Positions 1 through 35,990 of a DNA stretch of 35,990 bases are shown here, in pieces. The stretch is taken from the NCBI GenBank assembly GCA_014764515.1, contig JACXWD010000031.1:1-35990 (forward strand), in the 5' to 3' direction. Every line of letters starts with the position of its first letter. Position 1 is the first letter of the stretch. The position numbers and the translations under genes are program-made. The notes under the pieces are model-generated. The model had not been told where the DNA came from. It saw only the letters and a list, made by a program, of their open reading frames with translations, and made no database searches. This DNA comes from Candidatus Polarisedimenticola svalbardensis (GTDB taxonomy: Bacteria; Acidobacteriota; Polarisedimenticolia; Polarisedimenticolales; Polarisedimenticolaceae).

Positions 1-87
1 TGGTGGAGGGAGAAGGATTCGAACCTTCGTAGACCTTAGGCCGGCAGATTTACAGTCTGCTCCCTTTAACCACTCGGGCACCCCTCC
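1..87 (-). tRNA. tRNA-Tyr (anticodon GUA)
   Basis: Reading the minus strand gives a complete 87-nt class II tRNA. The acceptor stem opens with GGAGGGG and closes with TCCCTCC, followed by discriminator A and a genomically encoded CCA at position 1. The anticodon loop CTGTAAA gives GUA, decoding Tyr UAU/UAC. A long variable arm sits between the anticodon and T arms, and the T arm carries GGTTCGAATCC. It lies 106 bp downstream of tRNA-Thr on the same strand and is probably cotranscribed with it. The window ends exactly at its 3' end, so what follows cannot be seen; the Thr-Tyr order is the one that precedes tuf in many bacteria. Confidence 0.97.
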
Positions 88-193
88 ACTAGAACCGCAT
101 TCCGCCGTTCGAAACCCTATCAATAGCACGATTCCCTGGGTTCGCGCTATGCCTCATCCACCCGGCACCCTGACGCCCCACCAGTCTGTTGGA

Positions 194-269
194 TGGAGCT
201 GGCGAAGGGACTTGAACCCCCGACCTGCGGTTTACAAAACCGCTGCTCTACCAACTGAGCTACGCCAGC
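194..269 (-). tRNA. tRNA-Thr (anticodon UGU)
   Basis: A 76-nt cloverleaf is complete on the minus strand. The acceptor stem is GCTGGCG paired with CGCCAGC, the D arm is GCTCAGTTGGTAGAGC, and the anticodon stem-loop is GCGGT-TTTGTAA-ACCGC with anticodon UGU. The T arm GGGGGTTCAAGTCCC is followed by acceptor, discriminator T and encoded CCA. It reads Thr ACA/ACG codons. It follows rlmB by 63 bp on the same strand and precedes tRNA-Tyr. Confidence 0.97.
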
Positions 270-286
270 GCGCTGACAAACGGCAA

Positions 287-315
287 ATGTTAACAGCGAG
301 ACCTGAGGGCCGCAA
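287..315 (-). promoter_or_regulatory. Likely sigma-70 promoter of the tRNA-Thr/Tyr unit
   Basis: On the minus strand TTGCGG (310-315) is separated by exactly 17 bp from TAACAT (287-292), which is preceded by the extended -10 dinucleotide TG. An AT-rich patch (around 325-337) lies just upstream of the -35. Transcription would begin about 10 nt before the tRNA-Thr 5' end, a normal short leader. The -35 matches consensus only in TTG, so this is a sequence-based inference. Confidence 0.45.
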
Positions 316-332
316 GGGGCAGACGCTAATAA

Positions 333-1115
333 TTATCGAGAAACGCGATCTTTTCTTTGCCGCAGCACTTCGTAGAGAAGGATGCCCACCGCAACCGAAA
401 GGTTGAGCGACTCCACCTCAGCCGCCAGAGGGAGAGCGACACGATGGTGGCACTCCATGGCCACGCTGCGGCTGAGCCCCCGGCCCTCCCCACCTGCCAC
501 GAGCACGACCGGACCGTCGAGATCGACCTGATCCCAGGCCAGATCGGCGCGGTGATCCATGGCGATCACGCTGAAACCAGCCTGTTTCAGCTCCCGGATC
601 GCCCGGACCGGCTTGCGGTCCCGGCCGACCGGCACCCGTTCGGCGGCTCCGGCAGAGGTCTTGACGGCTCCCGGAGTAACTCCGGCCGCTGTCTCGCCGG
701 TCAGGATCACTCCATCCGCTCCAGCGGCGGCGGCACTCCGGATGACAGCCCCCAGGTTCCGCGGGTCTTCCACACCGGACAACAGGACCAGGAGGCCATG
801 CCCGCTTTCCATTGAAGTTCGGGCAATTTCAGCCGGTTCCAGGTAGCGCACCGGGGAGACCACCGCCACCACACCCTGGTGGACAGCCTTGCGGCCGGCC
901 TTTCTCGCCAGTCCTTCCTTGGGAAGGCGGGTTATGGGAATGCCGGCCTTGCGGGCTTCTTTCAGAATTCGCCCCAGCCGGTTGTCCTCGGCCTCCCGGG
1001 CGACCAGGATCCGCTCCACCCGGCGGCTGTCGGCGGCCAGGGCCTCTTCTACCGGGTGAACCCCGTACAGGTACTCCCGGGGGGCGTCCTCCCGGTCCCG
1101 CCGGTCCCTATCCAT
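333..1115 (-). CDS. rlmB: 23S rRNA (guanosine-2'-O-)-methyltransferase RlmB, TrmH/SpoU family
   Basis: This 260-aa protein has the normal two-domain layout of TrmH-family RlmB: an N-terminal substrate-binding domain (LYGVHPVEEAL near residue 17), then a SPOUT knotted methyltransferase domain. The three SPOUT signatures are present: motif 1 (DPRNLGAVIRSA), motif 2 (VLVAGGEGRGLSR) and motif 3 (LPLAAEVESLNLSVAVGILL). The family uses S-adenosylmethionine to 2'-O-methylate a guanosine (G2251 in E. coli numbering) in the 23S P loop. The ATG overlaps the 3' end of gltX by 8 bp, indicating translational coupling as the last protein gene of the ribosomal superoperon. A related tRNA methyltransferase is possible but the N-terminal domain favours RlmB. 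Confidence 0.9.
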   Translation of the reverse strand: MDRDRRDREDAPREYLYGVHPVEEALAADSRRVERILVAREAEDNRLGRILKEARKAGIPITRLPKEGLARKAGRKAVHQGVVAVVSPVRYLEPAEIARTSMESGHGLLVLLSGVEDPRNLGAVIRSAAAAGADGVILTGETAAGVTPGAVKTSAGAAERVPVGRDRKPVRAIRELKQAGFSVIAMDHRADLAWDQVDLDGPVVLVAGGEGRGLSRSVAMECHHRVALPLAAEVESLNLSVAVGILLYEVLRQRKDRVSR

Positions 1116-2634
1116 CGATCTGCCGGATAGTCGCCGTGATCCGGTCCGGAATTGAAGGGATCGAGCCGGGGAACAGGGAGCTGCCGGAACCGATCAGAGG
1201 GACCAGGCGATCCAGTTCCGGCCCGGACACCGCCCCGGTCAGGGCGACCCGGATCGTGTGGAAAAGGACCTTCCCCTTGACCCCGGAAACCATCTGGACC
1301 GCCTTTTTGTAAGCTTTCCAGGCATCCACATCGGTGGGCACATCATCCGAAGCGCTCTGCAGCATCGCTTCCAGCACCTGCCGGGTTTCCTCTGCGGCCA
1401 GCAGGCCGGCGATTTCCGGATCGGTGGGATCGCAGGCCCCCCCCGGGTGGAACAGGGCGGCGGCTCGCCCGGGAACCTGCTCCATACGGTCGATGCCGTC
1501 CTGGACCAGGCGGGCCAACCCGCTCCTCCATTCGGCAGCTTCCGGCTCCAGCGCCTGGTCGGGCAGACTCCCCTCCCCGATCAGGGCACAGGTGGCGGGG
1601 GTGGACAGCTCTTCCTCCGTCAGCGCCTGAATATGGCGGCCGGACAACCAATCCAGCTTGGCAGGGTCGAAAATCGAAGGCGCCTTGGACACCCGGTCCA
1701 GGCTGAAACCATCGATCATTTCACCCGGCGTCAGGACATTGCTGTCATCCCCCTGGGGACCCCATCCGAGGAGGATGAGCGCATTCAACAGAGCGTCCGG
1801 CAGGTACCCCTTGCTGCGGTACTCGGCAACCGATGTCGCCCCGTGGCGTTTGCTGAGCCGTTCGCCGTCGGTCCCCCGAACCATGGGCAGGTGAGCAAAA
1901 TCCGGCAGATCCGCCTCCAGGGCCTGAAAAAACAGCACCTGGCGAGGTGTATTGGAAAGATGGTCGTCACCACGCAAAACAAGGTCGATCTTCATGGCGG
2001 CGTCATCAACCACTACTGCGAAATTATAAGTTGCCCGGCCGTCCCTGCGAACCATCACCGGGTCGCCCAACTCCCGGGCCAGGAATGTGACCGACCCGCG
2101 CAAGCGGTCGTGGAACCGGACTTCGGCGGTTTGCGGATCATCTCCAGGAAGAAGGGTCCGAAACCGCAGGGCGAACGGTTCGCCTGCTTCGGCCCGCTTC
2201 AGGGCGACGCCGGGATCCAGCCGGCCGCAGCGGCCCAGATACCGGGGGACCTCCCCTGCAGCCTTGAGACGGGCGCGCTCCTCATCCTGCTCTTCCGGGG
2301 TGCAGAAGCAGCGGTAGGCCCTGCCACCGTCCAGCAGCCGGTTCGCCGCCTCGCGGTAGAGCGAGTGGCGTTCCGATTGGCGATAGGGGCCGTAGTCGCC
2401 GCCAACGTCCGGCCCCTCGTCCCAGGTCAGGCCGAGCCATTGAAGATCCTCGAGGATGCCGCTCTCGGCGCCTTCCTGGTGGCGATCGGTGTCGGTGTCC
2501 TCAACCCTGAGAACAAGGGTTCCACCGGTCTGCCGGGCGACAATCCAGTTGATCAGGGCGGTCCTTGCGTTCCCTAGATGCAGGGATCCGGTAGGAGACG
2601 GGGCGAATCGCACCCGCAGCGGCCGGCGGCTCAA
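1108..2634 (-). CDS. gltX: Glutamyl-tRNA synthetase
   Basis: Class I aminoacyl-tRNA synthetase of 508 aa that charges tRNA-Glu with glutamate, and in some bacteria also mischarges tRNA-Gln. The N-terminal Rossmann fold has FAPSPTG followed by the HIGH-type motif HLGN (residues 19-22). The KMSKS equivalent is RLSKRHG, and GltX-type C-terminal sequence is present (GVKGKVLFHTIRVAL). A CxC pair (CFC near residue 109) followed by RYLGRC resembles the GluRS zinc-site region, but the last ligand position is not His. The start is TTG, inside the TTGA overlap with the ispDF stop; an AGGA element lies a few bases upstream and no ATG is available before the catalytic motif. Whether it is discriminating or non-discriminating cannot be read here. 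Confidence 0.95.
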   Translation of the reverse strand: MSRRPLRVRFAPSPTGSLHLGNARTALINWIVARQTGGTLVLRVEDTDTDRHQEGAESGILEDLQWLGLTWDEGPDVGGDYGPYRQSERHSLYREAANRLLDGGRAYRCFCTPEEQDEERARLKAAGEVPRYLGRCGRLDPGVALKRAEAGEPFALRFRTLLPGDDPQTAEVRFHDRLRGSVTFLARELGDPVMVRRDGRATYNFAVVVDDAAMKIDLVLRGDDHLSNTPRQVLFFQALEADLPDFAHLPMVRGTDGERLSKRHGATSVAEYRSKGYLPDALLNALILLGWGPQGDDSNVLTPGEMIDGFSLDRVSKAPSIFDPAKLDWLSGRHIQALTEEELSTPATCALIGEGSLPDQALEPEAAEWRSGLARLVQDGIDRMEQVPGRAAALFHPGGACDPTDPEIAGLLAAEETRQVLEAMLQSASDDVPTDVDAWKAYKKAVQMVSGVKGKVLFHTIRVALTGAVSGPELDRLVPLIGSGSSLFPGSIPSIPDRITATIRQIDG

Positions 2635-3806
2635 GGCTGGTCCTGCCGGACCAGCAGAGCCACCGCCTGGCAGCCGATGCCTTCGGATCGGCCCAGGGCA
2701 CCCATACCCTCAAGGGTCGTTGCCTTCAGCCCGATGGAGGAATGCCGGAGACCCAGCAACTCCGCCAGGGCTGTCTTCATTTCCTCGAGGCGGGGTCCGA
2801 TCCTGGGGCGCTCCGCCAGTACGGTGATGTCTACATTGCCGACCTTGAACCCGGCACCGGACACCAACTCCAGAACGGTCCGGGTCAACATCCGGCTGTC
2901 GGCCCCTTTGTAGGCCGGGTCGGTGGGCGGGAACTGCTGGCCGATATCTCCCAGGCCGGCCGCCCCCAGCAAAGCGTCCATGACGGCGTGGAGCACCACA
3001 TCGGCGTCGGAGTGGCCGATGAGACCGGTTTCACCCGTGAAAGGCACGCCGGCCAGTACCAGCGGCTGTTCTCCACCGAACCGGTGCACGTCGTACCCGG
3101 AGCCGATCCGCATGCCGTTTTCCCCCAGCCTCCGCCGTAGGATCGCCAGATCCTCCCGGGTCGTGATTTTAATATTCTCCCGTTCGCCTTCAACGACATG
3201 AACGGTTCGTCCAGCTGCTTCCAGTGCTGCCGCCTCATCGGTTATCGAGCCGGACCCGGAACTCTCCAGCGCCTCTATCAGCCAGTCGGTTCTGGCGCCC
3301 TGGGGAGTCTGGGCCGCCGACAGCCGGGCCCTGTCCGGTGTTTTCAGGACCGTGCCTGTAGAGGAGATCTCCTTGATGGTGTCGCTCACCGGCAATACCG
3401 GGACCGCCGCGCCGTGGCGCAGCGCAGCCTGCACCACCCGTTCTACCAGTTCAGGCGAAGCGGCCGGCCTTGCTGCATCGTGCACCAGAACATGGGAGGC
3501 CCGGCCTGCGGCACGAACCCCGTTGAGGCAGGATTCGGCCCGTGTGGAGCCGCCTTCCACAACGTCTACGACCCCGTCGATGCCGCGGATGAGGGCGCCG
3601 GTTTCCGACCCGATCTCCGACCGGCCCAGGACCACTACAACACCATCCACGTCGGGATGGCCGGTCAGACATCCGATGGAGCGGGCCAGGACCGTCATGC
3701 CGCAAAGATCCATGAACTGTTTCGGCGCCGGTCCACCGAAACGGGTCCCGCCGCCTGCGGCCAGAACCACACCCAGCAAACCGTTTTGTTTTTTCGGGGA
3801 ATTCAA
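2631..3806 (-). CDS. ispDF: Bifunctional IspD-IspF: MEP cytidylyltransferase / MEcPP synthase
   Basis: This 391-aa fusion covers two steps of the non-mevalonate isoprenoid pathway. Residues about 10-230 are IspD (CTP + MEP to CDP-ME), with the nucleotide-binding LAAGGGTRFG, the PKQF lysine and VHDAARP. Residues about 232-391 are IspF (cyclisation to MEcPP), with metal ligands in GYDVHRFG and GHSDADVVLHA and the C-terminal ATTLEGMGALGRSEGI. The intervening kinase step (IspE) is not encoded here. The apparent start is TTG at 3806; no ATG precedes the P-loop-like motif and the Shine-Dalgarno is weak, so a slightly downstream TTG is possible. It lies 24 bp after frr and overlaps gltX by 4 bp. Confidence 0.95.
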   Translation of the reverse strand: MNSPKKQNGLLGVVLAAGGGTRFGGPAPKQFMDLCGMTVLARSIGCLTGHPDVDGVVVVLGRSEIGSETGALIRGIDGVVDVVEGGSTRAESCLNGVRAAGRASHVLVHDAARPAASPELVERVVQAALRHGAAVPVLPVSDTIKEISSTGTVLKTPDRARLSAAQTPQGARTDWLIEALESSGSGSITDEAAALEAAGRTVHVVEGERENIKITTREDLAILRRRLGENGMRIGSGYDVHRFGGEQPLVLAGVPFTGETGLIGHSDADVVLHAVMDALLGAAGLGDIGQQFPPTDPAYKGADSRMLTRTVLELVSGAGFKVGNVDITVLAERPRIGPRLEEMKTALAELLGLRHSSIGLKATTLEGMGALGRSEGIGCQAVALLVRQDQP

Positions 3807-3830
3807 GGTTCGATCTCGCCGTGGAGTTCT

Positions 3831-4388
3831 TCAGATCTCCATCAGCTCCTTTTCCTTATTTTTGCAGAGATCGTCCACGCTGCCCGTATGACGATCGGTC
3901 AGTTTCTGGACCTCGTCCATGGAACGGTGAGCGTCGTCCTCGGACAGTTCGCTATCTTTCTGGAGCTTCTTGAAGTCATCGTTGGCGTCGCGGCGGATCT
4001 GGCGAATGGCTGTTTTGGCGTCTTCACCCAGGGCCCCGACCTTTTTCACGAGCTGCTTGCGCCGCTCCTCGGTGAGAGGCGGAATCGGGATGCGAACGAT
4101 CCTCCCGTCGTTGGAAGGGTTCAGGCCGGTGTCCGATGACAGGATCGATTTTTCGATAGCACCGATGGTGGAGGGGTCGAACGGTTGGGCCAGGATCATG
4201 GTCGGTTCCGGGATGGAGAGCTTGGCCACCTGGTTCAGGGGGGTCGGCGTACCGTAATAATCAACGGTTACGCTGTCCAGGATTGCGAGGGACGCCCGGC
4301 CCGTCCGCACCGCTCCCAGTTTGTGCCGGAAATCATCAATGGTTGCGTCCATGCGTTTGTCGGTGTTGCTCAGGATCTCTTCATGCAT
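3831..4388 (-). CDS. frr: Ribosome recycling factor
   Basis: This 185-aa protein has the exact family length. With EF-G it splits post-termination ribosomes into subunits. Conserved stretches include [10 protein letters not shown] (tRNA-mimic helix), [14 protein letters not shown], the [18 protein letters not shown] hinge region and the long helical [20 protein letters not shown]. The ATG overlaps the pyrH stop by 8 bp, indicating translational coupling. It sits in the widespread rpsB-tsf-pyrH-frr order. Confidence 0.97.
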
Positions 4389-5118
4389 TCTGTGGCTCCC
4401 CTACCATCGATCCGACCCGTTCACCCTGAACGATCCGCCGGATGTTCCGCGGATCGGCGATGTTGAACACGACGATCGGAAGATTATTGTCCATGCAAAG
4501 TGAAATCGCGGTGGAGTCCATAACCTTCAAACCTTTTTCAAGGACCTCCAGATAGTTCACTCTGGGCAGGAACCGGGCATCCGGGTCCTTCATCGGATCG
4601 GCGGTGTACACCCCGTCGACCTTGGTCGCCTTGAGCAGAACTTCCGCTTTGAGTTCCATGGCGCGCAGGGCGGCTGCACTGTCGGTGGTGAAGTACGGGT
4701 TGCCGGTCCCTGCCGCAAGGATTACGACCCGTCCCTTTTCTAGGTGGCGCAGGGCACGGCGACGAATCATCGGCTCGGCCACCTGGTTGATCTCGATGGC
4801 GGACAGCACCCGGGTCGTGACCTGTTTCTGCTCCAGGGCGTTCTGCAGAGCCAGGGAGTTGATCAGGGTCGCCAGCATGCCCATATGGTCGCCGGTGACC
4901 CGGTCGATACCCTCGGCTGTGCCGGTGCTGCCCCGGAAAATGTTGCCGCCCCCTACCACCAGAGCGATCTCAACTCCCATAGCGTGGACCCGGGCGATTT
5001 CCTCGGTGATACCGGCCATCACGTCCGGATCGATCCCCGACGGGCGATCCCCCATGAGCGCCTCGCCTGAAAGCTTCAGCAGGATCCTGCCGTATTTAAG
5101 ATCATTCCCCTGTTCCAT
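4381..5118 (-). CDS. pyrH: Uridylate kinase (UMP kinase)
   Basis: Bacterial UMP kinase of 245 aa phosphorylating UMP to UDP with ATP for pyrimidine nucleotide supply. It belongs to the amino-acid-kinase fold: [10 protein letters not shown] phosphate-binding start, [10 protein letters not shown], then [13 protein letters not shown] and [13 protein letters not shown]. The frame is open further upstream to 5181, but the ATG at 5118 is chosen. It has a GGAG Shine-Dalgarno 6 nt upstream and gives the usual family N-terminus. It follows tsf by 87 bp, in which no convincing terminator was seen, and overlaps frr. Confidence 0.96.
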
Positions 5119-5205
5119 CCTGTACTCCAGGCATGCAGTCCCACAGAATTCCCGGGACGGCGCCGCCGCCAAGGATAACACCGTTCACGAGCCGTGGTGA
5201 AGGGG

Positions 5206-5802
5206 TCAGGAATCGCCCAGGACGTATCGGGTGAACCGGGCGACTCTCATGTTTTCGCCGATCCTGGCGATCCGCTCGGTGAGGAGAGCCTGGATGTTCT
5301 GGTCCGGGTCCTTGACGAACGGCTGCTCCAGCAGACAGATCTCCGAGTAGAATTTGTCGATCTTGCCTTCGACGATCTTCGCGATGACGTTCTCCGGCTT
5401 TCCGGTCTTCTTGGCCTGATCCGCGAATATTTCGCGCTCGCCGGCGACGACCTCTTCCGGAACGTCTTCACGAGAGACGAAACGAGGTGAAGCCGCCGCG
5501 ATGTGCATGGCGATATCCTTGACCATCCCCTGAAAATCTTCGTTCCGGGCCGTGAAGTCGGTCTCGCAATTGACTTCGAGGAGCACCCCGACTTTGGATC
5601 CGGTGTGGATGTAGGAATGGATGAGCCCTTCACCGGCTGCCCGGCCGGCTTTCTTGGCTGCCGTGGCCTCACCGCGCTTGCGGAGGATCTTCTCGGCCTC
5701 GTCCAGGCTGCCGCCGGCCTCGGTCAGCGCCCTCTTGCACGCCATCATGCCTACACCGGTCTTCTCGCGAAGCTCCTTAACCAACGAAGCGCTGATCTGC
5801 AT
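5206..5802 (-). CDS. tsf: Elongation factor Ts
   Basis: Guanine-nucleotide exchange factor for EF-Tu. The N-terminal UBA-like domain reads LVKELREKTGVGMMACKRAL, with the TDFTARNEDF EF-Tu contact signature following. At 198 aa this is the short form of EF-Ts, which lacks the second core subdomain of the E. coli protein; several phyla carry this form. ATG start with a GGGAG element roughly 10 nt upstream. It lies downstream of rpsB across a strong intrinsic terminator. Confidence 0.96.
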   Translation of the reverse strand: MQISASLVKELREKTGVGMMACKRALTEAGGSLDEAEKILRKRGEATAAKKAGRAAGEGLIHSYIHTGSKVGVLLEVNCETDFTARNEDFQGMVKDIAMHIAAASPRFVSREDVPEEVVAGEREIFADQAKKTGKPENVIAKIVEGKIDKFYSEICLLEQPFVKDPDQNIQALLTERIARIGENMRVARFTRYVLGDS

Positions 5803-5856
5803 CTTGGGACTCTCCCTACTTCAAGCTTGCGAACGGACCGGTGTGCGGAAGGCACC

Positions 5857-5891
5857 AAAAAGCCCCGAGCGGTGGATTGCCGCATCGGGGC
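5857..5891 (-). terminator. Intrinsic terminator/attenuator between rpsB and tsf
   Basis: On the minus strand GCCCCGA-T-GCGG pairs with CCGC-TCGGGGC around the 7-nt loop CAATCCA, giving 11 base pairs with one bulged T. TTTTT follows immediately (A-run 5857-5861 on the plus strand). It begins about 20 nt after the rpsB stop codon. It would reduce transcription into tsf-pyrH-frr-ispDF-gltX-rlmB relative to the ribosomal proteins. Confidence 0.85.
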
Positions 5892-5911
5892 CCGGTTCCG
5901 CTCGGATTGTT

Positions 5912-6817
5912 TTACTCCGAATCGGATTTGGCGGGGGAACCGGCCACAGGTGCCGGGTCTTCCGCCGTGGTACGGGTCGGCGCCCCGCCGGAGCCTCGGG
6001 AGGCGTGGGCGTGGGCTCGGGTACGCTCGCGACGGGCTTCCCTGGCCCGCACGCGATCGGCAATGCTCTTCTTCTGGTCGACAGTCCCGCCTCGAGAGCC
6101 CTGTTCGGCCTTCTTCTCCAGACGGTGAGCCTCCCAGAGGTTCCGGCCTTCGATGATCGCATCGGCAAAACGGCCGGCGAACAGCTTGATGGCCCGGATG
6201 GCGTCGTCGTTTCCGGGGATCGGGTAATCCACCGAACCGGGATCACAGTTGGTATCCACGATGGCAACCACCGGAATACCCAGCTTGTTGGCCTCGGCCA
6301 CGGCGATCTTTTCTTTCATCGGATCGACGACGAACAGGGCGCCGGGGAGACGGTCCATCTTCCGAAGACCGGAGAGGGCCTTTTCCAGCTTGCCCCTCTC
6401 CTTTTCGAGTTTGGACAATTCCTTCTTGGTCAGGGCATCGGCCTTTTCCCCGTTCAGGGTCTCTTCGATACCGGTCAAGCGAGCCAGGCTCTTTTTGATG
6501 GTAGTGAAGTTGGTCATGGTGCCGCCGAGCCAGCGCTGGTCGACGTAGTGCTGACCACAGCGCAGCGATTCCTCGACGATCGCCTCCTGGGCCTGGCGCT
6601 TGGTACCGACGAACAATACCGACTTGCCGGTGGCCGAGAGGTTGGTGATGAACGCCAGCGATTCCCGGACCTTTTTCAGGGTCTTCTGGAGATCAATGAT
6701 GTAGATCCCGTTACGGGCGCCGAAGATGTATTCCTTCATCTTCGGGTTCCACCGCCGGGTCTGGTGGCCGAAATGTACGCCGGCCTCCAGGAGTTCCTTC
6801 ATGCTTACCGAGGTCAA
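5912..6817 (-). CDS. rpsB: 30S ribosomal protein S2
   Basis: S2 stabilises S1 docking on the 30S subunit. The core is clear: [46 protein letters not shown], and [14 protein letters not shown] with DDAIRAIKL. At 301 aa it is about 50-60 residues longer than typical S2. The excess is a low-complexity, basic and Pro/Ala/Ser-rich tail (from about residue 240) with an HAHA run. The start is TTG at 6817, supported by GAGGAG 7 nt upstream and by the usual five residues before SMKELLEAG; the ATG at codon 6 is less likely. Confidence 0.97.
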
Positions 6818-6838
6818 GAATCGTCTCCTCTGTTCAAG

Positions 6839-7237
6839 CTACCGCTTGGAGAACTGGAAGCGCTTGCGGGCGCCTGGTTGTCCGTATTTCTTCCGCTCGA
6901 CCTTTCTGGAGTCCCTGGTGAGCAGTCCGGCCTTCTTGAGCCGGGGTCGGAGTTCGGGGTTGTACTCCACTAGGGCACGGGCGATACCGTGGCGCAACGC
7001 CCCGGCCTGCCCCGTAAACCCGCCGCCGCCTACCCGCACGAAGATATCGAAGTGGTCGGCGGTCTCGGTCAGGACCAGCGGCTGCTTGATGATCATCTTC
7101 AGCACGTCATTGAAGAAGTAGGTGTCGAACGGCCGTTCGTTCACCGTGATGTTCCCGGTTCCGGGTCTCAGGTAGACCCGCGCGGTGGAACTTTTTCGGC
7201 GACCGGTTCCGTAGTGCTGGATTTTCGCTTCACTCAA
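6839..7237 (-). CDS. rpsI: 30S ribosomal protein S9
   Basis: S9 has the conserved [12 protein letters not shown] near the N-terminus, [19 protein letters not shown] in the middle, and the C-terminal [17 protein letters not shown] whose terminal basic residues reach the P-site tRNA. The 132-aa length is normal. The start is TTG, with GAGGAG about 9 nt upstream. It lies 21 bp after rplM and 21 bp before rpsB. Confidence 0.97.
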
Positions 7238-7258
7238 CGCTCAAGTCTCCTCGACCCC

Positions 7259-7708
7259 TCAACGGGTCCGGTCGGCGCCCGGAATTTCCAGGGGCTTCGG
7301 CTGCTGGGCTGCGTGCGGGTGTTTCTCACCTGCGTAGACCTTCAGTTTGCGATACATCTGGCGACCCAGGGGCCCCTTGGGGAGCATGCCCTTGACCGAT
7401 TTCTCGATCAGCCGCTCCGGGTGCTTGGTCAGCATGGTCTCTGCGTTGACCTCGCGAAGACCACCGGGATAGCCGGAATGTTTGCGGTACATCTTGGTTT
7501 CGATTTTTTTGCCGCTGAGGGATACTTTTTCGGCGTTGATGACCACTACGTGATCGCCGGTATCCAGGAACGGGGTGAAGTACGGCTTGTGTTTGCCGCG
7601 GAGCCGGCTGGCGATTTCGGTGGACAAACGACCGAGGGTCATGCCCTTGGCGTCCACCAGCCACCAGTCCCGCTGAATGTCCCCTTTGCGAGGTACAAAC
7701 GAAGTCAT
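7259..7708 (-). CDS. rplM: 50S ribosomal protein L13
   Basis: L13 is an early assembly protein of the 50S subunit. Recognisable blocks are [52 protein letters not shown] and [21 protein letters not shown]. The frame is open back to 7777, but the ATG at 7708 with GAGGA 8 nt upstream gives the normal 149-aa protein. It is the first gene of the superoperon. Confidence 0.97.
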
Positions 7709-7767
7709 GTGTTCTGTCCTCAGAAAGCGCGATCCGTGCGCACAAAAATCCCTGAAATGAAAGCGGT

Positions 7768-7796
7768 CTTGTAGCACTGGCCCTGATAAATGTCAA
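7768..7796 (-). promoter_or_regulatory. Sigma-70 promoter of the rplM superoperon
   Basis: On the minus strand a perfect TTGACA (7791-7796) is followed after exactly 17 bp by TACAAG (7768-7773). An extended -10 TGC lies directly before it. Transcription would start near 7761, giving a leader of about 50 nt before rplM. It lies in the divergent rplM/menG interval. Confidence 0.8.
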
Positions 7797-7832
7797 GGGA
7801 GCGAGCGTTATCCCGGCCATTCCGGCAGGCGC

Positions 7833-7861
7833 CTGACCGTGCCGAATGTTCCCTATATACT
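7833..7861 (+). promoter_or_regulatory. Possible menG promoter
   Basis: CTGACC (7833-7838) and TATACT (7856-7861) are separated by 17 bp on the plus strand. Transcription would start only about 10 nt before the menG ATG, right at the GGAG ribosome-binding site. This makes it plausible but uncertain. Confidence 0.4.
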
Positions 7862-7877
7862 CCCCCCCGGAGAGCAA

Positions 7878-8594
7878 ATGGCAGGATTGGAATCCAGAGA
7901 ATCGGGCCAGGTCCAGTCGATGTTCGGCGGGATAGCCCGCCGCTACGACCTTTTGAACCATCTGCTCAGCGGAAATATGGACCGGCGCTGGCGCAGAAAG
8001 GCCGCCGCCGCCCTTCCCGCCGACGATCGGGCCGTGATCCTGGATCTGTGCGGCGGAACCGGCGATTTCGGACTGGAAGTCCTGCGGCAGGATCGGGCAG
8101 GCATGGTCCTGTGTGCCGACTTCACCATCCCGATGCTGGAGGTGGGGCGGGACAAGTTCCAGAGGCAGGGTGTGGCGGACCGCTGCCACCCGGTAGGGGC
8201 CGACGGCCTCCGCCTCCCCCTGCGGACCGGCTCGGTGGATGGAGTGACGGTCGGGTTCGGCGTCCGGAACTTCTCCAATCTGTCCGCCGGCCTCCGGGAG
8301 ATCCACCGGGTGCTGCGCCCTCGCGGCACCTTGTCGATCCTGGAATTCAGCCGGCCGACGGCGCCGGTGCTGGCCGGGCTGTACCGCTTCTACCTGAAAC
8401 AGGTACTCCCCAGGATCGGCGACTCCATCTCCCGGAAGGACGGGCCGTACGGCTACCTGGCAGCCACCATCGGCCGGTTCCCCGACGCACCGACCCTGGC
8501 CGGGATCGTCCGGGAGGCCGGGTTCGAGATGTGCGACTGGACCCTGCTCACCGGTGGCATCGTGGCGATCCACCGGGCGCAGAAGGCCGGCTGA
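7878..8594 (+). CDS. menG: Demethylmenaquinone methyltransferase (MenG/UbiE family)
   Basis: SAM-dependent class I methyltransferase that methylates the quinone ring in the last step of menaquinone synthesis (UbiE homologues also act on ubiquinone precursors). Family signatures are VQSMFGGIARRYDLLNHLLS, the SAM loop ILDLCGGTGDFG, and VGFGVRNFSNLSAGLREIHRVL in UbiE motif 2, then LEFSRP. ATG at 7878 has GGAG 5 nt upstream; a GTG at 7839 is in frame but less likely. The protein is 238 aa. It is the only plus-strand gene in the window and ends 6 bp from the argF stop. That no ubiquinone-specific gene is present makes menaquinone the simpler reading. Confidence 0.9.
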   Translation: MAGLESRESGQVQSMFGGIARRYDLLNHLLSGNMDRRWRRKAAAALPADDRAVILDLCGGTGDFGLEVLRQDRAGMVLCADFTIPMLEVGRDKFQRQGVADRCHPVGADGLRLPLRTGSVDGVTVGFGVRNFSNLSAGLREIHRVLRPRGTLSILEFSRPTAPVLAGLYRFYLKQVLPRIGDSISRKDGPYGYLAATIGRFPDAPTLAGIVREAGFEMCDWTLLTGGIVAIHRAQKAG

Positions 8595-8600
8595 GCCGGG

Positions 8601-9536
8601 TCAGACCCCGCCCATGACCTGCAGCATCACCGCTTTCTGGGCATGGAGACGGTTCTCGGCTTCCTGGAAGATCACCGATCGGGGCATGTCGGCCACGTCG
8701 GATGTGACCTCCTCCCCGCGGTGGGCAGGCAGGCAGTGCATGAAGATCGCATCTTCCCCAGCCATATCCATGACCTTGCGGTTGATCTGGTAGGCCCGGA
8801 ACTCGGCGTTCCGTTTGTCCTGCTCCGCTTCCTGGCCCATGGACGCCCAGACATCGGTGTAAACCGCATCCGCTCCCTCAACCAGGGCAAGATCGTTCCC
8901 GATGGTGATGGTCCCGCCGGCGGTGTCGGCCGCAGCCCTGCAGGCGGCGACCATCTCTCCCTCAGGCTCATACCCCTTAGGGGTGATAACCGTCACGTGG
9001 ACGCCCAGGCGGGCTCCGGCGGTCATCAGGGAGTTGGCTACGTTGTTGCCGTCTCCCACAAAAGCCAGCTTCTTCCCGGCCAGGTCGCCCTTGACCTCCA
9101 TCAGCGTCTGGTAATCGGCCAGGGCCTGGCACGGGTGCAGCAGGTCGGTCAGGCCGTTTATGATCGGAATTTCCGAGTTGCGGGCCAGGTTCTGAATCAT
9201 CTCGTGGCTGAACGTGCGGCACATGGCGCCATCCACCCAGCGCTCAAGGTTGCGCGCCACATCTTCAACCGACTCCCGCACCCCGATTTTGCCGTCGGCG
9301 GCGGTGTAGTAAATCGCGTGGCCACCCAGCTGGGTCATGCCGGCTTCGAAGGTGACCCGGGTCCTCAGGGACGGCTTCTCGAAGTACATGAACAGCGTCT
9401 TACCTTCGAGAGCCCGGTCGTAATGGTCCGGGTTGGCCTTGACCTCGCAGGCCAGGTCCAGGATCTCCTGGATCTCCTCCGTGGTGTAGTCGAGAAGGGA
9501 AATCAGGTCACGTCCAGCAAGACTTTCCGGGCTCAC
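8601..9536 (-). CDS. argF: Ornithine carbamoyltransferase
   Basis: Makes citrulline from ornithine and carbamoyl phosphate in arginine synthesis. Carbamoyl-phosphate loop KPSLRTR (residues about 54-60), HPCQALAD (about 134-141), ornithine loop DVWASMGQE and the catalytic FMHCLPAHRGEE are all present. The start chosen is GTG at 9536, with AAAGGAGT immediately upstream at ideal spacing (311 aa, normal). An upstream in-frame GTG at 9575 would add 13 non-conserved residues. A short TTAG-CGCT...AGCG-G-CTAA hairpin lies in the 62-bp upstream gap; no ARG box was recognised. Confidence 0.93.
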   Translation of the reverse strand: MSPESLAGRDLISLLDYTTEEIQEILDLACEVKANPDHYDRALEGKTLFMYFEKPSLRTRVTFEAGMTQLGGHAIYYTAADGKIGVRESVEDVARNLERWVDGAMCRTFSHEMIQNLARNSEIPIINGLTDLLHPCQALADYQTLMEVKGDLAGKKLAFVGDGNNVANSLMTAGARLGVHVTVITPKGYEPEGEMVAACRAAADTAGGTITIGNDLALVEGADAVYTDVWASMGQEAEQDKRNAEFRAYQINRKVMDMAGEDAIFMHCLPAHRGEEVTSDVADMPRSVIFQEAENRLHAQKAVMLQVMGGV

Positions 9537-9598
9537 AACGACTCCTTTGGCGCCGGTAATGGCCGACGCAGGCACACAGATTATTAGCCGCTTGAGCG

Positions 9599-10996
9599 CT
9601 AATCTTCCAGTCCCAGTTCCTTGATTCTGGAAAGAAAACGCTTGTAGTTCACATCCAGACGGGCGGCCGCCCGCGTCTTGTTCCCGTTTTCCTCTTCCAG
9701 GCTGCGACGAATCAGGGCTTTTTCCACCATGGCACGGGCCCTCTGCCCTACTTCGTCCAGGGAACCGGAAAGGTCCAGTAGGCGGCCCAGCCCGCCCAGT
9801 GCGTCCTCCTGCGAGGCGGAGCCGCCGGGAAGGGCAAAATGGGACCGCTCTATGAGATCGCCGTCCGCCAGGATCGCTGCCCGCTCGATGGCGTTCTGCA
9901 ATTCTCTGATATTTCCGGGCCAGGGATACGCCTGTAAAGCCTCCATGGCGTCTTTTCCGAATTCCAGCGAGTCCCGCCCCAGCTCCCGACCGAACCGGGC
10001 CAGAAAAGCTTCCGCCAGGGCCGGGATGTCTGCGGTCCGATCCCGCAGCGGCGGTACATCCACCGTCACCACCGCCAGGCGAAAATACAGATCCTCACGG
10101 AACGCCTTGCGGGAAACTGCCGCTCTCAGATCCAGGTTGGTGGCCGCCACCACCCGGATATCGACATGGATGGTGCGGTTGCCGCCGACCCGCTCGAAGC
10201 TGTGCTCCTGCAGGACCCGCAAGAGCTTGGACTGCACCGTCGGCCCCAGTTCCCCGATTTCATCCAGGAACAGGGTTCCGCCGTCCGCCAGTTCAACCCG
10301 CCCGGCGTGGGTGGCGTCGGCGCCTGTGTACGCCCCCTTTTCGTGGCCGAACAGCTCGTTTTCGAGGAGGGTCTCGGGGATGGCGGCGCAGTTGATGGCG
10401 ACGAAAGGAGCATCTTTCCTGTGGCTGAGGTGATGGACCGCCCGGGCAAACAACTCCTTGCCGGTGCCGGACTCACCCTGGAGCAGGACCGTGGCGTCGG
10501 TGGGCGCAACCTTTTCGATCTGCCGCGAGGCATCCTTGAGGGCCCTGGAATCGCCGATGATCCGTGGGAAGCCGAGGCGTTCGGCGAACGCCTCCCGCAG
10601 GATCAGGTTCTCCTTGAGCAGCCCGCGGCGTTCTTCCGCCCGGCGCAACAGGAGCAGAAGGTGGTCCGGGTCTACAGGTTTGGCCAGGAAGTCGAAGGCG
10701 CCGGCCTTCATCGCCTGCACCGCGTCTTCCACCGTGCCGTAAGCGGTCATCAGCAGCACCGGCAGGTCCGGGTCGGCGTCCCGGGCGGCTGCCAGCACCT
10801 GATGGCCGTCGGCTCCCGGCAGCTTGAGATCGGTGACCACCGCCAGAAAACGTCCCTCTTTGAGTGCCTTGAGGGCGGCCTTGCCGTCGGCTGCCTCGGT
10901 GACCTGGTAATCGTTGTGCTCCAGGGTCTCCTTGAGAACCGCCCGGAGACTGTCCCGGTCTTCCACCAGCAGGATAGGAGGCGCCTTTCCCGGCAT
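9599..10996 (-). CDS. NtrC-family sigma-54-dependent response regulator
   Basis: This 465-aa regulator has an N-terminal receiver domain with phospho-acceptor Asp56 (VVTDLKLPG) and acidic residues near 12-13. A central AAA+ domain follows, with Walker A GESGTGKE (174-181) and Walker [10 protein letters not shown]. The sigma-54 contact loop reads GAYTGA (221-226), a variant of GAFTGA. A Fis-type C-terminal helix-turn-helix ([20 protein letters not shown]) ends the protein. It is the last gene of the minor-pilin operon, 4 bp after the small exported protein. The likely partner kinase is encoded at 17325-19163, upstream of the operon. By context its target may be the operon's own sigma-54 promoter; this is inference. 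Confidence 0.9.
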
Positions 10997-11000
10997 CGTG

Positions 11001-11525
11001 TCAGCCGCCCCGCAGGTCGCGGGAAAGGGCAGCGCGTGCCGTCTGCAGCTCTTCCCGGATCTGACCGATAGCCTCCTCCGTGAGCAGAAGCCGTTCCCTG
11101 TTGTCCAGGCCTTCCCACCGCGCCGCTTCCTCGGCGGTCAGGACCGGTCTGGCCAGGTACGGGTTGGCCACTGCCAGCTTGCGGGTTTCCAGCTCCTGGA
11201 GTCTCTGCTCCAGAGCGGTGATACGTTTCCGCGTGAGAACGGCCCGATCCCTGCGGTTGTGGCGGACGCCGGCCTCTATATCCATCGCTTCCATCGGATC
11301 CGGCAGCGGGATCAGTGCGTCAACTTCCGGCAGGACAGGCTCGGCCGGCCGCTCCGGCGCCGGGCCGTACAACTGCTGGAGAACCTCGTTGGTGATAACC
11401 ACCGTACCGGCAAGTTCCTTTGCCTTCTCCTTGTCCGTCGGCGCAGGTTTTTCCGGGTCTCCTGCAGACGCGCCTGCCCATGCCAGGGTGGACACGAGCC
11501 CCAGCACGATGATCGTTCGGTTCAT
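11001..11525 (-). CDS. Exported coiled-coil protein of unknown function
   Basis: I do not recognise the family. The 174-aa product begins with a signal peptide: [22 protein letters not shown], probably cleaved after ASA. A charged Lys/Glu segment, a Pro-rich segment (about 55-80) and a helical, charged, coiled-coil-prone region ([20 protein letters not shown]) follow. ATG at 11525 has GGGGGAGG 5 nt upstream, so the longer frame to 11570 is rejected. It lies between the PilX-like gene and the NtrC-type regulator, all co-directional. A periplasmic accessory to the minor pilins or a signal input to the kinase is possible, but nothing in its sequence proves either. Confidence 0.75.
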
Positions 11526-11585
11526 CGAAGCCTCCCCCGAAACTGTAACGCCTCCGGCCTGCCGTGTCACCCGGATTCCACCGCT

Positions 11586-13478
11586 CTACAGGTCGGTCTC
11601 CCAACGGGTGATCATCACCCGGGGCAGTTCCCATGTGGACGGAGGCCAGTCCTTGATGATGCTTTCGTCCCAGTACATCTGGGGTGTACCGGCTGCCGGG
11701 GCGGTGTCGCCGACGCCGCTCTTGGCGACGACACTGCCGTAGTAAGTGGCGTTGCCGGTTGGCGAGAAACGTCCGTTATTGAACAGGATGCCCCACAGGG
11801 CGGCGGTGCCGGCGACGTCCGGGCCCTTGTCGTTCCGCATCACCCCGCCGCCGTAAGCGTCGGTGGTATCGATGATGAAGTCATCGGACAGGGCGGCCAG
11901 GGTGGAGTAGTTCAGGTTGATGTACGGCTCGCCCACGTCGTAAACGCCATCGGTGTCGGTATCGCTCCAGGGTTCACCCGGGGCATTGAACGTAGCCGCC
12001 CGGCCGGTAACACCTTTCGTCTGGAAGTCCGTCGAATTGAGGTACAGGAACCCCCGGGATCCCCAAGTGCCGCCTGTAATCGTGATTTTCGGCGTCAGGT
12101 TGTCGAAATCGCCGTCACCGTCGGTGTCGTTCGGAGCCACACCGTCCACCGTATCGAAGAAGAACAGACCTTCCTCGTTGTCGGTAATCGCCCGGAACGT
12201 CTGGGCGGCTCCGATGCCGTCCTCCTTGAATGAGGTGCCGTTGTCCCAGACGTAGTAATGCACGTCGCTGTCGCCGGAGGTGGCAATGGTTTTCCACAGG
12301 TCGTATTCAAACGACGGGCAGGTCACTACCGGCATATTCTGGAAGACGTTGGAGTGGGAGCCGTCGTCCGGGTTGTTGTCGTGGCTCGGCCACTCGCCGT
12401 CTCCCACAGGGTTCGGATTGGTCCAGGTGAACGGGAACGGCTGTTGGGCCAGGACATCGACAGCACCGGCCAGATCGGCCGGGTCGATGAAGTCCTTGGA
12501 AAGAAAACGGAACCAGGGGTCCTCGATGACCTCCCCATCCACTGCGGCCATGTAGTTGGCCCAGTCCGCCGTCCAGAGGGCGTCCACCCGCTCACCCGGA
12601 GGTGGCACCCGGGGCCAGGATGCCCTGATCTTGTCGTGGTTGTTGGTCAGATCCGATGTGCCAACAGAGGAAGCTGCGCCCCAGTTGACTGTGAAGTCAC
12701 CGGTAAACGAAAGGTTGGCGCAGGAGTGCAGCGGGCCGAACGGCCCGGGGTACGGCATCTCGTTGAGCACCGCCTTGATCATCCGCTCCGACAGTACCTG
12801 CTCGGTGCCGCCGATGGTCTGCACCACCCGGGCGATCACCTTCACCGTGGCCATGCCGTAGCGGGTCCAGGTCCCGGCCACGTTGACGTACGGCGGACTG
12901 TAGATATCGATCCGGGTGACCCGGGCCTGCACGCCGCCGGGCCCGCCGGGGAAGGCGCCGAACAGGTCATTGGAGACCGCCGCCAGGTAATTCGCCCCTG
13001 CCGTCGTGCCTTCGTCGATCCGCATATCCGGCCCGTCCTCTGTGCCGAGGAGGGCGTGAGCCAGGGAACCGCGGTACGGCTTTCCGAAGATGTCGTCCGT
13101 ACCGTTGGCGTCCAGATCGACGCCCTGCTTGTACATCGGACGGGAGCCGCCGTTCTGCAGCAGAGCCGCCGTGGCCGGATCGCCGTCTTCGTCCAGCAGC
13201 CGCAACGTTCGGTCTATGGCCGCCAGCGGTGGATTGCGAACGTTGGTATTGGAGAACGGCCGGTCGAAAAACCGTTTGACCATGCGGGCTCCGGTCTCCC
13301 CGGCATATAGTGCCTGGGCCGACCGGATCTCGTTCTGCGCGATCTGGTTCTCGGTCTCCCCCAGCATGAGGAACGAAATCCCCAGAAGGGTCAGAATGAC
13401 CATCACCAGGATGGTGACGATGAGGGCTGCCCCCCTCTCGCCTTCGCGGTGCTTAGAGTTTGCTCCATTCATCATCAT
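11586..13478 (-). CDS. PilX-like type IV pilus assembly protein with Asp-rich calcium-type loops
   Basis: The N-terminus (about 15-60) matches PilX: ERGAALIVTILVMVILTLLG, a hydrophobic helix, then QNEIRSAQALYAGETGARM. The protein is 630 aa, longer than the usual 150-200 aa PilX of Pseudomonas. The remaining globular part carries Asp-rich loops of DxDxDG type at about 121-129 (DLDANGTDD), 451-460 (DTDGDGDFDN) and 506-514 (DTDTDGVYD). These resemble EF-hand/thrombospondin-3 calcium loops. It should be a minor-pilin complex component in the inner membrane or pilus tip. Three consecutive ATGs open the frame; the third (13472) has the best spacing from AGGGGA. It starts 4 bp after the pilW-like gene. 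Confidence 0.8.
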   Translation of the reverse strand: MMMNGANSKHREGERGAALIVTILVMVILTLLGISFLMLGETENQIAQNEIRSAQALYAGETGARMVKRFFDRPFSNTNVRNPPLAAIDRTLRLLDEDGDPATAALLQNGGSRPMYKQGVDLDANGTDDIFGKPYRGSLAHALLGTEDGPDMRIDEGTTAGANYLAAVSNDLFGAFPGGPGGVQARVTRIDIYSPPYVNVAGTWTRYGMATVKVIARVVQTIGGTEQVLSERMIKAVLNEMPYPGPFGPLHSCANLSFTGDFTVNWGAASSVGTSDLTNNHDKIRASWPRVPPPGERVDALWTADWANYMAAVDGEVIEDPWFRFLSKDFIDPADLAGAVDVLAQQPFPFTWTNPNPVGDGEWPSHDNNPDDGSHSNVFQNMPVVTCPSFEYDLWKTIATSGDSDVHYYVWDNGTSFKEDGIGAAQTFRAITDNEEGLFFFDTVDGVAPNDTDGDGDFDNLTPKITITGGTWGSRGFLYLNSTDFQTKGVTGRAATFNAPGEPWSDTDTDGVYDVGEPYINLNYSTLAALSDDFIIDTTDAYGGGVMRNDKGPDVAGTAALWGILFNNGRFSPTGNATYYGSVVAKSGVGDTAPAAGTPQMYWDESIIKDWPPSTWELPRVMITRWETDL

Positions 13479-13482
13479 TCCC

Positions 13483-16173
13483 CTATTTCGGCCGGTCGAC
13501 GATCATGTTGTGGAACATGCCGGTGGAAGGACCGCAGGTTCCGGTAATCGCCGTCTCGGCGCCGGTTGCATCCAGCAGACGGTAGTCGAAGCTGGTTGTC
13601 AGGGTGTTCTGGTACCAGGTGCCCGTGATCTTCGCCGACATGTTGGCGTCGAAGGTGTAGGTCACCGTAACCGGGTTGGTAGTATTGCGACTGACGTCGA
13701 TGGACGGCTTCGGGTCGCTGAAGAGCTGCACCGCAGGGGTCCACGAAGGCGGCGTCACGTTCCAGATCGGGCTGCTATCGAAGAACACGCCGGTCAGGTG
13801 AGGCGACTGGGTCGCCACATCCTGCCAGTCCACCGTCAGTCCTTCGATGGCCACGGCGGTCAGGCAGTTGTTGTTGATGACCTCGTACTCCACCGTGGCG
13901 CATTCGACCTTGTTGCCGCCGGTGCACGCCAGTGTGATCGGATTCATGTCCGGCATCGGAGGTGACAGGCAGCAGCCGACATCGGTGCCGGCGGCCACGT
14001 GGATGGACGCCGTCTTGGCGCAGCCTTCCGTGTTCTCGACGGTGGCGGTGATAGTGTATGGACCTGGCGGGTTGGCCAGCCATTCGTAGCTCCAGACCGG
14101 ACCGGGACCGGGCTGTTTCACCGCGGTAGTGGCCCCGGAGGTCTCGTGGGTGAATTCCAGCGTCATGCTGTCGTATACGAACGCCGCAGCAGTCGCGGCA
14201 ACGGTGATCCGGACCACACCGGCCACCGGCGTGTTGTCCGCCGGGGTCAGGAAAAGGACATCGCCCACAAAAGCGCACCGCGGGTTCACCATCTCGGACG
14301 GAGCGGACATGTTGCCGCAGTCGTCCAATGCAGTGACGTAGTAGTACACCGTGTAGCCGTCGGGAACGGTGATTGTGTCCCGGTAGTTGAGCGCTGTCGT
14401 CGAAGAACCGATGTAGGAGAAAGTGCCGAGGGCCGGCTTGGTGGCGGGGTCGCCCGGCCCCGTACCGATCGGGACCAACGCGCTGCGATAGATGTTGTAG
14501 GTATCGATGAAAATCGGATGGTCGTAAACGTCTTTATCCACCTTGTCCCAGGTGACCCTGATGGCGTTAAGAGCGAAGAACACCTGGGGGTTGGCCGGCG
14601 CCATAGGAGCGTCCAGGGTGGTGCTGCTGCCGGAGGCCATGGCGGAAGCGCTGCTCTCGACCCCACAGGCGTCCACTGCGCTCACCCAGTAATTGAACGC
14701 GCGACAGTTGACGACATTGACATCGGTGAAGTCCGGCGTGGAGCTGTTATGCACCAGGCTCTCGTCGGCGATCCGCGTGGAGGCGCCGAGCCCACTGGGG
14801 AGGCCGCGGTAAACACGGTACCCGGTCATGTCGCGGACCCGGGGACTGTAAGGATCACCGGCCGGGGAGGAAGCGGTATTATCCGTGACCTGGTCCCAGT
14901 TCAGCCGTACGGCGGCGTTGAGATCGGTAGAGGCGGTCAGGTTCAACGGCATTTCCGGTGTATTCACATTGGTCGTGCCGGCGGAAGCCTCAGTGGACCG
15001 GATGCTCTGGTTGCCGGTGGCGTCAACCGCCTGCAGGGTCAGGTAATAGGTCGTAGCGTCGCTCAGTCCCCCGATGTACAGCGAGGTCGACGGTGTGGTT
15101 CGTGACTCGGTGTAGCTGCCGGACGCAGTGCCGACGCTCACACGGTAGTACGCCACCTGGTCAGCGACCGGGTTGGCCGTCCAGCTGACATACAACCCGC
15201 CACAGTGGCCCGGCACCGGCTGGGGGGCGCCCGGCTGTCCCGGTGGCGTCACGTCGGAGTTGATGTCCTGCACACCGACCATACCGATGTTCCGGGGAGT
15301 GATATCCCCTGACAGGCCGAACTTGCGATGTTTTTCGGTGGCGGCGTAGGGATCGTTCTCATCCTCCCAGCTCAGGTCGGGATCGGGCGTGATACCAACC
15401 AGTTCCAGGCCGACCCGCCGGATCCCCTTGCGGGTGATCTCGGCTGCTCCGCCGTCGGCGCCCCCGATATCCTCGGCGATGGACGTCAGGTCAAAGGCGG
15501 TGTTGGACTGCAGGCCGTTCTGATCGTAGTACCGGAAGGACATGGAGTAGACGTTGTCGATCAGCGGAGTGCGGGTAAAGAACGCCGACCCTCCCCAGGT
15601 TCCGACGTTGTTGTTCAGGCTTATGCGATACAGGGTGTAGGGCGGGTCGTTGTGGACCATGGCAACATTGGGGATGGTCACGGTTTCCACGACGCCGTCC
15701 CTGGGAGCGTTCTGCACATCGGCCTGGAAGGTCAGCGTGTCGGTGCTGCTGCCGTCCGGCTTGGCCAGTACGTACGAGTAGACCTCGTCGTTACCCGTGG
15801 AAACCGCCAGGAAGGTGGTGCCGCCCAGAGTCGCTTCCGGCGTCAGGGACGCCACCGGGTCCTCGTTGTCGAAGTCGGCGCGGATAACCACCGCGGTATC
15901 ATAAGTGGCCTCGAACTGTTCGTCCGGCCGTGCCGAGTTGCCGTCCGGATTGTAGTTGAAGCCGGTCATACGCAGGTCGGCAACCAACTGGTCGAAAGCG
16001 ATGCGAACCGACTGTTGCTGTTCGCTGACGTTCTCGCCCTTCTTGTAGCTCTTGCGGGAGAGATCGTAGATCGTCAGGATCACGATCATGGCGATGGCCA
16101 GGATCGCTACGGCGACCAGGATTTCCACCAGGGTCATGCCGCGCTCACGAATTCTGTTCTGATTCTTGTTCAT
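13483..16173 (-). CDS. PilW-like minor pilin with fibronectin type III and Ig-like modules
   Basis: A type IV prepilin leader is clear: RERG cleaved before MTLVEILVAVAILAIAMIVI, with Glu at mature position 5. A PilW/PulJ-like segment runs to about residue 300. Three fibronectin type III-like repeats follow at about 308-402, 404-518 and 520-633. These show the Y-x-V-x-V, TTYYLTLQAVDATGNQS and YYYVTALDDCGN strand patterns. An Ig-like module covers about 634-730 and a Cys-containing C-terminal domain about 736-896. At 896 aa it is two to three times the usual PilW length. Twelve cysteines, several in the loops of the modules, suggest disulfides outside the cytoplasm. It is coupled to pilX-like and pilV-like genes and probably sits at the pilus tip. 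Confidence 0.85.
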   Translation of the reverse strand: MNKNQNRIRERGMTLVEILVAVAILAIAMIVILTIYDLSRKSYKKGENVSEQQQSVRIAFDQLVADLRMTGFNYNPDGNSARPDEQFEATYDTAVVIRADFDNEDPVASLTPEATLGGTTFLAVSTGNDEVYSYVLAKPDGSSTDTLTFQADVQNAPRDGVVETVTIPNVAMVHNDPPYTLYRISLNNNVGTWGGSAFFTRTPLIDNVYSMSFRYYDQNGLQSNTAFDLTSIAEDIGGADGGAAEITRKGIRRVGLELVGITPDPDLSWEDENDPYAATEKHRKFGLSGDITPRNIGMVGVQDINSDVTPPGQPGAPQPVPGHCGGLYVSWTANPVADQVAYYRVSVGTASGSYTESRTTPSTSLYIGGLSDATTYYLTLQAVDATGNQSIRSTEASAGTTNVNTPEMPLNLTASTDLNAAVRLNWDQVTDNTASSPAGDPYSPRVRDMTGYRVYRGLPSGLGASTRIADESLVHNSSTPDFTDVNVVNCRAFNYWVSAVDACGVESSASAMASGSSTTLDAPMAPANPQVFFALNAIRVTWDKVDKDVYDHPIFIDTYNIYRSALVPIGTGPGDPATKPALGTFSYIGSSTTALNYRDTITVPDGYTVYYYVTALDDCGNMSAPSEMVNPRCAFVGDVLFLTPADNTPVAGVVRITVAATAAAFVYDSMTLEFTHETSGATTAVKQPGPGPVWSYEWLANPPGPYTITATVENTEGCAKTASIHVAAGTDVGCCLSPPMPDMNPITLACTGGNKVECATVEYEVINNNCLTAVAIEGLTVDWQDVATQSPHLTGVFFDSSPIWNVTPPSWTPAVQLFSDPKPSIDVSRNTTNPVTVTYTFDANMSAKITGTWYQNTLTTSFDYRLLDATGAETAITGTCGPSTGMFHNMIVDRPK

Positions 16174-16201
16174 CTTCGTTCCCTCCGTAACCGTGATTCG
16201 G

Positions 16202-16666
16202 TCAGATCCTGACGGTCATGACGCGGACCGAGCGGTTTCTGTCGCCCTCGGCCCAGAATACGGTGACCGTCACCCGGATGGCGCGGCATGCGTTCAGATT
16301 CGGTGAACCCCCACTTTCAGGCGGTACGGCGGCCACCAGGATGGTGGCGTAGGAGCCGTACTGCAGGGAGTCGTCCAGCATTGTTTGCCATTTGGCGGCG
16401 AAGGCTTCGGTGCGGGTATCGTAGGTGTAACTGGCTGCTGTGCCGTCGTCACCGAAAACCCTGTAGGTCTGTTTGAACCCCCAGCCGGTCATCTCTTCCG
16501 AGATGGCCCGCCCCACAGCCAGGGCCTGGGTCGCGGTCTTTCCGCTTTTGACCTGGCGCTCGCTGAGGATGAACAGGCCGGCCACCGAAATCAGCACGCC
16601 GGCCATCAGGCCCAGCGCAAGGATCACTTCGATCAGACTCAAGCCTCGTTCGTTCGTGTTTCCCAT
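16202..16666 (-). CDS. PilV-like minor pilin (type IV prepilin)
   Basis: The 154-aa product has the prepilin signal NERG before LSLIEVILALGLMAGVLISV, with Glu5 and a transmembrane/polymerisation helix. A small globular domain ends in strands (RVTVTVFWAEGDRNRSVRV) typical of PilV. The ATG at 16666 has GGAGGAG at ideal distance. An earlier ATG at 16687 overlaps the fimT stop (ATGA) and would lengthen the leader by 7 residues. Prepilin peptidase encoded at 19165-19974 would process it. Confidence 0.85.
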   Translation of the reverse strand: MGNTNERGLSLIEVILALGLMAGVLISVAGLFILSERQVKSGKTATQALAVGRAISEEMTGWGFKQTYRVFGDDGTAASYTYDTRTEAFAAKWQTMLDDSLQYGSYATILVAAVPPESGGSPNLNACRAIRVTVTVFWAEGDRNRSVRVMTVRI

Positions 16667-16683
16667 GGCCGCTCCTCCCCGGT

Positions 16684-17154
16684 TCATGGCGTGTACCTGT
16701 CGTGAGTGACGCTGGCCACTCCCAGGATGCTGGTGCTTATGGTCCAGCGGTCCAGGTCGCCCCCGGTCATGTTCGCTTCCAGAACAACATCCATCGCCGT
16801 AACCGAGTCGATGGATCCGTTCTGGGTGAATGTGATATCGCCGTCGCTGGATGTGATCGTGACGCTTTCCGGCACCTCGATCTCTCGCGGCCGGCCCTTG
16901 TTGTCGGTATAGCTGTACTTGTTGTCCGGATCGACATCGATGGTGAACACCACGTCTGCGTGGGTTGTCACCGCCACCATCCGGGCCGCCTTGAGGGACA
17001 TGGCCAGCTGGTCGCCGGCGGCGCGAACCTCCGCAGCACGGACCTGCTCGGCGATCAGAGGCACCGCCACCATGACCACAAGGCCGATAATCGCCACGAC
17101 CACCAGGAGTTCGCCCAGGGAGAACCCTCGCTGATCTGTTCGCAGTTTGGACAT
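16684..17154 (-). CDS. fimT: FimT/GspH-like minor pilin
   Basis: First gene of the minor-pilin operon, 156 aa. The prepilin leader MSKLRTDQRG precedes FSLGELLVVVAIIGLVVMVA; mature position 4 is Gly instead of the usual Ile, while Glu5 is kept. The rest matches the GspH/FimT pattern: AGDQLAMSLKAARMVAVTTHADVVFTID and a C-terminal beta-rich part. The ATG at 17154 has GGAGG 5 nt upstream and lies about 22 nt after the predicted sigma-54 start site. The earlier ATG at 17175 would fall at the transcription start and is rejected. Confidence 0.85.
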   Translation of the reverse strand: MSKLRTDQRGFSLGELLVVVAIIGLVVMVAVPLIAEQVRAAEVRAAGDQLAMSLKAARMVAVTTHADVVFTIDVDPDNKYSYTDNKGRPREIEVPESVTITSSDGDITFTQNGSIDSVTAMDVVLEANMTGGDLDRWTISTSILGVASVTHDRYTP

Positions 17155-17186
17155 GTTTGCCTCCTGGTATGCCATGCCCTCTCTAG

Positions 17187-17202
17187 AGCATGGACCATGC
17201 CA
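17187..17202 (-). promoter_or_regulatory. Candidate sigma-54 promoter of the minor-pilin operon
   Basis: On the minus strand TGGCAT-N5-ATGCT has the invariant GG and GC at exactly -24/-12 spacing, with two departures from TGGCAC-N5-TTGCW. It is followed by CTCTAG, as is the main pilin sigma-54 site at 29616-29631, and gives a similar leader (about 22 versus 25 nt). It coincides with a perfect GCATGG-T-CCATGC palindrome, so the same bases could instead be a protein-binding site. AT-rich DNA lies upstream (17230-17275), and a lone TGACA half-site lies at 17320-17324. Confidence 0.6.
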
Positions 17203-17324
17203 TCTTCGGGCAGCGCCCGGATCAGACGTATAGTGCTGATAAACAATTACTTACAATTTTGAATCCTAAGATTCCGAACTCCCGGCACTCCGCTCCATCA
17301 CCCAACCTGTTACGTTTTGTGACA

Positions 17325-19163
17325 CTAGGCCGGAACTCCTGTACCCTGGATCAACGGGAACCTGAGCCGGAAGAGGGCGCCGCCTTCGCTGCCGTTGGCC
17401 GCTTCCACGCCACCGCCCAGATCCACCATGGTGCGCTGGACCAGGGCCAGACCCAGGCCGGTGCCCTGGCGCCGGGTCGTATGGAACGGCACAAACACCT
17501 GGCTCAGGTCTTCTGCAGGGATTCCCGGACCATCGTCCTCGACTTCGACCTGGAGGGTCCGGCCGGACGCAACGACCCAGCCGGAGATCCTGACCTGCAC
17601 CGGCCGGTCATCACTCTCCCCGGCCTCAGCCGCATTTCGCAGCAGGTTGTCGAAAACCCGGCGCAGCAGGCCGTCATCCGCCACCACCGTACCGAACTCC
17701 CCTTCCACCTCAATTTTGAGATTCTCCGGAGCGCCCAGGACGGCTCCGCGAATAAGCGGCTCGAGTTCCAGCGGCGACGGAGACGGCTCCGGCGGCCGGG
17801 CGTACAGCAGGAATTCATCCACCGCCTTTCGAACCGTGTCTACTTCCTTCAGGATCTCCCGTGCAGGCCGTCGAACGCCGTCTTCCTGGTGCTTCTCCAG
17901 CAGCCTGGCGTATCCCAGAATCGTTCCCAGGGCGTTTCGAAACTCGTGAGCGATGCCGGCGGAGAGGGTGCCGACAGCCGCCATGTTTTCCCGCAGCCGG
18001 GCCTGGTCCTGCAGGTGTTTTATTTCGGTCAGATCGGTCATCAGGATGAGAGCACCTGCATTTCGATCCCCGCTGCCCGGGCTTGGGGTCACCGAAACTC
18101 CCAGATGACCGCTGCGGCCGTCCCGGAACTGAACCTCCAGCACTTCACGGGTGGCGCTCTCCCCTTTTTTTATGGAGGCGCGGACCAGCAGCTCCAGACC
18201 ACCGGCAGACCCAACCACCGAGTTCAGGTCCTGTCCCACAGCATTGTCCCGCGGCACGGACAGGAGCCTGGAAGCGGTGTCGTTCAGCGCCGCCACCTTG
18301 TTCCTTCCATCCAGAACCAGAACACCGGTACTCATGCCGTCGGCGGACCGGGATGCAAATCGGACCAGGTCGCCGAGACCTGCGCCCTTCCTCTCCAGCG
18401 TGGAGATGGTCTCTTCCTGCTCCTTCAAACGCCGGACAACGGTCCTGAACGCCGAGACAAGGTGGTCCGGCTCTCCCGGATCCAGGCCGGCTTCCCCGGC
18501 TACCGCGGCAATCTTGCGATAGGGGCGGCTGACCCAGTCTGCGAACAGGAACGCCACGATGGCGATCAACAGCACGCCGAGGATCTGAACGCCGAGGATG
18601 TTGTTTGCACGATCGTTCAAATCGGCAAGATCCTGCGCCGGAACCAGGGTCTCCACAACCGCGGCCAACCGTCCGTTATGATCCAGCAGAGGGTAGTGCA
18701 CCGCCAGAACCACGCCCTCCGGCGTATCCGATTCGTCCAGAATCCTGGACACGGTTCGGCCGGCAGCCAGGTCATCCTCCTGCTTCGTCTCCAGAACGGC
18801 GTACGGATCAGGTCCACTGCCGGCTGAAGGCCCGGAGCTGGCCACCGTCCTGCCTGAAATATCCAGAAGTCGAACCTGGCTCAGCCCGCTCCGTTGTGCT
18901 GCAATTCTGAGGGAACTGGAGGTTACCGGGTTGCCGCCTGAACCAGGACGGACCGCCGCCATGAACGGGGGACGGCCGATGCGCTGGATGTATTCCCGGC
19001 TGATCGATTCGGCCCGGGACAGCTCGGAACGCTCCAGGGCCGACCGGGCTCTCCCGACCATGAACGAGTTCAGCAGGTTCAGGATCCCCAGCAGCAGCAC
19101 CAGCAGCACCAGGACCAGCCGGACCTGGAAACCGAAACGGCCGACCCGGAGAGAACCTGCCAT
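17325..19163 (-). CDS. Membrane sensor histidine kinase of the minor-pilin locus
   Basis: This 612-aa kinase has two membrane segments (about 13-35 and 188-210) flanking an extracytoplasmic sensor of roughly 150 residues. A linker/HAMP-like region, a PAS-like domain (about 265-380) and HisKA with His406 in AHEFRN follow. The HATPase domain has the N box NLLRNAAEA, DDGPGIP (544-550) and GTGLGLAL (567-574). The architecture is that of NtrB/AtoS/ZraS-type kinases that pair with NtrC-family regulators. The ATG at 19163 has GGGAGG 5 nt upstream and lies 1 bp after the prepilin peptidase stop. No other kinase gene is near the regulator at 9599-10996, so the two are the likely pair, split by the minor-pilin genes. 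Confidence 0.9.
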   Translation of the reverse strand: MAGSLRVGRFGFQVRLVLVLLVLLLGILNLLNSFMVGRARSALERSELSRAESISREYIQRIGRPPFMAAVRPGSGGNPVTSSSLRIAAQRSGLSQVRLLDISGRTVASSGPSAGSGPDPYAVLETKQEDDLAAGRTVSRILDESDTPEGVVLAVHYPLLDHNGRLAAVVETLVPAQDLADLNDRANNILGVQILGVLLIAIVAFLFADWVSRPYRKIAAVAGEAGLDPGEPDHLVSAFRTVVRRLKEQEETISTLERKGAGLGDLVRFASRSADGMSTGVLVLDGRNKVAALNDTASRLLSVPRDNAVGQDLNSVVGSAGGLELLVRASIKKGESATREVLEVQFRDGRSGHLGVSVTPSPGSGDRNAGALILMTDLTEIKHLQDQARLRENMAAVGTLSAGIAHEFRNALGTILGYARLLEKHQEDGVRRPAREILKEVDTVRKAVDEFLLYARPPEPSPSPLELEPLIRGAVLGAPENLKIEVEGEFGTVVADDGLLRRVFDNLLRNAAEAGESDDRPVQVRISGWVVASGRTLQVEVEDDGPGIPAEDLSQVFVPFHTTRRQGTGLGLALVQRTMVDLGGGVEAANGSEGGALFRLRFPLIQGTGVPA

Positions 19164-19164
19164 C

Positions 19165-19974
19165 TCAGCCTCCCGGCACGAGGAGCCCCAGGTACCAGTC
19201 GATAACCTGGCGGGCGTAGAGCAGGGCCGCAAGGCCGGCAGGTGCGAGGAAACAGCCGAACGGCAGCGTCGACTGCATGCTTCGCCCCCGCAGCGGGATC
19301 AGGGAGACGCCGACCAGGGCGCCTACTACCGAACCGCCGAAAATAGTGAACAGAACCCCCTGGGGGCCGGCCACGGCGCCGACGAACGCCATCATTTTCA
19401 CGTCACCGAACCCCATGGCCTCGACACCCCTCAGGCGAGAGTACAGGGCGCCCACGGTCCAGAGGAATCCTCCACCCAGGGCGCAGCCGGACAGGGCCAT
19501 CCAGATACGGTGAATACCAGGTTCCCCCAGGAACGGGTTGAACCAGGCCACGGCGAACCCGCCGGCAACGCCGGCCAGCGTGATCGCATCCGGTAACAGC
19601 TGGGTATCGAGGTCGGTAAAAAACAGGACGATCATCGCCCACGCGAACGGTACGGCTACCGCAAATTCAGGAGACAGGCCGAACTGCAGCCAAATACCCA
19701 GGGTGGTCGCCCCGGTGAGCGCCTCCACCATCGGGTACCGCAGGCTGATCCCGGCCTTGCATGCGCCGCACCGCCCTCGCAACAGGATCCAGGAGAGCAC
19801 CGGAATGTTCTGGTGCCACCTGATCGGCGTCTTGCAGGACGGGCACCGGGATCCAGGTCGGACAATGCTTAAACCGTGAGGGAGCCGATAGATGCAGACA
19901 TTGAGGAAACTGCCGACGACCAGCCCGATCAGGGTGACGTAGACCGCCTCGAACGGTTCGGGAAGGTGGGGCAT
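19165..19974 (-). CDS. pilD: Type IV prepilin peptidase / N-methyltransferase (PilD/GspO)
   Basis: Inner-membrane aspartic peptidase that cleaves prepilin leaders after Gly and N-methylates the new terminus. The cytoplasmic zinc-type loop has CPSC and CGAC pairs (about 44-73). The two catalytic Asp sites are FTDLDTQLLPD and GFGDVK. The start GSFLNVCIYRLP is diagnostic. 269 aa is typical. It should process the five or more prepilins of this window. The ATG overlaps the TPR gene stop by 1 base (TGATG). Confidence 0.96.
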   Translation of the reverse strand: MPHLPEPFEAVYVTLIGLVVGSFLNVCIYRLPHGLSIVRPGSRCPSCKTPIRWHQNIPVLSWILLRGRCGACKAGISLRYPMVEALTGATTLGIWLQFGLSPEFAVAVPFAWAMIVLFFTDLDTQLLPDAITLAGVAGGFAVAWFNPFLGEPGIHRIWMALSGCALGGGFLWTVGALYSRLRGVEAMGFGDVKMMAFVGAVAGPQGVLFTIFGGSVVGALVGVSLIPLRGRSMQSTLPFGCFLAPAGLAALLYARQVIDWYLGLLVPGG

Positions 19975-20816
19975 CAGCGGTCTCCCAGAATACGATTGGC
20001 TGAACTGTCGACGTTGCCGGTGGCCGGGTTGAAGACATACGGCAGTCCGTCAGGGTCCCTGGGCAGACCGGGGAGCAGGCCCTCGTCAACCAGGACGTCG
20101 ATCCCGGCCGGCCAGCGGCCGTTCCGGGAGTGATACGCGTTCACGGCCCCTCGGATCATCTTCAGATCGATCCGGACATGAAACTCCCGGACCTGGCGCT
20201 CGGCAATCGCCCGGGTCGTATCGTCGATCTCAGGATCCTCGTAAAGTTCCCGCCAGAGACGGTACGCCTTGCCCAGGTCTCCCGACCTGGCCACGGCGCC
20301 GGCGCGGTTGCGGGCAATGAGGTCCGGCGCTCCGGGAATCCCGGAAGCTTTTGCGAAATATTCGGATGCCTTGCCGAATTCGCCGGCATGGAAGCATTCC
20401 CATCCTGCGATGTAAGGCAGAATCCAGTCACCCGGGTTGCGCTCCATACCAAGATCCAGCAATCGCAGCGCACCCGGCAGATCACGGGCCTCCACCGAGA
20501 GGATCATCGCCCCCAGGGAATAGGCGTCGGTAAACCCGGGGTCCAGCTCGGCGATGACATTCCCGAATACATGTTCCACGTAGCGGAAGCGGTCCTCCCG
20601 CTCGTAATCGGAGTAATGCTGAATCGACCACAGGTAAACCAGATCCGCCACAAGGGCCGAGTGCCCCAGGCTGGCGATCTTGAGGTAGCGGCCGTTGGGC
20701 AGGTATAAAAGATCGTTATCGTCGCCGGTGTTCCCGACCTGGTGCAGCGATACCGCCCCCACCGAGGCGGCTGCGACTCCCAGAACCAGGGCTGCGATGG
20801 CGACGATCCGCTTCAT
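19974..20816 (-). CDS. Exported/anchored TPR protein with a GspG-like C-terminal segment
   Basis: The 280-aa product begins with a signal peptide or anchor (MKRIVAIAALVLGVAAASVG). A region follows with ADLVYLWSIQHYSDYEREDRF and helical TPR-type repeats (about 75-210: LDPGFTDAYSLGAMIL, NPGDWILPYIAG). Residues about 215-280 (MIRGAVNAYHSRNGRWPAG, LPRDPDGLPYVFNPATG) resemble the globular part of GspG-type pseudopilins without the N-terminal pilin helix. A TTG at 20843 is in frame, but the ATG at 20816 is preferred because the signal peptide starts there. It lies 4 bp after the ABC permease gene. Exact role is unknown; context implies pilus biogenesis. Confidence 0.75.
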   Translation of the reverse strand: MKRIVAIAALVLGVAAASVGAVSLHQVGNTGDDNDLLYLPNGRYLKIASLGHSALVADLVYLWSIQHYSDYEREDRFRYVEHVFGNVIAELDPGFTDAYSLGAMILSVEARDLPGALRLLDLGMERNPGDWILPYIAGWECFHAGEFGKASEYFAKASGIPGAPDLIARNRAGAVARSGDLGKAYRLWRELYEDPEIDDTTRAIAERQVREFHVRIDLKMIRGAVNAYHSRNGRWPAGIDVLVDEGLLPGLPRDPDGLPYVFNPATGNVDSSANRILGDR

Positions 20817-20820
20817 GACG

Positions 20821-21621
20821 TCAGTTGAAATCCCGCCGCTCAAAAACGATACAAGCGACGGTCAGCACGGCCAGGGCGTAACCTGATCCGTAGAGCAGGG
20901 CCGACAACAGGTAGCCGTCCGGAAGGGCTCCTCCATGGACCGCCTGGGATTTGACGTTGAGGTATCCGAGGTTGGGGAGGGCCCAGTACAGGACATCGCA
21001 CAGGGTTCGGCCGACTCCCTCGGGAAGCCTGGCTTTCAGCAGTTCGAAACTCCAGGTCAGGTGACCGGTGACGTATACCGCCGCCGTTCCAACCGCCGCC
21101 AGGATCGGGTTGGCGAAACTGCTGAACAGAAGGGCGAAGGCGGTCACCAGGGCCAGTTCCACAAAAATCATCAGGGCCGCCACAGGAATTCCCGTCATGG
21201 ACTCGCCACGCACAACCAGGATCAGAAGCAACATCCCGGTCATCACCAGGACATTCATGACCAGGACCAGGAGGAGGCCTGCATATTTCCCGGCAACGAA
21301 CTGCCAGCGCTGCACCGGGTTGGCCAGCAGGGTGTAGATAGTCCGTTTCTCGATTTCCTTGAATACCAGCGAAACGCCGACGAACACGGCGGTCAGTACC
21401 CCGAATATGGAGATAGCGGACAGACCCACATCCTTGATGATCCTGCCCTCTTCCCCCACCGTGAGCATGGACAGCAGGCGGGAGACCAGGATCAGGATCA
21501 GGGCAAACACGAGGATCAGGTACATGACCCGGTCCCGTACCGCCTCGCGAAAGGTGTTCAGGCCGATGGCCGCCACAGCCGCTCCGAAGTGGGCCGGACG
21601 CCTGTTGTTTTCAGCGTTCAC
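20821..21621 (-). CDS. ABC-2 type transporter permease
   Basis: This 266-aa integral membrane protein has about six hydrophobic segments (for example LILVFALILILV, LLVLVMNVLVMTGMLLLILVV, AALMIFVELALVTAFALLFSS). The ABC-2 pattern KEIEKRTIYTLLANPVQRWQF lies after the second segment. The GTG start at 21621 is backed by AAGGAGGTG at ideal spacing and lies inside the 3' end of the ATPase gene (11-bp overlap). With the ATPase it forms a complete exporter-type pair. A related ABC pair next to pilD occurs in the Myxococcus pil cluster (pilGHI). The substrate is unknown. Confidence 0.85.
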   Translation of the reverse strand: MNAENNRRPAHFGAAVAAIGLNTFREAVRDRVMYLILVFALILILVSRLLSMLTVGEEGRIIKDVGLSAISIFGVLTAVFVGVSLVFKEIEKRTIYTLLANPVQRWQFVAGKYAGLLLVLVMNVLVMTGMLLLILVVRGESMTGIPVAALMIFVELALVTAFALLFSSFANPILAAVGTAAVYVTGHLTWSFELLKARLPEGVGRTLCDVLYWALPNLGYLNVKSQAVHGGALPDGYLLSALLYGSGYALAVLTVACIVFERRDFN

Positions 21622-22531
21622 GAGCCACCTCCTTCATGAAGAGGTCTTCCAGCGACTCACGCCGGGGCCAGACCGATACAACCTCCGCCGGACTCTCCGC
21701 CACCGCTGCCAGAAGTCGGCCCAGTTCGGCCACATCCGGAACCTTGACCATGACCTTCTCCCCGGAGGCGGAAGCGACCTCCCGGTCCCACGGGGACGGA
21801 ACCTGCCCCCGTACGGCTACCTCGAACCAGCGGGGCTTGGATCGGACCATCTGGTCCAGTACTCCCAGATGGCGCAAACGTCCTTCAACGACGATCCCTA
21901 CGCGGTCGCAGATCAACTCGGCGTCCTGAAGGATGTGGCTGGAGAAAAAGACGGTTTTGCCCGCCTCGCGCAGTTCGAGGATCAGATCCCGCACCTCCCG
22001 TCGTCCGATCGGGTCAAGACCGGACATCGGCTCGTCCAGGATCACCAGATCCGGATCGTGGAGTATCGCCTGGGCGAGACCCAGCCTCTGCACCATACCT
22101 TTGGAGAATTTCCGGAGCGCCTGGGACCGGCCGGCGTCCAGACCAACCCGTTCCAGGGTGGCCTCCACACGCCGGCGGCGCTCCGCCCGGCCGAACCCGT
22201 GAAGGCGTCCGTAGAAATCCAGGAATTCCGGAGCCGTCAGGTAATCGTAGAAATAGGGGTTTTCCGGGAGGAATCCGATCCTTGCCCGGGCAGAGACATC
22301 TGAAGGAGGCCTGCCGAACAACCGCACGGACCCGGCATCGGGCCTCAACAGACCGATCATCGCCTTGAGGGTCGTTGTTTTGCCGGCGCCGTTGGGACCG
22401 AGCAGACCGAAAATTTCGCCCCGGCCCACGGAAAGATCGAGGCCGGAAACAGCTACTTTTCGCCCCAGGCCCAGATGTCCCTTGAAACTCTTCACCAGGC
22501 CGCTGATCTCAATGACAGCAGATTCCGCCAT
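21611..22531 (-). CDS. ABC transporter ATP-binding protein
   Basis: ATPase of 306 aa. Walker A is GPNGAGKTT, the Q-loop region is [14 protein letters not shown], the signature is [15 protein letters not shown] and Walker B is [13 protein letters not shown], followed by the SSHIL switch His. This is the CcmA-like family that partners ABC-2 permeases. The C-terminal 80 residues form a small regulatory domain. The ATG at 22531 has AGGAGGAG about 10 nt upstream; an ATG at 22555 has the Shine-Dalgarno too close. Its position between pilin-linked glycan genes and pilD suggests it is needed for pilus or glycan export, by analogy with the Myxococcus PilH ABC protein. Confidence 0.88.
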
Positions 22532-22583
22532 ACACCCCAATCTCCTCCTGGGCATTCCTCAGAGTCATCAAAGGTGATTTAAT

Positions 22584-23879
22584 TCATTCTTCGGCGAGAT
22601 GCAAGCTTTCGGCGATTTCCAGCCCGTCCAGGATCGCCCGCTCCATGTACGAGTAGGTCCAGGCTCCGTATCTTCCTATCAGGTGAACGCCGTGGGCCTT
22701 GAGCGCCGGGACCAGTTCGGCCATCGCCTGCTGCCGGCTGCGATCAAAGATGACGTACCCCGGATCGACCCGCACCAGGTCCCGGACCAGGACCTTGTCT
22801 TCGGGGAGAAGCAGGCCGGCATCGAGCAGGCCTCGTTCCATGGTGGAGGCCAACTGTTCAGGATCGTAGGGCTCATCCTTCCGGAGGCCCATCTCCACAT
22901 ACATGGAAGAAGTGCCTGGAGGAGCCACCGCGTCGGAAAAATTCGACGGAAAACCGGCCCGGTAGAACGGCACGTCGTCGTCGGGGTAGTAGATCCAGTG
23001 CGCCCCGTCACCCATCCCCTCCCGTGCCACGCCCAAATTCAGGCAGGCGACCACCGAAGCGTCCAGCCGGGGCGCCTGGGAAGGCCAGTCCGTGTCACCG
23101 CCGCGGGCCATGGCGAGAAACGCCGGGAGAGGCGCCGTGACGACCAGCTGGTCGTAAGCCAGCCGCTCTCCCGATGCCAGGGTGACCTTCCGCGCTTCAA
23201 GGTCCACCACAGCTACCGGGCAATCGCAGCGCAGGTGCTCTACCCGACGGGCCAGCGCCTCGGGCAGGACCCCGATACCCCCGCTGGCCGGATATCGGAA
23301 CGTGGCGTTGTATCCCATGCCGGTATTCGGAACGCCGGTTGCGCCCCGGACCACCTCATCCAGGTTCGGCTTCGGCACAGCCCAGGAGACCCAGTCGGCC
23401 GTCATGTCTGCCGGACGCCGCCGGAACAGCTTTTCGTTGTACGGGAACATGAATCCGTCACAGATCCCCCGCCCGAACACCGCCAGCGCCCAGTCCTCAA
23501 ACGATGTGGCCGGATCGTCCGGCACCTCTCCGTCGAGGGTCTTGACGAACTCGACAACGCATCGCGCCACGAAATCCGGCGGCAAGCCGTGGAGGTTGGC
23601 CTGGTAAGGGAACGGCAGCGTCACACCCCGGGAACGGATGACCGCCTTGCGGACCGTTTCCGCCAACCCTCCGGGCAGAAGATCTTCCACCAGCCGGATC
23701 GCCCGAGGGTCTCTGAGGTGGAGCAGGTGGCCGGTATAATCGAAGATGAAGCCATCGATCTCCCGGGAGCGACACAGTCCGCCCGGCGTGCTTTCGGACT
23801 CCAGCACGACATGCTCGGCGGCTCCCAGATGATAGGCGGTGGACAGGCCGGCAAGACCGCCCCCGATGATCACAATCAT
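22584..23879 (-). CDS. FAD-dependent oxidoreductase, UDP-galactopyranose mutase / protoporphyrinogen-oxidase-like
   Basis: The 431-aa protein opens with a dinucleotide-binding fold, MIVIIGGGLAGLSTAYHL, followed by the acidic ribose-binding strand and GGLCRSREIDGFIFDYTGHL. The middle segment FMFPYNEKLFRRRPADMTADW resembles the region of UGM-like flavoenzymes that contacts nucleotide sugar. The C-terminus LIGRYGAWTYSYMERAILDG closes the FAD site. UGM itself makes UDP-galactofuranose, but the similarity is too loose to name the substrate. It sits between wecA-like and ABC genes on the same strand, 16 bp from the former, so a glycan role is likely. Confidence 0.75.
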   Translation of the reverse strand: MIVIIGGGLAGLSTAYHLGAAEHVVLESESTPGGLCRSREIDGFIFDYTGHLLHLRDPRAIRLVEDLLPGGLAETVRKAVIRSRGVTLPFPYQANLHGLPPDFVARCVVEFVKTLDGEVPDDPATSFEDWALAVFGRGICDGFMFPYNEKLFRRRPADMTADWVSWAVPKPNLDEVVRGATGVPNTGMGYNATFRYPASGGIGVLPEALARRVEHLRCDCPVAVVDLEARKVTLASGERLAYDQLVVTAPLPAFLAMARGGDTDWPSQAPRLDASVVACLNLGVAREGMGDGAHWIYYPDDDVPFYRAGFPSNFSDAVAPPGTSSMYVEMGLRKDEPYDPEQLASTMERGLLDAGLLLPEDKVLVRDLVRVDPGYVIFDRSRQQAMAELVPALKAHGVHLIGRYGAWTYSYMERAILDGLEIAESLHLAEE

Positions 23880-23895
23880 ACGACCCTCACAGCCA

Positions 23896-24900
23896 TCAAA
23901 GACTCATGTCGATCCGTTTGAACAGCACGGCGCAGATCAAGGCCGCCACCGCCAGCCCGCAGAGCACCGCCAGGGCCTGGTCACGGGAACCGAGGCTCAT
24001 GGCGATGGCGGCAACGCCAAGCAACGCCGTGACTGCGTAGGAGATCACAACCGTTTGACGGGTTGAGAATCGCCATTTTCGAAGACGGAGCGCCACATGG
24101 TCCGGGCTCCCCAGCATCACCGACATTCCACGGCGGTACCGGATGTACATGACGAACAGCATGTCGAACAGCGGAACTCCGAGGATGATCGCCGGGGCCA
24201 GGGCGGCCACCGTATTGCGCTCGGTATAGGCGTTGTTCATTGCCAGGGCGCCTAGAAGCAGCCCGATGAACAGGGCGCCGGAATCTCCCATGTAGATCCG
24301 TGCAGGCTGGAAGTTGTATTTCAGGAACCCGGCACAGGCGCCGGCGAGAGCGGCCAGTATCACCGCTGCCGTTATCAGCCCTCCCAGGTGGGCCATCACC
24401 AGGAGCGCCAGAGCGGCAATAATCGCCGTACCTGCGGACAGGCCGTCCATGATGTCGATCAGGTTGAAAGCATTGGTAACCGCCAGCAGCCACAGGATCG
24501 ATACAGGCAGGGAGATCCAGAGCGGCAGGATGACCAGCTGGATGAAGATACCTGACTTGAGGAGAACAACCACCGCCACCAACTGGCCTGCAAGCTTGGT
24601 CCACGGCCCGATCTGACCCAGGTCATCCACCAGGCCGATCACCACCAGAATCGATCCTGCCAGCAGGATCCCCAGCACCTGGCCATCGAATTTCACCGTG
24701 CCGGCCAGAGACAACAGGAACGCCAGGTAGATCGCCAGTCCGCCGAGGTACGGCACCGGCCGGCGGTGCCCCTTGAGCGCACCGTCCGGAGCATCCACAA
24801 TCCCGAATTTCAGGGCCGCGTTCAGCATCCTCGGAGTCAGGCCCAGAGAAAAGATCGCCGCCAGGATGAATGCAAGCAGGTAGGTCAGCCAGGGACTCAA
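23896..24900 (-). CDS. Undecaprenyl-phosphate sugar-1-phosphate transferase (WecA/TagO/MraY family)
   Basis: This 334-aa polytopic protein has about ten membrane helices. Family motifs are LVDDLGQIGP (catalytic Asp pair), NAFNLIDIMDGLSAG, KYNFQPARIYMGDSGALFIG and SPDHVALRLRKW. It transfers a HexNAc-1-phosphate to the lipid carrier and thereby begins O-antigen, teichoic acid or other glycan assembly. The MraY pentapeptide motif is not seen and the local genes are not peptidoglycan genes, so the WecA side of the family fits best. The start is TTG, with AAGGAG about 10 nt upstream and no alternative ATG near the first helix. Confidence 0.85.
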   Translation of the reverse strand: MSPWLTYLLAFILAAIFSLGLTPRMLNAALKFGIVDAPDGALKGHRRPVPYLGGLAIYLAFLLSLAGTVKFDGQVLGILLAGSILVVIGLVDDLGQIGPWTKLAGQLVAVVVLLKSGIFIQLVILPLWISLPVSILWLLAVTNAFNLIDIMDGLSAGTAIIAALALLVMAHLGGLITAAVILAALAGACAGFLKYNFQPARIYMGDSGALFIGLLLGALAMNNAYTERNTVAALAPAIILGVPLFDMLFVMYIRYRRGMSVMLGSPDHVALRLRKWRFSTRQTVVISYAVTALLGVAAIAMSLGSRDQALAVLCGLAVAALICAVLFKRIDMSL

Positions 24901-24946
24901 CGCGTTGTTTCTCCTTCCGCAGGAAAACCTTATATCAGATCCGGCG

Positions 24947-26848
24947 TCACCGGGTGGTTTGCTCTATCCGACGGACCAGCGCAGCGTCCCGGACCGGGTC
25001 CAGGTCCAGCATTACCGATGCGTACTCGTTCTCCTTCAGATCGCCGGAGGCCGCCTTCGCATGGGCCAGCGCTTCCTCCCGCAACGACTTCGCACGGGGA
25101 ACTGCAGCGCTGCCGTCCCGGGCAAGGATCGCCATCGCCTTCAGCAGCAGAGGCGGGACCGAAGCTGGTTCCAGGGCCAGGACCCGGTCGGCAGCGTCGA
25201 CGGCGCCATGGGGATCGGAAACCGTAAGGAGGAAATCGCCGGCCTCCATCGGGATCATTGCCAGGTAAGGGGCCAGATTTTCAGCTGTACGGTAATGCAA
25301 AAGCGCCCTCTCCCGGGACGCCTGGTCCCGGAACAGCTCCCGGCAGCCCCTGGCCTCGATCCTGGCCAGCCTGCGGCGCAGTCCGGCGTCACCGGGGTGA
25401 AGCCGCACCGCCTCCTCGCCATGGACCCGGGCAACCTGGTACGCCGGGAGGGTCAAGGGTCCCCGGGGCATCCAGCTTTCCGCCAGCGCCATGCGGATGT
25501 ACGGCTGGATGCGGTTGTACCGAACCGCCTCCTGCAGTTCGGCTCGCGTCGGCGCCCTGTCCCGCCCATCGGTCAACCGGTAGGCCAGATACGGACCGAC
25601 ATCGGCGGCGATGAACGTTATCAACAGCACGGCACAGCCGAGGATACTGCTGGGCCGTACAGATCCCCTCCCGTCGCAACGTACACGTAACCGCTCCTCC
25701 CGGGGATCTGTACGGCCTAGCAGGCCTCCCAGGAGTGCCGCCGCCGTCAGGTACACCGCAGGGCTGTGGGACAGGTTCTGGAACGCGGAATGGGCCAGGA
25801 GCGCCAGGAGAGCGGCGACCGCTCCCGCGGAAGAGGGCGGCAGAGCGCCTGATTTCCTGCGGTTCCGGATCAGCCTTGCCGACCCCAGCAGAACCAGCAG
25901 CAGCAGCACGGCTCCCGGGACGCCGCATTCAGCCGGCAGCCGCAGCCAGTCGGAGTGGGAGTTGGAATACAGATGGTCGTAAGACAGAACCCCTTCGCCG
26001 TCGGGGAACTGGTAGCGGCGGGCGTTCCAGTCGAACTGGTTCGGACCGACTCCAAGCCAGGGATGGTCCGACGCCATGGCGATGGCGCCGTTCCAGATGC
26101 CGACGCGGTGCAGGGAGAAACGGTCCGGTCCACGGAATCTTTGCGCCATCGCCCCGGCCACTACCACGCCGGCCAGCGTCATTACCGCGACGGCGGCGAT
26201 CCGTTCCCGGCGTTGCATGCTGCGCCACGCAACCAACAACAGGTAGAGGGTGCCGGCGCCCAGGCCGACAAAGGCGCCTCTGGAACCGGACAGTACCAAC
26301 CCGCCAAACAGGATCATAAGGGCGGAGCCGTGAAGAAAGCATTCCCGCCTGGACGGACGCTGGTCCCGGCTGCCGGCCAGGATCAGGAGCGCCGCCGTCA
26401 GCCAGGCCGCGAGATCGTTCGGGTTGAAAAACGTGCCGGCGGACCGCCATTCGTCGTGGCCCAGGCGACGAAACAGAACGTAGCCAACCTGCAGCAGCGC
26501 CGCCACCGGTAGAACGTAGGCGAAACGCTTCAAAAACGGACCGCCGCCACGGAACGCCAGCCAGGCGACGCCGAGGAAGACGGCCAGTTCAAGGGCCGCG
26601 GTGAACGCTCCGTAGCTGTAGACCGCCGTTGAGGCCCCGGCGATGACCGTGGCAAGGAATGCGATCAAAGGCCATAGAACCGAACGATGGATTGTATCGA
26701 CAGGGGTGGGTGACCACAGTTCGAACCCGACCAGCCCGACTACGGCAAGGTGGACCAGCAGCATCGCCTCCGGAGCGACGCCCCCTCCCCCCAGCGTTCC
26801 CGCCGCCAGGAGTCCTGCCAGGATCCACGGCATGAACGACCTAGTCAC
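24947..26848 (-). CDS. Wzy_C-family (O-antigen ligase/polymerase or PglL-like) membrane protein with TPR-like tail, copy 2
   Basis: This 633-aa protein has about ten to twelve membrane helices. The large periplasmic loop of the Wzy_C family carries DHPWLGVGPNQF (261-272) and the His motif HSDWLRLPAECGVPG (298-312). FFNPNDLAAWL (about 140) is another family landmark. A C-terminal soluble part (about 430-630) has TPR-like helices. Family members either polymerise or ligate lipid-linked glycans or, as PglL/PilO, move glycans onto pilin. It overlaps its paralogue by 8 bp (GTG start at 26848, GGGGGG upstream; an ATG follows at codon 6). A 22-bp inverted repeat lies inside the gene. Confidence 0.8.
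   Translation of the reverse strand: MTRSFMPWILAGLLAAGTLGGGGVAPEAMLLVHLAVVGLVGFELWSPTPVDTIHRSVLWPLIAFLATVIAGASTAVYSYGAFTAALELAVFLGVAWLAFRGGGPFLKRFAYVLPVAALLQVGYVLFRRLGHDEWRSAGTFFNPNDLAAWLTAALLILAGSRDQRPSRRECFLHGSALMILFGGLVLSGSRGAFVGLGAGTLYLLLVAWRSMQRRERIAAVAVMTLAGVVVAGAMAQRFRGPDRFSLHRVGIWNGAIAMASDHPWLGVGPNQFDWNARRYQFPDGEGVLSYDHLYSNSHSDWLRLPAECGVPGAVLLLLVLLGSARLIRNRRKSGALPPSSAGAVAALLALLAHSAFQNLSHSPAVYLTAAALLGGLLGRTDPREERLRVRCDGRGSVRPSSILGCAVLLITFIAADVGPYLAYRLTDGRDRAPTRAELQEAVRYNRIQPYIRMALAESWMPRGPLTLPAYQVARVHGEEAVRLHPGDAGLRRRLARIEARGCRELFRDQASRERALLHYRTAENLAPYLAMIPMEAGDFLLTVSDPHGAVDAADRVLALEPASVPPLLLKAMAILARDGSAAVPRAKSLREEALAHAKAASGDLKENEYASVMLDLDPVRDAALVRRIEQTTR
25647..25723. repeat. 22-bp inverted repeat with 33-nt loop inside a Wzy_C gene
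   Basis: Plus-strand arm 25647-25668 (starting CTGCTGGGCCGTACAGATCC) is repeated in reverse complement at 25702-25723, with one difference in 22 positions (G versus A). The intervening loop is 25669-25701. The arms encode part of a hydrophilic linker (residues about 377-401) between two membrane segments, so the reading frame is preserved. No flanking direct repeat was identified. Confidence 0.85.
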
Positions 26849-28532
26849 CGGGCAAACCCCCCTGCACTACCTGGCCCAGACCGGCCGCCCGGCCCCGGTA
26901 GTCCAGGTCCACCGGGTACAGCCGGGCCGCTTCAAGGGCATCGGACCAGGCACCGGTCAGGTCACCGCTCTGTTGCCGCGCCAGGGACCGAAGCCCACGG
27001 GCCGAAGGGCGGAACGGCGCCAGTCGGATGACCGCATCCGCTTCGGCCACAGCTTCGGGAAAGCTGCCCCCTGCAAGGTGCAACCGGACCTTGAGGAGCC
27101 GGGAGTCCGGATCCCAGGGCGCCAATGCCACGGCCCGTTCTGCAAACTCAAGAGCCGGGACCGGTTCGGAACGGGCTTCGGCCGCCAGGGCGTCGAGACG
27201 GGCGTTGGAGGCCAGCCCGCCAAGGGCTGTCACGACTGCGGCGAGAACGACCACCGCCAGGGACGCCGTTTCCAGACCTTGGGGCCGATGCCCCTGCTTC
27301 TTGTCCTCCGTTCCGATCAGGGTTCCCAGGAGGAGCGCCGCCATCCACAACAAGGAAGGCATGTACGCCGTATAGTCGGCCAGGTTGTGGATGGCGAAAG
27401 CGGCCAGGCCGATTGCGGCTCCGCTGCGCCATGTCGGCGATGTCGATCGCCTGTGCCGCTCACCGGCCAGGGGCGCCATGAAAAGCACAAAGAACAGGAC
27501 CGTCAACATGGAGCCGGCGGGGATCCCGAATTCCGCCGCAAGTTCCATGGGAAGGTTATGGACATGCATCGATTCGTTGTCGCCTGCCATGCGATATCCC
27601 GGGTAGCGCTCGCCGTACCCGCCGGGGCCGACGCCGATCCATGGATGATCCGCCGCCATCTCCCCGGCTATCCGGATATTGCCGGCCCGGAGACGGAGAG
27701 GATTGTTGCCGTGGTCAGGATTGAGAATCTCCGCTCCCCGCAGCAGCGCCAGCAGGACTCCTCCTGTCACGACTACCAGGACAGCCACCAGCAACAGTCT
27801 TCTGGCGCCTGTGGACCCCAGCCCGATCAGGCCGGCCAGCGCCAGCGCCACCGCCAGGGAGATCAGTGCCGTGGCCGACGCGGCGGAAACAAGTCCACCG
27901 ACCTGCAGCAATGCAGCCAGGGAAAACAAGGCTCGATTCCTGCCCCCGGCCTGCCGGGCCAGGACCAGCGTAACCGGCAGCGCCAGCGCCATGAACCCAC
28001 CCAGTGCGGCGGGGGTGCTGAACGTCCCAAAGGCCCGCCCGTCCAGGACCCGGTCCAGGATCTGCTGGTGGTAGGCGATGTCGGTCCGTTGCGCCAACTC
28101 GGCGGCCAGCCGCGGGAGGGTCCAGAACCGTTGCACCAGACCATGGAGTCCGGCCAGAGCTCCGGCCAGGGCCAGGGTCCCGGCGATCCAGCCCTCGGTT
28201 CGGTTCCCTGTGACCAGCCTCGCCGCCCCAAAACCTGCCGCCAGTGCCAGAACCCAGACCGCCAGTGGACCGATCGCCTTGCCGGGTGCGGCGGAGACCA
28301 GGATGATCGGCCAGGAGAGGGCGGCCAGCAAAAGGAGGGCCTTGCTCAGCACGGGAGCCGGACGGGTGGCGGACGCCTGGAGGGCCAGGAGTGCGATCAG
28401 AGCGGCGCAACCTGCAGCAGACTCACCCCGTGTCTCGGGTGGAGCCAGGGCCAGCGCCAGGATCAGGCTGCACGGCAGGAGGATCGGGAGCGTGGACGAA
28501 GCGGAACGGGGTTCGGCCACTCCCGGCATCAC
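26841..28532 (-). CDS. Wzy_C-family (O-antigen ligase/polymerase or PglL-like) membrane protein with TPR-like tail, copy 1
   Basis: This 563-aa protein is a paralogue of the next gene. It has multiple membrane helices, FSTPAALGGFMALALP, the Wzy_C core DHPWIGVGPGGYGE (295-308) and the His motif VHNLPMELAAEFGIPAG (324-340). A C-terminal region (about 450-563) has TPR-like helices (AVALAPWDPDSRLLKVRLHL, AEADAVIRLAPFRPSARGL). GTG (28532) or the adjacent ATG (28529) starts it, both overlapping the pilin stop. The neighbourhood (pilin directly upstream, WecA-like downstream) fits a pilin O-oligosaccharyltransferase or a glycan polymerase; which one cannot be told from sequence. Confidence 0.8.
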   Translation of the reverse strand: MMPGVAEPRSASSTLPILLPCSLILALALAPPETRGESAAGCAALIALLALQASATRPAPVLSKALLLLAALSWPIILVSAAPGKAIGPLAVWVLALAAGFGAARLVTGNRTEGWIAGTLALAGALAGLHGLVQRFWTLPRLAAELAQRTDIAYHQQILDRVLDGRAFGTFSTPAALGGFMALALPVTLVLARQAGGRNRALFSLAALLQVGGLVSAASATALISLAVALALAGLIGLGSTGARRLLLVAVLVVVTGGVLLALLRGAEILNPDHGNNPLRLRAGNIRIAGEMAADHPWIGVGPGGYGERYPGYRMAGDNESMHVHNLPMELAAEFGIPAGSMLTVLFFVLFMAPLAGERHRRSTSPTWRSGAAIGLAAFAIHNLADYTAYMPSLLWMAALLLGTLIGTEDKKQGHRPQGLETASLAVVVLAAVVTALGGLASNARLDALAAEARSEPVPALEFAERAVALAPWDPDSRLLKVRLHLAGGSFPEAVAEADAVIRLAPFRPSARGLRSLARQQSGDLTGAWSDALEAARLYPVDLDYRGRAAGLGQVVQGGLPGD

Positions 28533-28975
28533 TCCGGAGAAGCGATGAACATCCCGTCACTCAACAGGATATCCAGGTTGTAGTCGCCCCGGGTCCCGAG
28601 GTTGATGTCGGCGCCGTCAACCCCGTCCTTGCCATACGATTCCAGAGAATAGGCGCTGGCCGACGCGGTGTATATCATCGGGTTGGACCAGTGGTCGGCC
28701 TGGGGAACCACATTGATCTGGTAGGGAACGAGCAGCGGCGCGATGGCAGTCAGGTCGCCCTGGGGAACCCTGCCCACGTCAACCTGGTACGCCTCGATCG
28801 CCTTGGAGACCGTTCTCATATCCGCCATGGTGGCCCTCTGTTTGGCCCGGTCCAGGGCGGAGAACAGAGCGACGATGGCAAGGGCGGCCAAAATGCCCAG
28901 AATGACGAGAGTGACCAGCAGTTCGATCAGCGTGAAGCCTCTCTGTTTTAGTTCCCACCGTGCCTCGCGGCGCAT
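28529..28975 (-). CDS. Type IV pilin-like protein 2 (GspG-like)
   Basis: The 148-aa prepilin has leader MRREARWELKQRG before FTLIELLVTLVILGILAALA, with Glu5. The stretch RAKQRATMADMRTVSKAIEAY is shared with pilin 1 (RGKQKRTMADMRSIGTAVESY), so the two are tandem paralogues. The GspG-type DHWSNPMIYTASASAYSLESYGKDG follows. No Cys pair is present. ATG at 28975 has GGGGAG 7 nt upstream. It is separated from pilin 1 by an intrinsic terminator, so it is probably expressed less. Its stop overlaps the first Wzy_C gene. Confidence 0.9.
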   Translation of the reverse strand: MRREARWELKQRGFTLIELLVTLVILGILAALAIVALFSALDRAKQRATMADMRTVSKAIEAYQVDVGRVPQGDLTAIAPLLVPYQINVVPQADHWSNPMIYTASASAYSLESYGKDGVDGADINLGTRGDYNLDILLSDGMFIASPE

Positions 28976-29066
28976 CTGTATTCTCCCCGGGAGCCCGTCT
29001 CCCGTGCCACATCCGAAGTGAATCATGTCCCATCGGGATAATCAACACCCGGAAGATCATCAGCAT

Positions 29067-29100
29067 AAAAAAACGGCGGGAGCATTGGCTGCCCCCGCCG
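29067..29100 (-). terminator. Intrinsic terminator after the main pilin gene
   Basis: On the minus strand CGGCGGG (29094-29100) pairs with CCCGCCG (29074-29080) around a 13-nt loop. A run of seven T follows (A-run 29067-29073 on the plus strand). It ends pilin 1 transcripts 33-67 bp after its stop codon and limits read-through into pilin 2 and the glycan genes. Confidence 0.9.
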
Positions 29101-29133
29101 CATCATCAGCATGTTCCAACCGCAAGCTCGAGC

Positions 29134-29580
29134 TTACTGCTGGGCGCCTTCCGGCCACTGCACGAACTGCCCGTTGACAAACCAAATGTCATCGGAGAAG
29201 TTGCCTGTCGCGCCACCTACGTAACCGTCGTTGGCCGCGCCCTTGGCGTAGGCCTGCAAGCTGTACTCGGCTCCGGTTGTAGAGTCATAGTCCATCGTGC
29301 CCTGCCAGCCGTCAACGAGCGGGAGGACTTTGATGTACAGCGGCGTCAGGGAGGTGGACACGGCAGCCAGGGTGCCGCCTACGGGGTAGATGTTGGAGTC
29401 GATGGCGTACGATTCAACGGCGGTGCCGATGGAACGCATGTCTGCCATGGTCCTCTTCTGCTTGCCCCGGTCAATCGCGTTCAGCAGGTTCGGGATCGCG
29501 ATGGCGGCGATGATACCGATAATCGCGACCACGATCAGAAGCTCGATAAGTGTAAAACCTTTAGAATTTCTAATTTTCAT
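29134..29580 (-). CDS. Type IV pilin, probable major subunit (GspG-like)
   Basis: The 148-aa prepilin has a short leader (MKIRNSKG) before FTLIELLIVVAIIGIIAAIA, with Glu5 and the Pro22 kink (IPNLL). The globular part keeps the GspG-like features ESYAIDSNIYP and EYSLQAYAKGA, with no terminal Cys pair. ATG at 29580 has AAAGGAGG 7 nt upstream, an unusually strong site befitting an abundant protein. A sigma-54 promoter and PilR-type operators lie upstream and a strong terminator lies downstream, so it is monocistronic. It occupies the pilA position after pilR, so it is the likely main pilus subunit. Confidence 0.9.
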   Translation of the reverse strand: MKIRNSKGFTLIELLIVVAIIGIIAAIAIPNLLNAIDRGKQKRTMADMRSIGTAVESYAIDSNIYPVGGTLAAVSTSLTPLYIKVLPLVDGWQGTMDYDSTTGAEYSLQAYAKGAANDGYVGGATGNFSDDIWFVNGQFVQWPEGAQQ

Positions 29581-29615
29581 GTTCCGGCCTCCTTTCAAGG
29601 TCCGCCCCTTCCTAG

Positions 29616-29631
29616 AGCAACCCTGATGCCA
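29616..29631 (-). promoter_or_regulatory. Sigma-54 promoter of the main pilin gene
   Basis: Minus-strand TGGCAT-N5-TTGCT differs from the TGGCAC-N5-TTGCW consensus by one base, with GG and GC at the exact spacing. Transcription should start near 29605, about 25 nt before the pilin ATG. A second TTGGCATC copy lies 21 bp further upstream but lacks a -12 element. Confidence 0.85.
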
Positions 29632-29749
29632 ACTATTCAATATTCGATGCCAATCATCTCTAACCAATTAAAAACAAAGAGTTTGTTTTAGTTTTACGTT
29701 TTGGAGTCACAGTTTTCATCTGTAGGAATAAGCAGATTATCCTTCAAAA

Positions 29750-29788
29750 TTGACAACTCTTTGTCAGCCACTGACACGATTTGTCAAT
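29750..29788. promoter_or_regulatory. Two inverted TGACA/TGTCA operators, likely PilR enhancer sites
   Basis: Plus-strand TGACA-N6-TGTCA (29751-29766) and TGACA-N5-TGTCA (29772-29786) form two adjacent palindromes with their starts 21 bp apart, two helical turns. They lie about 120-155 bp upstream of the sigma-54 site, a normal enhancer distance. Pseudomonas PilR is known to bind elements containing (C/G)TGTC. The sites lie immediately beyond the pilR stop codon. Confidence 0.7.
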
Positions 29789-29792
29789 CTGT

Positions 29793-29821
29793 GGACCGTT
29801 CATTCTACCTCGCAACGGTCC
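29793..29821 (-). other. 8-bp hairpin enclosing the pilR stop codon
   Basis: On the minus strand GGACCGTT (29814-29821) pairs perfectly with AACGGTCC (29793-29800). The pilR TAG lies in the 13-nt loop. No T-run follows, so it is not a standard intrinsic terminator; it may mark the 3' end of pilR mRNA or be structural. Confidence 0.45.
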
Positions 29822-31259
29822 CTGAATCACCGTCGGAGGAGAACGTAGGCGCCGAACCGCCGTCACGGCCCGTCAAATCGTACTTTTTCGCAAAGTACCT
29901 GAAGGAACGGAATGTCATGCCCAGCATCTCCGCCGCCTTGGTCTGCACTCCGCCGACCCGCTCCATCGCCTCCACCATGTACTTACGCCGGAGTTCTTCA
30001 AGGTGTCTATCCAGATCGACGCCTCCGTCCGGCAATCGTACGGAATCGTCACCACCCCGGCTCACGCCTGAGCGGACTTCCGGGGGCAGGCTGTCCGGGA
30101 TAATGGCGGGGCCGGCTTCCAGCGCCACGGCGCGCTCAATGACATTTTCCAGCTGCCGTACGTTCCCGGGCCAGCTGTACGCTTCCAGGAACTCCATCGC
30201 TTCCTTGCTGATCGCCTCCACCGGCTTTTCGATGAGAACGCGGTACTTTTCCAGGAACTGTTCCGCCAGGGCCGGAATGTCCTCCGGTTTTTCACGGAGG
30301 GCCGGCATCTTGATCGGGATAACGTTTATGCGATAGAACAGATCTTCCCGGAAGGTCTTGTCCTGAACCATCTGCTCCAGATCCTGGTTGGTGGCGGTGA
30401 TGACCCGGACATCTACTGCCGTCTCCTCCGTGCCGCCTACTTTGCGGATTTTCCGCTCCTGCAGCACCCGGAGAAGTTTGATCTGCATAGCCGGCGAGGT
30501 TTCTCCGATCTCGTCCAGGAAGATGGTCCCGGCATCGGCGACCTCGAAGAGGCCTTTCTTGGTGCCGGCGGCGCCGGTGAACGAACCTTTCATGTGTCCG
30601 AACAGTTCGCTTTCCAGCAGTTCATCCGGCAGCGCGCCGCAGTTGATGCTGACGAACGGCGCCCCGGCGCGACTGGAGTTGTGATGGATCGCCCGGGCGA
30701 TCAGTTCCTTGCCCGTACCCGACTCGCCTGAAATCATGATGGTGCTGTTGGTATTGGCCACCCGCTTGATGAGCTGGAAGATATCCCGCATCTTGATGCT
30801 GCGCCCGACCAGATCACCAAACTTGAATTTCCCCTTGATTTCTTCCCGGAGGTCCTTGTTCTGTACCTTCAGGTTGGCGTTCTCGTGGACCAGGGCCTTT
30901 CGATCCAGGGTCCGCTTCACAACCATCTTCATCTCTTCAAGGTCGAACGGCTTTTCAACGTACCAGGCGGCTCCGTTGTTCAACGCCTCTATGGCGGTGT
31001 CCTTGGTGCCGTATGCAGTCATCATGAGCACCTCGGTATCCGGCGACTTCTTTTTGGCGTAATTGAGAAGCTCCAGGCCGGTCATCCCGGGCATGGAGAT
31101 ATCGCTGATCAGGATGTCGAACCGTTCCCCCTTCGCCAGAATGTCCCGGGCCAATATTGCCGATTCCGCCGCCTGGACTTCGTAATTTTCCTTGCGAAGC
31201 ATCATGGCGAGGAGATCCCTCATGCTCTTTTCGTCTTCCACCACCAGAATCCTGCTCAC
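29805..31259 (-). CDS. pilR: PilR, sigma-54-dependent response regulator of pilin transcription
   Basis: The 484-aa NtrC-family activator has a receiver with phospho-acceptor Asp53 (ISDISMPG). The AAA+ domain has Walker A GESGTGKE, the sigma-54 loop GSFTGA (a form common in PilR) and Walker B GTIFLDEI, with the sensor segment ATNQDL. The C-terminal Fis-type helix-turn-helix is KAAEMLGMTFRSFRYFAKKY. GTG start in a GTGA overlap with pilS. It is followed downstream by its likely target, the main pilin promoter. Confidence 0.95.
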   Translation of the reverse strand: MSRILVVEDEKSMRDLLAMMLRKENYEVQAAESAILARDILAKGERFDILISDISMPGMTGLELLNYAKKKSPDTEVLMMTAYGTKDTAIEALNNGAAWYVEKPFDLEEMKMVVKRTLDRKALVHENANLKVQNKDLREEIKGKFKFGDLVGRSIKMRDIFQLIKRVANTNSTIMISGESGTGKELIARAIHHNSSRAGAPFVSINCGALPDELLESELFGHMKGSFTGAAGTKKGLFEVADAGTIFLDEIGETSPAMQIKLLRVLQERKIRKVGGTEETAVDVRVITATNQDLEQMVQDKTFREDLFYRINVIPIKMPALREKPEDIPALAEQFLEKYRVLIEKPVEAISKEAMEFLEAYSWPGNVRQLENVIERAVALEAGPAIIPDSLPPEVRSGVSRGGDDSVRLPDGGVDLDRHLEELRRKYMVEAMERVGGVQTKAAEMLGMTFRSFRYFAKKYDLTGRDGGSAPTFSSDGDSGTVAR

Positions 31260-32950
31260 AGTCTTGCCCCCCCGGCGGCGTAGGTCCGTTCCATGGCAGA
31301 AGAGCCCTTAACAGGTTCACAGGTCCCGGGGATGTCGATAACCACGCTGGTTCCCCCACCCGGGCTGCTTTCCACTCCGATTCTGCCTCGATGTTCTTCA
31401 ATCAGCCGGTACACGATCGCTGCCCCCAGTCCGTTGCCCTGGCGAAAAGAGCTTTGGAAAGGCTGGAAGTACTGCTCCATCTCCTGATCGCTCATACCTC
31501 TGCCTTCATCGGTGAAGCGGATACGGATGAGGCCCTCACCTTCCGGCACCTCGAGATGGATGGAGAGCGTTCCGCCTTCGGGCATCGCCTTCAGGGCGTT
31601 GGTGGCAAGATTCCAGAAAACCTGCTTGAGGCGGTTGACATCCACCTCGGCTTCTATCCGGGCTTCCTGGAATACGGTTTGAATGCGGTGGTCGCTCCCG
31701 AACTCCGCGCTCTTGGTCAACAGCTTGATGTTGTCCTGAAACAGACGCACAAGGTCGGAGCGCTCCGGGGTGAATCGTCCCGGACGGGCGAAGGTCAGGA
31801 AGTCCCGGATGACCTGGTCCAGTCGGAGAGACTCCCTCATGATGATGTCCATCAACTCGGTGGTCTCGGCATCAGGCGCGGTGTTGGACCGCAGGTACTG
31901 CACCGAACCGCTGATCGCCGCCAGAGGGTTCCTCAATTCATGGGCCATGCCGGCCGCCATCTCACCCAGGGCGGCCATCCTCTCCTTGAGACGGACCTCC
32001 TGTTCCAGGGCCTGGATGTCCGTCAGATCCTGGAAAATAAAAATGAAACCCAGGGGGTTCCCCATCCGATCGTAAAGATTGGACGCTGCGATACCGAGGA
32101 AGATCTTGTCACCGGATGTGGTTGGAAACCACTCTTCGAAGCGGAACCGGCGGTTCGCCAGCAGTTGCTTGCGAAGCTCGTGCAGGAAGCCTGGCTGAAG
32201 GGAGAACAACTTCTCCACGGGCCAACCCAGCACATTCCTGGAATTGTGCCCGGTGATCGCCGCCCCGCCCCGGTTCATGAAATTGACCTGACCCGACATG
32301 TCGGTGGTAACCAGTCCGGAATTGATCGATTCGATGATATTTTCGTTGAGGGCCTGTAACCGGGCAACCGCCCCGCGACGTTCGGCCAGTTCATCACCCT
32401 GGGTGCGCAGGCGCTCGGAAAGGTAGGACGCAAGCACCGCCACGGCCAGGAACGCCACGAGATGAACCACCAGGAAATAGACCGTTGCACGCGGCTCGGT
32501 CTCGGGCACCATGTCCATCAGCCGCCCCAGGGGCGCCCAGCGGCTGCCTGCCGTGCCCATGACGGCGTACAGCATCCAGCAGCCTGCGGCGGTTATCAGC
32601 CCTCCCTTGCGGTAATGCAGCATGGCGGCAACGGTGATCGGGAGGAGATAGAGGAAGGACATCGGGCTGTCCATCCCGCCGGTGATGCCGACGAAGCCGC
32701 TAACGACCAGAGCGTCACCGGCGATCTGCAGATAGGCGAAAGACCTCCTCCCGGAAATCCAGCGCTCCAGAAATGCATACAACAGGACCATGCCGTACGC
32801 GACGGCTGCCAGTAGGAACAGCGGCTGCAGGGTACGGACCGGAGTGAACAGCAGCTCGATGGTGAAAGCCGATACCAGCAGGGTGGAAATAGTCACCACC
32901 CTGAGGATCATCAGCCATCGAAGCTGCCGTCCTGTCTCCGTTCCTTTCAT
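31256..32950 (-). CDS. pilS: PilS, membrane sensor histidine kinase
   Basis: The 564-aa kinase has about six N-terminal membrane helices (residues about 12-178), as in Pseudomonas PilS, with little extracytoplasmic domain. A PAS domain (about 203-312) and HisKA with His337 in MAHELRNPL follow. The HATPase domain has FWNLATNALKAMPEG, DEGRGM and GNGLGAAIVYRLIEEH; the last G box reads GLGAA rather than GLGLA. It phosphorylates PilR. It is translationally coupled to pilR and lies 18 bp after pilC. Confidence 0.94.
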   Translation of the reverse strand: MKGTETGRQLRWLMILRVVTISTLLVSAFTIELLFTPVRTLQPLFLLAAVAYGMVLLYAFLERWISGRRSFAYLQIAGDALVVSGFVGITGGMDSPMSFLYLLPITVAAMLHYRKGGLITAAGCWMLYAVMGTAGSRWAPLGRLMDMVPETEPRATVYFLVVHLVAFLAVAVLASYLSERLRTQGDELAERRGAVARLQALNENIIESINSGLVTTDMSGQVNFMNRGGAAITGHNSRNVLGWPVEKLFSLQPGFLHELRKQLLANRRFRFEEWFPTTSGDKIFLGIAASNLYDRMGNPLGFIFIFQDLTDIQALEQEVRLKERMAALGEMAAGMAHELRNPLAAISGSVQYLRSNTAPDAETTELMDIIMRESLRLDQVIRDFLTFARPGRFTPERSDLVRLFQDNIKLLTKSAEFGSDHRIQTVFQEARIEAEVDVNRLKQVFWNLATNALKAMPEGGTLSIHLEVPEGEGLIRIRFTDEGRGMSDQEMEQYFQPFQSSFRQGNGLGAAIVYRLIEEHRGRIGVESSPGGGTSVVIDIPGTCEPVKGSSAMERTYAAGGARL

Positions 32951-32968
32951 GCCCCCGGAACCTGCCGC

Positions 32969-34174
32969 CTAGCCGATCTTGCTGATCAGGGTGAACATCG
33001 GCATGTACATGGAGATCACGATGCCGCCGATGACGATACCCAGGAACAGGATCATGATCGGTTCCAGAAGGGCCAGAAGGTTGGCCGTAGCCTCATCCAC
33101 CTCATCCTCGTAAAAGTCGGCGATCTTGTTGAGCATGGTCTCGAGTGCGCCGGTCTGCTCACCTACAGCGACCATCTGAACGACCATTCCCGGGAACACG
33201 GCGCTGTTCTTCAGCGGCTCGGAGATGGTCTTGCCTTCCTCCACACTGTTGCGCGTGCTGACGATGGCATCTTCCACGATGGAGTTGCCGGCAGTCTTGG
33301 CGGTAATGTCCAGCGCATCCAGGATCGGAACACCGGAGGACACGAGGGTTCCCAGGGTGCGGCAGAACCGCGCTACGGCGATCTTTTTAAGGACATTGCC
33401 CAGAACCGGAATTTTCAGCAGCAGCCCGTCCAGCACCCGCTTGCCCTTATAGGTCTTGTGGTAGCGGTTGAGGAAGAAGATGATCAGTCCGATGGACAGG
33501 AAAACCAGCCACCAGAACGACCCTATGAATTTGGATGCCGCAATGGTGATCCGGGTCGGGAGAGGCAGTGTTGCGCCCAGGCCTTCGAACAACGTGGCAA
33601 AGGTCGGGATGACTTTCCAGAGGATGACCCAGACAACACCGACGGCGATCAGGATGACCGCAACCGGGTAGATCATCGCCGAGCGAACGGCGGCCCGCAA
33701 TTTGACGATTTTCTCGATGTACAGGGAGAGCCGCTGGAGGATCGTATCCAGGATACCTCCGGCCTCGCCGGCTGCCACCATGTTGGCGTACAGGGCATCG
33801 AACGCCTTGGGATGTTTGCGAAGGCCATCGGCAAGGCTGGAGCCCTGCTCCACATCCTGACGCACCTGGAACAGGATTTTCTGGAAGGTCCGGTTGTCCT
33901 GCTGGGCCCCGAGGATCTCCAGGCACTGCACCAGGGGCAGACCGGCATCGATCATCACCGAGAACTGCCTCGTGAATATCGCGATTTCCTTCTGGCTGAT
34001 CCCGCCGCCTCCCAGTTTCGGGAGGGCGAACTCCTTACCTTTCTCAGTAACCCCGGTTACGAGGATGCTCTGTTTTCGCAGGTTTGAGATGGCCGCTTCC
34101 TTGCTTTCGGCAACAAGAACGCCTTCCTGAACCTTTCCGCCTCGGGTGCGGCCTTTCCACGTGTAGTTGGGCAC
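32969..34174 (-). CDS. pilC: PilC, inner-membrane platform protein
   Basis: The 401-aa GspF/PilC-family protein has two repeats of the GspF domain (about 65-190 and 270-395). The first is marked by FTRQFSVMIDAGLPLVQCLEIL and the second by FCRTLGTLVSSGVPILDALDI, with the paired GEAGG/GEQTG signatures. Transmembrane helices lie at about 165-195, 215-235 and 370-395. It couples PilB/PilT motors to fibre assembly. The GTG start has GGAGG 8 nt upstream. Confidence 0.96.
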   Translation of the reverse strand: MPNYTWKGRTRGGKVQEGVLVAESKEAAISNLRKQSILVTGVTEKGKEFALPKLGGGGISQKEIAIFTRQFSVMIDAGLPLVQCLEILGAQQDNRTFQKILFQVRQDVEQGSSLADGLRKHPKAFDALYANMVAAGEAGGILDTILQRLSLYIEKIVKLRAAVRSAMIYPVAVILIAVGVVWVILWKVIPTFATLFEGLGATLPLPTRITIAASKFIGSFWWLVFLSIGLIIFFLNRYHKTYKGKRVLDGLLLKIPVLGNVLKKIAVARFCRTLGTLVSSGVPILDALDITAKTAGNSIVEDAIVSTRNSVEEGKTISEPLKNSAVFPGMVVQMVAVGEQTGALETMLNKIADFYEDEVDEATANLLALLEPIMILFLGIVIGGIVISMYMPMFTLISKIG

Positions 34175-34198
34175 GGTCGTATCCTCCTGCCTCCGCGA

Positions 34199-35317
34199 TC
34201 AGCGGGTTTTGCTCCGTACGGGCTGGGGGCCCGACTGGTGCAGCGCTCCGGCGCCGCGGTTGATCATCTCCTGCAACTCATCCGGGTTGGAGGAGGTGGA
34301 AAGCGCAAGTTCAAGGCTGATATCGCGCTTGAAATACAGGCTGGCCAGACTCTGATTGAAAGTCTGCATGCCGTACTTGGCCTGTCCGACCTGCATGGCC
34401 GAATAGATCTGGTGAACCTTGTCTTCCCGGATCAGGTTCCGGATCGCCGAGTTGGGGATCAGGATTTCCATGGCCAGGGCCCGGCCGTGGCCGTTCTGTT
34501 TCGGGAGCAGCGCCTGACACATGACCCCTTCCAGAACCAGTGAAAGCTGGGCCCGGATCTGGGATTGCTGGTGAGGGGGGAAGACGTCGATGATCCGGTT
34601 GATGGTCTGTGCCGCCGAGTTGGTGTGCAGCGTCCCGAAGGTCAAGTGGCCGGTTTCGGCGATTCGAAGGGCGGATTCGATGGTTTCGAGATCCCGCATC
34701 TCACCGATGAGGACAACGTCCGGGTCCTGCCGCAGGACCGACTTCAGGGCGTTGGCGAACGACTGGGTGTCCGCCATCAACTCGCGCTGGTTCATGAGGC
34801 AGTGTTTATGGGCGTGAAGGTACTCGATCGGATCTTCGATGGTGACGATATGCTCATGACGTTCGCTGTTGATCTTGTCGATCATGGCCGCCAGGGTCGT
34901 GGACTTACCCGAACCGGTCGGACCGGTCACCAGAACAAGGCCACGCGGCTTCTCGCACAACGAATTGACGATCTCCGGCAGACCGAGCTCCTTGGTGCCC
35001 TTGATCTCCCAGGGGATCGTGCGGAATGCGCCTGCCACGGCGCCACGCTGGAAGAACACGTTGGCCCGGAATCGTGCCAGTCCTTTGACCCCGAAGGAGA
35101 AATCCAGCTCCAGGCTGTCTTCGAACCGGTGTTTCTGATTGTCGGTCAGCACGCTGTAGACCAGATTCTTGGTCTCCGGCGCCGTCAAAGGCGGCACCTG
35201 CAGCGGCACCATCTTGCCGTCAATCCGTATCTGCGGCGGCGAGTTTGTGGTTATGTGGAGGTCTGTACCCCCCTGGTCGACCAAAGTTTTAAGAAGCTGG
35301 TGAATCGTAACGCCCAT
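34199..35317 (-). CDS. pilT: PilT, retraction ATPase
   Basis: The 372-aa hexameric ATPase depolymerises the pilus. PAS-like N-terminal domain, Walker A GPTGSGKST, Asp box EDPIEYLH, Walker B VVLIGEMRDLET and His box HLTFGTLHTNSA are present. The C-terminal AIRNLIRE motif is intact, which identifies PilT rather than PilU. The ATG at 35317 has GGAGG 6 nt upstream, so the longer frame to 35353 is rejected. It lies 13 bp after pilB and 24 bp before pilC. Confidence 0.96.
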   Translation of the reverse strand: MGVTIHQLLKTLVDQGGTDLHITTNSPPQIRIDGKMVPLQVPPLTAPETKNLVYSVLTDNQKHRFEDSLELDFSFGVKGLARFRANVFFQRGAVAGAFRTIPWEIKGTKELGLPEIVNSLCEKPRGLVLVTGPTGSGKSTTLAAMIDKINSERHEHIVTIEDPIEYLHAHKHCLMNQRELMADTQSFANALKSVLRQDPDVVLIGEMRDLETIESALRIAETGHLTFGTLHTNSAAQTINRIIDVFPPHQQSQIRAQLSLVLEGVMCQALLPKQNGHGRALAMEILIPNSAIRNLIREDKVHQIYSAMQVGQAKYGMQTFNQSLASLYFKRDISLELALSTSSNPDELQEMINRGAGALHQSGPQPVRSKTR

Positions 35318-35330
35318 TGGCCGCCTCCAC

Positions 35331-35990
35331 TTAAAGTACTGTTTCCCGGACAACCTCTTCCACGGAAGTCGCTCCGGCCCGGATCTTCTCCAGACCGGAC
35401 ATACGGAGGGTGATCATCCCCTCCTCAATCCCCTTGCGGCGCAACTCCATGGCGGACGCGCCGGACAGGACCAGTTCCCGGACATCCTCCGAGACCTCGA
35501 GGACCTCGAACAGTCCGACCCGGCCGCGATAGCCGGTGTTGTTGCAGTTGCCGCAGCCCCGGCCCTTGTACAGCTGGACGCCGGGTGCGGTTTCTTCCGA
35601 AAAGCCGATATCGGTCAGTGCCTGCACCGGCATCTGGATCTCTTCCTTGCATTCCTTGCAGATTCGGCGCACCAGCCTCTGGGCGCAGATCAGGTTTACC
35701 GATGTGGCTACCAGGAACGGCTCGATACCCATGTTCATCAAACGGTTGATGGTGGACGGGGCGTCGTTGGTATGGAGGGTCGACAGCACCAGGTGACCGG
35801 TCAGGGCCGCCTTGACCGCTATCTCAGCGGTCTCGAAGTCCCGGATCTCACCAACCAGAACGATATTCGGGTCCTGGCGAAGGAACGACCGAAGCGCCGC
35901 GGCGAAGTTCAGGCCGATGGCGTCCTTGGTCTGCACCTGGTTGATGCCGTGGAGGTTGAACTCCACCGGATCCTCGGCGGTCATGATGTT
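35331..35990 (-). CDS. pilB: PilB, assembly ATPase (3' part only)
   Basis: The window cuts the gene; about 219 C-terminal residues are present. They include the Asp box (TAEDPVEF), Walker [14 protein letters not shown], the His box [19 protein letters not shown], and the tetracysteine zinc site CKEC/CGNC with [12 protein letters not shown]. These are the hallmarks of PilB/GspE extension ATPases. Walker A and the N-terminal domains lie beyond the edge. It heads the pilB-pilT-pilC-pilS-pilR run. Confidence 0.94.

Follow-up and report, generated by a model that had tools for sequence, protein, structure and literature searches.

O-oligosaccharyltransferases specific for pilin, which serve in the production of glycoconjugates, have been described in a few groups of proteobacteria. 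TfpO/PilO and TfpM are enzymes of this kind that belong to the Wzy_C family, are encoded beside the pilin and carry neither PglL_A nor Wzy_C_2 (PMC12645811). The ComP-specific PglS and PglL have a WaaL-like fold, an Arg/Arg/His set and an extra C-terminal domain, and are often encoded near pilin genes (PMC3643930, PMC12800693); for PglL, a Q178/N180 signature has been reported (PMC3643930). The roles of R191, R265 and H313 in the O-antigen ligase WaaL have been given, and the polymerase families of clan GT-C1 mostly carry Asp or Glu at the position of the His (PMC10920833). Pilus clusters of the Myxococcus type include pilGHI (PMC6060248). We found no description in the open-access papers searched of pilin glycosylation in Acidobacteria or Nitrospira, or of an O-antigen-ligase/TPR protein with a pilin.

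The locus analysed here encodes two Wzy_C proteins, WzyA and WzyB, inside a type IV pilus cluster. Like TfpO/PilO and TfpM, these lie beside a presumed pilin substrate and lack PglL_A and Wzy_C_2. However, there are two enzymes instead of one, each with a TPR tail, the pilins have no conserved C-terminal Ser/Thr, associated glycan genes stand inside the pilus cluster in relatives, and the hosts belong to other phyla. With PglS and PglL the pair shares the WaaL-like fold, an extra C-terminal domain and, in WzyB, the Arg/Arg/His set, but this domain is a TPR domain: PglL_A (PF15864) was found in 0/38 WzyA and 0/36 WzyB, and Wzy_C_2 (PF11846) in 0/74 members, TPR families being matched instead. 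The initial annotation had linked the pair to PglL/PilO; membership of the PglL family was rejected by this domain test. WaaL (CAZy GT121; structure 7tpg) is the best structural match of both proteins and has the same Arg/Arg/His as WzyB, whereas the pair sits in a pilus cluster and not in an LPS context, bears an added TPR tail and, in WzyA, lacks the first Arg. Wzy polymerases likewise share the Wzy_C domain and, as seen in relatives, adjoining glycosyltransferase, Wzx and WecA genes, but WzyA and most WzyB carry His and not Asp/Glu, and the locus is without Wzz and Wza. The pil gene order, with a pilHI-like ABC transporter after pilA, is that of the Myxococcus-type pilBTCSRA-GHI-D cluster, except that a Wzy_C module is inserted between pilA and pilHI. 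With a probability of roughly 0.6, we read this block as a module devoted to the O-glycosylation of pilin that forms part of the type IV pilus cluster.

Organization of the locus

The window, that is the whole stretch of 35,990 nucleotides analysed, is contig C160 of a source genome of 3.69 Mb in 180 contigs. Its minus strand carries pilB (partial), pilT, pilC, pilS, pilR, pil1, pil2, WzyA, WzyB, WecA, UGM, pilH, pilI, tprG and pilD in this order, then a histidine kinase and minor-pilin genes, and the Wzy_C block is thus embedded in a pilBTCSRA...pilHI...pilD cluster; the names of pilB, pilT, pilC, pilD and the minor pilins come from reading the sequence without a domain scan, and the ORF calls are mechanical ones in GC-rich DNA. 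The features are as follows.

31256..32950, minus strand: PilS-type histidine kinase (6TM_PilS, HisKA, HATPase_c)
29805..31259, minus strand: PilR-type sigma-54 response regulator (Response_reg, Sigma54_activat)
29616..29631, minus strand: sigma-54 -24/-12 promoter-like site TGGCATCAGGGTTGCT 5' of pil1, one mismatch
29134..29580, minus strand: pil1, first pilin, likely the major one; ATG at 29580 with a strong ribosome-binding site (N_methyl; sequence; conserved in relatives)
29067..29100, minus strand: terminator-like hairpin and T-run between pil1 and pil2 (sequence and fold)
28529..28975, minus strand: pil2, second pilin, coupled to WzyA (GFTLIELL; N_methyl and T2SSG; sequence)
26841..28532, minus strand: WzyA, Wzy_C membrane protein with C-terminal TPR domain (Pfam Wzy_C 2e-15; AlphaFold2; WaaL fold, 7tpg)
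24947..26848, minus strand: WzyB, Wzy_C membrane protein with C-terminal TPR domain and R190/R248/H298 (Pfam Wzy_C 1.2e-18; AlphaFold2; Foldseek 7tpg; profile match 9rmk)
23896..24900, minus strand: WecA/MraY-like polyprenyl-phosphate sugar-1-phosphate transferase (Glycos_transf_4 1.2e-33; MraY structures; WecA and MraY models score below cut-off)
22584..23879, minus strand: UDP-galactopyranose-mutase-like (UGM-like) flavoenzyme, near full-length match to solved mutases (PDB 4dsg, 2e-56, residues 2-423 of 431)
21611..22555, minus strand: ABC transporter ATPase in the pilH position (ABC_tran 9.8e-29)
20821..21621, minus strand: ABC-2 permease in the pilI position (ABC2_membrane_2 3.1e-14)
19974..20843, minus strand: tprG, of unknown family (no match in a Pfam search), conserved among pilus cluster genes, also in Nitrospirota (homologues beside WzyB and pilH)

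All genes that the initial annotation had assigned to the block, namely a pilin, two Wzy_C/TPR proteins and a WecA-like and a UGM-like enzyme, are present on the minus strand, although the UGM-like gene that it placed after the transferase lies just outside the block interval 23896-28975. The stop codon of pil2 and the ATG of WzyA share one base (TGATG, 28531-28527), and the WzyA and WzyB genes overlap by 8 nt; start candidates of WzyA are GTG 28532 and ATG 28529, the latter within the TGATG overlap. Translational coupling to a pilin gene is therefore real; the pilin coupled to WzyA is pil2, the second one.

The sigma-54-type site lies ~50 nt upstream of pil1, and a site with 0-1 mismatch is found at about the same place in 27/28 loci, compared with a background of 0.5%. 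Judged by the protein families concerned, the pilin gene fits the standard PilSR/sigma-54 scheme. The PilR of the window shares 92% identity with its counterpart in an uncultured Acidobacteria MAG (L030), so that the organism looks acidobacterial. Downstream of pil1, the hairpin (29100-29067) is a strong terminator-like structure that separates this pilin from the WzyA/WzyB module, and it counts against assigning the module to pilin modification.

The two window pilins end in ...GAQQ (pil1) and ...SPE (pil2). A C-terminal Ser/Thr acceptor is conserved neither in them nor in relatives, some of whose pilins end in Thr, and a C-terminal Ser/Thr sequon for the glycan was rejected, as pilin C termini vary among relatives. 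This result counts against the pilin-glycosylation reading, as do the missing PglL_A and Wzy_C_2 domains. Conserved Ser/Thr columns are present in pil1.

Fold, active-site residues and phylogeny of WzyA and WzyB

The AlphaFold2 models of WzyA (pLDDT 92.9, pTM 0.93) and WzyB (pLDDT 92.4, pTM 0.91) both find WaaL (7tpg) as the closest solved structure in Foldseek searches, so that the structural comparison proposed at the outset returned a WaaL-like fold for each. Both models also contain a confidently predicted C-terminal helical repeat domain that matches TPR structures by profile and Foldseek, as expected from the TPR-like tails first noticed. The core profile of WzyB further matches 9rmk (3.1e-7), a structure deposited as an oligosaccharyltransferase whose GQRNN motif resembles the PglL Q178/N180 signature; no oligosaccharyltransferase or ligase was matched by the core profile of WzyA.

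In the alignment, R190, R248 and H298 of WzyB correspond to R191, R265 and H313 of WaaL, and they equally occupy the positions of the PglL/PglS set R224/R298/H349. WzyB alone combines the WaaL fold with all three equivalents, whereas WzyA has the same fold without Arg191. In an extended set, the R191 position holds Arg or Lys in 37/37 generic Wzy_C proteins and 56/56 WzyB, but Arg in 0/57 WzyA, most of which have a hydrophobic residue there. No protein of this set lacks the second Arg, which is thus present in 57/57 WzyA. His occupies the ligase-His position in 57/57 WzyA and 50/56 WzyB; the remaining WzyB carry Glu (five, from two families) or Asp (one), and the Glu variants count against a pilin-modifying module. 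Since most polymerase families of the clan carry Asp/Glu where these proteins have His, WzyA and WzyB both look more ligase-like than polymerase-like by the His criterion of PMC10920833.

A tree that also took in generic Wzy_C proteins and the two PDB sequences recovers WzyA as a single group (SH-aLRT 98). A branch supported at 93 has on one side WzyB with its relatives from Nitrospirota, together with WaaL and a single generic sequence; the placement of the two PDB sequences is unsure owing to long branches. A 148-sequence FastTree agrees with the WzyA/WzyB grouping. The two proteins had been described as paralogues: both are indeed Wzy_C proteins, but the trees reject recent tandem duplication and separate them as anciently diverged lineages. 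The phylogenetic check set beforehand thus returned WzyA as a pilin-linked clade of its own and WzyB apart from generic Wzy_C, not two proteins placed firmly with O-antigen polymerases in genomes without pilins nearby.

Conservation of the pilin-WzyA-WzyB arrangement

Homologues of WzyA and WzyB occur in 40/41 genomes (31 genera) from the window's class and stand in tandem in nearly every case; profile searches resolve them into two separate groups in the fixed order A then B. One match in the class set (L148/G015) was rejected as an orthologue, being another Wzy with Wzz nearby. Most of the genomes are draft assemblies, and in several the flanks are lost beyond a contig end. A pilin-motif ORF stands within 3 kb upstream of WzyA at 30/33 testable loci of the class and at 14/17 in other Acidobacteriota classes, where the pilin-A-B arrangement recurs at much lower similarity. 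By contrast, the same 3 kb test found a pilin at 0/19 generic Wzy_C genes of the phylum, which were picked among high-scoring non-pil matches and not at random. Pilin adjacency of the TfpO/TfpM type, whose conservation the initial annotation had proposed as a check, therefore holds at 44/50 testable loci. Two of the six pilin-less exceptions (L148, L195) are non-orthologous to the pair; the four orthologue loci without a pilin nearby (L118, L132, L183, L184) count against a dedicated pilin-modification module. The recurrence of gene order and pilin adjacency in dozens of genomes is far beyond chance.

In family f5, one open frame of 1249-1781 aa covers both A and B in each of the eight genomes where it is complete (G029, G027, G039, G037, G021, G035, G023 and G031), an arrangement that suggests physical cooperation. 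In Nitrospirota, a lone WzyB orthologue (260-320 bits) is present in 8/100 sampled genomes, and the order pilin-WzyB-tprG-pilH is found at 8/8 loci, with pilI after pilH where the locus is long enough. A supposed second Wzy upstream of the Nitrospira pilins was rejected as a TPR protein matched via the TPR part of the profile. A rule of one Wzy per pilin was also rejected, given that L114, L115 and L120 have a single detected pilin yet both Wzy. In three other acidobacterial pil clusters (L032, L038, L076), pilHI follows pilA and no Wzy_C gene was detected, which marks the module as an insertion at one fixed point.

Glycan genes associated with the pair

In relatives, the stretch from WzyB to WecA-UGM contains GT2, GT4 and GT9 glycosyltransferases, in several of them a Wzx or MurJ-type flippase, and genome-dependent genes for sulfotransferase, asparagine-synthase-like, heparinase-like and methyltransferase proteins. 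WzyB and UGM lie about 1 kb apart in the window's genus, and the distance reaches about 16 kb in G019. The flanks of this cassette are constant and its middle is variable, resembling O-antigen and capsule loci, and some of the middle genes are not matched in a sister species of the same genus. The UGM-like gene is kept in 39/41 relatives, the weakest matches being non-orthologous.

The cassette of the window itself consists of WecA and UGM, with no glycosyltransferase or flippase; this counts against the pilin-glycosylation reading, and genes elsewhere would therefore have to complete the glycan. The source genome encodes two Wzx-type flippases on other contigs. Neither the window nor any locus with the WzyA-WzyB pair showed a Wzz or Wza homologue, and the only such matches in the pil set, L148 and L195, are non-orthologous Wzy_C loci. 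Wzz and Wza are both present at two other Wzy_C loci of the source genome (C162, C165), and Wzz accompanies 7/20 generic Acidobacteriota Wzy_C loci, some of them with Wza.

A proposed role in pilin glycosylation

Taken together, the adjacency, the fold, the WzyB residues, the glycosyltransferase and Wzx genes of relatives and the lack of Wzz/Wza make a pilus-dedicated lipid-linked glycan module well supported, and to this extent the pilin-glycosylation role first suggested stands; the acceptor, the reaction, the division of labour and the periplasmic side of the TPR domain are what we infer beyond it. In such a module, undecaprenyl phosphate would receive its first sugar phosphate from the WecA-like enzyme, and UDP-galactofuranose would come from the UGM-like one. 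The glycan would be lengthened by glycosyltransferases, encoded in the cassette in most relatives and elsewhere in the source genome, and flipped to the outer side by a Wzx protein. WzyB would then transfer it from undecaprenyl pyrophosphate to pilin, with WzyA as its partner, either a chain-building polymerase or a second transferase subunit, and the TPR tails may bind the pilin, join the two enzymes, or do both.

Wzy_C proteins include polymerases, and the glycosyltransferase and Wzx genes nearby in relatives, in a region as variable as capsule loci, would also suit a pair that makes a pilus-associated exopolysaccharide or capsule not attached to pilin, the co-location reflecting co-regulation of pili and matrix. 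We consider this unlikely: homologues for chain-length control (Wzz) and export (Wza) are absent from the pair loci although the C162 and C165 Wzy_C loci have them, the linkage is to the pilin itself in two phyla, and the His at the acceptor-activating position is of the ligase type (PMC10920833). It is far less probable again that WzyB or WzyA is an ordinary LPS O-antigen ligase or polymerase located in the pilus cluster by chance. WaaL is the best structural match of both and lies on the same side as WzyB in the tree, but the match is not specific, WaaL and PglL being the only solved relatives, and the tree placement rests on a long branch; moreover, no LPS core gene was recognised in the scanned cassette regions, and pilin adjacency persists over two phyla. 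A pilin-directed transferase is thus favoured over an exported polysaccharide or LPS by the linkage to pilin across phyla and by the Wzz/Wza contrast, and also because known pilin O-oligosaccharyltransferases are encoded beside their substrate (PMC12645811, PMC3643930).

A mechanistic version of pilin glycosylation, compatible with it, would make WzyA and WzyB one two-subunit glycan transferase in which WzyA has lost donor binding and acts as an acceptor-recognition or structural subunit. The invariant pairing and order, the overlapping genes, the shared open frame in f5 and the loss of the R191-equivalent Arg throughout WzyA, set against its retention as R/K in all generic Wzy_C, speak for such an arrangement. 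It is nevertheless somewhat doubtful, as the second Arg and the His are retained in every WzyA, which argues for activity, and WzyB occurs alone in Nitrospirota. Within the favoured pilin-glycosylation module, WzyB appears somewhat the better candidate for the transfer step, because of its canonical residues, its match to a solved oligosaccharyltransferase and its retention alone in Nitrospirota; WzyA might serve as a polymerase or as a non-canonical partner.

On a broader and more speculative view, the pair might represent a phylum-wide Wzy_C machine, two-component but single-chain in one family, that builds a species-variable glycan and transfers it onto pilin, with WzyA as a new Wzy_C enzyme class lacking the first Und-PP-binding Arg and the TPR domains as pilin receptors. 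If true, Acidobacteriota would possess a pilin-glycan locus that varies in a serotype-like manner, and Nitrospirota would have a form of it with one enzyme. The distribution of the pair suggests that sugar-coating of pili by it is widespread among Acidobacteriota relatives. Pilin glycosylation by WzyA and WzyB would extend the known oligosaccharyltransferases by a large and conserved group of separate evolution, two-enzyme and TPR-bearing, from abundant environmental phyla, and would give direct genetic targets for the division between polymerases and ligases within the Wzy_C superfamily.

Organization of the pilus cluster

A strong terminator-like hairpin followed by a T-run separates the first pilin gene, pil1, from the second, pil2, and many relatives also have T-runs about 50 nt past the stop codon of pil1. 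The module downstream of the hairpin may require read-through or a promoter of its own. In some relatives, the gap between pil1 and the sigma-54 regulator gene pilR holds a 2-5 kb insert of large genes (sulfatase-like, YfhO-like; for example L125:13469-18138).

29067-29100, minus strand: hairpin with T-run
19974-20843, minus strand: tprG, conserved protein
17325-19232, minus strand: second histidine kinase
13483-16173, minus strand: PilW-like minor pilin, 896 aa, recognised by its N-terminal prepilin motif
9599-10996, minus strand: NtrC-type regulator

tprG, for which no Pfam match was found, always adjoins the ABC transporter ATPase gene pilH, and takes the place that pilG has in the Myxococcus cluster. 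In Nitrospirota it likewise lies beside pilH, adjoining WzyB. The second histidine kinase and the NtrC-type regulator, both named from reading the sequence, stand on either side of the minor-pilin genes of this pilus cluster. The long C-terminal part of the very long PilW-like protein reads like Fn3-type repeats.

Variation of the module in other genomes

Single WzyA-like genes were found in two deltaproteobacterial MAGs (L240:8538-10019, 244 bits; L241:249-2063, 312 bits), with no pilin detected nearby within the DNA stretch examined. In two families (L185, L186, L188, L190 and L191), Glu replaces the catalytic-type His of WzyB, a possible change of function; these genes still adjoin WzyA and a pilin. 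Close to the module, Acidobacteriota and Nitrospirota alike carry asparagine-synthase-like amidotransferase genes (L280:375-2315 and L244:11836-13812), a hint of amidated sugars.
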